Part shown: piece after piece, positions 1-51,590 of the stretch
Position numbering within the stretch: the stretch's first letter is position 1
Layout: each line of letters begins with the position of its first letter
From: a virus
Virus record (IMG/VR): IMGVR_UViG_3300023176_005023
Coordinates: 1-51,590 of that record
Strand: one strand, 5' to 3'
DNA: 51,590 nt
The notes under the pieces: generated by a model
The model's database searches: none
Told to the model about the DNA's origin: nothing
Seen by the model: the letters and a program-made list of their open reading frames with translations, nothing else
Program-made: the position numbers and the translations under genes

Positions 1-79
1 GCGTTGTTTCTAAAGAAGCTTCGATGCCAGGTTGATCCTGAGCTGAAGGTGCTGCCGCTGGAGGAATAAATCCTAACAT
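1..79 (-). CDS. Start of an unrecognised small gene, cut by the window edge
   Basis: Only the first 26 codons are visible; the protein begins MLGFIPPAAAPSAQDQPGIE and runs off the window. The ATG is at 79-77. A good ribosome binding site, AGAGGT (minus strand, 93-88), lies 8 bases upstream and overlaps the stop codon of the gene before it. This spacing suggests it is the next gene of the same virion operon. The visible part is Ala/Pro-rich and too short to assign to a family. Confidence 0.6.
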   Translation of the reverse strand, partial: MLGFIPPAAAPSAQDQPGIEASLETT

Positions 80-92
80 CTGTTTTTACCTC

Positions 93-1100
93 TTAGACGC
101 TTCCATAAACTGTTCCTGTCCATGTTCCCTGAGTAAAAGTTCCACTTATAGCAGCACCACCGGCGCCACCGGTACCGCCACCGCCGTTTCCTCCAGCTGC
201 GCCCCAGCCTCCGCCAGATCCTGCTGCTGTAGTAGAACTACGAGAATCTGATCCGCCGGTAGTGCCTGGATTTCCCGCAGAACCGCCCGCTGCGCCAGAA
301 ATACTATTACTTGAGCCAGATCCAGCATTGCTTAAAAAACCACCAGTACCTCCAGTGCCTGGCAAAATACGTCCGCCAGCGCCCCCGCCACCATTAAAGC
401 TCGTGCCTTCATCCCAGAATGTTACTCCAGAACCACCACCTGCGCCACCGCCGTGACCGCCTTCCGTACCTCTAGCGCCGTTAGGACCATCTGTTCCTAC
501 ATTTCCAACTGATCCACCAGCATTACCAGAAGGTCCTCCAGATCCGCCGCCTGCACCACCACCGCCGCCTGCTCTCCATCCATAGGCTGCACTAGAGCTT
601 GCTCCGCCACCACCGCCGCCTGCGATGAAGGCACCGGCTAAATTATTAATAGTAACAGAATCAGACGTAGTTATGATAATAGCATCGCCGCCATTACCGC
701 CATTACCGGCACCACCGCCGGCACCACCTTTACCTATAATATAGCCTTCATTATTAATAGTAACACCGTTTGGGAAGGATCCAGCAATAGTCAATCCTGC
801 GCCATTAATATCATTAGACCAAACATAAACTCCAGAAGATATATTTAAGGTTACGGCAGAAGTTCCATCCCAGCCTTGCGCAGTAGCATAAGTTGCAAGA
901 TCCATCTCTTGAGTGTTTGTAGAAACAGTGAAGCCAGCAGATGCACCATAAAACTGGTTGAAACTAGATGCAGAACCAGAAGCTTTACCTATAAGGTCTC
1001 TAATATCTTGGTCATTAAGAGTACACAGAGTTCCACTGGTACCTCCAGCTTCTATGTGCAGGTCATTGATAGAAATTGCACCTGATGCTTGTAGAGCCAT
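93..1100 (-). CDS. Glycine-rich tail fibre/adhesin-like virion protein
   Basis: This 335-residue protein has two parts. Residues 1-55 (starting MALQASGAISINDLH, ending near FNQFYGAS) are an N-terminal module I recognise from many virion proteins of marine T4-like phages. From about residue 120 to the end it is dominated by glycine runs (GGGGGG, GGAGG, GGSGG), giving a polyglycine-rich domain like those of distal fibre adhesins such as T4-type gp38, where glycine-rich motifs alternate with variable loops. The middle (60-120) reads as beta strands. The ATG overlaps the upstream fibre's stop as TAATG, so the two are probably translationally coupled and may form one fibre. A host-recognition tip is an inference; no enzymatic motif is seen. 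Confidence 0.8.
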   Translation of the reverse strand: MALQASGAISINDLHIEAGGTSGTLCTLNDQDIRDLIGKASGSASSFNQFYGASAGFTVSTNTQEMDLATYATAQGWDGTSAVTLNISSGVYVWSNDINGAGLTIAGSFPNGVTINNEGYIIGKGGAGGGAGNGGNGGDAIIITTSDSVTINNLAGAFIAGGGGGGASSSAAYGWRAGGGGGAGGGSGGPSGNAGGSVGNVGTDGPNGARGTEGGHGGGAGGGSGVTFWDEGTSFNGGGGAGGRILPGTGGTGGFLSNAGSGSSNSISGAAGGSAGNPGTTGGSDSRSSTTAAGSGGGWGAAGGNGGGGTGGAGGAAISGTFTQGTWTGTVYGSV

Positions 1101-4100
1101 TAGACTGTTCCATAACCGGTCACGTTACCTGTCACTGTTAGATTACCGTTGGAATCTATTTTCATTTTATTAGAACCGCTGTGAGAGAATATAAGCTCAC
1201 CAGACACAGACGTTATAGTCCAGTCACCCATGCTAACCTGCATTTCTCCAGTTGACGAGATAATTTGATACCCGCTTACGTTCGTATTAATTTGGAGTGT
1301 ATCAGTGCCGTTTGTTACTGTAACGGCGCCGGCAGATCCTGTAGTAGTTTTAAGTTCAATACCAGTAGATTTTGTAGCAAATCTTTGCGTTCCGTAATGG
1401 AAAAGCTGAGCCTCACCACTAGATCCATCAGCTTTGAAATATTCTGAGCCACCATATGAATTATCAGATCGAGATCCTAAGATTCTTACATCATGAGAAG
1501 CTCCAACTCCTGCTGCCCATAATACAAGATCTCCGTGCCAACTTCTAATATAGCCACTGCTATTTAAATGTTGAATCTCTAAATCGGGACATTGAGTGTT
1601 TGTTCCAAGAATATTAACAAGGCCGCCAGCTCCCATATTAATAGAAGATGTATCACTGAAAGTAGCATCTACGTTACCGCCAAAATTTAAATAACCATTA
1701 ACAACATCTGTTCTATCAGATTGAGTTAATAATCTCCAGCTACCCGCATGGCTAATTATAGCTTGACCCGTAGAGCTTGCTTTAATTATTTCTTGACTAG
1801 ATGCATTTTGAATAAACAAATCTTGCGCTTGAATATACAATGATTCATTTAGCGATCTAATAACGTTGTTTCCGCCGTAGTTTGACTCATGCGCGATTTC
1901 CATGTCGCTACCAGCGCCAAAATAGATATAATCATAGTCTCCCATGCGGATATGCTTGTTATTTGAATCTAAATCACCACCAAGTTGTGGTGTCGTATCT
2001 TCTACAACATTAGAAATGGCGCTCAGGTTTGTTAAACCGCTACCATCACCGCTAAATGCTGTTGCGGTAGCTGTACCTGTTATTGTGACACCACTTGCGT
2101 TTGTTGCTAACTTTACTCCACCATCGGCACCACCGTTTGTGCTATAATCACCCCAATGCATTTCAGCAGCACCAGTTGATCCGTCTGCTACAAAGTAGTT
2201 AGCAATGCCTCCAGATCCATTATCAGTTTGGATCTTAACATCGTAGTCATTAGCACTGTTACGAATTGTAAGATCCCAATTTATATTTTCTATATAAGTG
2301 TTACCAAAGTGATAGATTTTAAGATCATTTGAAGCACCAAAAGTTAACATATTAGTGGTACTTCCATTGCTGTCACCAAAATTGATTTGATTACCGTTTG
2401 TATCAAGAGCACCACCAAGCTGTGGAGTAGTATCTTGTACAAGACTTGTAAATGATTCAGACGTTAGATATCCAGCAGCCGAATGGTCTCCCCAGCCATA
2501 TGCCGTGTTCCAGTTTGCGCTATTGTCCGTAACAATAGAGTAGGAACCTGCAGTTGAGCCTCGTTTCATAAGACCTTGCGATGTAAAATCACCATCAACA
2601 ACTACATCAGCGTGTGAAGTTTGGGATGTAAGATAACGACCATCTAAATCCACAGTTAAAGCTGTTAAGCCAGATCTATTAACAGTTAATATTCCGTTTG
2701 TAGTATTAAATGATAGACTTGACGCATAGTTGTTTGTATCAGTATAACTTGTAAGATAACCTTGTGTCGAATGGTCTCCCCAGCTATATGCAGTATTCCA
2801 GTTAGCACTATTATCTGTAACAATAGAGTAGGAACCAGCCGAAGCTCCTCTTTTCATAAGTCCTTGAGAACCAAAGTCGCCGTCAACAACTACGTCGGCA
2901 TGAGATGTTTGGCTTGTTAAGTAACCAACCTGTGCATGATCGCCCCAGCCATGTGCTGTGTCTGCCTTAGTGCCTTGGGCAGCCGTTGCATAATCTGTAG
3001 ATGCGGTAGTTGCAGCAGTTCCTAAACCTAAGTTAGTTCTTGCTGTCGCAGCATTAGTTAGATCTGATAGGTTTGAAGCTTTAGCAAGTTTTGTGCCAAT
3101 ATTAGTTGCAGTCGTAGTTGCAAAGTTTGCATCGTCACCTAAAGCAGCAGCCAACTCATTAAGAGTATTAAGCGCTGCTGGTGCTGAATCTACCACACCC
3201 GCTACTGCTGTATCTACATATGAGGTTGTTGCGTATCCTTCAACACCATGATCTCCCCAACTATAGGCTGTATCCCAGTTTGACGAGTTTGTAACTGCAG
3301 TATTTAGAGCAGTCGTTGTAGCATATCCTTGTGAAGCATGATTACCCCAGCTGTATGCAGTATCCCAGTTGGCTGAGTTTGCGGTCTTAGTGTTTACATA
3401 GGTGATTGTAGAATAACCTTCGACACCGTGGTCGCCCCAGCTGTATGCAGTATCCCAGTTAGATGAGTTTGTAACTGCAGTATTAAGAGCTGCTTGTGTT
3501 GCGTAGGTTTGGAGGTCTGTAATCTGACTCTCAGTAATTCTAAGATCAGTTTGGTGCTGTGTAACACTCGTATTAGATACGTAAGCATCAGGAACTATGT
3601 CCCATGTTACTACAGATGAAAGATCGTTTGTTTCTGGAGGATAGTTAATGTCACTTAACAGAGCAAACGTTCCAGAACCAGCTGGAATAGTATGAGAGTT
3701 AAGTGTACCTGTAAGAGTAATACCACCACTTACTGTAGCAATTACCTCAGATCCATCATACATAATTTTAGCAGAACCTGAAGCACCTTCAGCTTTAAAG
3801 TAAGTTGCTAATCCATTGTCTGCTGAATTTCTAGCTCTAATATTGACATCGCCATGCGTACCTGCAGAAAAACTGCCAGTCTGGTTGAGATTCATATCTC
3901 CATTATTGGTAAGGATTCCAAAACCAGAACCAGTTGTAAACATATGAGCGTCAGGTATTGATGTATTAGCACCAAATTGCAAACGGTTATTTTCATCTAT
4001 GGTCATCCACCCAGTGGATCCATCGATTTTAACCCAGCTAGTATTTGTTGCTGTCCAAGTTTGCTCACCTGTCCATGCAATATCATCTTCAGGCTGCAAA

Positions 4101-4396
4101 ATATTACCTGCTAAAATTGTAGCAAATACTTGTGCATTACCTGTAAGATTAAGAGCAGTACCACCGTCAGAGCTTTCTGTTACGGTGCGCGTAAGTGTGA
4201 TGGAACCCACGTCTGAATAGACGCCGGAACCAATTTCCCAATCGTTGCCATCCTCAATTACGTAACTAATAGTGTCGCCGTTCGTAACACCTGCGGCAGC
4301 GAAACTTTGATACGAACCGGCAGCTCCGTCTAATGTAAGAGTACCTGTGCCGGTGGTAGAGGTGGTCTCCTTTGCTCGGTTGACCAACTTTACCAT
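1100..4396 (-). CDS. Large tail fibre protein with WDTAYSWGDH repeats
   Basis: This is a 1098-residue fibre. Residues 1-100 start MVKLVNRAKETTSTTGTG, a widespread phage module placed at the virion-proximal end of tail proteins. Residues about 290-640 hold repeats of the form NWDTAYSWGDHxxxGY alternating with TSQTSHADVVVDGDF and SLVQDTTPQLGG segments, all common in phage fibres. The C-terminal half has beta-helix-like segments with repeated KADGSSGEA-type phrases. It ends ...LTVTGNVTGYGTV without an S74 chaperone. The ATG lies 6 bases after the stop of the upstream small virion gene, with GGAG about 11 bases before it. It is coupled by TAATG to the downstream glycine-rich protein. Fibre function is well supported; its position in the virion is not known. 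Confidence 0.88.
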   Translation of the reverse strand: MVKLVNRAKETTSTTGTGTLTLDGAAGSYQSFAAAGVTNGDTISYVIEDGNDWEIGSGVYSDVGSITLTRTVTESSDGGTALNLTGNAQVFATILAGNILQPEDDIAWTGEQTWTATNTSWVKIDGSTGWMTIDENNRLQFGANTSIPDAHMFTTGSGFGILTNNGDMNLNQTGSFSAGTHGDVNIRARNSADNGLATYFKAEGASGSAKIMYDGSEVIATVSGGITLTGTLNSHTIPAGSGTFALLSDINYPPETNDLSSVVTWDIVPDAYVSNTSVTQHQTDLRITESQITDLQTYATQAALNTAVTNSSNWDTAYSWGDHGVEGYSTITYVNTKTANSANWDTAYSWGNHASQGYATTTALNTAVTNSSNWDTAYSWGDHGVEGYATTSYVDTAVAGVVDSAPAALNTLNELAAALGDDANFATTTATNIGTKLAKASNLSDLTNAATARTNLGLGTAATTASTDYATAAQGTKADTAHGWGDHAQVGYLTSQTSHADVVVDGDFGSQGLMKRGASAGSYSIVTDNSANWNTAYSWGDHSTQGYLTSYTDTNNYASSLSFNTTNGILTVNRSGLTALTVDLDGRYLTSQTSHADVVVDGDFTSQGLMKRGSTAGSYSIVTDNSANWNTAYGWGDHSAAGYLTSESFTSLVQDTTPQLGGALDTNGNQINFGDSNGSTTNMLTFGASNDLKIYHFGNTYIENINWDLTIRNSANDYDVKIQTDNGSGGIANYFVADGSTGAAEMHWGDYSTNGGADGGVKLATNASGVTITGTATATAFSGDGSGLTNLSAISNVVEDTTPQLGGDLDSNNKHIRMGDYDYIYFGAGSDMEIAHESNYGGNNVIRSLNESLYIQAQDLFIQNASSQEIIKASSTGQAIISHAGSWRLLTQSDRTDVVNGYLNFGGNVDATFSDTSSINMGAGGLVNILGTNTQCPDLEIQHLNSSGYIRSWHGDLVLWAAGVGASHDVRILGSRSDNSYGGSEYFKADGSSGEAQLFHYGTQRFATKSTGIELKTTTGSAGAVTVTNGTDTLQINTNVSGYQIISSTGEMQVSMGDWTITSVSGELIFSHSGSNKMKIDSNGNLTVTGNVTGYGTV
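2430..3500 (-). repeat. Coding repeats: WDTAYSWGDH modules in the 1098-aa fibre
   Basis: Near-identical coding segments for (N)WDTAYSWG(D/N)H occur near 2490, 2780, 3255, 3350 and 3440, with a diverged copy (HGWGDHAQ) near 2945. A longer unit including TSHADVVVDGDF and GSYSIVTDNSANWNTAY is present twice (about 2467-2630 and 2757-2930). Such repeats are likely to exchange by recombination between fibres. Confidence 0.85.
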
Positions 4397-4402
4397 TTTG
4401 TA

Positions 4403-4810
4403 TTATGCTCCGCCGGCTGTAATCGTAAACGCTGTAATTTGGATCTGCTGACCGATTGCAATATTTGTGTTGTCAAGCTCCATGTCACCGCCACCTGAAG
4501 TAGCTGTGATAGTTCCCTGCATATGACACGTAGTCCCTGTGCTGTCAAAAACTCTGAAGTGACCTGCAACACCACTTGCATCTGCAGAAAGGTCCTGCCA
4601 CGTGCCTGAGAGTTGCACCACGCCACCCGCTGGAGCCTGCATAAAGTCAGAAGGTAGAGTCATTGAAGCTAGAACTGTACCTGTGTTTGCTGTAGCACAG
4701 TCTGTAGGTGGGTTGTCCGTTGAGATAGTTAGAATGGGTGATGTTCCCACAGTAGTCTCAATAGCGGCCAATGTAGCGTTTCTTACCGCAGTAGATAATT
4801 GAAAAGCCAT
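4403..4810 (-). CDS. Small virion-associated protein, unknown role
   Basis: The protein has 135 residues, begins MAFQLSTAVRNATLAAIETT and is Thr/Ala/Gly-rich. It reads as all-beta, with phrases such as TLPSDFMQAPAGGVVQLSGTW and DLSADASGVAGHFRVFDSTG. I recognise the style from small structural proteins near fibre genes of T4-like phages but cannot name a family confidently. There is no enzymatic motif, signal peptide or membrane segment. The start has a strong ribosome binding site (AAGGAGA, 7 bases upstream), and a perfect TATAAATA late promoter lies 44 bases before the ATG. This makes it the first gene of a late transcript with the 1098-residue fibre. Decoration or fibre-attachment are both possible roles. 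Confidence 0.75.
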   Translation of the reverse strand: MAFQLSTAVRNATLAAIETTVGTSPILTISTDNPPTDCATANTGTVLASMTLPSDFMQAPAGGVVQLSGTWQDLSADASGVAGHFRVFDSTGTTCHMQGTITATSGGGDMELDNTNIAIGQQIQITAFTITAGGA

Positions 4811-4853
4811 TCGCTTTCTCCTTGTTTTTTTGGGATTAAAGACATTTCATTCT

Positions 4854-4861
4854 TATTTATA
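4854..4861 (-). promoter_or_regulatory. T4-type late promoter
   Basis: A perfect TATAAATA on the minus strand in the 62-base gap, 44 bases upstream of the ATG at 4810. It matches the T4 late consensus read by the sliding-clamp-dependent late sigma factor. Its intergenic position ahead of virion genes supports it. Confidence 0.65.
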
Positions 4862-4872
4862 AAGAAACGTGA

Positions 4873-5625
4873 TTATCTTCTTTCAATATCTTCTTCAGAC
4901 AAAGTATCTCCCATCCAAACTTCAATCACCTTACAAGCATTTTCACCTACATTAGTAGCTTTGTGCCACGATTTCTTGGGAATGTCGATGCTTTCGCCGG
5001 TTGAGTAAACTTTTGAAGTCTTATATCCACTCTGAAACTCAAGGTTCATTTCAAGTTTGCCATCAACAATATGCCAATGCTCAGATCTTGCAAAATGCCT
5101 TTGATCGCTTAATGATTTACCAGGATCAATAGTAAGTTCTTTTACTTTCCAATGCCCATTAGAATCAAGGTTTCGGTATTTACCCCAAAGACGTTGCGTT
5201 TCAGGTTTGTCCCAGTTAGATAGAATCCATGATGAGCTATTCTTTTTATCTTCGCCACCTACGCCAAAAACAAATTCTACATCATCAAATACCATCTCAG
5301 GAATATTGTCTTTAGTACGATCTCCGCCATTTGCAAACACGATTTCAGAATTACGTGGAAACATATCTTTTACATGTTGAATTGCAGCAATAGCGCTGTT
5401 ATCGTCGTCATTAAAACCGAAAGCATTACCAACACATTTGATGTTTTCTACAATTGCCTTGCGTTCTTCAAATGGCATAAATGGCCGGCCTTTTTTACGA
5501 ACCAACCATTCATCACTATTAAGACCTACACAAAGAATATCACCTAGTTCCTTAGCAGCTTTAAAGTAAGCGATATGTCCTGAATGAAGTGGATCAAATC
5601 CACCGGTAACTACAACTACTCTCAT
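4873..5625 (-). CDS. RfaE/HldE-like nucleotidyltransferase fused to a ManC-type cupin
   Basis: Residues 1-135 form a cytidylyltransferase-type domain. It begins VVVVTGGFDPLHSGHIAYFK with the nucleotide-binding HxGH motif (H14-S-G-H17), then GLNSDEWLVRKKGRPFMPFE, which resembles the nucleotidyltransferase half of ADP-heptose synthase (RfaE/HldE). Residues about 155-250 match the cupin end of ManC/phosphomannose isomerase type II: DPGKSLSDQRHFARSEHW, then IPKKSWHKATN and a final GDTLSEEDIERR. The expected role is activating a sugar phosphate with a nucleotide; the cupin may bind or isomerise a sugar. Both homologies are family knowledge; the substrate is unknown. It overlaps the FkbM gene by ATGA (4 bases), placing it in the sugar-related trio. 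AAGGAA lies about 8-9 bases before the ATG. Confidence 0.82.
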   Translation of the reverse strand: MRVVVVTGGFDPLHSGHIAYFKAAKELGDILCVGLNSDEWLVRKKGRPFMPFEERKAIVENIKCVGNAFGFNDDDNSAIAAIQHVKDMFPRNSEIVFANGGDRTKDNIPEMVFDDVEFVFGVGGEDKKNSSSWILSNWDKPETQRLWGKYRNLDSNGHWKVKELTIDPGKSLSDQRHFARSEHWHIVDGKLEMNLEFQSGYKTSKVYSTGESIDIPKKSWHKATNVGENACKVIEVWMGDTLSEEDIERR

Positions 5626-6863
5626 ACTCTATATTCCTTCATCATATATCTCCAAGCAAAGTTTGTATCTTCTGGAGCTTTCATTCTCTCATTCATTGGT
5701 GTAAGGAATCCTGGATGAATCCACCAATCTTCATAGTTATCTGTCTCGTTAATTGCAACATCAGGTACAAATAGAACATAACCGATCTTGCTCAATATTT
5801 CACGAGACTTAGCTCTCATCTCGTCTCCCCACCAACATGCATTGTGCTGAACTTGAATTACTGTAAACTCATACTTATCAAAAGGTGTATTTTGAAGAGC
5901 AGTAATAGATGCAGAGTCTGCATTATATCTAATAAAGTCAACAAAGTTTTCTACGCAATTTGATTTAAACAACATGTTGTAATCAATTTTATCTGCTTCT
6001 GCTTGTATGATAGTAGTATTTCTCGATCTCGAAAATTGAGAACAGAATCTTTCTGAGTTGTCAACTGACAATCCTTTCCAACCAAAATCTTTTTCAAGAA
6101 GCAGAGTATTATTGTAAAGCTCAGGATGTCCTGAACCTATTTCTATAAATGTACCATGTTTCTTACCATTTGTAAAGGCCAAAACGAACATATCTTGGAA
6201 GTGTCTTGAATAATTCTTTTCAATTGATTCTTGGCCATCAAACTTCCATCTCCATTTCTCGTATAATTCTGGAGTGTATGTCAATGTACTTGGATAGCCA
6301 ATATTGTTAAGAACACCAGTTACTTCATTATCTGTAACAGAGTCAAGCTTATTCTTATATTTTAGATCGAACAATAGATTCTTAGAATCATCTCTACCGT
6401 TTGTTTTCCATTCAGACATTGCATTTACATATTTCAATCCAAGCACACCTGGATAGTCAAGATCAGGGTCTACAATAGGATCGTGGTCGCAATTCAATCC
6501 CATCTTAGAATATACTAAAGCTTCTCTCCAATCACTTCTATCCATCTGCCATTTAGAATACAGGTAATATGCTTCAGGTCTTTCAGGCAAAGTTTGAATA
6601 GCCATCTTATACAAGCCACCTGTTGTATGATCTCGGTTACCAGCTCTATCAAAGATTGCAGCACCACGAAGAATAGATTTATATTGAAGCCATTTAGATT
6701 CAAAAGTGTCACCTTTTGACATATCTGCTGCTCGTAGATACCAACCAAAAGCTGCAGCGCCTTGTTTAAGCTTATCATATTCAAAAGCAAGTTTGTAGAT
6801 CTTCTCAGGATTATCATAATCCATTACAACATCATTTAACAAATGTAGGTTTTCAAATTTCAT
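5622..6863 (-). CDS. TPR-like helical domain plus FkbM-type methyltransferase
   Basis: Residues 1-190 are helical with TPR-like spacing of aromatic and small residues (FGWYLRAADMS, RPEAYYLYSKWQMDRSDWRE). This is common in phage and bacterial glycan enzymes. Residues about 235-370 resemble FkbM-type SAM-dependent methyltransferases: GTFIEIGSGHPELYNNT matches the SAM-binding glycine loop, followed by LEKDFGWKGLSVDNSE (acidic strand 2 end). FkbM enzymes usually O-methylate sugars. The target may be a sugar on the virion or host surface. It lies 1 base from the GH130-like gene and overlaps the nucleotidyltransferase gene by 4 bases. The start has GAGAGGT upstream. I am confident of the methyltransferase fold, less so of the TPR label. 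Confidence 0.75.
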   Translation of the reverse strand: MKFENLHLLNDVVMDYDNPEKIYKLAFEYDKLKQGAAAFGWYLRAADMSKGDTFESKWLQYKSILRGAAIFDRAGNRDHTTGGLYKMAIQTLPERPEAYYLYSKWQMDRSDWREALVYSKMGLNCDHDPIVDPDLDYPGVLGLKYVNAMSEWKTNGRDDSKNLLFDLKYKNKLDSVTDNEVTGVLNNIGYPSTLTYTPELYEKWRWKFDGQESIEKNYSRHFQDMFVLAFTNGKKHGTFIEIGSGHPELYNNTLLLEKDFGWKGLSVDNSERFCSQFSRSRNTTIIQAEADKIDYNMLFKSNCVENFVDFIRYNADSASITALQNTPFDKYEFTVIQVQHNACWWGDEMRAKSREILSKIGYVLFVPDVAINETDNYEDWWIHPGFLTPMNERMKAPEDTNFAWRYMMKEYRV

Positions 6864-6864
6864 A

Positions 6865-7908
6865 TTAACCTCTCAAGAAATTCTCAAATGCTTTAAGCGG
6901 CATTCTCAATATATAAGTTGCATTATCCTGCCAACCAAATGAAATCAAAATATCTTGATCTAAAATAGCAGCACCGGTTACAAACTCAATATTGTAATCG
7001 GTATTCTTTACATGATCGTAATATGTTCCTAGAAAGTGGAAACTTCTCGACACATGAACAATGTTCCAATCATTATCCCATATTACAACTCTGTGGTTAT
7101 AACAACCATCTTTTCTTTGAAAAGGATCTCGTAGTAGATTTGTTTCATGAACAATCGCCATTCTTTGCTGGTCATTGATACGAATTACTTGGGAACCACC
7201 TCTAAAATCAAATTGACTGTACTCTTTATATTTGTCCGGATCATTAACAACATCTACGCATGTTCTTTCTTCAATATCGTATTTTACAAGCTGGGTGGGA
7301 TTGGTCCATTTTACAAAATGGAATGGCATATCATTTACCGGCATCCAGTTCTTTTCGCAATAACTTTCATCACCATTTGGTGCAGGAATAGGATTACGAG
7401 ACACTTCTTTCCATTCACCGTCAATAAACTCGATCTCTTGCATTTCCATGCGGCCTTTGCCTTTATCATCGTAACAGTCGCGACGAACACCGCATAGGAA
7501 TAGACGATCGTCCCACTCAAATAGTCGGCAATCTTCTAGTCCAATAAAGTTCCACGTAGGTTTAGTATCGAAGGCAGATGTATTCACACGCTGAGCATTG
7601 AGCAGATCTAAATCATTATTAAGCTCGCACATAACATTGTATGTTGTAAGACTCACATCATTTTCTGGATGTACATACACCAAAGGACCCCACTGGTGGG
7701 GATACTTTTTACCTTCTGAATGATAGAGAATATAGTTGACGTGACGTATGTTTAAAAGAATCTTTCCCTTATGAAGGAAAATAGATGGATTCATTAAACC
7801 GGTTTCGCCGTGAGATCCTAAAACTTCCGTTGGCAGGATAACCGGTTTAATTGTTCCGCCTCTTTTAAGGGCATAGGTGGCTAGGCCTCCTGTGTACAGA
7901 TCATGCAT
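6865..7908 (-). CDS. GH130-like five-bladed beta-propeller (glycosidase/phosphorylase family)
   Basis: This 347-residue protein resembles predicted glycosylases of the GH130/COG2152 type. MNPSIFLHKGKILLNIR is a blade-1 motif, IGLEDCRLFEWDDRLFLCG corresponds to the EDPRL/F motif holding the catalytic acid (D126), and ESYCEKNWMP (EKNW at 185-188) and DFRGGSQVI follow. The end FSFGWQDNATYILRM matches the last blade. Known family members phosphorolyse or hydrolyse beta-mannosides, but relatives occur beside glycosyltransferases where the activity is unknown. The Pro of EDPR is Cys here. GGAG lies 9 bases before the ATG. It is the first gene of the sugar-related trio and probably acts on the same glycan as the two genes after it. 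Confidence 0.72.
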   Translation of the reverse strand: MHDLYTGGLATYALKRGGTIKPVILPTEVLGSHGETGLMNPSIFLHKGKILLNIRHVNYILYHSEGKKYPHQWGPLVYVHPENDVSLTTYNVMCELNNDLDLLNAQRVNTSAFDTKPTWNFIGLEDCRLFEWDDRLFLCGVRRDCYDDKGKGRMEMQEIEFIDGEWKEVSRNPIPAPNGDESYCEKNWMPVNDMPFHFVKWTNPTQLVKYDIEERTCVDVVNDPDKYKEYSQFDFRGGSQVIRINDQQRMAIVHETNLLRDPFQRKDGCYNHRVVIWDNDWNIVHVSRSFHFLGTYYDHVKNTDYNIEFVTGAAILDQDILISFGWQDNATYILRMPLKAFENFLRG

Positions 7909-7933
7909 CTTAACTCCATAATATAAAATTCAC

Positions 7934-8272
7934 TTAGTTCCAAGCAGGTTTAAAAGAACTCCTTGTTGCTCTATTAGTATTTATCTTATCCTGCAAAGTC
8001 TTATTCATGATTGCGACATCACCGTCTGTCATGTTAGATTCAATCCATGAAACAACATGAGATTTTTGTACTGCAGATAGTGCAATAAAATCTTCAGCCA
8101 AAGTGCTTGAAGCTGAAACATGGGTAACACCTTTGTAACTTGCTTCTGTACCGTCATCGTCAACAGCTCTGCGTTTCCAGTCAATTCTTACAATAGAATC
8201 TGAAAGGCTGGAACCATCAGAGCTCGTTTCCTCTTGCGTGGTGAGCTTGAGTATTTCCCAAGAATAGTTCAT
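7934..8272 (-). CDS. Small conserved phage protein, paralogue of the next gene upstream
   Basis: The protein has 112 residues and no assigned function. It aligns by eye with the 132-residue product of the upstream gene: a hydrophobic/Thr N-terminus, then SLSDSIVRIDWKRRAVDDDG against TLSNAVVQTYWKRTGTDADG, then EDFIALSAVQKSHVVSWIE against GSFVAFEDLEEATVVGWIN. It is therefore a duplicated family with a (W)KR...DxDG core and a helical VxxWI segment. Such small proteins are common near fibre genes in T4-like marine phages. AGGTGA precedes the start and the gap to the upstream gene is 7 bases. No motif points to catalysis. Confidence 0.7.
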   Translation of the reverse strand: MNYSWEILKLTTQEETSSDGSSLSDSIVRIDWKRRAVDDDGTEASYKGVTHVSASSTLAEDFIALSAVQKSHVVSWIESNMTDGDVAIMNKTLQDKINTNRATRSSFKPAWN

Positions 8273-8279
8273 TATTCAC

Positions 8280-8678
8280 CTATTCTGCTGGTGCGTCTGG
8301 ATCTGCGTCAGATTGCGCTGGTGCTTCTTCTGCTACTACCCAAGGAGGGTTACGATCTTCTTCTAAGCCATCGTCAATTTGTTTTTGAATTTGTTCATCA
8401 ATGTGAGCTTTATAGGCTGCATCTGCATCAATTACTGCATTGATCCAACCTACTACAGTAGCTTCTTCAAGATCTTCAAAAGCCACGAAAGAACCAGCAG
8501 GCACGTTTTCTGCTGTAAAAGGAGTTGCGCCTGAAAAGGTACCTTCGTTGCCGTCTGCATCCGTTCCTGTGCGTTTCCAATATGTTTGAACAACAGCGTT
8601 GCTTAGAGTAACGCCTTCGCTGTTTACCTGATCTCTAACCTTCAGGTTAGTAACAGTTGTGCTGTATGAGAAAGCCAT
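8280..8678 (-). CDS. Small conserved phage protein (family pair), acidic tail
   Basis: The protein has 132 residues, begins MAFSYSTTVTNLKVRDQVNS and is related to the 112-residue neighbour through YWKRTGTDADGNEGTFSG and ATVVGWINAVIDADA. It has an extra acidic, Ala/Pro-rich tail (APAQSDADPDAPAE). Function unknown; a virion accessory or chaperone role are both possible. GGAGATG provides the ribosome binding site. The 82-base gap upstream carries a perfect late promoter, so this gene begins a late transcript that likely continues into the sugar-related genes. Confidence 0.7.
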   Translation of the reverse strand: MAFSYSTTVTNLKVRDQVNSEGVTLSNAVVQTYWKRTGTDADGNEGTFSGATPFTAENVPAGSFVAFEDLEEATVVGWINAVIDADAAYKAHIDEQIQKQIDDGLEEDRNPPWVVAEEAPAQSDADPDAPAE

Positions 8679-8748
8679 TATTTCATCTCCATTTTGGTTA
8701 AGTTGACAACCTTATTTATTTGATTGCTTTATTTATGGTACTCTGTCT

Positions 8749-8756
8749 TATTTATA
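8749..8756 (-). promoter_or_regulatory. T4-type late promoter (with two near copies)
   Basis: A perfect TATAAATA on the minus strand lies 71 bases upstream of the ATG at 8678. Two one-mismatch copies follow in the same gap: CATAAATA at 8737-8730 and AATAAATA at 8720-8713. The spaced octamers in an otherwise noncoding gap make promoter function likely, though which one is used cannot be told. Confidence 0.6.
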
Positions 8757-8760
8757 TGTT

Positions 8761-9321
8761 TTAACCTCTATACAAATAAAGATCTACGGGAACACATATT
8801 CGTAATGACGAATAATACGGGTTAACATGATGATATGTAAAACTTGGAAATATCATAAAATCTCCAGTTTCTGGTTGGTGGTGATGTCTTTCAAACATAG
8901 GATCAAACCACTCATCATATCCTCTATTAGCATTACTTCTTGGATCTGAGAAAACGATATCCCCACCAGAACTCCGATCCTCTGCTAATACATAAAAGAC
9001 TGCCGACAAATGAGCTCCGGAATGATTATGAATTGTCATAGAATAATCTTTGCCGTGGCCGGTTATCCATCCTTTCATCTCATACTGGCGATAGTCTGTA
9101 ATCTTTTTACCTATAGTTTTATTCAAATACTCATCAAACTTTTGATAAACCATCTCTTCAAAGTCAATAATAACATCCGAGCCGTCATCCATAATGTTAT
9201 AGCCGCCAAGATCGCTAGGCGGTGATTGCAAATCATACTCAGTAAGAATATGCTCAGCAAGACCGGGCACATTAAACTTACCTTTTGCTACTTGAGTAGG
9301 CCATAAGTTTTCAATAATCAT
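8761..9321 (-). CDS. 2OG-Fe(II) oxygenase-like protein (third of three)
   Basis: This 186-residue protein carries the pattern of the phage and cyanobacterial putative 2OG-Fe(II) oxygenases: TIHNHSGAHLSAVFYVLAED (H98, H100), GGDIVFSDPRSN, then GDFMIFPSFTYHHVNPY (H164/H165) and SLRICVPVD with R174, the usual 2-oxoglutarate-binding Arg. I start it at the ATG at 9321, not an ATG at 9354 that would overlap the upstream gene by 32 bases, because AGGTG lies 5 bases before 9321 and homologues begin with such a MIIENLWPTQ phrase. These enzymes hydroxylate proteins or small molecules using Fe(II) and 2-oxoglutarate; the substrate is unknown. The first ligand motif is HxH rather than the classic HxD/E. 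Confidence 0.78.
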   Translation of the reverse strand: MIIENLWPTQVAKGKFNVPGLAEHILTEYDLQSPPSDLGGYNIMDDGSDVIIDFEEMVYQKFDEYLNKTIGKKITDYRQYEMKGWITGHGKDYSMTIHNHSGAHLSAVFYVLAEDRSSGGDIVFSDPRSNANRGYDEWFDPMFERHHHQPETGDFMIFPSFTYHHVNPYYSSLRICVPVDLYLYRG

Positions 9322-9322
9322 A

Positions 9323-10018
9323 TCACACCTGCGCCGGATCGTAGCCACTTTCATGGCCTTCTGTTTTCACACCATTATAAGTCATGATTCTTTCCACGTC
9401 CGGGTGAATTGACAGGTTACAAACTACAGTTACTCTTTCATTACCAAAGTATTGAGTGACATTGTGCCAGATATAAGTTGGGACAATAACCATTCTTCGA
9501 GCTCTCGTATCCACCTCATAGATCTGAGGATTTCTCATGCCGGGATTTGTATGAAATGACGGATCCCAAAGTTGTAGTACTCCACCTTCCTTATCATTAT
9601 CAACATCATCTAAGTAGAATAAACCATATGCTAATGAACCAGGATGTGTATGCAAAGCAATATAATCGCCTTCTTTCATGACAGGCATTTGCCCATGTTG
9701 GTTTGCTATCATTTCATCGATTTGTTGTTTTGTAAGAGTATTACCTTCATACGATTCGGCGAGCTCAAGAAAACCTTTTTTAAACTCTTCTCTCACCTTA
9801 TCTAAGACTGGAAACAGCTTAATGTTTTCTTCTGTAAATAAAGGAAAAGGATCTGAGTTTACATGATATCCTGGCTCTCCAATGCCGTGCTCATAATGAT
9901 GAGTCCATGTAGCATGAGCACATATTCTTAGTTCATCCATTTCTTCGTCTGTAAAAGGAAGATTATCTTTAATTAAAATGTGAGTTGGATGAATTTTTAC
10001 AATACTTGGATTATCCAT
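9323..10018 (-). CDS. 2OG-Fe(II) oxygenase-like protein (second of three)
   Basis: The protein has 231 residues. The double-stranded beta-helix signature is DYIALHTHPGSLAYGLFYLD (H123, H125), GGVLQLWDPSF, RRMVIVPTYIWHNVTQYFG (H185) and NERVTVVCNLSI (R195). It belongs to the same broad group as the downstream gene but is clearly diverged from it, so this is not a recent duplication. The N-terminal 110 residues are mostly helical. AAAGGTGA precedes the ATG, and a TATAAATA lies 46 bases upstream inside the 3' end of the neighbouring gene. Protein hydroxylation is a plausible role; related genes are common in T4-like marine phages, where the substrate is generally unknown. Confidence 0.78.
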   Translation of the reverse strand: MDNPSIVKIHPTHILIKDNLPFTDEEMDELRICAHATWTHHYEHGIGEPGYHVNSDPFPLFTEENIKLFPVLDKVREEFKKGFLELAESYEGNTLTKQQIDEMIANQHGQMPVMKEGDYIALHTHPGSLAYGLFYLDDVDNDKEGGVLQLWDPSFHTNPGMRNPQIYEVDTRARRMVIVPTYIWHNVTQYFGNERVTVVCNLSIHPDVERIMTYNGVKTEGHESGYDPAQV

Positions 10019-10022
10019 ATTT

Positions 10023-10526
10023 TCACCTTTCCATAATATTAAATTCTATATTTGCCACATCTCTATTTATAGTCTTTTTTAAGTTTATCACTCTATGCCT
10101 AAATTCGTCCGTTTGATTTAAAACCACGATATCATATTTCTTTGGATATATTGTAACACGATTGGGTGAATTTTCTCTTTTGATTTCAATCCCGCCACCA
10201 GTTGATTCATCCATGTCTGTTAAATACATTAAGAAAGCTATATTAGATCCTTCTATATGATCTGTGTGCCATGTATCTGTTTGTTGATCTATACCTCTCC
10301 AAGCATCTACATTACCAAAAATAGAATCTTTGTCTTTTAAAATTAAACGATTTATTTTCTTTTGAGTTTTTCTTAAAAGCCACAAACCTATTGGCCAATA
10401 ATGAATTGGATATTTCGCTCCATGATTCTTTATCATTGGACATCTATAGAACCACTTTAAATAAGTAAAGAGTCGTGGATCATTAAAATGATCGTATCCT
10501 TCTATTTGTAGCTTTTCATAATTCAT
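10023..10526 (-). CDS. 2OG-Fe(II) oxygenase with complete HxD...H...R set (first of three)
   Basis: This 167-residue protein is the most canonical of the three: TWHTDHIEGSNIAFLMYLTD holds H87-T-D89, GGGIEIKRE follows, and YPKKYDIVVLNQTDEFRHRV supplies H144; R155 in TINRDVANIEFN is the likely 2-oxoglutarate ligand. The length and layout match small prolyl-hydroxylase-like oxygenases. The start is weakly supported (no strong ribosome binding site) but overlaps the upstream stop by ATGA, suggesting coupled translation. Substrate unknown; the collagen-like fibre and the CHxS protein in this window are candidate targets by context only. Confidence 0.82.
   Translation of the reverse strand: MNYEKLQIEGYDHFNDPRLFTYLKWFYRCPMIKNHGAKYPIHYWPIGLWLLRKTQKKINRLILKDKDSIFGNVDAWRGIDQQTDTWHTDHIEGSNIAFLMYLTDMDESTGGGIEIKRENSPNRVTIYPKKYDIVVLNQTDEFRHRVINLKKTINRDVANIEFNIMER
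10064..10071 (-). promoter_or_regulatory. Possible T4-type late promoter inside a coding region
   Basis: A perfect TATAAATA on the minus strand in the 3' end of the first oxygenase gene, 46 bases before the ATG at 10018. The spacing is like that of the intergenic copies here. In AT-rich DNA a few such octamers occur by chance. Confidence 0.4.
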
Positions 10527-10933
10527 TCATCTACAGATTCTAAAATCTCTTCTTTGTAATATTCATATATATCTGGCACCATACCAGTCATATCAACTTC
10601 ACCGATAGCATCAAGAATAGCATCATACGTATAACGATCTTCATCGTATGGAACAAAGTAAGGATCGTGCGGTAATAGTTCTGAGTCGTTTAATGTATCA
10701 TAGAAATCTTCTTCAAAATCATCACCAATCCATGTCGCATAACAAATCGCTACTACATAAGATTTAGATGGGTAGATCCATTCATCTACATATTCTTCGA
10801 AGTGGCGAACTGCTTCTGTAATAATATCCTCGCCTTCTACTAAATTAATTTCTACGTCTCTCAGATCATCTTTATATTCTGCATCTCCGTTGACCATACT
10901 GAAATATTGCTGCCTGATTTTCCATTCTTTCAT
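10523..10933 (-). CDS. Acidic protein of unknown function
   Basis: The 136-residue protein is strongly acidic and rich in Asp, Glu and Tyr (for example DDFEEDFYDTLNDSELLPHD and EDRYTYDAILDAIGEVD). I do not recognise a family. The first 35 residues (MKEWKIRQQYFSMVNGDAEY) are mixed, then VRHFEEYVDEWIYPSKSYVV suggests an alpha/beta fold. It overlaps both neighbours (1 base upstream, 4 bases downstream) and has GAGG before the ATG, so it is translated with the radical SAM/oxygenase group. An accessory or antirestriction-like acidic protein are both possible; nothing decides between them. Confidence 0.6.
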   Translation of the reverse strand: MKEWKIRQQYFSMVNGDAEYKDDLRDVEINLVEGEDIITEAVRHFEEYVDEWIYPSKSYVVAICYATWIGDDFEEDFYDTLNDSELLPHDPYFVPYDEDRYTYDAILDAIGEVDMTGMVPDIYEYYKEEILESVDE

Positions 10934-11679
10934 TATGCCTCGTATTCCTTTAGTAATTGTGCCTTATCACAAAAATCTAGATATGCACTGGTGACTTTAT
11001 AGTGATTATAGAAAAATAACTTCTTAATTCTTTCCCATATGTTTCTTTCTACCATTGGGTAACCAAACGTAAATACGATTGATTCGTAATGAGTATATTC
11101 ACGATTCATTTGAATATTCCAAAACTTGGTAAGATCCTCGTCGGTGTATGGTTTATCTCTCCTGTCTGCAATAGGAGAGTTAGCGAACGAGAAATCATCG
11201 TAAACTATATGTAGGTGTATTGCGTCAGACCACCAAGGTACTGGTTTCTTTGGCCTTTCGACTGTATTTATTGCGTTGTCATACCAGTAAATATCACAAC
11301 GAAGTTTATTCACTTCTTCTATAAATTCTTGCTTCTGCTCTTTTGTATTAAATACGACTCCTATATACCTGTGTCTGGAATCGTCGTGGCCTTGACAACT
11401 TGTGTATGTCAAGTAGCCTTTCTTATGTAACTCAAGTACTGCCCTCTTCACACCGGGCTCTAAATTTTTATCGATTATATCTGAGTACTGACTTACAAAT
11501 GTGCTTACATATTGCCCAAGATGATCTCGGAACATGTAAGTTCTTCCGTTGACGAGATGTAGATTACCTTTTTCAAACATAGCATAACGATGACCATCTT
11601 CTACACTTCGTAAATGAGGATCGTCTTTTCTGCTATATTCTTGTTGATACTGTACTCTATACTCGTACTGCGTCTTCAT
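10933..11679 (-). CDS. Unknown protein with a TSCQGH motif
   Basis: The protein has 248 residues and no confident family. A notable motif lies at about 86-108: LHKKGYLTYTSCQGHDDSRH followed by YIGVVF, in which a Cys and a His sit in a loop after a helix. SC(Q/E/S)G(H/R) motifs occur in several poorly characterised phage and plasmid proteins. The C-terminal half is rich in Tyr, Trp and His (HLHIVYDDFSF, FWNIQMNREYTHYES). It overlaps the preceding radical SAM gene by 23 bases and touches the acidic protein gene, placing it firmly in the modification operon. A metal-binding or substrate-handling role is a guess. Confidence 0.6.
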   Translation of the reverse strand: MKTQYEYRVQYQQEYSRKDDPHLRSVEDGHRYAMFEKGNLHLVNGRTYMFRDHLGQYVSTFVSQYSDIIDKNLEPGVKRAVLELHKKGYLTYTSCQGHDDSRHRYIGVVFNTKEQKQEFIEEVNKLRCDIYWYDNAINTVERPKKPVPWWSDAIHLHIVYDDFSFANSPIADRRDKPYTDEDLTKFWNIQMNREYTHYESIVFTFGYPMVERNIWERIKKLFFYNHYKVTSAYLDFCDKAQLLKEYEA

Positions 11680-12580
11680 TATACCATTCTAGTAGGTTGA
11701 AATAACCGTTGCAACCGTTTTGTTTTGGTGGGAATGCTACAAATTTGTAGTGCTCGGTTAAACACTTTCCAAAATATTTGCATTGCTTACATATATCTGA
11801 TACACCACTGTTCTTTTCTTTTATGGTCCATTGCTCATATTCTAGAAAGGATTCCAGTTCCGTAAAGCTTTCGTTACCAAGTAGGTCGAAATCCAATACA
11901 CCAAACTTGCCGCTAGGAGTAATATACACATGATCATCGCTAAAGGCGTTATAATTGCCATCTAAACATTCCTCTATCTTATCTTGATTTATGAATTGAA
12001 AGTTCTTCTCAATAGGACTATCAATCCATTTCATAATAAACTCTTCGTATTCAAGATCAGTAACATACTGCTTACGATGAGTTGTAGAGCTGAATGGTTT
12101 AATCTCTACAGCAATCAGATTGCCTAGAGTGTTAAACATATTAATCATATAGTCTACATCTTCATTTATAACATATTCTGATGCTAATGTCAATACCGAA
12201 AATGGTCTATTTAACTTAAGCATATTACCGAACACGATCATCTCTTTCTCGCGAGCACCAAAATCATATGATACAGATAGATCAATATCTTCTCTAAGAA
12301 ATGATTTACGTATTGCAGAAAGATTGGTAATAATCGAGATCGTACATTCGTATTTATCTTTGATTCTATCGATCAAATCATCTAAATATGTATCAGGTAG
12401 AATACCAATCTCACCACCATAAAGATCGATGTGTGTCACAGTAGGCTTAATCTCACTTAATCGTGCCATAATTGTGTCAATAGATGTAGTTGTTCTGTCA
12501 CGTAGTTGTTCTTTACTTAGATAGCAGAAATCACAATTAAAGTTACAAAAATAGGTAGGGTTAATCGATACTGAGAACAT
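11657..12580 (-). CDS. Radical SAM enzyme with short SPASM-like C-terminus (fifth of five)
   Basis: The protein starts MFSVSINPTYFCNFNCDFCY; C12, C16 and C19 form the CxxxCxxC [4Fe-4S] site that cleaves SAM. HIDLYGGEIG is the GGE motif that contacts the SAM amino group. The end holds CKQCKYFGKC (Cx2Cx5C) and a later GCNGYF, a reduced SPASM-type auxiliary cluster region. I start it at the ATG at 12580 because GAGGA lies 5 bases before it; another in-frame ATG at 12592 has no such site. SPASM proteins typically modify ribosomally made peptides or proteins. It overlaps the upstream radical SAM gene by 20 bases and the downstream gene by 23. Confidence 0.85.
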   Translation of the reverse strand: MFSVSINPTYFCNFNCDFCYLSKEQLRDRTTTSIDTIMARLSEIKPTVTHIDLYGGEIGILPDTYLDDLIDRIKDKYECTISIITNLSAIRKSFLREDIDLSVSYDFGAREKEMIVFGNMLKLNRPFSVLTLASEYVINEDVDYMINMFNTLGNLIAVEIKPFSSTTHRKQYVTDLEYEEFIMKWIDSPIEKNFQFINQDKIEECLDGNYNAFSDDHVYITPSGKFGVLDFDLLGNESFTELESFLEYEQWTIKEKNSGVSDICKQCKYFGKCLTEHYKFVAFPPKQNGCNGYFNLLEWYNEDAVRV

Positions 12581-13613
12581 CAATTTCCTCATTCACATAT
12601 GGGGTTACACTATTTGGATCTAACCCGTTAATTTCTAGAATACGAGGGGCAAGAGATTTCATATGTTTACAATGAGATTCTGCTTGCCCTTCTCGCTTCA
12701 TATCACGCACTGTCTTTTTACAGCCATTGCATATTTCAAACATGGGACAACTATAACAGGCTTGCTTTAATGTTTGAATATTAAAGTCATCTTGTAGTGG
12801 AGTGGAAAATCCTCCGTTTAACTCATGTTCAAAGGAGATAGGATAATCCCTATCATCACCAAAGGAACCACAAGAATAGTAATCGCCTCCAGGATTGAAG
12901 GCCCGTATGTGTTCGTCGCATCGACGATTTTGTGGACAACTTGTTGCATTACCTTTTAACCTCCGCATCATTTGCTTGGTATTATATTCCCACTTCCACA
13001 GACCTCGATCGTAAATTTCGATGTAAGTCTCATAAATCTTACTTAGTCTGTAAGTGGACCCTTGTATACCAGAGGCCATAGCATAATTGAGTTTGCATTC
13101 GACATCCATTTCCTTAGCAAGCTCAACATTACGAATAGCATCTGGTGCATCTTCATCAGTCATAACTGCAATAAAATCTGGACGATATCCAACAAGATCT
13201 AGCATCTTATTCGATGCCAACCAGAAATCTTTCTCTGTGAAGATTGTGTAATCGCCTTTTAAACGACCTTTACCATATTGGAAACTGGTACATATTCCTA
13301 GACGTGGGTGGCGAAACAAATCTATCCACTTCTCTGGCTTTACAACAAAAGGCCATAAATTGGTTGTGAAACTAATATTCGCAGGATAGTCATGCTCATC
13401 TAAATGATCTATAATCTTCCAATAATAACTAGGTTCCACCATCAAAGGGTCGCCACCATTTACGATAATGGTGCGAGTGTGAGGATACCTCTTTAAAAAT
13501 TTGAAAATATAATCATGATCCAAAAGCTTTGCTTTATTCGGATCAATATCTGTAGACGAACAGAAAGTACACTTAAAGTTGCAAGCTTCTGTCGGCTTTA
13601 TTATTAGTTCCAT
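12561..13613 (-). CDS. Radical SAM/SPASM enzyme (fourth of five)
   Basis: The 350-residue enzyme has ELIIKPTEACNFKCTFC at the N-terminus (C11, C15, C18: CxxxCxxC) and TIIVNGGDPLMVEPSYY as the GGE-like motif with Asp in place of Glu. The C-terminal third has the spaced cysteines of a SPASM domain: CPQNRRCDEH, YYSCGSF, CYSCPMFEICNGC and SHCKHM. These would hold one or two auxiliary [4Fe-4S] clusters. The family modifies peptide substrates or acts as an anaerobic sulfatase-maturase-type enzyme; the target here is unknown. The gene overlaps the upstream one by 41 bases and the downstream one by 20. Confidence 0.88.
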   Translation of the reverse strand: MELIIKPTEACNFKCTFCSSTDIDPNKAKLLDHDYIFKFLKRYPHTRTIIVNGGDPLMVEPSYYWKIIDHLDEHDYPANISFTTNLWPFVVKPEKWIDLFRHPRLGICTSFQYGKGRLKGDYTIFTEKDFWLASNKMLDLVGYRPDFIAVMTDEDAPDAIRNVELAKEMDVECKLNYAMASGIQGSTYRLSKIYETYIEIYDRGLWKWEYNTKQMMRRLKGNATSCPQNRRCDEHIRAFNPGGDYYSCGSFGDDRDYPISFEHELNGGFSTPLQDDFNIQTLKQACYSCPMFEICNGCKKTVRDMKREGQAESHCKHMKSLAPRILEINGLDPNSVTPYVNEEIDVLSID

Positions 13614-14634
13614 TCAATAATTCCATCATCAAAGTTTTAGGTGCAGGACAAACGTCACCTTGCCATTCAAGTTGGTGGCAGTCGGAGTGGCAATAGGCAA
13701 ATACCGGACACGAATAGCAACGTGGATCTCTTATGACTTGTTCGTCGATAATTACCTTTTGCCGCCCCTTGCTATTTATAACGTCTTCTACTGATTGTTT
13801 AATATTGCCATAATGATCGGTAGGAGCAGCGTTAGGGCAGCCAGCAATAGTACCATCCGCATTAATCGTAAATAATTTTTGTTCACAATCTCTGCAAAAC
13901 GTTCCTTGGTGTAAGAGTCCTTTTTCAAATTTGTTATAGACCGTTTCCATGAAGACATCTTCAAACTCCTCTCTTATATCATAACATTCCTCATATGCTC
14001 TCATAAAGAAATCTTGAAGTGCTGCATTCGTAGGATAAAGCTTTTCGCCATATAACAAAGCATTACCATTACCGGTAATACGTTCCCAAGATATTTCCGT
14101 GATGCCAAGACCTCTCAAATAATCAATCATTTCTCGAGGAGACCTATTGACAACGTCCTTAGATAATGATACAAATGCTTTAAGAATGAATCCTTGATCT
14201 ACTAAGAATCTTACGTTGTCTTCCCAAAGCTTTTCTTGCTTTTCATTTGCAAAGCGTATTGTTGGATCCCATGATGTTCCAATACGTTTACCTGTCATTA
14301 CACGAGAAAAGAAATCTAATCTATCATCTGTTAACTTATATGTAAGATTAGTTGTAATACCGAATGAACCTCTTACGCCCCATACGCTTTGTACTCTATT
14401 ATAGAATTCAAATAGATCTTCGGTTTTAGCAAGCATAGGCTCGCCACCGTGATATTCAAAGTGGCATATTTTTGTGCCATCATATAACTGATTAACCCAG
14501 TTAGCGGTAGCCACTGGGTCAAAGTATATTTTAGCTCCGTTGATTCCGCTTGTAAAGCAGTGGAAGCAATTTAAGTTACACGTCTCCGTGGTCTTGACGT
14601 ATACACTCAGATTGCTCTGTATCGGACAAACCAT
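13573..14634 (-). CDS. Radical SAM/SPASM enzyme (third of five)
   Basis: The 353-residue enzyme has YVKTTETCNLNCFHCFTSG with C19, C23 and C26, and HFEYHGGEPMLAKTEDLF as the GGEP motif. Its SPASM end is the most classical of the set: FCRDCEQKLFTINADGTIAG, then CPNAAPTDHYGNI, then CYSCPVFAYCHSDCHQLEW and VCPAPK. This order resembles anSME-like and peptide-modifying SPASM proteins. It overlaps the cupin gene by 59 bases, the longest overlap in the window, and the only ATG near the CxxxCxxC motif is the chosen one. AAGGA lies about 13 bases upstream, which is weak. Peptide modification is the most likely role by family. Confidence 0.88.
   Translation of the reverse strand: MVCPIQSNLSVYVKTTETCNLNCFHCFTSGINGAKIYFDPVATANWVNQLYDGTKICHFEYHGGEPMLAKTEDLFEFYNRVQSVWGVRGSFGITTNLTYKLTDDRLDFFSRVMTGKRIGTSWDPTIRFANEKQEKLWEDNVRFLVDQGFILKAFVSLSKDVVNRSPREMIDYLRGLGITEISWERITGNGNALLYGEKLYPTNAALQDFFMRAYEECYDIREEFEDVFMETVYNKFEKGLLHQGTFCRDCEQKLFTINADGTIAGCPNAAPTDHYGNIKQSVEDVINSKGRQKVIIDEQVIRDPRCYSCPVFAYCHSDCHQLEWQGDVCPAPKTLMMELLNGTNNKADRSLQL
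13773..13780 (-). promoter_or_regulatory. Possible T4-type late promoter inside a radical SAM gene
   Basis: A perfect TATAAATA on the minus strand about 160 bases before the ATG at 13613. The distance is longer than for the other copies, so chance is a real alternative. Confidence 0.25.
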
Positions 14635-15073
14635 AACTAAACATTAATCCTTCTCGTACATTCAATGCTCTGTGAGGAGTATCTGCGGGTATTTGCCAAA
14701 AGTCTCCCTCCTCAAGATTATGAATAACGTCGTTCACTTCAATTGTTTTATGACCAGCACTTACATGTAATAATACATCAACTGGGTCGGTATGTACACC
14801 AAAACTTGGCGATTCTTTCCAGTATCTAAAAGCATGAATGGTGCCTTCTTTAAAGCCACAAACGTGTTCGATACCTTCAACCTTTATTGTATCATTAGAT
14901 TCTGCAAGCTTTACTTGTACCTTTGCTAAGTACTCATTGTAGTCATCTGATACTATTTTAACATCTTTTCCACGATTGTCAATATATAATGTGCGATCAT
15001 ACATATAAGCTTCATGGCTTAGTACGTATTCTTCAAAGTCTTCGTAGGACCATTTTAAATTAGGCAGTTGCAT
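14576..15073 (-). CDS. Cupin protein with HxD...H triad, possible Fe(II) oxygenase
   Basis: The 165-residue protein is a single-domain cupin: SFGVHTDPVDVLLHVSAGHK forms the first motif and EEGDFWQIPADTPHRALNVR the second. H94-T-D96 and H134 are placed like the facial triad of cupin-fold 2-oxoglutarate oxygenases, so it may bind Fe(II); a sugar-binding or non-catalytic cupin is the alternative. It sits between two radical SAM genes (overlaps 59 and 14 bases) and is transcribed and probably translated with them. AAAGGAAC lies about 9 bases before the ATG. A role in the same modification pathway follows from position only. Confidence 0.75.
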   Translation of the reverse strand: MQLPNLKWSYEDFEEYVLSHEAYMYDRTLYIDNRGKDVKIVSDDYNEYLAKVQVKLAESNDTIKVEGIEHVCGFKEGTIHAFRYWKESPSFGVHTDPVDVLLHVSAGHKTIEVNDVIHNLEEGDFWQIPADTPHRALNVREGLMFSYGLSDTEQSECIRQDHGDV

Positions 15074-16976
15074 ACTCTAGTTCCTTTGTTTGAGTAGGCT
15101 GAGAAAATGCCCTTACAAAGAGTTCGTTAAGAAGAATGATTTCATTATCGTCTTGTGTGAGTTCCATGATGCATTCTAATCTAGATTTGTTGCCAATAAT
15201 TCTTTTCAATCCACGAGGTGGAGTGTCTGGATTCAAAATGTCTACAATATTTTCGTGCACTTCGTCAAAACCAGGAATACAATCACGAATTACAGCGTAA
15301 CACATTCTGCAAAACTCTGCTGGAGTAAGAACATCTTTAAATGTGTCATAATGCTTTTGCAAAAGAATATTACCACAAACATTCATAAACCACATCTCAT
15401 GAAATTCTTCGCGAGTAAATGAATAGCAAGATGCAATTGTTTTAAAGTAAGACTTTAGGCCACGATATAGACCATATCTATTATCAGCCCCGCCTTCTTC
15501 AATAACATCGGTATAGCATTCCACAACTTCAATATCATACTTTTTTATATATTCAGGATCTGTAAGTTCAGAATCTGGTAGGAACATATAGTCATGTCTC
15601 CATGAACCGTACGATTTAAAGTTATAGTAAATCTCATACTCATTATAGAAGTCATCTATAGTAGATCCAGGCATTCCTAGAATTAATTCTACGGGTGGCT
15701 TTGGATAACCTTCAACGTTGCAACGCTGATTAATATGGCGCGCGAGTGCTAACTTATCTTCTAAATTTAGATCAACTCTATTTACTACATCCATAGCTTC
15801 TTTACTAATACTTTGGATACTTACTGTTGGAACTACTGAGATATAAAGAGCTTCGCCTTCTGCTGCTTGCTTTCTTCTAATATCATCTTCCCAGTCTTCT
15901 CCATCTTGCTCACCAAAATTATCAACCATTCCACGGCTCGTATTCTGTTCATTGAATACGTGAATTGTGGTACCCATAGCCTGATTTTCTGCCGAGCCCA
16001 TAAAGAACAATGCATGAGAACCTTGCTCAGGTACAAACACTTCTGAGTGCTTCTCTTCGCCTGTTCCTAACGTGTCAAACCATGCATCAACAAGTTTCTT
16101 TCTTCTTGCAAGGTCTCTTGATTTAAAAGTTGAGATGTCGGTAAGATTAAATCCATTCTTAAAGGTCCAATCAAAGATCTCGATGTCTCTTTCTAAGAAT
16201 GCGCCGAAGTTTGCATCGGTAAGATAAGCATCTCGGAAGCCTGCGTCTTTCAAAGCCTCAACATCTCGCTTATAAATGTCTAGATCTTTCTTATAGATCT
16301 TAGTACCAATACCTCCGCCCCATTCACAGAATGCACACTTAAATGGACAGCCACGAGTAGATTCTAATGCCATGAATGGCTCAAGTACCTGAGTACGAGC
16401 CCACTCGCGCATTTCTTTAAGATAATCCATATGTTCTTCATAAACAGAATAATCTTGGTCTGCGATATTTAGAACACCTTTTTTATTTGAGCGCCATTCC
16501 CAAGTTACATCTTCATGTTTTGGCCATTGATTTAAATTATTAAAATATCCATCAAGCAGAGAGTTCATGAATATTTCGCCGGGCTTGGTTACCTGACAAA
16601 TATAATCATATAGTTCATATCTTAGATTCATTAGTTTTGGCTCGTTACGACCAATATGAGGTCCGCCGATTACTGTAATAGCTTCTGGGTTTTGCTCTCT
16701 TACGAGCTTAGCAACCTCATCGCACATCTGATAGTTCCAAATATATGAACTAAAGCAGTATACGTCAAGAGGTTCTCCCTGCTCCATATCTTCTTTAATT
16801 TCTTGGAAAGATCGATACACGTCAAATTTGTATGTTGCAGGAACAAACTCTACTTTATCGGGATACATTCCCTCATGTTTATAATGACTTTCTAACATCA
16901 TCCACGTCAAATTAGACGGCGTTTGCCAATCTGCATGAGGTGGTGACATGTAACCTAAACGTAATTTTTTACTCAT
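15060..16976 (-). CDS. B12-binding-type radical SAM protein (second of five)
   Basis: The 638-residue protein has an N-terminal Rossmann-like region (about 1-140) of the cobalamin-binding radical SAM type: KLRLGYMSPPHADW, PLDVYCFSSYIWNYQMCDEV and AITVIGGPHIGRNEPKLM. I see no DxHxxG base-off motif, which many members lack. The radical SAM core follows with MALESTRGCPFKCAFCEWGG (C210, C214, C217). Between the barrel parts there is an Asp/Glu-rich segment (about 320-385, containing NFGEQDGEDWEDD). VELILGMPGSTIDDFYNEYE is the usual late barrel motif. Such enzymes often methylate unactivated carbons or rearrange peptides and small molecules; the reaction here is unknown. It overlaps the upstream gene by ATGA. 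Confidence 0.85.
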   Translation of the reverse strand: MSKKLRLGYMSPPHADWQTPSNLTWMMLESHYKHEGMYPDKVEFVPATYKFDVYRSFQEIKEDMEQGEPLDVYCFSSYIWNYQMCDEVAKLVREQNPEAITVIGGPHIGRNEPKLMNLRYELYDYICQVTKPGEIFMNSLLDGYFNNLNQWPKHEDVTWEWRSNKKGVLNIADQDYSVYEEHMDYLKEMREWARTQVLEPFMALESTRGCPFKCAFCEWGGGIGTKIYKKDLDIYKRDVEALKDAGFRDAYLTDANFGAFLERDIEIFDWTFKNGFNLTDISTFKSRDLARRKKLVDAWFDTLGTGEEKHSEVFVPEQGSHALFFMGSAENQAMGTTIHVFNEQNTSRGMVDNFGEQDGEDWEDDIRRKQAAEGEALYISVVPTVSIQSISKEAMDVVNRVDLNLEDKLALARHINQRCNVEGYPKPPVELILGMPGSTIDDFYNEYEIYYNFKSYGSWRHDYMFLPDSELTDPEYIKKYDIEVVECYTDVIEEGGADNRYGLYRGLKSYFKTIASCYSFTREEFHEMWFMNVCGNILLQKHYDTFKDVLTPAEFCRMCYAVIRDCIPGFDEVHENIVDILNPDTPPRGLKRIIGNKSRLECIMELTQDDNEIILLNELFVRAFSQPTQTKELEYATA

Positions 16977-18082
16977 TTATCTCTCTTCGAATCCACATAT
17001 CTAAATAGTTCTTTGTTTATACACTCGTCCATGTCCTGCTTCATGTTTCCAGCTTTAATTCCTGAGAAACACATCATAGGACATCTTTGATAAAATTCGC
17101 ATGCATGACAATTATATTTATCAAGGAAACTCGTTAAAGTATTATCAAGAAAATTATCTGGTCCGTTATGTTGGCGATAAGAAGGCGAGTTAAACTTCTT
17201 CAAATAATGAGAGCCAACACATCCTTCTGGAATAATCTTATTGTCCCAATCAATAGCAGCACCATTACCACGAGAACATATCGTATGCATCTGATGGTCT
17301 TTTGGCTGCATAAAAGGTATAATATATTCTACTTTCGGATATTTGTCAACCAATAATTTATAAAATGCTAAAACTTCTGATTCTAAAGGTATCTCAACGT
17401 CGTTATGTTCTGTTCCTTTAATGTATTGATCCCAAGAATAATCAAATCTGCTATATAAGTAATCATAATATTCGTCACCTGCTAGTAAAGCTTGAATATT
17501 TTGTTTTGTAATCACTGAGTTAATATTACGAATATAAGGTGCAAAGATCTCAATATTCTCTTTAAATATCTGTAAGTTCTTTTGATTAAATCTACCTTTT
17601 AAATCAAACGATACAACGAATGTCGTATCCTCACCCTGCTCATCCATGAACCGTTTAATTTCATCTCTGGTCTCAACCATACTAAAATTAGAGATCCAAA
17701 TGAATTCTAGTACTTGATCTGTGAGATTTGTTTTTTCTCTCACTCCATTTGCAAGATCTCTATAGGCTTCTAGGAGATTAGAATCTTTTAGGATAGCGTC
17801 ATTAAATGGTTCACCACCAATCATTCGAACAACAAATTCTGTAGCAAAACTATTTTGATTAATATATTCAGCAATAATATCTGCTTTAGATACTATAGAC
17901 TCATAGTTCATACCTTTTTTACTATTATGATCTTGTGGGCAAAATGAACACGCAAAGTTGCAGTACTCAAAGAGTATTACAACAATCTCGCACGACTTAT
18001 TTCTTTTTTCGAAAATTAGATTTGCAGCGGTGTCAGAGCCCCACTTATCACCAGTCTCGGTGACATCAATCATATTAATCAT
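16973..18082 (-). CDS. Radical SAM/SPASM enzyme (first of five)
   Basis: The 369-residue enzyme begins with about 30 residues (MINMIDVTETGDKWGSDTAA) before EIVVILFEYCNFACSFCPQD, where C41, C45 and C48 form CxxxCxxC. FVVRMIGGEPFNDAILK is the GGEP motif. The C-terminus is SPASM-like: TICSRGNGAAIDWDNKIIPE, EGCVGSHYL, then CHACEFYQRCPMMCFSGIK and DECINKELF. It is the first radical SAM gene after the CHxS protein and the two unknown proteins. AAAGGT lies 5 bases before the ATG at 18082. A second in-frame ATG 9 bases later is less well placed. A peptide-modifying role is the family expectation. Confidence 0.87.
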   Translation of the reverse strand: MINMIDVTETGDKWGSDTAANLIFEKRNKSCEIVVILFEYCNFACSFCPQDHNSKKGMNYESIVSKADIIAEYINQNSFATEFVVRMIGGEPFNDAILKDSNLLEAYRDLANGVREKTNLTDQVLEFIWISNFSMVETRDEIKRFMDEQGEDTTFVVSFDLKGRFNQKNLQIFKENIEIFAPYIRNINSVITKQNIQALLAGDEYYDYLYSRFDYSWDQYIKGTEHNDVEIPLESEVLAFYKLLVDKYPKVEYIIPFMQPKDHQMHTICSRGNGAAIDWDNKIIPEGCVGSHYLKKFNSPSYRQHNGPDNFLDNTLTSFLDKYNCHACEFYQRCPMMCFSGIKAGNMKQDMDECINKELFRYVDSKRDK

Positions 18083-18094
18083 TACAAACCTTTA

Positions 18095-19267
18095 TTACGT
18101 ATGGCTGAATTTATTTAACTGAGTTGTATTTTCTGCAATTTTTAATTGATAAAGATACTCAATCCAAAATGTATTTATTTTTTCCTGCATATATTCATAG
18201 TGCCAAACTTTAGTAGTTCCCTGATAAGTAATATCATCTGCAATAATATCTTCCCAAGCTGTATCTCTTATTTCTGTGTTAGATAAGTTTGTTCCATCTA
18301 TTCTATTAAGCATTCCTTCAGCACCTTTAATAACATCCTGAAGCTCGACGTCGTTAGCATCGTCTGCGTTTGTATTATCTACAACCCATTGAAGCCATCC
18401 CAAGCCTACATCCCAATGCGCAACACGGTATTCCCAGTTTTCTACAAGGGCGTCGTAGGATCTGTCAAAAAGAAAATCCATATCAGAATTCGCAGCTCTA
18501 AGTGAAGTCATCCAGTTTGGATCGGTCCAGTTCAATGTTACGCCAGTCATAGAGCGAACTTTTTCTGTCATAATATTATCTCTAATATATTCTCTTAGAT
18601 CACTAACAATTCCAAAGCCAATTTTTGAATGTATTCTTTGACCTTTTATTGCAATGGGAGTTATTGTAATGTCACCACACAAATATGCTGCGAGCTGAAT
18701 CTCAATACACAAACTGTCTCTTAAAGCGTCTCGAACAGACGTATAATAAGAAGCCTCAACAGTATCTGCCGTATTAAATGCATTATATGCGGTTGCGAAT
18801 TCTGATTGAGTATACACTGCTTCTGCCATTGCGTCAGCAACTCTAATAGCAGAAAAAGATCTGCTTGACATATTATCAACTTCTACAAGTTTTTCTCTTT
18901 GTCTTGTTATATTATAGAGTATAAAAGCAGCGTCAACATCTATATTTGGCATTGCTACTTTAAGCCAAGCAAAGAACAATTTATGATATGATTCAGCGTC
19001 TGCATATATTCTTCCAGACCAATCATTATCATATAAAGATTTAATAAAGTGAGCATATGATTCGTGCTGGCCCTCATCGCTTCCAATAATATCATCTATT
19101 GAAGCTGTCCAATGAAGTATTTCAGTTCCATAGCCAGGACTTGCAAGAGTACTCATATTAGTATATTGATGCTGATTTCTTTCAACAGAAAATACAGCTC
19201 TATCCTGAGAGTTATCATAAGCCCAGTCTGGAGAAACATATACTTTATCAAATAGGTTAAACGACAT
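18095..19267 (-). CDS. Unrecognised 390-residue protein in the modification locus
   Basis: I do not recognise this protein. It begins MSFNLFDKVYVSPDWAYDNS, has a compact N-terminal segment with ASPGYGTEILHWTASIDDII and SDEGQHESYAHFIKSLYDND, and becomes helical with many Trp and Asp residues after residue 130 (for example WEYRVAHWDVGLGWLQWVVD). There is no signal peptide, membrane segment or nucleotide-binding motif. It overlaps the 365-residue gene by 11 bases and lies 12 bases from the first radical SAM gene. The position between the CHxS protein and the enzymes makes a substrate-handling, chaperone or scaffold role worth testing; that is inference. Confidence 0.65.
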   Translation of the reverse strand: MSFNLFDKVYVSPDWAYDNSQDRAVFSVERNQHQYTNMSTLASPGYGTEILHWTASIDDIIGSDEGQHESYAHFIKSLYDNDWSGRIYADAESYHKLFFAWLKVAMPNIDVDAAFILYNITRQREKLVEVDNMSSRSFSAIRVADAMAEAVYTQSEFATAYNAFNTADTVEASYYTSVRDALRDSLCIEIQLAAYLCGDITITPIAIKGQRIHSKIGFGIVSDLREYIRDNIMTEKVRSMTGVTLNWTDPNWMTSLRAANSDMDFLFDRSYDALVENWEYRVAHWDVGLGWLQWVVDNTNADDANDVELQDVIKGAEGMLNRIDGTNLSNTEIRDTAWEDIIADDITYQGTTKVWHYEYMQEKINTFWIEYLYQLKIAENTTQLNKFSHT

Positions 19268-20354
19268 TCTTTTTTAATTCCTCTGGTATACATTCGTCCC
19301 ATTTGCCAGCCGCAATTACTTTTGTTTGTACACAAAGAGTGTTTGCTTCTGTATCAAAGTACGAAAACATGTTTCTTCCTTTAAATCTATATTCATTAAA
19401 TTGATTCGTGAAAATCTTTCCTTTTCTATCTCCAATAGATCCTATATAATATCCAATCCAAGGCAGAGCATACGTATTAACAAAGTTAATTCCTACATAG
19501 TCTGGATCATCTACCTCTTCAAATGTTTTTTCAACAAAATCGTTAAACTCAGGAATATTTAAACATTGAAAATTAAAGATTGGAGATGAGTCTAACATCT
19601 CACACCATCTTTTTACAATATCTAAATTCTCTTCAATAAAATCTTCTGCATTATTTAGTCTTTCAAAGTACATGTAAGGTGCTAGTGGATCATCACAAAA
19701 TTCATCAATTTCTTCTTGATCAACAGTAGGAATATTAGTTCCAAACTCATACATTGGTTTCAGCACTTTCATATATTGACAACAAACCGCCAATGCTTCT
19801 CTTGCTAACTGCTCAATATCAACCAAAGCTGTTGTTGTGCTCATGTAAGCAGCAACTAATTCTTTTAAAGCATCTCTATCATTATAAGTTTCTTCATCAA
19901 AATCTGCATCTAGATTCAAGTTACTTAGATAGATCATCAAAGCATTTGCGTCTAGTTTACCAGCTCTATAGTTAATCTTAAAAGCAGTATTCTCTTTATC
20001 CTGAAAGTACTCTTTTAAAACCTCCATAGGTAAAGGACAGCTTGTTTCAATAATCTTTTTTGGTTTTAAAGCCTGTTTTTTCTTAAGATCTTCTACACTT
20101 TCTTGTACATCGTCATTATAAGAGTTGTCTCGGATAACCGCTTGAATCTCTTTACTTACTTGCTCTTTAGAAGATTTTTTAGGTTTAATATCATCAGCGT
20201 TTTCTTCTACGAATTTAAGCACTTCTTCCTTTGTAATGCCTACATTTTTTAAAGCATTCCAAGAAGTAATAGAAAGATCTTGGTTTCTTTCCCATTCAGA
20301 TTTTAGAGTTTCAAGTTTTAATCCGGCTTTTTCAATTTTTTCTACAAGATTCAT
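19257..20354 (-). CDS. Unrecognised 365-residue acidic helical protein next to the CHxS gene
   Basis: No family recognised. Residues 1-105 are charged and helical, perhaps coiled coil (VEKIEKAGLKLETLKSEWER, KSSKEQVSKEIQAVI), followed by a Lys-rich linker (DLKKKQALKPKKI). Residues 105-300 are acidic and helical with scattered cysteines (AREALAVCCQYMKVL, CDDPLAPYMYFERLNNAED). The end has GRNMFSYFDTEANTLCVQTK. AAGGAA precedes the ATG, and the gene begins 12 bases after the stop of the CHxS protein, so the two are likely co-expressed. An adaptor that presents the CHxS tail to the radical SAM enzymes is one idea; nothing in the sequence proves it. Confidence 0.65.
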   Translation of the reverse strand: MNLVEKIEKAGLKLETLKSEWERNQDLSITSWNALKNVGITKEEVLKFVEENADDIKPKKSSKEQVSKEIQAVIRDNSYNDDVQESVEDLKKKQALKPKKIIETSCPLPMEVLKEYFQDKENTAFKINYRAGKLDANALMIYLSNLNLDADFDEETYNDRDALKELVAAYMSTTTALVDIEQLAREALAVCCQYMKVLKPMYEFGTNIPTVDQEEIDEFCDDPLAPYMYFERLNNAEDFIEENLDIVKRWCEMLDSSPIFNFQCLNIPEFNDFVEKTFEEVDDPDYVGINFVNTYALPWIGYYIGSIGDRKGKIFTNQFNEYRFKGRNMFSYFDTEANTLCVQTKVIAAGKWDECIPEELKKNVV

Positions 20355-20366
20355 TATATAAATTCC

Positions 20367-20942
20367 TTATCTTCTTCCTCTAGAACTGTGACAACTTGTA
20401 TGACAGCTATTGTGACAATACGTAATATCAAAGTCTGCTCTATTATCTTTTAATGTATCCCATGCATTAAATAAATTAGTGCAAAGGTTATTAAAATCAG
20501 CAGCGTGCGCAACTTCATCTTCTGTAACACCACCACTGTTAACTAATGTCATAGTTTGTCTTTGCCCAGTATCACGGACAGTAATACCGTCAGCAGATCC
20601 TCTCTCTGTCACTGTGCCACCATCATTCTGGCGAAGCCATCTCACCTTACACTGGCGTATGTTAGTGAGGTTTCCAGTTGCCGCAGTAAGATGTAAATAA
20701 ACCTTCACCGCTTCAATAGTCGTACCATCATCACCAATTCCAGTGACTGTTACATCAGAGCTTGGATTATCTGCAGCATAATTAGCGTCTGGAGCTACCT
20801 GCCCATCATCTACGCCTGTAGTCGGTGTGTGTTTTGCTGTAGAATGATACACGATTGTATTGTGGGCTGGAGTTTCCACCGCATCAATAAATGCCTGTCT
20901 CGCTGCTGAATTTTCTATTAAATCGCCTGCTGTTACCGCCAT
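20367..20942 (-). CDS. Virion-like protein with a C-terminal (CHxS)3-RGRR tail: candidate modified substrate
   Basis: The 191-residue protein has a body (1-170) that reads like a small phage structural protein: Thr/Gly/Asp-rich, beta-type, with DVTVTGIGDDGTTIEAVKVY and CKVRWLRQNDGGTVTERGS. It then ends YCHNSCHTSCHSSRGRR (175-191): three perfect C-H-x-S units (C176-S187) plus a basic RGRR. There is no signal peptide. The ATG overlaps the stop of the giant fibre as TAATG, and a TATAAATA lies 65 bases upstream within that fibre, so it can be expressed with or without it. The gene is followed directly by two unknown proteins and then five radical SAM enzymes. Bacterial Hxs systems pair a His-Xaa-Ser-repeat peptide (HxsA) with two radical SAM enzymes; this looks like a phage analogue. 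Other readings are a metal site or a CX3CH heme-type site. Confidence 0.8.
   Translation of the reverse strand: MAVTAGDLIENSAARQAFIDAVETPAHNTIVYHSTAKHTPTTGVDDGQVAPDANYAADNPSSDVTVTGIGDDGTTIEAVKVYLHLTAATGNLTNIRQCKVRWLRQNDGGTVTERGSADGITVRDTGQRQTMTLVNSGGVTEDEVAHAADFNNLCTNLFNAWDTLKDNRADFDITYCHNSCHTSCHSSRGRR
20382..20417 (-). repeat. Coding tandem repeat (Cys-His-Xaa-Ser)x3
   Basis: Three consecutive 12-base units encode CHNS, CHTS and CHSS (codons TGT CAC/CAT N AGC/AGT/TCT). The codons vary at synonymous positions (CAC/CAT, AGC/AGT/TCT), so the repeat is kept at the protein level rather than being a fresh DNA duplication. Confidence 0.95.
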
Positions 20943-23900
20943 TAGACTTTCACCTCCACTATTCCATTTTCACTATTGCTCAATGCGATACCAATGATTT
21001 CATGACTATTTATACCGGGCGTGCCGTATGGAACTCCCTTACACTTACCAACAGCTTCTGGATCTGGAATCAACCACATACCTTTTTTAACATCACCAGA
21101 TACGAATGCTGGAATACGACCTTTTAGAGCAATAAATGGATTCATTTTAGCTTTTTTAGATTTGTCATTTTCAATGCCCATATCGTTCATTCTAACGCCA
21201 GGTTCTGTAGATATAACACCAACCATTGGTAAACCTTCGCGCCATACTGTAATTTCAGCATCACCATCTAGATCAATACCCATTAGAGTGCCTGGCTCAT
21301 AGATATCATCTGCAGAATATCTTTCCGCAAGGTCAGCCCAGCGAGCGCTTGTTGCAGTACCATTATAAACACCATCATTATCAACGTGAGCTTTATCACT
21401 TCCATCTCTACGGAACTGACAAATACGGTTTGAGTTACCACCGCCAACAATATAGAAACGATCTGAGTGATATTCAATCTTACCTCTATCGTTACCTGGA
21501 TCTCCTGTCCATTGAACGTCAGGTTCGTTGAAACGCATGCCTGGAGAATATCCATCTCTGTGAGTCATGCGGAACATCCATTCTCCGCCTGAGTTTAAGA
21601 AACCTTGCCACAACGAATCACTAGAACTATCACCTTCACCATGAATCCAGAAACGACTTCTACCGTCAAATGTAGCCAAACCACGAAGGTTCATTGCGCT
21701 GTCATTATTGTTACCAGTCATTCTCCATTCTTGGGAATTCGTAGCATAGAAGTCTGTACCATTAGCGTCATTGCGCAAGCCGCGGCCGTCACTATCGTTC
21801 CGATACCAACCGTCGTTATCAATATTACCTCTAATATCAAGGCTGTTCATGCGTGATGTGCCGGCTGGGTTCGTATAATAGAAAGTGTTGTTTCTATCAT
21901 AGAAAATCGGTGCACGCATCGAAGTGTAGGATTGGCTGTTCCCGCTGTTATCTACATAGAAACGTGTAGATTGGGCGTCTTCGTCCCAAACCACAAACAC
22001 GTTTTCATCTGCAGCACCACCAACCATAACGCCGTCATCGGTAATTTTAATAAAACCAACATCAGAACTATATCCAGTTTGAAGAATAAGACCATATCCA
22101 TCTAGGCCGTAGTTGTAAACTGTTGAGTTTGTGTTTGGAGTTCCTCGTGTAGTTCTGTCACCGTAGAAAATATAACCTTCGTAAGTGTAACTCCCGCCAG
22201 TATCAACAAACGATATTTTTCCATTTAATGATAATTCATTTAGCTTTGTAGTACTTGCTGGATCTGCATAGTAGCCTGAATCATTTCTATCATAGTAAAT
22301 GTCGCCGTAGACAGAGCCACGAAGATATGAAGTACCATTGATATCGAGAGTATAAGCAGGACCAGATGTCGTAGATCCACCAAAGCCAGAGCTTATTCTT
22401 CTTGCTACTGTAAGATCACCGTTTGTTGTAAGTGACATAGCACCTTGAGCTGTAGTATGACCCGTGTCACCCCACCAGAAACCACGATCATCCTCATCAT
22501 TGAACTGGAATGTCATAGCCCAGTCATTCAGAGCACCAAACGTAACATCTGATTGCATACCAATGGCATAAGATGAGCTACTATAAACACGAATTTTATC
22601 ACGAGTAGAGTTTGCAGGACCAACAAGCCTGTCGAAATCCATTGTGGAAATATTTGAATTTCCGTTCGGATTTATATAGTAATTAGTGTCGTTACTATCA
22701 TAGAAGATAGGTGCACGGTAGTCACTAGAAGCTTGTCCAGTACCTCTAATATAAGAACCGATTTGTTCCCAACCATTAACAGAACCAGCTTCACAAGTAC
22801 GCATCCATGCTGAGCCAACTGATCCCGTGTAGTTAGATCTTGGATATGCTACTTCTAACCAGTAATCAGAGCTACCATAGTTCAATCCGTATTCTTGTCC
22901 AAGAGATGTTCTTACACGATACCACTGACTTGAACCTGTGTTAGGCGCGTTTGTATTACCTTGTACATAACTCCAACCCCAGTGATTAACTGCAGCATTA
23001 AAGTCAGTATATGTGTTGTGATTGTACCATTGACCAAACTGACCAACTGCAGAAACACCTTGTGTAGCAGATCCTCCAGACCCAGTAACACTATTAAAGC
23101 GAAGAACATTTAATCTTGTAGTACCAGCAAAGTCGCCGTAATAGTTCGTATCATTTTTATCATAGTAGATAGGAATATATGCAGCCCCTGTTGCATAAAC
23201 TCTACCATTAGAACCATCTAGACCAACTCTTGCATCACCATCTGCTGCAACGTATAGACCCCATCCACCAAGAACACTATTGATACCATCGTAATTGGCA
23301 TTCGGGTGTGAATAACCAATACCGTACATATTTTCCAAGTTACCATCGGTTGGGTTGTAGTTCGAACCGATTGTGTAAATTGGGTTTGTTTTGGTTGAGT
23401 TGGCGCCGATATTATTATATGAACCAACTAGGTGGCCTCGAGAGTGGCCTGGTCTATAGCGATAATCAACGTTAGTACCGTTCATTCTAGACGTAGAGTT
23501 ACCATCAAAGAAGTAACTGGTATTACTCTGATCGTAGAATACAGTACCTCGTACATCGCCTTGAGCAGTAATATTACCGAAGTAAGATCTCATGTTGTAT
23601 GGACTACCGCCAGCAACTGAACCTAGCGTTCCACGGAAACCTTGACCTGAAAGAATTGTATTTGTAGAATCTGCTGGACTACCTGGCTCAACTTTTGTGC
23701 TGCCGTCATTAGTAGTAATACCATCCTGGCGAATCCATCTCCACCATAACTGCGAATCCCAAGTACAGCCATTCATTCTCAACCATAGATATCTATTGTT
23801 GTCAATTCTAACTTCTGGAGTAATACTATCGTTTGGATAATTTGTCTGATGGCCGACTGACATTGTCGAGTTGTTCCAAGAAGAAACAACCACAGTACCT

Positions 23901-26900
23901 TTTACAAAGCCTGAATAGTTTACATCATCCTTTGCGTAATATTCAAGAATACCTTTCGCCCCGCCGGTGTTTGTACGGCCAACGCGGATCCAATAATAAC
24001 GAGTTCCATTGGTTGAGTCATAAACATATGTACTTGTGTTATACCACCTACCGGTCCAAGGTTGGTTTTGCGAATAACCACCAACTGTTAAACCGTTAAG
24101 GTTAGATGTGCCTGCCGGATCAACATAATATGAGGTATTATCATTATCATACATGCTGTCAGCAAACAAGATGTTCTCAACGCGTACGTTATCGTCGCCT
24201 TTACCTACTGAGAAGATCTCAGATCCACCGCCGGCGTCTCTTCTTGAGTCATTGTAGAATCGTGTACCACCGTATGATTTGTTAGCTCCGATTTGAATAC
24301 CAGTATGCCAGTTCAAGCGAAGCTTAGAGTAATCACCACCGTAATTCTCCTTATCAACATAGATCATGTAGTAAGGTTGGCTATCGGATCTCTGACCCCA
24401 TGAAATGCCTGTTACACCCCCGTCAGCTTGAGACGGATCTGATGTAGAATCCCAAAGATTGAGGTGACGACCTGGACCAGTAGAGCTACCGTCTCTAAGT
24501 AGGAACCCACCGCCGAGCTCTTCGTATCTGTCAGAACGGAAAGCATCTGCCGCCTGGACTGTGTTTAGATTAGATGTACTTGCCGGATCAAGATAGTAAT
24601 TTGTATCATTTGTGTCGTAGAATATTGGAGCTCTAACAGATGCGTTATGATAGAACTGAGCAGAATCCATCTCGCCCATAAGAGTTCTACCATAGTGCAT
24701 AAATCTTAGTTTACCGCCACTTGCTCCTGATGTAGTTTTATTACCAGAAATACCGGCGTATTCACGGTATGTGCCACCATTATCTTTTAATCTAAAGTAA
24801 AAACCTGCACCAACAGAAGAACTACTATTATCATGGTTTGCACGAGCCAAACGAAGAACGCCATAATCTACTGAGTTGCTATTTGTTCCAGTATCTTGAA
24901 TCATATCAAATGTTACCGGCCCTCCAGTAGTTTGAGAGCGGAAATTGGCCGTACTGGTGCCGGTATTGAAATACAAGGAGTTGCTGCTGTACAACCTAAT
25001 GTTAGACATTCTCGATTCGCTAGCAAAGTTGCCATAATATGAAGTATTATTTGAATCGTAATAGATCGGAGATCTCATATTGGATGATGCATAAGCCTCA
25101 CCGCCAACATGGAAAGTATATGAGGGGCTTGTGGCATTAATACCAACTCTACCATTGTACATCCATGTCATAAGCTCGGTGCCGCTAGAAGTAAAGTCAG
25201 CACCAAACAAACTGCCACTATTAAATCTCAGGAACATGTTACCAGTAAATTTGTCATCCATACCAAACATGAATGATGAGTCGCCAGTACTGCTTCCTCC
25301 AGTTAGATCGCTGAATTCAATGCCAACGTCACCGTTGTAATTCATAAATCTCATGCGGCCTTCGTTGTTGGCATCACCCAACATATCCATCCAAACTTCT
25401 GTGCCGTTGTTATCAAGCCTAACTCTACCAGCAAGGCGCATTGCCTCACCGGTGCTGTTTGGATTTATATAATAAGATGTGTTATTAATATCATAGAAGA
25501 TAGGAGCGCGCATATCGCCTCTGGCTTGCAGAGAACCACCATTTGTTGCTCTAAATTGATACTGCTGAGCTCCACCAGTAGTTGCAGTAAACTGTAGATT
25601 ACCGCCTGAGTTTGTAGTTAGATCATCTGGCGATTCATAAATTCTCCAGTCAGTACCACCTTTCCAACGAATACCTTCGTTAGGACCCGGATCATTAAAC
25701 GCTATATCGTTCAGGTTATCAATGGTACCATTATTCCAGTTCCATGAACCTTCAACACTACCGCCAGTAGCTGGGTTCATGTATCTTGCAGTATTATCAC
25801 GATCACGGAAGTTGCTTGCATCAACAGTATTCATCTTAGATGTTGAAGCAGGATTTACATAAAAGTTATTGTCATTGCTGTCATAGAAGATAGGCGCATA
25901 AAGGTTACCTGAGAATCTTGCTTCTTGGGCATCGATGTTTGAAAGATAGTTTGTACGTCTTACAATCGGAGGACCAAATTCGCGAACAGCACCAGAACCT
26001 GCATAGTTCATCAATACGATAACACGAATATATTTACATCCACCGCCGTCAGAACCGTTAAATGGTGAATGCGACGTTGGAATTGTATGATGGGCTTTAT
26101 ATGTAGTCCAACCCGTGCTTGTTACATTTGCAGCAGAAGCTACAAAATATGTGATACCATCGTTACCTGCAATAGGGTTCTTATCTTTATCGTATCTACG
26201 TACACCCATATAAAGATAACGAGTACCACCAGAGTCAGAACCACTTACAAGTCTAGCCGAGATCTCACCGTAGATCTCCATGCCAGGCTCAACTGCGATA
26301 TAGTCAGAGTCGAATGTTCTGTAACCACTTGTTCTTAGAGCATATGAAGCCTCAAAAGGACCGTCATTATTTTTGACGAAATCAGCAGTTGAAGTTGTAG
26401 CAGAGTCTTCTGCTCCTTGCATAACCTGAATAACACGTTTTTCCCAATATTCAGTACCGTCGAATATAACAGTATCGGCTTTACCGGAACCATATGCTTT
26501 AATAAGGCTAAGATCTTCATTACCGCCGTTAAGAGCAATGTTAGCAAAACGGCCAGTACCGTATGCTTGGAAATCACCATTTTCTTCAAACCAGAATCTA
26601 TCACCGATAGAATTAAAGTGAACAATAAAGTTCGAACGATTGTTTCTGTCGTCATGGACCAACCAAGGATAGTTAGCATCAGCTGCACTATTTTTAAACG
26701 CAGCCAAATAACGGTTAGCGTGATGGATCTTAAATGGATACGTGCTGTCAGTAGAAATTCTAGCTTGGTCACCAACCGAGATAGACTTCATTCTAGAGTC
26801 TGATGCAAAGTCTCCCCAGTATGCAGTGTCTGCGCTATCATAGTAGATAGGAGCACGCATTTGGTTATTAGCAAGTAGATAACCATTTCCGGTTTCAGCT

Positions 26901-29900
26901 TGCTTTGTACCGTTGTACATAATTTCTGTTTGAGCATTATCATACCAACGAGTCATCCACTCATTGCGAGTATCGTTGTAGATACCAGCATTCACGTTTC
27001 CATCTGACATGAATACCCAATCATCTTGGATAGCATAACCTGCCCATCCACCTTTAGCGCCACCAACTCTAATAGAGCCGTAGTCACCAGAAGGTGAATC
27101 TATAATGTATGTAGAGCCATCAATTTGATACTGATTAGCTCTTTGTACGTTGTGAAGAGATGTGCCGGCTTGATCAGTATAATATGCAGTATTGTTTCTA
27201 TCGTAGTATCTTGTAGCATATGCTTCGTTTTGTACATATAATCTACCACGGTTATCAGTACCTCTGAGGTTACCAACATACCAAGCACCCGTAGAACTAA
27301 CACCACCATTATATTGAAGAGCTCCAGTAGAAGCAGTTGTATAGAAACCAATACCGGAATCTTCGTTTGTTTTACCAGTACCAGTACGGAAGTCTTCTGC
27401 TGTAATCATTGCTACAGTATCAGCATCTGTACCACTAATACCTGACGCACTTACCCCTGAAGCACCAGTTACTTTAAACTGAAGTTGACCATACATGTCG
27501 CCCGGTGAAGTAGCGTTACTTGGAGCAGAATTAATTTCCAACTTAGTTGGAGTATTTGCGCCGGCAGCATTAGCTGTTCCGCCTGTAACTTGGAATGTTT
27601 GATGAGAGTATGTTCTACCTGAAGCAATTTGAATTCTGTTACCGGCGCTTCCAGCTCTACGAAGATTTAAGTCTTCATTATAACTATGAACTTCACCAGT
27701 GTCAACAGTAATTCCTTTATTAAAATAGAATTTATCACGGTCTGTTTGAATATGAGCCCACGACGTGTTCATCGGACCGAAGTCAATGTAACCGGAAGGA
27801 GTACTCAGCCTCCAACCATTTGCTACACCCTGAGGTTCAAACGTGTAAGAAGTGTTTGCTCTGTCAACAAGCTTATGAGTACGAAGTTCATTGATAACAT
27901 CAACATAAGTTGTATAGATGTTCATCTCTTCGTTGCCACCTGCAGAGAAACCAATTGTATCTGCTGCTTTGCGATACATACCTGTGTTTGTATCAGATAC
28001 AAATGAGTATGTTGGTGAACCTAGTTGACCGTTTCCGCCAAGAACTTCACCTGCAATTTTAAGAGCAACATCTGTATTAGCAGGATCTAGATAGTAAGTC
28101 GTGTCGTCCTTATCTACGAATCTTGTTGCTTCGATGTCATTATTAGCTTGGAACTTAACGCTGTTACTTACTTTAAGGTAAGAAGCATTGTCCATATACA
28201 AACCGCTTCCAGAACCGAACGCAAGTTCATCTTGTGTCAATATAGTTGAATTAGAAGTTCCAACCACAAAGCCATCGGCCGCACCATTAACTATAACCGA
28301 GCCATCTACGTGTAATTTGTTACCATTGACTGCACCAGTTACGAGTGTAGCATTATCATGAGAAGCATTTGTAGCGCTATCGTTATTGACAATTACGTCA
28401 CCGCTGTTTAGAATTGCAAACTTACCACTTGCTCCACTATCATAGAAATACCAATCTTTATCTTGATCACTGATAAAGTAAGCATGTTGTTGAGAACTAC
28501 CACGAATACTGAAATCTACTTGTGCAGCTTCTCCAAAGTTAATTAATCTGTTAGCATCTGCAAATGGATTGCTACCCATTTGGCCTGTTGTTCTTACAGA
28601 TAGTCTTGCTGCTGGAGCATTATCACCAATACCAACGTTACCTCTGGTTGCGCTAGCAAGAGATATATTTAAGTTGCTTGTTGCCTTCGTGGAAAGAGAA
28701 CCTAAAGACAACATATCGTCGTCAGCTAACATGTAGCCAGTAGCGAACGATCCGCCTTGATCTAGAATAATACCAATGCGCTGATCGGTAGATGTAAGTC
28801 TAATATAATCACTAGTTCCGGTGTTTACTTCAAACTGATATATGTGAGAATTAGTGCCGATACCAACGTGACCGTCATCGTTAATGTTAACAGCCTCAAT
28901 GCCATTAGAGTAAATGCTGAAATTATCAGGTGCACTCCATCCCAAATAACTATTAGTATCTCCATTGTGGAAAAGATAATCATCTAATCCTAATGAATGA
29001 AATACTGAGTCGTCAGCAGGATTTGCATAATAAGTAGTGTTGTCTCTGTCATAGAAGTAAGATGCTCTAATACCACCGGATGGTGTAACATCTACATAAG
29101 TATTTCTTACATCTAATCTTAGTGCTCCGTTTGTTGAAATGCCAACTCTGTCTGCGCCTGGAGTGTACAAGCCGGTATTTGTATCAGATCCAAATGAATA
29201 CGTTGGAAGAGCTGCAGTTCCGCTAGCACCTCTTGCTTGCCCAGCAAAAGATAATGAAACTCCAGTATCACCGAAGTTTGCATAATAAGAATTATTATCA
29301 GAGTCATAATAAGCAGGAGCATAAACATTTTGAGTAAAGTCCGCAGAATCGCTATCAATATTTACTCGCTCGCCGCCACCTGTATAGATTTTAAATACGT
29401 TATCCGCTGAGAAACCAAAGTATGATGTTGTATTACCACGATGACGAATAAAATCATCTAAGTCGATACGTTGCATCTCAGATATACCGGCAGGATTTGT
29501 AAAGTATGCAGTATCATTTGCATCTACAAATCTTGGAGCAACTAGATCTGTGCCAACAGTAACTGCAGAAGCAGTCGTCGTGAATACAGTGTTACCACCT
29601 GCCGTTAGAGTAATTTGGTTATCGGTAAATTCTAGATAGGTGTCTGTATCACCATTGTGAAGCAATCTATCATCGATGCCTACTCTGTTCATTACAGACG
29701 TTGCAGCGAAATCACCATAATAAGCTTGGTTGTCGTTATCGTAATATGTCGGTGAATACATCGCATTGACTGCTGTCACACCGTTATTGTTAACAACAAG
29801 TCTTTGGGAGTTACCAGTTCTAACTTCTAAAGAGTCAGCAGCATTAAAATTAATGAAGGTGTCTGCGTCGCCGTCTGCAATGATTTGACCGTACAACTCG

Positions 29901-31042
29901 ATATCATTTATATGAGATGTGGCCGCGGGTTCTACGTAATAAGAAGCATTGTCTGCATCTACAAATTGCTCAGCGACAACATTTCTTCCTACAATCCAGT
30001 CATCATTAGTATCTGATCTTGCAGCATAGTTAAGTGAAGAGTTTAAGAAACCAATTTCACCAAGACTTGAATACAGAGATCTGTTAACGTTTTGGCCGTC
30101 CATAATAAGCTGAGCGCCGGCCGCAGTATTATTACCAAGAGTTAGAGTTCCTTGGAAGATATAGTTGCCTGTTCCAGTATCATTTGCATCTGAACGCAAG
30201 AATTGAGCAGCTTCTAATCCGTCGACAGTGTCTGCATCAAAACCATTACCGGAGCCTTCATCAGCAGTTGTAATAATTCTACCAAGTGGGGTACCGTTTG
30301 TTTCAATCTGCCAATAATCAGATGTTTCATTCCACACAAGAGCTGGGTTTGTAAGAGTACCGCGTTCTACTTCAATACCAGCATTTTCTGTTGGAGTACT
30401 TCCTGTATAGTTTGCATTTAGAGTGATAATGTTATCAGAAAGTAGAATCTCTTCTGTATTGATATATGTAGTTACACCTTGTACTGTGAGGTTGCCCGTA
30501 ATAGTAAGGCTACCGTCCATAGTATCATCTTCATCTGCACGAAGGAATTGTAGTGAATCAAGTCCATCGAGTAAGTCGGCGTCCAAACCAGAACCTGCGC
30601 CATCGTTACCAGCATTCCAGAATACGTTACCTAGATACTGCGGCTCGCGTTTAAAGTCAATACCAGTTGAGCTAAATTCAAGATCGGTTGCACCATTATA
30701 AACAATTTCAACACCGTCGGTATCGTCATAGAATCTAATACCATTGTTTTGACCTGAGTTAGTAAGCTCATAATCACCTGAACCAAAATTTACAAGTTGA
30801 AGACTATCTGAATCACCTCTAAATTCTGCGATAATTGAATTTGCCGCATGACCTCCAGTATTGAAGATCTGCATTGTTGCTAAACTTGCATTTGATTGAG
30901 TAAACGATGCCGATCCAGTAAATAGTGAACTACCGGTTACTTGTAACTCGTCTGTGCTGTTAAATGAAGTTGAGCCTACTACAATCGCACCAGTTGGTGA
31001 CAATAGGCCATTTTTGACTATAAACTTTTTATCGTTTGCCAT
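20942..31042 (-). CDS. Giant tail fibre (3366 residues) with about 20 YYDxxNTxYYxxPA modules
   Basis: This is the largest complete gene here. The N-terminus is MANDKKFIVKNGLLSPTGAI. It is built mainly from modules of the form (F/Y)YDxxNTxYYxxPAxTSxMN separated by 100-200-residue variable beta-rich segments; I count about 20 copies. The C-terminal 130 residues (RWADLAERYSADDIYEPGTL and on to the end NGIVEVKV) match a conserved fibre-end domain of T4-like phages, possibly related to self-processing tail-appendage ends. I use the ATG at 31042 with GGAGAG 8 bases upstream; a GTG 9 bases earlier would overlap that site. A late promoter lies 43 bases upstream. It is probably a long or side tail fibre; the exact structure is unknown. 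Confidence 0.88.
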   Translation of the reverse strand: MANDKKFIVKNGLLSPTGAIVVGSTSFNSTDELQVTGSSLFTGSASFTQSNASLATMQIFNTGGHAANSIIAEFRGDSDSLQLVNFGSGDYELTNSGQNNGIRFYDDTDGVEIVYNGATDLEFSSTGIDFKREPQYLGNVFWNAGNDGAGSGLDADLLDGLDSLQFLRADEDDTMDGSLTITGNLTVQGVTTYINTEEILLSDNIITLNANYTGSTPTENAGIEVERGTLTNPALVWNETSDYWQIETNGTPLGRIITTADEGSGNGFDADTVDGLEAAQFLRSDANDTGTGNYIFQGTLTLGNNTAAGAQLIMDGQNVNRSLYSSLGEIGFLNSSLNYAARSDTNDDWIVGRNVVAEQFVDADNASYYVEPAATSHINDIELYGQIIADGDADTFINFNAADSLEVRTGNSQRLVVNNNGVTAVNAMYSPTYYDNDNQAYYGDFAATSVMNRVGIDDRLLHNGDTDTYLEFTDNQITLTAGGNTVFTTTASAVTVGTDLVAPRFVDANDTAYFTNPAGISEMQRIDLDDFIRHRGNTTSYFGFSADNVFKIYTGGGERVNIDSDSADFTQNVYAPAYYDSDNNSYYANFGDTGVSLSFAGQARGASGTAALPTYSFGSDTNTGLYTPGADRVGISTNGALRLDVRNTYVDVTPSGGIRASYFYDRDNTTYYANPADDSVFHSLGLDDYLFHNGDTNSYLGWSAPDNFSIYSNGIEAVNINDDGHVGIGTNSHIYQFEVNTGTSDYIRLTSTDQRIGIILDQGGSFATGYMLADDDMLSLGSLSTKATSNLNISLASATRGNVGIGDNAPAARLSVRTTGQMGSNPFADANRLINFGEAAQVDFSIRGSSQQHAYFISDQDKDWYFYDSGASGKFAILNSGDVIVNNDSATNASHDNATLVTGAVNGNKLHVDGSVIVNGAADGFVVGTSNSTILTQDELAFGSGSGLYMDNASYLKVSNSVKFQANNDIEATRFVDKDDTTYYLDPANTDVALKIAGEVLGGNGQLGSPTYSFVSDTNTGMYRKAADTIGFSAGGNEEMNIYTTYVDVINELRTHKLVDRANTSYTFEPQGVANGWRLSTPSGYIDFGPMNTSWAHIQTDRDKFYFNKGITVDTGEVHSYNEDLNLRRAGSAGNRIQIASGRTYSHQTFQVTGGTANAAGANTPTKLEINSAPSNATSPGDMYGQLQFKVTGASGVSASGISGTDADTVAMITAEDFRTGTGKTNEDSGIGFYTTASTGALQYNGGVSSTGAWYVGNLRGTDNRGRLYVQNEAYATRYYDRNNTAYYTDQAGTSLHNVQRANQYQIDGSTYIIDSPSGDYGSIRVGGAKGGWAGYAIQDDWVFMSDGNVNAGIYNDTRNEWMTRWYDNAQTEIMYNGTKQAETGNGYLLANNQMRAPIYYDSADTAYWGDFASDSRMKSISVGDQARISTDSTYPFKIHHANRYLAAFKNSAADANYPWLVHDDRNNRSNFIVHFNSIGDRFWFEENGDFQAYGTGRFANIALNGGNEDLSLIKAYGSGKADTVIFDGTEYWEKRVIQVMQGAEDSATTSTADFVKNNDGPFEASYALRTSGYRTFDSDYIAVEPGMEIYGEISARLVSGSDSGGTRYLYMGVRRYDKDKNPIAGNDGITYFVASAANVTSTGWTTYKAHHTIPTSHSPFNGSDGGGCKYIRVIVLMNYAGSGAVREFGPPIVRRTNYLSNIDAQEARFSGNLYAPIFYDSNDNNFYVNPASTSKMNTVDASNFRDRDNTARYMNPATGGSVEGSWNWNNGTIDNLNDIAFNDPGPNEGIRWKGGTDWRIYESPDDLTTNSGGNLQFTATTGGAQQYQFRATNGGSLQARGDMRAPIFYDINNTSYYINPNSTGEAMRLAGRVRLDNNGTEVWMDMLGDANNEGRMRFMNYNGDVGIEFSDLTGGSSTGDSSFMFGMDDKFTGNMFLRFNSGSLFGADFTSSGTELMTWMYNGRVGINATSPSYTFHVGGEAYASSNMRSPIYYDSNNTSYYGNFASESRMSNIRLYSSNSLYFNTGTSTANFRSQTTGGPVTFDMIQDTGTNSNSVDYGVLRLARANHDNSSSSVGAGFYFRLKDNGGTYREYAGISGNKTTSGASGGKLRFMHYGRTLMGEMDSAQFYHNASVRAPIFYDTNDTNYYLDPASTSNLNTVQAADAFRSDRYEELGGGFLLRDGSSTGPGRHLNLWDSTSDPSQADGGVTGISWGQRSDSQPYYMIYVDKENYGGDYSKLRLNWHTGIQIGANKSYGGTRFYNDSRRDAGGGSEIFSVGKGDDNVRVENILFADSMYDNDNTSYYVDPAGTSNLNGLTVGGYSQNQPWTGRWYNTSTYVYDSTNGTRYYWIRVGRTNTGGAKGILEYYAKDDVNYSGFVKGTVVVSSWNNSTMSVGHQTNYPNDSITPEVRIDNNRYLWLRMNGCTWDSQLWWRWIRQDGITTNDGSTKVEPGSPADSTNTILSGQGFRGTLGSVAGGSPYNMRSYFGNITAQGDVRGTVFYDQSNTSYFFDGNSTSRMNGTNVDYRYRPGHSRGHLVGSYNNIGANSTKTNPIYTIGSNYNPTDGNLENMYGIGYSHPNANYDGINSVLGGWGLYVAADGDARVGLDGSNGRVYATGAAYIPIYYDKNDTNYYGDFAGTTRLNVLRFNSVTGSGGSATQGVSAVGQFGQWYNHNTYTDFNAAVNHWGWSYVQGNTNAPNTGSSQWYRVRTSLGQEYGLNYGSSDYWLEVAYPRSNYTGSVGSAWMRTCEAGSVNGWEQIGSYIRGTGQASSDYRAPIFYDSNDTNYYINPNGNSNISTMDFDRLVGPANSTRDKIRVYSSSSYAIGMQSDVTFGALNDWAMTFQFNDEDDRGFWWGDTGHTTAQGAMSLTTNGDLTVARRISSGFGGSTTSGPAYTLDINGTSYLRGSVYGDIYYDRNDSGYYADPASTTKLNELSLNGKISFVDTGGSYTYEGYIFYGDRTTRGTPNTNSTVYNYGLDGYGLILQTGYSSDVGFIKITDDGVMVGGAADENVFVVWDEDAQSTRFYVDNSGNSQSYTSMRAPIFYDRNNTFYYTNPAGTSRMNSLDIRGNIDNDGWYRNDSDGRGLRNDANGTDFYATNSQEWRMTGNNNDSAMNLRGLATFDGRSRFWIHGEGDSSSDSLWQGFLNSGGEWMFRMTHRDGYSPGMRFNEPDVQWTGDPGNDRGKIEYHSDRFYIVGGGNSNRICQFRRDGSDKAHVDNDGVYNGTATSARWADLAERYSADDIYEPGTLMGIDLDGDAEITVWREGLPMVGVISTEPGVRMNDMGIENDKSKKAKMNPFIALKGRIPAFVSGDVKKGMWLIPDPEAVGKCKGVPYGTPGINSHEIIGIALSNSENGIVEVKV
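21007..21014 (-). promoter_or_regulatory. T4-type late promoter inside the giant fibre, ahead of the CHxS gene
   Basis: A perfect TATAAATA on the minus strand, 65 bases before the ATG at 20942, formed by the codons for part of GINS near the fibre C-terminus. It would let the CHxS protein and the modification operon be transcribed separately from the 10-kb fibre gene. Confidence 0.5.
21840..29960 (-). repeat. Dispersed coding repeats (YYDxxNTxYYxxPA) in the giant fibre
   Basis: About 20 diverged copies of a 20-25-residue module, for example FYDRNNTFYYTNPAGTSRMN and FYDTNDTNYYLDPASTSNLN, occur at irregular spacing of 0.2-0.9 kb. Two copies are also present in the 1394-residue fibre (near 34590 and 34850), suggesting exchange between the genes. 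Confidence 0.85.
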
Positions 31043-31084
31043 TCGGTTCACTCTCCCCAGTTTGGCGTATATTCTGCTTTGATA

Positions 31085-31092
31085 TATTTATA
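31085..31092 (-). promoter_or_regulatory. T4-type late promoter
   Basis: A perfect TATAAATA on the minus strand in the 55-base gap, 43 bases before the giant fibre's ATG. The spacing is almost the same as for the copy at 4854-4861. Confidence 0.65.
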
Positions 31093-31097
31093 AGATG

Positions 31098-33617
31098 TTA
31101 CGTGATCGTAGTACCTACAACTTTAAATACTGTACTTGAGCTTGAAGCAGGTGTTGCTAATAGTTGTACAAAAGGCCCACTGATCGATACGTCAAAGGTT
31201 GCTAGAGAACTACCTGTATACACTGTACCATATTCTGTTGCAATTGCCGTAGATCCATCATGAGTAATTAACAATTTAGAAATATGTCTAGCACTACCTT
31301 GAGTTGCAGTAATTGTTAACTCAGCTCCGCTATATGTTGTAGGGAATACTTGCACTGTTGTCTGTGCTGTAGATGTTGTTGTAGTACTTGATGAAACAAG
31401 AGTAGAGTGACTTAGATTTAAATTACCCTGTACAGTCAAATTGCCGGTCATTGTATCGCCGGTAACGTTTACATATCTAGCATCGGCAGTTGCTTGATCT
31501 AAGTAAGTTCTTACACCTTTTGTTACAGAAATTACGTGACCGAAATCGTCAAAGTCTAAAGCTTCAACAAATTCTTGAGATGCGCCTGTATTTGCAAAAG
31601 CAACATTAGCTTGTGAAGAAGTATCAGTATGACTTATTGTTACGTTAGCACTTAGTGCACCACCACCCGTTAAACCGGTACCAGCAAGAACATGCGTTGT
31701 TTGCGGTACGAAGTTTGAGTCAACTTCAGTTTCAGTATAGTAGCGGTTGTCAAGCTGACCTGCATCCAACTCAGTTTCTGTGTAGTAACGATCATCTAAA
31801 TTCAGAGTACCAAGACTTGTTACATGACCAAAACCATCAACCCCAACGCTTTGTATTACACTACCTTGTACGTTGGTCACAGATGCTTGAGTGCTCGTGT
31901 CTTCGTGCTGAATATGAATTGAAGCATTGTTAGCTTGGTTAAGAGTAAACGTTGTTGAAGCTGCTACCAAACCATTGTTTGCAACAATATCAATCTGGCC
32001 GTCTCCAACCAGACTAGATGCGGTGTTTGCAGATTGATCAAAGATTTCTTGAGCAGAATATCCATCAAGAGTATCTGCGTCCAAACCAGAGCCGGTACCC
32101 ATGAAACCTTCATGGAATATTTTCTTTTCAACGGTGCCAGTACCAGTGACATCATAACTATATCTTAAGCCATCTCTTTGAGGATCTGTTGCCGCTTGAG
32201 TTGGTGTTGTAAATTCTAAGAAACTAGTTGTTGAATTGTCATAAACACGAACACCATTACCATTTATGAAAGATAGCGAGCCTTTTACTGTTCCACCTTG
32301 GCGAAGATATATCGTAGGACTTCCAGTTCCAGATGTAGTATTTACATTGAATTCACTTTCAAAAGTGTCCATCAATGTTTGGTATGTTGTACCATCACCT
32401 GTTGCAATTGTCAAGGTGCTATTCGATGAATTCCAAACTACGTCATCTACACCTGCAACTGCAGTATTAGACATTGCGGTAATACGTCCGTCAGCTGCTA
32501 CAGTTACAACAGGAATTTGAGATGCGCTGCCATATGTTCCGGCAGTAACACCTGTATTCGCTATATCTGCCGTAATACTTAGATTACCATCTGTTGCAGT
32601 GGCTGTACCTGTTACATCTCCAGTTAGTGTAACTTCTGTTTCTGTAGAAACATGGAAAACTGATCCATCACCAGTTTCTAAAGTTATTGTATTATTAGCA
32701 GCAGAATACGTAAAGTTATCCACACCAGCAACAGGAGTAGTATTTGCTGCAGTGATTCGACCTTCGCTATTAATTGTAAGAACTGGGATTGCAGTAGCAG
32801 ATCCATAAGTGTTTGCTGTAACGCCAGTACTTGATAAAGTACCACTAATTACTCCACCTACAGTAAGATTACCGGCAAAGATACCATTGTTAGCAGAAAG
32901 ATCACCTGAACTAGTGTTATGGTCGCTCTCACCCAAAACCGACAAGTTACCGCGAACGACAACATTACTATCGAAAGAAGCAGAGTTTGCTATAATTCTT
33001 TCTGCATTAACGTCACCAGCAAAGTGACCGTTATTTGCACTAACGTCACCTTCAACGTCAAGGGCATCAAAGCCAAGCGTTGAGATGTTAATTGAATTTG
33101 CAGTAAGATCTTCAACTGTTAGATCTTTAAATTCATTTAAGTAGATATTATATATTGTACCATCACCAGTTGTTAATGTCAACTGATTATTTGCAGAATC
33201 CCAAGTAAAATCATCAACACCTGCAACAGGAGTAGTATTAGCAGAAGTAATTCTACCATCAGCATCTACTGTAATAATTGGAATGGCTGTAGAAGATCCA
33301 TAGGTGTTTGCTGTAACACCCGTGGCTGTATTAGTGAAGTTAGCCCAATCTAAGTAATATGATCCCTCTTGACCATCTAGAAGATCTGCATCTAATCCTG
33401 AGTTAGCGCCATCAACTCCCGACAGAAGTGAGAGGATAGCGGCCGCATCAAGGTCTGCCGAAACATCTACAATAGATTCGGTATTGGCAACTGGATCGAA
33501 TTTCTTGAAGTAAAGTTTACCATCAGCTGTGTTAATTGCTACCTCACCCAGCTCCAACTGGGCAGTAGTAGGCACACGTCCAGCGACGGCACTACGCTTT
33601 AATTTAATTGTTGACAT
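31098..33617 (-). CDS. Tail fibre protein with IKLKRSAVAG N-terminus
   Basis: The 839-residue protein starts MSTIKLKRSAVAGRVPTTAQ and continues LELGEVAINTADGKLYFKK, a module very common at the N-terminus of phage fibres and repeat-rich tail proteins. The body has repeated TGVTANTYGSATAIPVLTIN-type and VAGVDDFTWDSANNQLTL-type beta units, LDADTLDGYSAQEIFDQSAN, and YYTETELD repeats. The last 110 residues (VQVFPTTYSGAELTITATQG, then HISKLLITHDGSTAIATEYG) form a conserved C-terminal domain seen in fibres of T4-like marine phages. AAAGGGA precedes the ATG. The gap upstream contains a 12-base palindrome but no clear late promoter. Confidence 0.87.
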   Translation of the reverse strand: MSTIKLKRSAVAGRVPTTAQLELGEVAINTADGKLYFKKFDPVANTESIVDVSADLDAAAILSLLSGVDGANSGLDADLLDGQEGSYYLDWANFTNTATGVTANTYGSSTAIPIITVDADGRITSANTTPVAGVDDFTWDSANNQLTLTTGDGTIYNIYLNEFKDLTVEDLTANSINISTLGFDALDVEGDVSANNGHFAGDVNAERIIANSASFDSNVVVRGNLSVLGESDHNTSSGDLSANNGIFAGNLTVGGVISGTLSSTGVTANTYGSATAIPVLTINSEGRITAANTTPVAGVDNFTYSAANNTITLETGDGSVFHVSTETEVTLTGDVTGTATATDGNLSITADIANTGVTAGTYGSASQIPVVTVAADGRITAMSNTAVAGVDDVVWNSSNSTLTIATGDGTTYQTLMDTFESEFNVNTTSGTGSPTIYLRQGGTVKGSLSFINGNGVRVYDNSTTSFLEFTTPTQAATDPQRDGLRYSYDVTGTGTVEKKIFHEGFMGTGSGLDADTLDGYSAQEIFDQSANTASSLVGDGQIDIVANNGLVAASTTFTLNQANNASIHIQHEDTSTQASVTNVQGSVIQSVGVDGFGHVTSLGTLNLDDRYYTETELDAGQLDNRYYTETEVDSNFVPQTTHVLAGTGLTGGGALSANVTISHTDTSSQANVAFANTGASQEFVEALDFDDFGHVISVTKGVRTYLDQATADARYVNVTGDTMTGNLTVQGNLNLSHSTLVSSSTTTTSTAQTTVQVFPTTYSGAELTITATQGSARHISKLLITHDGSTAIATEYGTVYTGSSLATFDVSISGPFVQLLATPASSSSTVFKVVGTTIT

Positions 33618-33639
33618 ATGTATGTCCCTTTGTTATAAT

Positions 33640-33651
33640 ACCTATATAGGT
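33640..33651. other. 12-base perfect palindrome in an intergenic gap
   Basis: ACCTATATAGGT lies in the 57-base gap between two fibre genes. It has no loop and no T-run, so it is not a terminator. A protein-binding site is possible but there is nothing else to support it. Confidence 0.25.
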
Positions 33652-33674
33652 TACAAAATAATAATAGTTGTTTC

Positions 33675-36600
33675 TTAGAATGTTCCTCCATCAATCTCAT
33701 TAATAGCAATAGCAACTTGGCCGGCCGTGACGGTTGTATCTACACCATCTGTACCGATAAATGTTAAGCTTGTGCCGAGAGTGATTTCAGTATTCGCACC
33801 GTTTTCATCAACAATCGTAAATGGTTTTGCTTCTAGTGTATCATTATTTATTTCAAGCGTAGAATTATCTACATTAACAGAGAACGTCGTACCTGTCAAG
33901 GTTAAACCGTCTCCACCAGAATATGTTCCCTCACCTGAGAACTGATACCAACTTACATCATCTGTTCCAAGACTAAATGTTTCAGCATCGTTAACAGTTG
34001 CAACATATCCAGTACCTCCATTTGTGGTACCGTCAGTTACAAATTGGAAAGATCCAGGAATTTCTGATGATTCGTTAAAGTATTCTCCTCTAGTAAGTAC
34101 CCAAGGAGTTCCACCACTACCAACCTCAGTGACTTCATATGAGCCATTTTCTTCTGCGTTAGTTTGATCTTTAACAAGTACTCTATCTCCAACATTCCAT
34201 GAAATGACGCCATCTACAGAGAAAGCGACATTAGTGTTGGCCGTAAGAGTTCCTGCACCGTTATTATATACTGCACCTAGATCTACTGTTGTTGCAGCAA
34301 GAGCTGAAGGAATAACTCGTAGACCTTGTACTGTATTATCTACATAAGATTTATTGGCAGCATCACTACCAGCTGTAGGTGCAGCAACATTTGTAATTCT
34401 AGAGCTGTTGACATTTAATTCAAGAGCTGTTCCAGTACTGATTGAAACACCGTTAGCTTGAAGTTGCAGATCTTGCCCGTTGTCTACATATATTCTTCTA
34501 TCTGCACCTGATCCACCGATCTTAACATCAGAAGCTTGTACTACTGTTTCAACTTGAATATGTTTAAGGAATGAGTTTGTACCACCTGGATGCAAGAAAT
34601 ATGTTTGAGCATCAGCATCTACAAATCTTTCAGCTTTAACATCACCATTTTGTACAATCCAATCACCAGACTGTTTATCAGCATAAGCTGCAAAGTTGAA
34701 TGTCTGATCAAGGAAACCTATCTGCCCGCCTGTAGCATAGATATATGCAGAAGAAGACGCGCCATCTTTCATCTCAATTTGAGAATATGCTTGTCCTTCT
34801 CCAACTTTCAAACCTTTAATAATAGAGGTTCCGTTTGGATCCATGTAATAGGCGTTGTCGTCTGAATCGTAATATCTTGGAGCAAAAACGTTACCAGTAA
34901 ATACCGCACCTGAGGTGGTAGAATATCTTGTATCTAGATATGCATAGTCCAGAATAAGATCCGGCGTAGATCCTGCAGACTGAGTATGAGTAACATTGAT
35001 ACCACTGTTATTAGCAGAAGATGTAACGTCGTTAACGTAGTTTGCAGTAATCGTAACTGGGATTGTAACATCACCGGCTTGTACTACTGTATTTGAACCA
35101 CTTACATCTCCACCTAGATTAATATCAAAGTTTGTAACTTCTGCATAAATTTGGTCGTTAGCATCAATGTTAAAGAAGTTGATACCTTTATTAAGACCCC
35201 CGGCCTGAGCGTCCGTAAACATGAGACCAACGAGGTCATGCACAGTTTCTGTAAAGTCAGGAATCGCGTTTGCTTGAAGCTCAACCGGAATCTCTGTAGC
35301 AAAATCGATACGGCCGTCTGCAGTAATTCTAATACGAGGAGTAAATCCATCATTACCGTAGATACCTGTAGATCCTACCATTGGCTCAGTAAGGCCAATC
35401 TCGAAAGAGTTGTTTGCTTGATCTGGAACACCTTTTACTTCCAACTGATCTTCAGTGAAAGTAATCGTTGGGCTTTGAATCAGGTTAATATAGTTGTAAG
35501 TATTTGCACCGTTATCACCTGAAATAATATTCAAGTTGGATGTAAATGTATCGACATAAGCTTTATTTGCAGCATCGGTGGCAGCAGTAGGAGTTGCAAC
35601 ATCAGTGATTCTATTATTGTTTACACTGATATTTCCAGTGGCATCAAGATTTAGATCACCAGCAGATGTAATAGTAGAATTAGCAACTATGTTTGTTCCA
35701 ATGGTAAGTTTCTTAACACCGGCTGTAAAGAATTCTAATTCATCATTGTCTGCATTTGGAGATGATTCGGCAGTAATCTTTGTATCTTGGTCGATGTCAA
35801 TTACTGAACCAGCAAGACCCGCCCATGCTACTCCGTCGTAACCCTCGAAGCGAGAATCATCTGTGTTATAGCGTAACATACCAGTTACTGCTGACGGTCT
35901 TTCTGCTACATTACCAACTGGAATCTTAACGGCACCTGTTGTGTCAATAGTAATAACTTCATCACTACTGTCAAGTGTATCTACAAATAGTTTGTTCCAA
36001 TTTTTAGTGGTAGAACCCAAGTTGTAAGTTCTATCTGCATCTGGAATTAAGTTACTTTCAAAATCAGCAACCACTTGAATGGCATCTGTGTTTGCATCAC
36101 CAATAGTAATGTTACCGCCGATATTAACGTTTCCAGTTACATCAACATTTCCATAAAAATAAGCAGTATTTGAAGAATCTATTTTTGCAGCAAGTGTTCC
36201 GCCAGTAATAAATCTTAATTCGTCATTATCAGAGCCAGGTGAAGTTTCAGCTGTAATTTTTGTATCTTGGTCAACATCAATAACGCCTCCCAAACCGGAC
36301 CAAGCTGTTCCGTCATATCCTTCAAACTGGCCGTCTTGATTATTAAAACGAATCATACCTTGAACGGCTGTTGGACGTTCTGCAGTATTTCCTCTTGGAA
36401 TCGTAATGGCGCCTGTTGTATCAATTACAACATTAACATTGGCAAGCATTTGAGTGGAATCTAAAAGAAGTGTTTGTGTTCCACCAGTGAAAAATTTAAG
36501 TTGGTCGTTGTCAGAACCCGCACTATTTTCCGCTTGAATTTTTGTATCTTGGTCAACATCAATAACACCACCGAGTCCTGACCAAGCAATACCATCATAA

Positions 36601-37859
36601 CCTTCAAACTGTCCATCAAGAGAATTAAAGCGAATCATACCTTGAGCAGGTGTTGGTCTGTCGCTGCTATTTCCTGACGGTAAAGTTACTGCACCGGTTC
36701 CACCAATTTGTAGAATACCAGTGTTAGGTGTAATAGAATTAATTACTTGGCTGGCATCTACGTGGAATTCTGTGCCTTCTAATGAAAGACCGTTACCAGC
36801 AGTAAATGTACCAACACCTTGGAATTGAGTCCAAGTAATATCGTGAACATCGAGTTGGAATGTTTCAGCATCTGATACTGTTGCTACCCAACCAGTTTGT
36901 CCGTAAGTATTACCATCTGTTACAAACTCATATGAGCCAGGAACATCTGTTGCAGTCAGGTTAAAGAATGCTCTTCTAAGTACCCAATCAATGAGAGTAG
37001 AACCGACAACGTCGATGTTATATGAACCGTTTTCTTCTGGATTATTCTGATCTTTAACGAGGATGTTATCTCCTCTAGACCAGTTTGTAACACCGTCAAT
37101 ATCTAGAACTGCCGTTGCAGGAATCGTAATTGTCGCACCGATAGTTGTATTACCGGAAGCAAAAGTACCGCCAAGATCTGCTGTTGTTGCGGCAAGAGCT
37201 GACGGTCTTACAACAAGACCTTGAGCAGTATTGTCAACATATCTTTTGTTTGCGGCGTCTCGTGGATCTACTGGATCCTCAACAACACGAACAGTTAATT
37301 CAAGAGCAACTAATTCGTCAGATAGATATTCTCGTGTTACAACGTCTGTATTTGCTTGTGGCGGTGCAACATTGATAAGTCTATTATTACTAAATGAAAC
37401 GTCATTGTTTGGACCTGCTATAGATCCAACATTAGTAAATGACAAACCATCTAGTGTTGATGTATTATCACCTAGATTAAGTGTTGTATTTGCAAAGCTA
37501 ATTGATTGAGAAGAAATAACGCCGTTAGCAACCGAGAAGTTTGATGTACTTAACTCAGCATTAGTAACAGCTGTAAGATGCCCAAACTGATCTACTGTAA
37601 CATTGTTAAGTAGACCGAGAGCTGTGTTATTCGTGTTTGCTTGCGATGATGTGTCAGCGTGAGAAACTTCTACGTTTGCTGTTTCTATCTGATTTGGAGT
37701 TACAACAATACCGTCTCCGGCTGTTATATTAGCAATATAATTGCCGGTTGTATCTGCACCAAGCGCAACTGAATCTGGTGTTATAAGAGGCTTTTTTTCT
37801 CCGGCTGCTACAAGTCTTACTGAGTTTGTTTGGGAGTTAACCTTTAATTTGATAGCCAA
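33675..37859 (-). CDS. Large tail fibre protein, TTG start
   Basis: The 1394-residue fibre begins (M)AIKLKVNSQTNSVRLVAAGE. Two long copies of an approximately 170-residue module occur, one near residue 200 (NKRYVDNTAQGLVVRPSALA) and one near 1180 (NKSYVDNTVQGLRVIPSALA), both followed by DGVxxWxxGDxILVKDQ and GSYE/F-type segments. Three or four copies of RPTPAQGMIRFNSLDGQFEG-like units, with GVIDVDQDTKI, lie between. Two YYDSDDNAYYMDPNGTS-type units link it to the giant fibre. The start codon is TTG at 37859, supported by GGAGGT 7 bases upstream; no closer ATG fits. It begins 3 bases after the preceding gene, so both share the late promoter at 38215. Confidence 0.86.
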   Translation of the reverse strand: MAIKLKVNSQTNSVRLVAAGEKKPLITPDSVALGADTTGNYIANITAGDGIVVTPNQIETANVEVSHADTSSQANTNNTALGLLNNVTVDQFGHLTAVTNAELSTSNFSVANGVISSQSISFANTTLNLGDNTSTLDGLSFTNVGSIAGPNNDVSFSNNRLINVAPPQANTDVVTREYLSDELVALELTVRVVEDPVDPRDAANKRYVDNTAQGLVVRPSALAATTADLGGTFASGNTTIGATITIPATAVLDIDGVTNWSRGDNILVKDQNNPEENGSYNIDVVGSTLIDWVLRRAFFNLTATDVPGSYEFVTDGNTYGQTGWVATVSDAETFQLDVHDITWTQFQGVGTFTAGNGLSLEGTEFHVDASQVINSITPNTGILQIGGTGAVTLPSGNSSDRPTPAQGMIRFNSLDGQFEGYDGIAWSGLGGVIDVDQDTKIQAENSAGSDNDQLKFFTGGTQTLLLDSTQMLANVNVVIDTTGAITIPRGNTAERPTAVQGMIRFNNQDGQFEGYDGTAWSGLGGVIDVDQDTKITAETSPGSDNDELRFITGGTLAAKIDSSNTAYFYGNVDVTGNVNIGGNITIGDANTDAIQVVADFESNLIPDADRTYNLGSTTKNWNKLFVDTLDSSDEVITIDTTGAVKIPVGNVAERPSAVTGMLRYNTDDSRFEGYDGVAWAGLAGSVIDIDQDTKITAESSPNADNDELEFFTAGVKKLTIGTNIVANSTITSAGDLNLDATGNISVNNNRITDVATPTAATDAANKAYVDTFTSNLNIISGDNGANTYNYINLIQSPTITFTEDQLEVKGVPDQANNSFEIGLTEPMVGSTGIYGNDGFTPRIRITADGRIDFATEIPVELQANAIPDFTETVHDLVGLMFTDAQAGGLNKGINFFNIDANDQIYAEVTNFDINLGGDVSGSNTVVQAGDVTIPVTITANYVNDVTSSANNSGINVTHTQSAGSTPDLILDYAYLDTRYSTTSGAVFTGNVFAPRYYDSDDNAYYMDPNGTSIIKGLKVGEGQAYSQIEMKDGASSSAYIYATGGQIGFLDQTFNFAAYADKQSGDWIVQNGDVKAERFVDADAQTYFLHPGGTNSFLKHIQVETVVQASDVKIGGSGADRRIYVDNGQDLQLQANGVSISTGTALELNVNSSRITNVAAPTAGSDAANKSYVDNTVQGLRVIPSALAATTVDLGAVYNNGAGTLTANTNVAFSVDGVISWNVGDRVLVKDQTNAEENGSYEVTEVGSGGTPWVLTRGEYFNESSEIPGSFQFVTDGTTNGGTGYVATVNDAETFSLGTDDVSWYQFSGEGTYSGGDGLTLTGTTFSVNVDNSTLEINNDTLEAKPFTIVDENGANTEITLGTSLTFIGTDGVDTTVTAGQVAIAINEIDGGTF

Positions 37860-37862
37860 GGG

Positions 37863-38189
37863 TTATACCTCCGTTATAGTAGGAACTACTGTCGCAAGTC
37901 CTTCTAGGAGCTTAGACGTTTCTCCGGTGGCCTTTTTCATTAACACATCATATTGGTATTTTCCGGGATTTAAAGTAGCCGTAGTATCTGCTGAAAGTAC
38001 TAGGGTTACGTCGTTATTAGCAGTTTCAATATCAAAATCTACTGCTTTTTTGGACGAGTACAACTTACGCATATCTGCATGAAACGTGATCGTGCTGAGA
38101 ACCATCTCGTCATTGTCTTCGTCGAATAGCTCTAAGGATAGACGGAAATCTGTACCTTGATCTATATAGATATTTGCTTTGGATCCCAT
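37863..38189 (-). CDS. Small virion-associated protein, perhaps a fibre N-terminal-type beta domain
   Basis: The 108-residue protein begins MGSKANIYIDQGTDFRLSLE and continues LFDEDNDEMVLSTITFHADM and DVTLVLSADTTATLNPGKYQYD. The pattern (IDQGTDF...L...D...A.MR...TL.L...T..L..G.Y.YD) resembles immunoglobulin-like domains found in phage baseplate and receptor-binding proteins, but I cannot name the family. AGAGAT precedes the ATG, with a late promoter 26 bases upstream. It comes just after a terminator, making it the first gene of a new late transcript that goes on into the 1394-residue fibre. An attachment or baseplate-linker role is plausible. Confidence 0.75.
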   Translation of the reverse strand: MGSKANIYIDQGTDFRLSLELFDEDNDEMVLSTITFHADMRKLYSSKKAVDFDIETANNDVTLVLSADTTATLNPGKYQYDVLMKKATGETSKLLEGLATVVPTITEV

Positions 38190-38214
38190 TTTAAATCTCT
38201 TTTGCTTTTTTCTT

Positions 38215-38222
38215 TATTTATA
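38215..38222 (-). promoter_or_regulatory. T4-type late promoter
   Basis: A perfect TATAAATA on the minus strand, 26 bases before the ATG at 38189 and just after a strong terminator for the upstream gene. Terminator followed by promoter is convincing context. Confidence 0.7.
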
Positions 38223-38238
38223 ATAAAATGATGGTTTG

Positions 38239-38265
38239 AAAAAGGGGGTATTAGCAACCCCCCTT
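38239..38265 (-). terminator. Rho-independent terminator after the collagen-like fibre
   Basis: On the minus strand the sequence reads AAGGGGGG, a 9-base loop (TTGCTAATA), CCCCC and TTTTT: a GC-rich stem of at least 5-7 pairs followed by a run of five T. It starts about 24 bases after the stop at 38289 and is the clearest terminator in the window. Confidence 0.85.
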
Positions 38266-38288
38266 CAAAGTCGAGATTTAATCTGCAA

Positions 38289-41200
38289 TTACCCCTTGAA
38301 TTTGTCTAAATCTTTTTTAAGTTCTTTAACTGCTTCGATGAGAAGACCAACCAAGTTTCCGTAAGATACAGACTTAATTTTATCTTCGCTATCATCTTCA
38401 ATAACAGCTTCTGGAATGATTTGTTCAACTTCTTGGGCAATGAGACCGATTCTTCTAACATCAGGATCATGTTTCTTATGGAAGTAAACACCTCTCATAG
38501 CTTCTACTTTATCTAGAGCGTTAGAAATTGTTTCGATGTTTTCTTTCAATCTAATATCAGAGTTTGTTGTAACGTCACCAGTTGCAGTAAAGTTACCGCC
38601 TCCAGATCCCAGACCAAATGTAAACCATGCTGTTCCATTCGCTTGGTTTTCAATTGAGAATTGTTGGACTGAAGTCGTTGCATCAAACAAGAAGTTACCT
38701 GTCGCAGACTCGTAACCGAGTTTCATTACAGCGCTAGTACCGAATGTAGCATAAACATCATTCGGGAAGTTCATGTCCGATGTAATACCTGTTACAGCTC
38801 CTGATGTTGTTGTGCCATTAACTGTAAGGTTGCCACCAAGCTCTAGGTTTTCAATATAAAGTGTATCTACATCTGATTGATAGTAGAAGTTAGATTCACC
38901 GCCTGGGTTTGGACCAGTAGTACCAAGTAGAGGTCTTTGCTCAGCGCCACCTTCAAACATTGCGATAAAGAGTGCAGTATCTTGAAGAGCAGTTGTGTGA
39001 ACGTTTTGTAGGTTACCTACACCACCTTCGTTACCAAAACCTTGAGTACCCTGAATACCTTGGAAGCCAAGCTCACCTTGGATACCTTGTGTGCCCTGAA
39101 TACCTTGTGCACCAGCACCAGTGAAGCCTTGGAAACCAAAATTACCTTGAAGACCTTGTGTACCCTGAAGTCCTTGAATACCTTGTATACCACCACCGCC
39201 GTCTGGGCCTTGGAAACCATACCAACCTTGAGTACCTTGAGCACCTTGGCTACCGCCTTCACCAGGACCACCAGTGAAACCTTGAACACCATCAGCACCT
39301 TGGAAACCATAGTAACCTTGAACACCACCGACACCTTCATCGCCGGCAGTACCCTGCATACCCTGTGGACCTTGCGTACCTTGGTTACCAATTGCACCAG
39401 CTCCAATAAAGCCTTGGATACCTTGAATACCTTGATTGCCTTCGCCTCCAGGACCTTGGAAACCTTGATATCCATCGAAACCTTGGAAACCTTGAGTTCC
39501 TACACCAGGACCACCTTGCATACCTTGAGCGCCTTGGAAGCCAGGATCACCAGTTTGGCCTTGGAAACCTTGAGCACCTTGGTTACCGTCACCCGGCGTA
39601 CCTTGGAAACCTTGCGGGCCAGATTCACCGTCAGTACCTTGAAGACCCTGTGGACCTTGAGTACCTTGGAAACCAGTACCTGAATCACCTTGGATACCTT
39701 GAACACCTTGTGAGGCTTGAGCACCCTGAACACCTTGTGTACCTTGATTACCTTGAATACCTGTACCGCCGATACCGTCTTGTCCAGCAAAACCTTGCGT
39801 ACCTTGTGTACCTTGCCCAGTTATACCCTGTGTACCTTGGATACCTTGGAAACCTTGAATACCGTCTCCACCTAGAACACCATCAGCGCCCTGAACACCT
39901 TGTACACCTTGAGTACCTTGTGGACCTTGTGGACCAAGAGCACCTAGAGTACCTGAAGGACCTTGGAAACCTTGTACACCTTGATCACCTTGAATACCTT
40001 GCGTACCGGCACCTGTGAAACCCTGAACACCTTGAGTTCCTTGAGGACCTTGGATACCAGCAGGACCAGGTGAGCCTGGATCACCGACGTCACCAGTTCT
40101 AGCAAATGTAATGGTAATATCTTCGTCATTAGCAAATGAACCACCTACAGAACCAGATACGTAAGAAACATCGATGGCAAAATAACCTGAAGCTTCCGTT
40201 ACTCCACTGATAGTATATAGTTGGAAGTTAGCAGGTGTTTGCTTTTCAGTGATCTTAACGTGACCTTTAATGGCACTTGTGGAATCATCGATAGTTCTTA
40301 GATATGGCTGAATGTCTGTGAAGTTATCATCACGATCATCCATCAAAAGAAGTGTAGCAGAAGATCCATTTGAGTTATTAATCTTAGCATAACCAACACC
40401 AGGATCTGATGTTGCTGTGTTTGTTGACCAAGTATAATCGAATGTTACGCCACCGAAGCTACCTGTTGAACCCTGCGCACCATCAGCACCTTGGAAACCA
40501 AATGTACCTTGAGCACCTTGTGGACCAACTTGGCCTGGGAAGCCTTGCACACCTTGGAAACCATAATCACCTTGAATACCTTGAGCAGCTTGGAAACCTT
40601 GCATACCCTGTGTACCTTGGAAACCGTACCAGCCTTGTACACCTTGAGTTCCTTGAATACCCTGAATACCCTGCGGCCCGACCTCGGAAGTAGTAATGTT
40701 TCCACCCATTGCGCCGTGTACTGTACACTGATAGTACAATGTATCTGGAGCATTAAATGGAACTCTGAATACTAGCTTACCATTATCTGTGCCGTTGTTT
40801 GTTACGCCTGTATTGTATGCAGCACCACCATTAGATACTCTAATCTGGAATGGATGACCTACTGCATTAATATCAAATACGTATGTAAATCCTCTTAGAA
40901 GATGCAGATCAGGATCAAGTACACCATCGATTGTGTAATCGTTAGGAGCATTTGGCGCAGTAACAGTAAACTCACGGGCTCCTTCAAAGCCTTGCATACC
41001 TTGGAAGCCTTGAGTACCCTGCACACCTTGATATGCTTGTGGACCTTGTACACCCTGTACGCCTTGAGTACCTTGTGTGCCCTGTGTTCCTTGAGTGCCC
41101 TGTGTTCCTTGAGTACCCTGTGGACCAATAGGACCGCCTGGAATAAAGTTAATGATAGCAAATTCGTCATGTGTATCAACGACTTGTGTTTGCCAGTTTG

Positions 41201-43034
41201 TAACTGTACTTTCGATATTTGTTACGTCAAAGTAACCCCAGTTTTTAGAAACTGAATCCCAAGTAAAGTTAGAGAATGAGTAAGCAGCAAAATGATGACC
41301 GCCAGGACCGTCACCGTCTCCACCTGCGTGTGAAACAATGATATGACCTTTTGGAGTACCTGGAAGTCCAGCCAAATAATCTAGAATCTCGTCAATCTGA
41401 TTTGAATACTGATCAGAAGGAATATCATCTAGAATAATTCTTGTTGCTTGGGTAGGATCCGAGTTGTTGAATCTAAAGTTATTCGTGCCAGGATCTGATG
41501 TAGCGGTACCGCTGTCAAATGCCCACTCAAATGTTAGACCACCATGCTCGCCGTGAGTACCTTGAACTCCTTGAACACCTTGGTAGCCTTGAGCACCTTG
41601 AGTACCGAATCCACCTTGAACACCTTGTGTGCCTTGGCGACCTTGTACACCTTGCCAGCCTTGTACACCTTGGTTTCCTCTAAATCCTTGTACGCCTTGA
41701 GTACCCTGTATACCTTGAGTAGACTGTGGGCCTTGCGTACCTTGACGGCCTTGTAATCCTTGAGTACCTTGTGTACCCTGCCAACCTTGGAAACCTTGTG
41801 TACCTTGAGCTGATTGAGGACCTTGAGTACCTTGTGTACCCTGCCATCCTTGTACGCCTTGAGTACCTTGTGGTCCTTGAATGCCTTGGAAACCACGATC
41901 ACCCGAAATGTCAAATGCGACAACGAGTGGATAAGAAGTATATGTGCTAGGTGGCGAAGTTAGTTCTGTAAAATCTTGTTTAAGAGCATCACCAGCTATG
42001 TATGTAACGTCGAGTTCCCAGTAACCAGTTTGATCTGTTAATTCTTGAACTGAAAAGATTACATAATCTGATGGATTGTCTCTTTTTGTAAATTTCAAAT
42101 AACCTTTATTAGTTGACGATGCACTATCCATCGCCTGATAAAGACCTTCAACATTAACATTATGATTATCTGTATCATCAATCCAAATTTGTGTAACTGC
42201 TGAAAAGTTATCAGTATTTGCTAAAGCAGCATTAAAGATAACCCCGCCAGTACTAGGATCTGCTTCTGTAATATCATTTAAAAGATTATATGTAAGTACT
42301 AGACCAGAGTCTTGTCCTTGCCAACCTTGGATACCGTACCAACCTTGAGTACCTTGTACACCTTGATACGCTTGAGGTCCCTGAATACCTTGAAGTCCTT
42401 GAACTCCTTGGACACCCTGAATACCTTGTACACCTTGATAAGCTTGTGGACCTTGGGTACCTTGAATACCCTGCATACCTTGGACACCTTGTTGTCCTTT
42501 AAAGCCTTGGATACCTTGAACACCCTGTTGTCCACGGAAACCGCGACGACCTTGAATACCTTCTTCACCAATAGTACCTTGAGCACCTTGGGTTCCCTGA
42601 TTACCCGTAAAACCTTGTACACCACGGAAAGAACCAATGTTTACCCAAGTGCTTGAGCCAACATAGATCCAAAGTTCATCATCAGCTTCGTCAATAACAC
42701 CGTCGCCGATGTTAGGACTTGGAAAAGCAGTGTTCAATGTGGCCTGGGGGTCGCCACCGGCATCTACATCAGCGACAGATCCAATGATTGTAAATCCTGG
42801 ACCGTAGTCACCTTGTAAGCCCTGAACACCTTGGACACCTTGGGTGCCTTGAGAAGTTGCCGCAGCTGCATCAAAAAGTACCCAGTTGGTACCATCTGAG
42901 TAGCGCATCTGCCCAGCAGTCGTGTAGACAATAGATCCTTCGTGTGCCGCAGGATCGAGCGTCGTATAATCTTGGGGTAAGCCCTGTCCTATAAGAGTTG
43001 TGCGACCTCTAAGGCTTCTAAATCTACTCGACAT
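38289..43034 (-). CDS. Collagen-like (GxQ) tail fibre with cupredoxin-like domain and Peptidase_S74 chaperone end
   Basis: The 1581-residue protein alternates collagen-like blocks, mostly G-x-Q triplets ([13 protein letters not shown] style; around residues 60-90, 140-245, 385-505, 655-685, 790-865 and 975-1330), with four globular inserts. The third insert (about 687-785) looks like a cupredoxin: [12 protein letters not shown], then [15 protein letters not shown], with His, Cys, His and Met in type-1-copper order. The last 90 residues are a Peptidase_S74 intramolecular chaperone: [20 protein letters not shown], then [18 protein letters not shown]. This domain trimerises the fibre and usually cuts itself off at the Ser of SD. 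GAGGAAG precedes the ATG; the start overlaps the upstream gene by 11 bases. Fibre identity is strong; copper binding is inference. Confidence 0.9.
39044..42855 (-). repeat. Collagen-like GxQ coding repeats
   Basis: Long runs of the 9-base unit for Gly-x-Gln (such as GGT-NNN-CAA) are interrupted by four non-repetitive inserts (about 41890-42300, 41150-41520, 40680-40975 and 40090-40450). The low-complexity DNA keeps other frames open and creates false antisense ORFs across the region. Confidence 0.9.
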
Positions 43035-43449
43035 CGTCTTCCTCGCTCTGACCTAATGTGAACGACAATGTAGCGTCACACGCTAAGTTTGCGGACGCTT
43101 TAATTTCCAATAAATCACCCGATGCAAAGAATTGTCCATTTAGAGGCAAAGCGAAGGTGTCATATGCCGGAATCGGCATGTTTCTTATTACGTAAAATTC
43201 CTGGTTTAATGCGTATCTATGCGTGCGTACATCGACGTTTACAGTGTTTGCTGAGTAATTACATATAATCAAAGGACTGATGACTTCGCCTACACCCGGC
43301 TCAACCACGTTTGAACCGCCAAAAACAAGCTCAGGAACTTCGTAGTTGGGCACTTCAATAAGAATGTCCCAGTTCGTCGTTAATGTTAAGTTTTTGGCGA
43401 CCGGTTTTGCGTCGGGCGCCTGGGATGTTGATATAGTTGTAATTGCCAT
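43024..43449 (-). CDS. Small virion-associated protein
   Basis: The 141-residue protein begins [20 protein letters not shown] and continues [20 protein letters not shown], then [20 protein letters not shown] and [20 protein letters not shown], ending with an acidic tail (GQSEEDDVE). The pattern resembles small beta-sandwich proteins placed between fibre genes of marine T4-like phages, where they may help attach fibres. No enzymatic motif. The ATG overlaps the giant upstream gene's stop (TAATG), and its end overlaps the collagen-like gene by 11 bases, so the three are translated in series. Confidence 0.75.
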
Positions 43450-46400
43450 TATAGTACTGCCCTACTGTTAGAAGCTCTTCTAGCTAGTTTTCTGACCGAT
43501 GACGTAAACGGTCTACCCTCAATACGTCCTGTTCTACCATTGATTCTCAGTCCTCTTGCGAAGTACTGGTTGTTCAATTCGTCAGAACCAGACCATCTAA
43601 TTCTACCACCATCTTCTGAAAGAACAGAAGCGGTAGCACCAATTGCAGCACCAACGTTTCTAAAGTTTAACGGCAACGCATTTCTGTTAACACCTGCTGA
43701 TGCGCCGTTAAACTGGTGGGCAATGGATTCAACAAGCGAACCAAATGCCAAGAAGTTTGGTCTCAACACTGTACTAATCAATACGTCGTCAATCAATTCA
43801 GTAATCATAGCTCTATGTGCTGCGTTAGGTGCGATATTGGTATTTATATAATCTCTCATACGCTCCCAAGCTTTATAGAAAGATACTAGCAAATCTACAT
43901 TGTTTTGATGTCCACTTGCAATCCATCCAGTGCCATTCCAGTAATGAATTTCACCAACATAATCGTTATTATCTGGGTTAGATCCGCCTGTTGCTGATAC
44001 AACGAATGCATCCCATCTCTTTGGATTAGTTAATGCATCACGTTCTGTTACTGTACCCGCACCTTTAAATCTTAGATCTCTCCAGTTAGCAAACGCGCTT
44101 GGTGGGTTAAACACTGGGAATACTGATTTTGAATCAATATCGTATAGTGCTGCTGCAAAAGATCTCATTGCTTTATCAGAACCTTCGATTGGTGGGTTCT
44201 GTGAAGGATCTGTGAAGCGAAGATCGTTTTGTATAATATCAATTAAGTTACCAGCATCACGATATGTTTTAGGTAGATCGATAAACTTATATGTTGAAGT
44301 AATAAATCTCTGTACTTCTTTCTGAAGCGCAACTTTATTATTCAACAAGATATCTCTTGAGAATCTAAACGCTTTATTCTTCTTGTCTTCCCACATGAAG
44401 TCTGGTTGAATTGTTCTACCAAGAGCTCTTGGTGTGTTATAGAATAGTGCGTTGTAGAAAATCATACCCAAGTCTTTTGCTTGCGCTTGCTGAGCTTCAG
44501 ATCCCATTTCTGGGCGAAGCTTCTGACCTGGATACTTACCTACTGTAACATCACTTACAATCTTACCAAGTTGACGATAAGATTGAGCTGTTGCAACTCT
44601 TGTATCTTCCGGAATACGAAGTTCGTTATTCCAGTAATAGAAGTCTGCGTTCCAGCGAGATGCTAGGTTACCACCGTAGTTCAAATCCCAGCTCATAGCA
44701 TCAATGATGTAACCTGAGTCACGGCGACACTTAGCTTTGCTGTAATCTACGATAGTAAAGTTGTCTGAGATAAACTTAGTTACATCATCTGCAAGATCAC
44801 CGAGTTTTCCATCGATCATCTTACCTGCTGATACCTTGCTATCATCAACCCATGCTGTGTTAGGTTCGATAAGCTCAGGAACTGCATCCAATCCATCTCT
44901 TCTAATTGCTTCTTCAACAATACGAACCATGTCTGCAGCCCACTCGCCTTCAACTGCTGTCGCTGCTGATGGACCACCTGCTTCGCCAGCAACATCACCA
45001 GTAATAATCTTACTAATGTAGTTTGCCATTTCTTCATAGAAATCAGCAGTTTGTTGACGCTGATCAAATGGAAGAACGCTTGTTGCATTGTCGAAATACA
45101 TATTAGCAGCAAGTCTTGTAGCATAGTTTGTTTCGTATTGTACGTCGTGTGAGATAGCGTCGAGCATAATGCCCACATCTCTACGACATTTTTCTTTAGG
45201 ATAACTGATACCTTTATAAGTTGTTGAGATATGGTTAACCATGCTTGTTGTAAGTGCTTCAAGAGCATTGTCAACTTTATCTTTCTCGGTCTTAAAGATT
45301 GAAGGTACCCAATCCATATTAGGCTCGATACGTGCAGGTAGGTTATCAGGATTGTTATCATCTGCAATATCAGCAATCATAAGTGCAAGATGTTTTGCTT
45401 CCATAGCAATCTCTCTTCTTGCAGCCAATGATGACTTGTCTTGCTTGAATGATTGTCCTCTAATAACTTTTACTGCATTGTCTGTCGCACTTACAAATGT
45501 ATGTGCTCCAGCATAACCTTTAGCATATCCAGCTTGAACTGTAATTGTTGTTGCTGTTTTAGCATCAATTCTTAGCGGCTTAGCGAAAGAACCATCTGTT
45601 TCTCTTGGATGCGAGATTTGTACAGCAGGTGAACCACATTCGAAAGTAATGCTTTCTTTTTCAAACATGATGTAATCACCAACCGCTAGGTTATGAGCAC
45701 CAAGAGTAACTTCCATCACACCTGTTAAAGGATTGTATGTAGCATTTGTAGGTGTAAAGCGCTTACCGATTCTTAGATCTACATCTTCATTACGGATTAC
45801 TTTGCGCATTACTTCAGCCATATGTGTAAAGGCTTTCTTAGTAGGCTCTCTCTGCTCAAGCGGCAGTAGGTTTGTCATGTTAACAAAGTAGATCTGCGCT
45901 GCATTCCACATCGCAGAGTTACCACCGTACTGAATATCATGAGAGATCGCATCAACCATGTAACCAGTGTCACGGCGACATTTTTCTGAATCGTACTCAA
46001 GATAATCAAATTTGGATTGCAGATAAGAATTAACACCGTTTTGTAGTGTTGTCTTACGTGCTGTAATCTTCGCAACGTCTGATGCATCGGCATATCCTGT
46101 TGCGCCTACAGCTACAGTATCTGGGAACACGGCTGCAGGTAAACCAAAGAGAGAATCTTCAGTAATCATATTAGATACGATATTAAATAGATCTTCTACA
46201 TCTTGAGCAACCTGAGTAAGAACATTACCGAATGCAGTACTTACTGTTTCAGTATTACCAGTTGTAGGTGTTACAGGAAGTTTCAACAAAATTCTTTCAG
46301 CAACTGTTGCTACATGCTCAAAGATTGCTGCAGTTTCTGTTTTCTGATCTGCAGGTAGAACTGATGTTCCTTGATCAAAGTATAGGCTTGCAACATCTCT

Positions 46401-49400
46401 CATAGCAACGTTTGAGCCATGACGGATATCCCAGCTTACCGCATCAACCATGTAACCGATATCGCGCTCACACTTATCTCTTTGCTCAGCTGAAAGAGCT
46501 GCCCAAAGTACTGGATAAGTTTGCTCAAAGTATGCTCTACCTTCTTTTTGCAAGAATGTTCTGTTAGCAACCAAGCCATCAGTTGAGTTACCTTCGCTAA
46601 CACCAATTCTAGATGTTCCGAAGTTGTATGTTAGACCTGATACACCATCTTTCATAATGTTGATGATGTTATCAAATGCACCACGAGCTGTTGTAAGAGC
46701 TGTACCTGAAAGCTGTGCTTCGATGTCTTTTCTTACATACTTAATTGCTTCAATAGTTTCTGCAAGTTGGTCATTAATTACTGTGTCTGTTGAAGGATTA
46801 CCAGCTCTGTAAGCACGACCTGCATACTTACTTGAGTAATCACTATTTGTTTCAACGTCTCTTCTTACAGCGTCGATAATGTATCCAACGTCTCTTGCAC
46901 ACTTATCTTCATCGTATGTAAAGTAAGTATCATTAATGTATCCAACAACCTCATCTTGGATGAAGCCTTTGTTCATCTGAAGTGCTTTACGAGCATATGT
47001 TCTTGATGGCTCGATAAGAGGTGCGATGTCTGTATTTGCAGATGGAAGATTTTTAAGTCTTGCTTCTGGTTTCTGAGTAATATCAAGAGATCCAGTATAT
47101 TCTGGAATTACAAGACGATCATCTGTAATGTTTGAGATGATGTTAGCCAATCTCTTAGCTTCTACACCAGTTGCCGCGTCAGCAGGAAGACCCGAAGTAT
47201 CTTGAGTTAGCGCATTACCTGTTGTAGGTGTAATTGCTGTCTCTGTAACAACATCTTCCATAAGATCAGCTATATGCTCAAATGCCAGTCTTGTAGGCTC
47301 TCTTTGATATAGAGGCAGAACATTAATAGCGCCTTCAAAGTAGTATCTTGCTGCATTGATTGTTGCAGAATCTCCACCGTATTCTAAATCTTCGGAAACC
47401 GCATCGACGATATAGCCAACATCACGTGGGCACTTATCTTCTTGATAAGCTAGACCATTATATGTTTCTCTAATATAGTCGATAATTTCAGTTTGATATT
47501 TAGCAGTTGCGCCAGCAATTTCTTCAAACATTACGTTTGTTGCTGCGTCATATCCTGTACCAGATAAAGTTGGTTCTTTAATAGTTGGTGTTGTTAGACC
47601 GGTATTGATTCCATCAGTACCATATCCTTCGCCGCCACTTACATAACCGTCTGTATCTTCGTAACCTTCAATACCGAATGTTGTTTTGTAATCATCTTCT
47701 TCAATGATGTCAGAAATTGTTCTGAATAGTTTCTCAACTTCTGTACCAACCGCAGGTGCGACAGATGGTCTGACACAGTCTGTTGCTGCACTTACAAATG
47801 TATGTGCTTCAGCATAACCTTGAGCCGTGCCGACATACATTGTAAGAATATCGCCATCAACCTTAGTAATTTCAATTGGTGTATTGAAATATGGGTCTGT
47901 TGCTCTTGGATGAGAAATCTGAGTTGCAGGAGAACCACACTCAAATGTAATACCATTTTCTGCAATCACTATGTAATCACCAACTGATTGACCGTGGCTT
48001 GGAATTGTCAGAGTCATAATTCCAGTTACAGGATTATATGCAGCAAATGTAGGTGTTAGAGTATTAGCAAATGTTTGAGTTGTAGCATTTTGTTGTGTTG
48101 CCACAACTTCTTGTCTTACCAACCCACCAGCAATATCTGCAATGTAAGCATATGCTTCAGCAGTTACTGGTTTTTCTTGTTCTGCTAGTACACTTACAGC
48201 ATTATCGAAGTAAACTCTTGCGTTATTTACTGTTGCAGCATTTGAGCCGTGTTGTACGTCCCATGATACCGCATCGATAAAGTATCCTAGATCTCTTTCA
48301 CAATCTGCTACGTTGTAAGAAAGATCTGGATGCGTGTTTGCAATCCATGCTGTTACTTCATCTTGCAAGAATGCTTTGTTAGATTGTAGAAGTCCTCTTG
48401 CATCTAAAGTATCTTGTGATACGTAAGATGTACCGAATGTTCTTGAGTTCGCATTACCTGCACCGTTATTCATGATGTCGATAATTTCATCGAATGCAGC
48501 GTCAGCAGCTAGGCCAGCAGCACCTGAAGTAATTGTTGTATTGATTTTACCTTTTAGCCAAGTAATCGCACCAACTGTTTCTGTAAGTTGATTGTTAACA
48601 ACATTTTCTGCGCTTGCGTTACCAGTTCTATATGCCAAACCAGCAAATACTGCGTTAACATTAGAGCCTGTAGCCATGTCACGACGTACAGCATCAAGAA
48701 TATATCCGGTATCACGAGCACATCTCTTGTCGTCGTATACGAAGTAGTTGTCTTTCAACCATGCATCGACTTCAGCTTGCAAGAATGCTTTATTAGCTTG
48801 AAGCTGCTTACGAGCAAGTGCACCATTTCTTGTAACTCTTTCAGGCAGCTTAACTACGGCGTCATAATCTGCTCTTACAAATGTATGAGTACCTGTATAT
48901 CCACCTGCTGAGCCAGGATTAACTGTGATTGTATTTGCAGCAACTGCTGTAACTTCAAGTGGGAACTCGTAATTTGGCTCGCCAATTCTTGGATGAGCAA
49001 TCTCGATTGTTTCAGAAGTCGCAGTATTAACGCATGAAAGTACAACACTTGCCGGTTTAAATTCGATATGATCGTTAGTTGTGAAATCATGAGATCCACC
49101 AAAGTCGATAATCATATCACCTGTTGTTGGGTTATAATCAACATCTATTGGTGTATGATAGCTTGCAACCTTAGCAGGGTCTGTCCAGTAGATGGCATTT
49201 GTATCTACTGAATCAACCTTAGCACTTACGAATGTATGTGCACCAGTATATCCGCCAGCATTACCCACGTTCATTGTAATTGCAGTATCAGTAACTGCTG
49301 AAATACGAACTGGTTTTCTAAATGCAGGTTCGCCATCTCTTGGGTGTGAAATTTCACCAATGTCACTTGTGGTTGTATTCGCACAAGAGAATCTGATGCT

Positions 49401-51590
49401 TTCATCTGCAAGCATTACATATTTACCAACCGGTAAGCTATGCTGACCAATTTCTAAAGTCATATCGCCAGTTAGAGGATCGTATGTACCTGTGCTTGGA
49501 GTAAACTTACCAGTATAAACTGATGAAGATGTAATTGCAAACGGTTCTGCTCTTACGAATGTATGAGCACCAGTATATCCACCGGCATCTCCAACATTAA
49601 CTGTAATAGAGTCTGCAGTTACCGCGGAAATAGTTAGATCAGTATTAAATGCAGGATCTGAAGCTCTTGGATGTGAGATTTCAACTGCTGGTGAACCACA
49701 TGAGAATGTCATCGCACCTTCGTTGATCTTAATTTTTTCGCCAATTCTTAGATCATGCTCACCAATAGTAACAGTCATAATACCTGTGTTTACATTATAT
49801 GTAGCAGCAGTTGGAGTATATCCGTTGCCTCTTGCATATTCCATATGCTTAATAGCGTCTGCATCTGCGCTTACAAATGTATGCGCACCTAGATATCCGT
49901 CTGAGATTGCACCAGCATCAATAGCAATTGTATTTGCATCTGGTACATCAGTAATCTCAACCATATTGTTGAAAATTGGATCTGTAACTCTTGGGTGTGA
50001 GATTTGTACATTAGTATGAGTGTTGTTAGAACACTGATATGTGATTGCAGTTTCATCAATTACGATGTAATCACCTTTACTTAGATTGTGTCCTACCATC
50101 TCAAATGTTGTTCTACCAGACGCTGGATCGTAAGTACTTCCTGTTGGAGTGTAGTTACGTTTTACTTCAGCATAAGTTTTAACAGCATTTGCTTTCGCTC
50201 TTACAAATGTATGCGCACCGGTATAACCGTTTGCATCGCCAGCATTAACTGTAATAACATCGCCGGCAACATTTGTAATTTGCATTGGTTTTCTAAATAG
50301 AGGATCAGTTGCTCTTGGATGAGAGATTTCAACCGCCGGAGTACCACATGAGAATGTGATAGACTCTTTTTCTACAATAATCATATCGCCAATTTCATAA
50401 CTATGATTTGGCAATGTAAGAGTCATTACACCAGTTACCGGATCGTATGTCGCAGTTTCTGGTGTGAACTTTCTAGCACCGGTATTCATGATACCGATGA
50501 TTTCGTTAAACGAATCTTTTGATTTTGCGATAGCGATAGAATCTGACATTGTATCAGAAACTTCATCTCTTAAGTGTGAGAACGCTCCAACTGTTTCAGT
50601 AAGCTGATCTGTAAGTAGAGTCTTACTTGTTCCACCACGATATGCAATACCAGCTTGGATAGCATTGAAGTTTGTACCTAACTGCATGTCTCTCATTGCT
50701 GCAGGAACAATATATTCTTTTGTATCTCTCTGACATTTTTCTGAATCGTAGAAGAACCACTCTTCATCAGCCCAGTTCATCATATAGTTTTGGATCCAAG
50801 TACGGTTATGTTGTAGCTTAGCTCTTGCATTACGTTTATCTGCAGAGATTGCAGTGTCGTCACTAAATGTGATTGCTGAACCAAGAACTGCTACTGCGCT
50901 ATCTTTTACAGATACAAGAGTATGTACACCGTTATATCCTGTAGATCCAACATTTACAGTAATTGTAGTTGCTGTTGTTGATGTAATCGGAAGTGCTGAT
51001 TTAAACGCAGGGTCCGATTTTCTTGGGTGCTTGAGTTGTACTACATTACCATCTGTCGCACAAGTAAATGTGAATCCTTCTGGTTCTAGAAGAATATATC
51101 TTCCAACGTCAAGGCTGTGAGTACCTATAGTGATCTCAAAGTCACCTGTTGAAGGTGTATAAGTTACCGCAGTTGGCGTAAACTTGTCACCGTCATTCTT
51201 AAGAATACCAATAATCTCATTAAATTTCTCGTAAGCTTCTGCAGCAAATACCGCAGAATTAGCTTGAGTCAACTCGTCTGTTGAAAAACGTAGTCTTTCA
51301 TATGCAGCAATTGTTTCTTCTCTTTGTGCACCGATTACGTTCTTAGCAGCTTTAAAGTAATATGCATTACCTGCTGTTACAGAGTTATAGTTTGTGTCAA
51401 GCATTGTGTCATACTTAACTGCTGGCAAGATAAACTCGCGAACGTCTCTCTTACACTTAGCAGAATCGTATGCATAAAATTCTTCGTTATTATCTAACCA
51501 ATCGATAAATTCTTCGATAATGAATTCGCGGTTGTCTTGTACAACTTCACGTGCTGCAGTTGCAGGAGCATTACCTGTATCGGTAAAGAT
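43449..51590 (-). CDS. Giant repeat-built virion protein (partial, start outside window)
   Basis: The frame is open to the window edge; 2713 residues are visible and no real start is seen (a TTG at 51428 lies inside a repeat). Two repeat types alternate. Type 1, about 10 copies, has KC(R/E/A)RDxGYxxDAxSxDxxYGG followed by a helical stretch such as LPLEQREPTKKAFTHMAEVM. Type 2, 8 copies, is a beta unit: FTPTxATYDPxTGVMTLTL, VGDYIxxExxSITFxCGSPA, then ISHPRATDP and GGYTGAHTFVSA. Each type keeps one invariant Cys (KCxRD; TFxCG). The C-terminal 250 residues (FNPPSAFANWRDLRFKGAGT, then FNGASAGVNRNALPLNFRNV) are not repeated. A long tail-fibre or baseplate-associated structural role is likely; I do not recognise a named family. 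Confidence 0.82.
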   Translation of the reverse strand: MFTDTGNAPATAAREVVQDNREFIIEEFIDWLDNNEEFYAYDSAKCKRDVREFILPAVKYDTMLDTNYNSVTAGNAYYFKAAKNVIGAQREETIAAYERLRFSTDELTQANSAVFAAEAYEKFNEIIGILKNDGDKFTPTAVTYTPSTGDFEITIGTHSLDVGRYILLEPEGFTFTCATDGNVVQLKHPRKSDPAFKSALPITSTTATTITVNVGSTGYNGVHTLVSVKDSAVAVLGSAITFSDDTAISADKRNARAKLQHNRTWIQNYMMNWADEEWFFYDSEKCQRDTKEYIVPAAMRDMQLGTNFNAIQAGIAYRGGTSKTLLTDQLTETVGAFSHLRDEVSDTMSDSIAIAKSKDSFNEIIGIMNTGARKFTPETATYDPVTGVMTLTLPNHSYEIGDMIIVEKESITFSCGTPAVEISHPRATDPLFRKPMQITNVAGDVITVNAGDANGYTGAHTFVRAKANAVKTYAEVKRNYTPTGSTYDPASGRTTFEMVGHNLSKGDYIVIDETAITYQCSNNTHTNVQISHPRVTDPIFNNMVEITDVPDANTIAIDAGAISDGYLGAHTFVSADADAIKHMEYARGNGYTPTAATYNVNTGIMTVTIGEHDLRIGEKIKINEGAMTFSCGSPAVEISHPRASDPAFNTDLTISAVTADSITVNVGDAGGYTGAHTFVRAEPFAITSSSVYTGKFTPSTGTYDPLTGDMTLEIGQHSLPVGKYVMLADESIRFSCANTTTSDIGEISHPRDGEPAFRKPVRISAVTDTAITMNVGNAGGYTGAHTFVSAKVDSVDTNAIYWTDPAKVASYHTPIDVDYNPTTGDMIIDFGGSHDFTTNDHIEFKPASVVLSCVNTATSETIEIAHPRIGEPNYEFPLEVTAVAANTITVNPGSAGGYTGTHTFVRADYDAVVKLPERVTRNGALARKQLQANKAFLQAEVDAWLKDNYFVYDDKRCARDTGYILDAVRRDMATGSNVNAVFAGLAYRTGNASAENVVNNQLTETVGAITWLKGKINTTITSGAAGLAADAAFDEIIDIMNNGAGNANSRTFGTSYVSQDTLDARGLLQSNKAFLQDEVTAWIANTHPDLSYNVADCERDLGYFIDAVSWDVQHGSNAATVNNARVYFDNAVSVLAEQEKPVTAEAYAYIADIAGGLVRQEVVATQQNATTQTFANTLTPTFAAYNPVTGIMTLTIPSHGQSVGDYIVIAENGITFECGSPATQISHPRATDPYFNTPIEITKVDGDILTMYVGTAQGYAEAHTFVSAATDCVRPSVAPAVGTEVEKLFRTISDIIEEDDYKTTFGIEGYEDTDGYVSGGEGYGTDGINTGLTTPTIKEPTLSGTGYDAATNVMFEEIAGATAKYQTEIIDYIRETYNGLAYQEDKCPRDVGYIVDAVSEDLEYGGDSATINAARYYFEGAINVLPLYQREPTRLAFEHIADLMEDVVTETAITPTTGNALTQDTSGLPADAATGVEAKRLANIISNITDDRLVIPEYTGSLDITQKPEARLKNLPSANTDIAPLIEPSRTYARKALQMNKGFIQDEVVGYINDTYFTYDEDKCARDVGYIIDAVRRDVETNSDYSSKYAGRAYRAGNPSTDTVINDQLAETIEAIKYVRKDIEAQLSGTALTTARGAFDNIINIMKDGVSGLTYNFGTSRIGVSEGNSTDGLVANRTFLQKEGRAYFEQTYPVLWAALSAEQRDKCERDIGYMVDAVSWDIRHGSNVAMRDVASLYFDQGTSVLPADQKTETAAIFEHVATVAERILLKLPVTPTTGNTETVSTAFGNVLTQVAQDVEDLFNIVSNMITEDSLFGLPAAVFPDTVAVGATGYADASDVAKITARKTTLQNGVNSYLQSKFDYLEYDSEKCRRDTGYMVDAISHDIQYGGNSAMWNAAQIYFVNMTNLLPLEQREPTKKAFTHMAEVMRKVIRNEDVDLRIGKRFTPTNATYNPLTGVMEVTLGAHNLAVGDYIMFEKESITFECGSPAVQISHPRETDGSFAKPLRIDAKTATTITVQAGYAKGYAGAHTFVSATDNAVKVIRGQSFKQDKSSLAARREIAMEAKHLALMIADIADDNNPDNLPARIEPNMDWVPSIFKTEKDKVDNALEALTTSMVNHISTTYKGISYPKEKCRRDVGIMLDAISHDVQYETNYATRLAANMYFDNATSVLPFDQRQQTADFYEEMANYISKIITGDVAGEAGGPSAATAVEGEWAADMVRIVEEAIRRDGLDAVPELIEPNTAWVDDSKVSAGKMIDGKLGDLADDVTKFISDNFTIVDYSKAKCRRDSGYIIDAMSWDLNYGGNLASRWNADFYYWNNELRIPEDTRVATAQSYRQLGKIVSDVTVGKYPGQKLRPEMGSEAQQAQAKDLGMIFYNALFYNTPRALGRTIQPDFMWEDKKNKAFRFSRDILLNNKVALQKEVQRFITSTYKFIDLPKTYRDAGNLIDIIQNDLRFTDPSQNPPIEGSDKAMRSFAAALYDIDSKSVFPVFNPPSAFANWRDLRFKGAGTVTERDALTNPKRWDAFVVSATGGSNPDNNDYVGEIHYWNGTGWIASGHQNNVDLLVSFYKAWERMRDYINTNIAPNAAHRAMITELIDDVLISTVLRPNFLAFGSLVESIAHQFNGASAGVNRNALPLNFRNVGAAIGATASVLSEDGGRIRWSGSDELNNQYFARGLRINGRTGRIEGRPFTSSVRKLARRASNSRAVL
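44680..51590 (-). repeat. Two interleaved coding repeat families (KCxRD and SHPR)
   Basis: KCxRD units encode about 70-90 residues and end in the phrase FxHxAxxM; SHPR units encode about 90 residues from FTPT to HTFV. The SHPR units cluster in tandem between about 48850 and 51200 and appear singly near 45700 and 47900. The truncated unit at the window edge (AYDSAKCKRDVREFILPAV) shows that the array continues beyond it. Confidence 0.85.

Follow-up and report, generated by a model that had tools for sequence, protein, structure and literature searches.

A conserved radical-SAM gene cassette in large tailed phages and the CHxS-repeat tail that is its probable target

What do five radical-SAM (rSAM) genes do side by side in one phage operon? 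The question arises from the viral record IMGVR_UViG_3300023176_005023, analyzed here over its whole stretch of 51,590 nucleotides (the window), in which an initial annotation had noticed five CxxxCxxC proteins. All five open reading frames (ORFs) were present in a single coupled run at positions 11657 to 18082 of the minus strand, on which every gene given with coordinates below is located. Since neighboring genes overlap by 4 to 59 bp from 18082 down to 11657, “operon” is a fair wording. A search of the whole record with PF04055 matched exactly these five ORFs; r4 and r5 scored above the Pfam Radical_SAM cut-off, while r1, r3, and the B12 enzyme fell below it yet were detected (E values of 0.0005 to 0.002). 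The CxxxCxxC motif characteristic of the radical SAM superfamily is intact in all five and kept across representatives.

The run begins with r1 (16973..18082; CNFACSFC; phrog_1802, 3e-27), a radical SAM protein with SPASM-like cysteines, followed by a B12-binding rSAM enzyme of 638 amino acids (15060..16976; CPFKCAFC) that resembles the C-methyltransferase KedN5 (NCBIfam NF033712, 1.7e-29) and whose match to PF02310 (6.8e-6) bears out the B12-type domain assigned earlier. Two radical SAM/SPASM proteins come next, r3 (13573..14634; CNLNCFHC; PF13186 SPASM, 3e-6), with full-length matches to the DarE, PapB, and CbpB models, and r4 (12561..13613; CNFKCTFC; phrog_1802, 2e-57), with a full-length match to DynA; r5 (11657..12592; CNFNCDFC; PF04055, 5e-9) closes the run. 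SPASM-like auxiliary cysteines had been claimed for four of the enzymes, and rightly so: those conserved in 90% or more of the representatives number seven in r1 (C269, C288, C325, C328, C334, C338, and C354), eight each in r3 and r4, and four in r5, which is one cluster's worth only. Among SPASM/Twitch models, r3 scored above the PF13186 and TIGR04085 cut-offs. All four enzymes match a single phage family, phrog_1802, at 3e-27 to 2e-57, and r4 is the most conserved of the set (51 to 60% identity to jumbo-phage homologues). They are distantly related to one another (HHalign probability 96.5 to 99.7), and in a tree of 15 records each forms its own clade with 99 to 100% SH-aLRT support, which rules out recent duplication of a single gene, as the initial annotation had held. 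We regard r1, r3, r4, and r5, judged from these comparisons, as ancient paralogues of one phage family.

Further genes surround these enzymes. A cupin/JmjC-like ORF (14576..15073; PF07883, 5e-7; PF08007, 4e-5), a putative Fe(II) oxygenase with HxD...H residues (H94, D96, and H134) conserved across representatives, sits between the B12 enzyme and r3 in the window; almost every cassette has it upstream of r3. Three 2OG-Fe(II) oxygenases are predicted as well, named A (10023..10526; PF13640, 2e-6), B (9323..10018; PF13759, 2e-7), and C (8761..9354; PF13759, 4e-13). Conserved partners are U365 (19257..20354; phrog_20767, 2e-36), present in 167 loci; the fast-evolving U390 (18095..19267), whose profile was found in 108 loci, usually beside U365; and U136 (10523..10933; phrog_20737, 1e-33), which lies beside r5 and was found in 119 loci. 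The accessory U248 (10933..11679) was found in 25 loci, and the B12-rSAM enzyme, which some cassettes have and others lack, is an optional accessory rather than part of the core. Profile and structure searches with U365 gave no PDB match, and its alignment to SuiB was weak and within noise (Z of 3.6). A 364-amino-acid U390-like family in a two-copy lineage could not be reliably related to U390 (HHalign probability of 12), and a profile match between r5 and U136 proved to be an artefact of a fusion protein, the two being fused in one record (L162/L234). Among the ten cassette proteins scanned, no Pfam or NCBIfam match to an RRE domain was found, U365 and U390 having no match there at all. The window also carries glycan-type genes (a cytidylyltransferase and a mannose-6-P isomerase C-terminal domain), and Burkholderia-phage cassettes contain DHFR-like genes.

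The proposed substrate is encoded next to U365. This CHxS protein of 191 amino acids (20367..20942) ends in YCHNSCHTSCHSSRGRR (tail codons 20370-20417), following the pattern C-H-x-S-C-H-x-S-C-H-x-S-R-G-R-R. All 134 distinct family members that are not Gly-rich have the tail (132 of them exactly, 2 with Asn for Ser), as do all 17 members from loci picked without regard to it. Outside it, members are only about 27% identical, and the presumed precursor varies between 125 and 310 amino acids across the family. Within the tail, Cys, His, and nearly all Ser residues are invariant, but their codons vary freely (Cys/His codon entropy of 0.98 to 1.00 bit; Ser encoded by TCN as well as AGY), and therefore selection acts on the residues; conservation at the DNA level is ruled out by the same codon diversity. 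A chance origin was likewise rejected, since a reversed-pattern control gave 0 matches in 42 and 28 records, and of the 13 stretches with the pattern in 257 Gb of prokaryote genomes only 2 were chance matches, the other 11 encoding the CHxS family. The AlphaFold model of the protein has a mean pLDDT of 75 (55 to 58 in the tail); a structure search with it gave no PDB match, and PDB sequences searched by profile yielded either nothing or chance matches. With the window's own CHxS protein as the query, tblastn found no phage, whereas the SNUABM homologue did find phages.

Directly upstream of the CHxS gene, as context rather than as part of the cassette, lies a gene for a repetitive 3,369-amino-acid protein (20942..31051), whose fibre-like character was judged solely by its repeats. 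A Gly_rich_2 protein likewise begins with the CHxS N-domain, and in phage Atu_ph07 the CHxS protein is CDS 170 (gp170), the first gene of a virion-proteome cluster given as CDS 170-215 in the accessible part of the publication (PMC6102473). Both observations were counted for a virion role, and the CHxS protein is probably a virion protein near the host-recognition apparatus.

As in RiPP clusters, a ribosomal precursor with a conserved core is found beside maturases of the peptide-modifying type. Peptide-modifying relatives, which the initial annotation had made a test of its proposal, exist for r3 and r4, whose nearest full-length relatives modify peptides or proteins and which we counted for a RiPP-like reading; r1 and r5 gave no full-length match to peptide maturases. 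Homologues of r5 in other phages are fused to U136 or to a 2OG-oxygenase-like domain, and the latter fusion was also counted for this reading. We consider it likely that a host-recognition protein of the virion has its C-terminal tail cross-linked and oxidized by a RiPP-like pathway.

Genome comparisons show a strong association of the tail with rSAM genes. Synteny with a CHxS-tailed gene, whose absence elsewhere had been named beforehand as speaking against the proposal, was found well outside the window. When r3, r4, and r5 were searched separately against 50,697 phage records, the identical seven records were matched, and the six distinct phages among them all have the tail. Matches to phrog_1802 occurred in 40 of 40 tail-bearing IMG/VR records, at least four of them in 37 records, although this broad family also gave matches in every one of 14 ordinary bacterial genomes. 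Using the N-domain with the tail removed as the query, 76 of 76 intact ORFs ended in (CHxS)3-RxRR, with rSAM genes nearby. In a neutral sample of 28 T4-like records picked by an unrelated structural gene, the tail was present in 12 of 17 rSAM-positive and 0 of 11 rSAM-negative records (hypergeometric p of 2e-4). Where checked, and G070 aside, rSAM-positive records lacking the tail were contig ends or carried a CHxN variant. Most of the 11 CHxS-family stretches from prokaryote genomes, when read, also hold cassette genes; a bacterial operon borrowed by phages was rejected, as most genome-contig matches (the large contigs L262 and L265 aside) resemble contigs of phages that ended up in MAGs or draft genomes.

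An enzyme-substrate relation need not follow from gene linkage. The tail could be left enzymatically unmodified and form a metal-binding tip on an oligomeric virion protein, with the rSAM enzymes acting on a surface glycan, a neighboring protein, or the like. Cys/His arrays bind metals, some phage fibre tips carry HxH metal-binding motifs, and glycan-type genes are at hand in the window; moreover, U365 divergence tracks the CHxS N-domain most closely (Mantel r of 0.83), so that the protein could matter apart from its tail. Still, we judge this explanation unlikely, as a plain metal site needs no rSAM company, whereas the tail is missing from the rSAM-free relatives, every tail-bearing viral record tested has a phrog_1802 match, and r3, unlike the glycan genes, directly adjoins the CHxS gene in most records.

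The multistep pathway suggested by the initial annotation is strongly supported by the joint recurrence of r1, r3, r4, r5, the cupin protein, and the partner proteins in very different phages. The widely recurring order is cupin-r3-CHxS-U365-U390-r1-r4-r5-U136, with r3 immediately followed by the CHxS gene in most of some 45 metagenomic records as well as in five loci of cultured jumbo phages, and divergence was correlated for every gene pair tested. Many large tailed phages thus carry four or more rSAM enzymes and iron oxygenases as a conserved group, which is always accompanied by one small, probably virion protein with a near-invariant CHxS-repeat end.

In the tail-modifying pathway that we favor, r1, r3, r4, and r5 would act on the three CHxS repeats in the tail of a small phage protein, probably built into the virion, together with the cupin protein as a putative Fe(II) oxygenase and at least one 2OG oxygenase, and the B12-rSAM enzyme would contribute an optional C-methyltransferase step. 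U365, U390, and U136 probably present the substrate or act as a scaffold. The rSAM enzymes would make side-chain cross-links, most plausibly from His(i) to the beta-carbon of Ser/Asn(i+2) as three-residue cyclophanes, with Cys thioethers as an additional or alternative product, and the oxygenases would hydroxylate; this chemistry, perhaps yielding His-x-Ser cyclophanes, is speculative. The modified tail may stay on the protein and, with a role in adsorption, serve at the cell surface as a rigid tip that possibly binds metal.

Alternatively, the protein could be a scaffold or precursor that releases a small peptide or molecule against the host or competing phages. Its leader-core layout, with a variable N-domain and a short conserved C-terminal core, would suit such a product, and among the nearest maturases are the ones for darobactin and dynobactin, both antibiotics. 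However, the accessory-gene survey revealed no peptidase or exporter recurring in the cassette, the large N-domain is folded and occurs with a Gly-rich C-terminal domain as well, and the Atu_ph07 virion-proteome cluster, as far as its published description is accessible, starts at the CHxS gene, making a released product slightly less probable even than an unmodified metal-binding tip. Auxiliary metabolism or DNA/nucleotide modification, stated for the pPa_SNUABM_DT01 rSAM genes (PMC8541153) and, as a host metabolic benefit, suggested by the CP220 authors (PMC2853527) in the accessible parts of these papers, could draw on a partial match of the r5 N-terminal part to the nucleotide-acting viperin and on the DHFR-like genes of Burkholderia-phage cassettes but is very improbable given that the clusters are of the SPASM type, that peptide modifiers are the best full-length matches, that virion genes lie alongside, and that a repeat-tailed protein is always present.

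Modification of the CHxS tail would give a testable answer, with a named substrate, to why some phages hold six or more rSAM genes. If true, oxygen-sensitive radical chemistry matures a viral particle, an assembly step not described before, and the cassettes are an unexplored source of peptide-modifying enzymes whose target motif is fixed, and possibly reveal a new host-recognition principle in jumbo and marine phages. More tentatively, there may be a widespread phage class in which four rSAM enzymes and oxygenases finish a host-recognition virion protein, giving it a cross-linked (CHxS)3 tip without a cellular RiPP counterpart and making it the first virion component known from radical-SAM chemistry. 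As the cassette occurs in cultured phages, a direct test is within reach.

The number of rSAM genes is unusual for one phage locus, as initially annotated, although multi-rSAM phages have been reported earlier, including Campylobacter phages CP220/CPt10 with 11 to 12 (PMC2853527), Aeromonas phage 332-Vera with 8 (PMC12390700), pPa_SNUABM_DT01 with 6 (PMC8541153), and Burkholderia phages FLC6 and S13 (PMC8066314, PMC11898562). FLC6, S13, and SNUABM_DT01 carry the same cassette, and the rSAM cassettes in the host-recognition island of pelagimyophages, as described in the accessible text (PMC7029224), fit the locus type seen here. In their accessible parts, the multi-rSAM phage papers treat the genes as unusual, accessory, metabolic, or DNA-repair genes and leave target, tail, and order unnamed; we found no report there of a target tail or conserved pathway. 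A paper on RiPPs and phages (PMC11118758) contains nothing on phage-encoded rSAM enzymes.

Among cellular systems, the His-Xaa-Ser (Hxs) system is similar in having paired rSAM enzymes and a target with His-x-Ser repeats. Membership in the HxsB/HxsC families, raised initially, was rejected, with scores in the window of 30.7 versus 370 and 24.8 versus 267.9 bits (TIGR03978/TIGR03977) and best scores anywhere of 32.4 and 25.5 bits against the same cut-offs. The CHxS protein and the scanned neighbors matched no HxsA or HxsD NCBIfam model at E values up to 1, and the phage repeats differ in being CHxS with a terminal RGRR. The 638-amino-acid enzyme shares the B12-binding and rSAM architecture of KedN5 but reached only 102.5 of 700 bits (NF033712) and is accessory to a peptide cassette. 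Closest are the cyclophane/ranthipeptide maturases DarE, DynA, YhhB, FxsB, and PapB; their models align with r3 and r4 almost from end to end, and the maturases likewise combine the three CxxxCxxC cysteines with up to eight auxiliary ones. According to the accessible part of one study (PMC11002830), HaaB and YhhB connect aromatic residues, among them His, with the beta-carbon at position i+2, and MscB does so with Ser, a linkage that fits H-x-S and the rare natural variant H-x-N. Measured against the curated cut-offs, r3 and r4 score roughly one tenth, with an r3 homologue reaching 49.5 versus 445 (YhhB) and 44.1 versus 370 bits (FxsB) in the 3-CyFE families. In contrast to those systems, the phage cassette is viral, combines four enzymes and oxygenases in one conserved set, and has a presumed precursor of 125 to 310 amino acids.

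The five radical SAM (rSAM) genes listed in the initial annotation were all found in place, on the minus strand in a single run of overlapping genes: r1 (16973-18082), a B12-binding enzyme, here called B12 (15060-16976; KedN5 B12-rSAM model, 1.7e-29), r3 (13573-14634), r4 (12561-13613) and r5 (11657-12592); a cupin ORF separates the second from the third. A PF04055 search of the 51.6-kb viral contig returned exactly these five proteins and no further ones. The phage family phrog_1802 was matched by r1, r3, r4 and r5 (3e-27 to 2e-57) and not by the B12 enzyme. These four are distantly related to one another and form four separate clades with 99 to 100% support; counting the auxiliary cysteines kept by at least 90% of the divergent homologues, r1 has seven, r3 and r4 have eight each, and r5 has four. 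The cupin retains His94-x-Asp96...His134, conserved among its homologues, which we take to be the layout of Fe(II) oxygenases.

Upstream of the run lie U390 and U365 (uncharacterized proteins, like U248 and U136 named by length in amino acids) and the 191-aa CHxS protein (20367-20942, minus strand), whose C-terminal end, YCHNSCHTSCHSSRGRR, carries Cys-His-x-Ser repeats; a 3369-aa fibre-like gene directly precedes it. Downstream are U248, U136 and three 2OG-Fe(II) oxygenases, followed by phrog_7802 paralogues, glycan-type genes, a phrog_3758 virion structural protein, a tail-fibre protein and a Gp38-type adhesin. The phrog_7802 paralogues are in tandem (7934-8272 and 8280-8678) and in related marine phages are kept beside oxygenases. 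At 4873-5625, a cytidylyltransferase-like domain is fused to a mannose-6-phosphate isomerase C-terminal domain, a fusion present in 50 related loci whose domains suggest glycan synthesis within the host-recognition region.

The predicted synteny of the rSAM genes with CHxS-tailed proteins elsewhere is borne out in cultured phages and in IMG/VR records. In tblastn searches of 50,697 phage records, r3, r4 and r5 each retrieved the identical seven records, representing six phages (Burkholderia FLC6, FLC8 and SURPRISE13, Agrobacterium Atu_ph07, Sinorhizobium Phosso and Pseudomonas pPa_SNUABM_DT01). In the five phage loci read, a protein ending in (CHxS)3-R[GS]RR, its last Ser replaced by Ala in one, lies directly 3' of r3, and a cupin or an unnamed small ORF lies 5'; sequence homologous to the end of the tailed protein is present in FLC8 as well. 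Scanned as DNA through IMG/VR, the tail occurred in at least 119 stretches, and all 40 tail-bearing records searched whole contained phrog_1802 matches. Because this broad family also matches ordinary bacteria, the evidence is the match count and not mere presence: exactly four in 33 records, five in four and fewer in three. Starting instead from r3, the exact tail pattern was present in 25 of 42 r3-bearing fragments, and the reversed pattern, used as a control, in none.

Two tests selected records without reference to the tail. A scan of IMG/VR with a tail-less alignment of the CHxS protein found 80 loci; all 76 intact ORFs end in CHxxCHxxCHxxRxRR and have cassette rSAMs in the locus, two others are cut by the contig end beside r3, and two lack an ORF. 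Among 28 T4-like records picked by the unrelated structural gene phrog_3758, 17 were rSAM-positive (phrog_1802 at E 1e-20); the exact tail occurred in 12 of these and in none of the 11 lacking such rSAMs, one of which is 221 kb long (p 2e-4, indicative only, as the records are related). Of the five exceptions, L282 has Asn for one tail Ser, three have a contig end that falls within or beside the cassette, and G070 is not accounted for in these ways but belongs to the lineage whose CHxS genes lie several kilobases away.

Across about 45 records, a recurring gene order is cupin-r3-CHxS-U365-U390-r1-[B12, oxygenases]-r4-[oxygenases]-r5-U136. A second marine lineage has two CHxS genes (CHxS-CHxS-U365-cupin-r3-r4-r5-U136-r1), and the window shows an arrangement of its own in which cupin-r3 has been relocated beside r4. 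For every core gene tested, pairwise divergence correlates with that of the others (Mantel 0.45-0.83 versus a null maximum of 0.31). Fusions of r5 to a 2OG-oxygenase-like domain (464 aa; L070:12059-13453, L071:12059-13453, L233:11429-12823) and to U136 (L162:10930-12276, also L234) connect both the oxygenases and U136 with the rSAMs; the oxygenase-like domain, weak alone by PF13759 (E 0.002), shows the expected His-x-Glu/His/Arg pattern by eye. An additional rSAM occurs in about 15 cassette loci (CHHKCPGC, 384 aa, at L233:17026-18180 and in about 14 related loci), accompanying the cassette in some marine phages. Burkholderia-phage cassettes contain DHFR-like genes between r1 and r4 (L011:15397-16574, L012:15325-16538, L218:11041-11619), annotated elsewhere as pyrimidine metabolism, which may be tailoring reductases. 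In two loci an ATP-grasp (glutathione-synthetase-like) protein adjoins the cassette (L230:11094-12116).

The Cys, His and Arg positions of the tail do not vary across 134 distinct proteins, and Ser is replaced only by Asn (second repeat, rare) or Ala (third repeat, once); outside the tail, identity to the window's version is only about 27%. Cys and His codons are freely mixed (entropy 0.98-1.00 bit) and Ser is encoded by both TCN and AGY, so selection acts on the residues. A search of 257 Gb of prokaryote genomes located the pattern in 13 stretches: two are chance matches, and 11 encode the CHxS family, most of them adjoining cassette genes on mostly phage-like contigs. The cassette is also present on a 382-kb contig (L262, PAMZ01000003.1) and a 228-kb contig (L265) binned with Halobacteriovoraceae or unclassified bacteria, which may be either jumbo phages or chromosomes.

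A paralogue adjoining the tailed gene (L239:5865-6791, L100:4643-5569) has the CHxS N-domain with a Gly_rich_2 part (PF21722, 2e-10) in place of the tail. The Atu_ph07 proteomics report assigns most virion proteins to CDS 31-76, 170-215 and 284-329 (PMC6102473). Its numbering is that of the record, where gp215 is the major head protein and CDS 170 the CHxS protein; this position within the 170-215 range is a strong hint, not proof, that the protein is in the virion. AlphaFold gives the CHxS protein an alpha-beta fold, predicted with moderate confidence except for the tail, which is poorly modelled; the model had no structural match in the PDB.

Phage rSAM clusters were noticed earlier in CP220 and CPt10 (PMC2853527), 332-Vera (PMC12390700), SNUABM_DT01 (PMC8541153), and FLC6 and S13 (PMC8066314, PMC11898562), and pelagimyophage rSAM cassettes sit in a host-recognition island (PMC7029224); the portions of these accounts consulted call the genes unusual or accessory or ascribe them to metabolism or DNA repair. 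No paper naming the tail or gene set was found in the open-licence literature, a scope that is not conclusive. The gene set, the tail-rSAM linkage and the residue-level selection are demonstrated. The proposed multistep pathway is supported in its essentials, as a conserved phage-borne pathway, resembling peptide maturation, that would serve one tailed protein; tail modification, its chemistry and a role in infection are putative.

HxsB/HxsC are bacterial enzymes in the published accounts as far as consulted, and the window enzymes are not of those families. The tail may alternatively carry Cys thioethers, oxidized Cys or hydroxylated His, and the B12 enzyme, which is optional, points to C-methylation in some of the phages. 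We tentatively prefer cyclophanes, while considering them a rather doubtful assignment, because Ser, Asn and Ala all retain a beta-carbon, whereas neither Asn nor Ala would permit chemistry at a Ser hydroxyl. The r3 and r4 proteins align, along most of their length, to models of DarE, DynA, PapB, YhhB, FxsB and sulfatase-maturases, all of which modify peptides or proteins. The three-residue cyclophane enzymes HaaB and YhhB link C2 of His with the beta-carbon at position i+2, and MscB joins Phe to Ser (PMC11002830); the H-x-S tail, with its tolerated H-x-N and H-x-A forms, is compatible with this geometry.

Follow-up and report, generated by a model that had tools for sequence, protein, structure and literature searches.

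Introduction

In precursors of cross-linked RiPPs, the modified motif is found at the C-terminus or close to it. One of the closest known counterparts of the locus reported here is the His-Xaa-Ser system (HxsA/HxsB/HxsC; TIGR03977, TIGR03978), a prediction of Haft and Basu to which PMC9062424 refers. The two have in common His-x-Ser repeats and more than one radical SAM (rSAM) enzyme encoded nearby. Among viruses, rSAM genes have been noted before in marine T4-like and jumbo phages (PMC5332604, PMC7029224, PMC8066314, PMC11898562). They form cassettes in the host-recognition clusters of pelagimyophages (PMC7029224), number 12 in one T4-like TARA genome (PMC5332604), and are carried by FLC6-type phages alongside cupin and 2OG genes (PMC8066314, PMC11898562). 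The passages of PMC7029224 and PMC5332604 that deal with rSAM genes name neither a substrate nor a tail, and the corresponding passages on FLC6-type phages name no substrate.

Here, we analyse a phage protein that ends in Cys-His-Xaa-Ser (CHxS) repeats and is encoded beside several rSAM genes. No published description of such a tail system was found in open-access papers without their supplements, and a description elsewhere is not excluded.

Results

The CHxS protein and its gene cassette

The window, a 51,590-base IMG/VR virus record analysed over its whole length, contains on the minus strand an ORF that starts with ATG at position 20942 and ends with a stop codon at 20367–20369. Its translation (20367–20942) bears out the first-pass annotation, which had placed three CHxS repeats plus RGRR at the exact C-terminus of a 191-residue protein. 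The C-terminus is YCHNSCHTSCHSSRGRR, the last residues before the stop are DFDITYCHNSCHTSCHSSRGRR, and the tail itself, CHNS-CHTS-CHSS-RGRR, occupies 16 codons (20370–20417, minus strand). AlphaFold2 predicted an alpha/beta body (pLDDT 79, pTM 0.76) and gave the tail low confidence (about 55), with no confident fold on its own. When the body model was compared with the PDB using Foldseek, no convincing structural relative was found; the matches were Atu_ph07 gp170 and other uncharacterised phage proteins. Three long proteins of Myoviridae sp. ctijX18 (BFVD A0A8S5USJ7, A0A8S5USJ8 and A0A8S5USV2) also resemble the model in Foldseek. The body is phrog_35144-like, and phrog_35144, of unknown function, matches 47 of 49 type I relatives (layouts are described below). 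Together with Atu_ph07 gp170, FLC6 gp72, SURPRISE13_072 and DT01 PA10_00065, this family comprises tail-bearing homologues whose annotations go no further than hypothetical or unknown function.

Directly upstream of the CHxS gene lies the gene for a giant tail-fibre-like protein of 3369 aa (20942–31051, minus strand), which we treat as context and not as a cassette enzyme. The cassette follows the CHxS gene on the same strand. It begins with two genes of unknown function, p2 (19257–20354; 365 aa, phrog_20767-like) and p5 (18095–19267; 390 aa). These are followed by radical SAM B (16973–18082; 369 aa), a B12-binding radical SAM protein (15060–16976; 638 aa), a cupin (14576–15073; 165 aa), radical SAM/SPASM A (13573–14634; 353 aa), radical SAM C (12561–13613; 350 aa) and radical SAM D (11657–12592; 311 aa), so that the rSAM cluster proposed to lie just downstream is indeed there in the direction of transcription. 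The cassette closes with p4, also unknown (10523–10933; 136 aa), and three 2OG-Fe(II) oxygenases (10023–10526, PF13640; 9323–10018 and 8761–9354, both PF13759). rSAM A carries a CxxxCxxC motif and SPASM cysteines, conserved motifs that it shares with known peptide- and protein-modifying enzymes. No PqqD domain (RiPP recognition element) was matched among the window proteins scanned with Pfam. A structure model of p2 had no match in the PDB, and conservation in the p2 alignment was too low for a scan of the collection.

Beyond the oxygenases, two DUF7936 proteins in tandem adjoin them at 7934–8678. A block at 4873–7908 (4873–5625, 5622–6863 and 6865–7908) recurs near a few other cassettes, and its gene at 4873–5625 encodes a cytidylyltransferase fused to a mannose-6-phosphate isomerase/cupin domain.

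Comparison with named radical SAM systems

The phage tail differs from the repeats of the His-Xaa-Ser system in that its unit is a CHxS tetrad with an invariant Cys and usually an RGRR end, and the cassette differs in being phage-encoded, fibre-linked and equipped with a cupin and 2OG oxygenases. NCBIfam, including the HxsA substrate model, gave no match for any of 49 CHxS proteins (E<=0.01). The window rSAM proteins reached at best 30.7 bits against 370 for HxsB (TIGR03978) and 24.8 against 267.9 for HxsC (TIGR03977). The His-Xaa-Ser system, put forward in the first-pass annotation as the closest comparison, therefore stands as an analogue but not as a family to which this locus belongs.

rSAM A, C and D match models of SPASM maturases (DarE, DynA, PapB, GrrM/OscB) below threshold, and no window rSAM protein reaches the cut-off of any of the equivalog models listed, among them those for HxsB/HxsC, viperin and the named RiPP maturase families. 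Unlike the substrates of SPASM RiPP maturases, the candidate substrate here is a larger folded phage protein and not a short precursor, and the CHxS cassette has no identified exporter or peptidase. A relation of rSAM D to prokaryotic viperin, a defence protein (NF038283), was rejected at 41.5 bits against a cut-off of 180. The pelagimyophage and TARA cassettes (PMC7029224, PMC5332604) may be of the same kind as the CHxS cassette and lie in the same genome region.

An invariant tail on diverging bodies

A DNA pattern encoding CHxSRGRR followed by TAA, expected by chance about 0.1 times per 10^10 bases, matched 101 IMG/VR stretches, far above chance. Nearly all of these matches are in-frame ORF C-termini ending in (CHxS)3RGRR, and the two upstream CHxS units, which were absent from the search pattern, are also present in nearly all. 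Among the exceptions, L075 looks like a chance match and a few are cut by the contig end. The standard form, (CHx[S/N])2-CHxS-RGRR, is represented by 82 distinct 48-nt tails. All of them (82/82) keep Cys and His in each of the three units; the Ser position is rarely Asn, and the x position is variable. For most of these tails the search pattern itself dictated the last CHxS unit and RGRR, while the first two units were free to vary. Cys is encoded by TGT or TGC, His by CAT or CAC, and Ser by both AGY and TCN. The synonymous codon variation remarked on earlier in the window's tail is thus strong across the family, with the amino acids fixed. Mean pairwise identity is 84% in the tail, compared to 20% in the body.

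A second pattern without RGRR matched at least 119 stretches. At loci new to this pattern, most in-frame matches end in (CHxS)3R[G/S/A]RR, and the rest include clear chance matches. Two viral contigs of 240–250 kb carry tails expanded to 13 and 14 CHxS units with NVPV or VV spacers (L407:7832–8515 and L408:7956–8660, respectively), and in both the expanded-tail gene directly adjoins rSAM A. A 504 kb viral contig encodes a four-unit tail that ends in CHGSSGGW without RGRR, with rSAM-like genes nearby (L381:560–1141). In a divergent cassette (L438:8571–9128), the tail reads CHSSCHSSCHGDCRRSKR, and three rSAM-like genes whose CxxxCxxC contexts differ lie nearby. The endings of the L373 and L438 tails differ again from RGRR and from that of L381. 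Because of these RGRR-free and expanded tails in L407, L408, L381, L373 and L438, the CHxS array is the constant element, and RGRR is common and nearly constant but not essential.

A CGN-coded version of the tail pattern gave 22 matches, two of which are real tails (L444 and L401). In bacterial and archaeal genome contigs there were 14 pattern matches, about ten of them with an in-frame tail. These lie mostly on MAG contigs, which may themselves be phage-derived. Three Streptococcus mitis matches and one other were rejected, as they are not C-terminal tails.

Co-occurrence of the tail with radical SAM genes

PF04055 was found in all 50 CHxS contigs (30–190 kb), with a median of 5 matches. Among 25 viral contigs chosen as controls by a related tail sheath, only 4 had an rSAM gene, with one match each, and none contained a CHxS triplet. 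The contrast in rSAM presence between 50/50 CHxS contigs and 4/25 control contigs is pronounced (Fisher p = 6e-15), with the reservations that each set contains contigs related to one another and that the control contigs (16–164 kb) are partly shorter. The expectation that neighbours of (CHxS) tails encode rSAM enzymes was accordingly borne out, and none of the 50 large contigs kept the same tail without an rSAM gene, the outcome that had been named in advance as refuting the reading of the tail as an rSAM substrate.

Gene maps were drawn for the 50 contigs and five cultured-phage regions, with 55 loci mappable in all, the window included. The rSAM genes at these loci sort into subfamilies A, B, C, D and others. 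A syntenic cassette emerged in which the main rSAM cluster is present at 53 loci and the CHxS family at 51. p2 and rSAM B are each found at 51 loci, rSAM D at 43, the cupin at 42, rSAM A and p4 at 41 each, rSAM C at 36, p5 at 34 and the B12-binding rSAM family at 10. In the type I layout there is one CHxS protein of about 140–300 aa (two in one case), usually with rSAM A directly before it and p2 directly after it. In the type II layout there are usually two tandem CHxS proteins of about 125–140 aa and a second rSAM group.

Starting from the enzyme, an rSAM A profile recovered 373 relatives in IMG/VR. From these relatives, 34 contigs that did not belong to the first pattern set were chosen, and the tail is present in 17. 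The pattern found 16 of these, and the remaining one is L208, whose tail, CHASCHNNCHVSRGRR, was not caught by the DNA pattern. The other 17 contigs end before the expected tail position. Two of these truncated contigs were read gene by gene; for the other 15, the judgement relied on how far rSAM A lies from the contig end and on the layout of relatives, which is weaker evidence.

Genomic setting and cultured phages

In the window and at most type II loci, the CHxS gene is directly 3' of a giant fibre gene, and the window genes at 31098–51428 are tail-fibre- and virion-protein-like. On the contig that carries the L208 cassette, neck, sheath-stabiliser and terminase genes come next (L285). The position is between fibre genes and neck/sheath genes.

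When queried against 50,697 phage records, window rSAM A, C and D each matched exactly the same seven: Burkholderia phages FLC6, FLC8 and SURPRISE13, Agrobacterium phage Atu_ph07 (two records), Sinorhizobium phage Phosso and Pseudomonas phage DT01. In all five loci that were read (FLC6, SURPRISE13, Atu_ph07, Phosso and DT01), a tail-bearing protein is encoded next to the rSAM genes, the tails being VCHSSCHTSCHGSRGRR in SURPRISE13 and FLC6, FCHSSCHASCHNSRSRR in Atu_ph07, YCHTSCHASCHSSRSRR in Phosso and ICHTSCHTSCHSARGRR in DT01. For FLC8, outside these five loci, the evidence is a 100% match to the CHxS protein of FLC6. Searches of named phages by tblastn with the whole CHxS ORF or the bare tail returned nothing useful, because of the divergence of the bodies and, probably, low-complexity masking of the tail, a difficulty that the rSAM queries got around. 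A type II CHxS query likewise matched no named phage.

In Atu_ph07, a virion-protein cluster was defined as CDS 170–215 by ESI-MS/MS (PMC6102473). The CHxS gene is CDS 170, the first gene of that cluster, and CDS and gp numbering agree, since gp215 denotes the major head protein in each. This suggests that gp170 is present in virions, an inference from the cluster boundary only and not a proof. Calculated for the unmodified form, the C-terminal tryptic peptide of Atu_ph07 gp170 (YP_009611835), NMWYQSANVTASIGVDFCHSSCHASCHNSR, has a monoisotopic mass of 3311.375, and those of SURPRISE13, DDLQVELTVCHSSCHTSCHGSR, and DT01, AQVLTLQNTICHTSCHTSCHSAR, have masses of 2413.021 and 2510.158, respectively.

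Discussion

We conclude that the CHxS ORF is probably the substrate of a phage-encoded, RiPP-like rSAM/oxygenase pathway whose product is part of the tail fibre or baseplate, the chemistry and the presence in virions being inferred. This conclusion is supported by the invariant tail on diverged bodies, by repeat expansion, and by the close co-occurrence and synteny of the tail with the rSAM, cupin, 2OG, p2, p5 and p4 genes. The locus also has what is expected of a RiPP-like pathway, namely genes next to that of the candidate substrate for rSAM enzymes carrying CxxxCxxC and SPASM cysteines, and a conserved core against a variable remainder, with variation in repeat number.

Such a pathway would have as its target the C-terminus of a folded protein about 120–300 aa long. 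The cassette enzymes would recognise the body, and rSAM/SPASM A and its partners would install cross-links or other changes on Cys, His and Ser, Cys thioethers or His-x-Ser side-chain links being possible examples. In RiPP chemistry, which serves here only as an analogy, Cys is able to form thioethers, and the H-x-S spacing resembles three-residue cyclophane motifs. The 2OG oxygenases and the cupin may then make further changes to the tail. The location of the gene in the tail-fibre/host-recognition block leads us to infer that the product is a component of the tail fibre or baseplate tip. There, a Cys/His tip that is chemically stiffened or binds metal could help in receptor binding or penetration. 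All evidence for the enzyme–substrate relation is associative, no modified residue has been observed, and a neighbouring fibre protein could be the target instead.

The tail might also do its work unmodified, with Zn or Fe bound, or disulfides formed, at a fibre or spike tip while the rSAM enzymes act on something else nearby. Phage spike proteins do have metal-binding apices, and a Cys/His-rich segment at the extreme C-terminus, without a confident predicted fold and encoded in the tail-fibre block, would suit such a role. We nevertheless find this unlikely, as it leaves unexplained both the strict co-occurrence of tail and rSAM genes and the usual placement of the CHxS gene between cassette genes.

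Similarly unlikely is the proposal that the cassette modifies the giant fibre, a glycan or a small molecule, with the CHxS protein in an accessory role, whether as carrier, as chaperone or as donor of Fe-S or metal to the rSAM enzymes. Linkage extends to fibre genes and to p2/p5 as well, many rSAM enzymes require a supply of Fe-S, and one paper reads phage rSAM genes as part of Fe-S metabolism (PMC5332604). However, an invariant tail on a diverging body, its repeat expansion and its extreme C-terminal place look substrate-like, and the CHxS gene opens the Atu_ph07 virion cluster. Mere hitch-hiking of CHxS and rSAM genes in a shared hypervariable host-recognition region, without joint function, would fit the cassette gain and loss reported for this region (PMC7029224), but it is barely tenable given the same gene order across very diverged phages, including Agrobacterium, Sinorhizobium, Burkholderia and Pseudomonas jumbo phages, with no tail lacking rSAM in 50 contigs and no tail in 25 controls.

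If the CHxS protein is the substrate, this would explain why there are several rSAM enzymes per phage. A conserved candidate substrate turns phage rSAM genes into one testable biosynthetic system, present in cultured phages, and the (CHxS)n tail together with rSAM A provides a marker for the cassette in other viromes. With less assurance, we lean towards the view that a widespread class of tailed phages builds a covalently cross-linked or otherwise radical-modified Cys-His-Ser tip on a tail-fibre or baseplate protein by means of its own multi-enzyme rSAM/2OG pathway. To our knowledge, such a pathway would be the first case of a phage encoding radical SAM maturation of a protein that forms part of the virion. 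A modified tail would mean that unusual enzyme chemistry acts on a folded protein, and it would offer peptide-modifying enzymes and possibly a new principle for phage adhesion or penetration.
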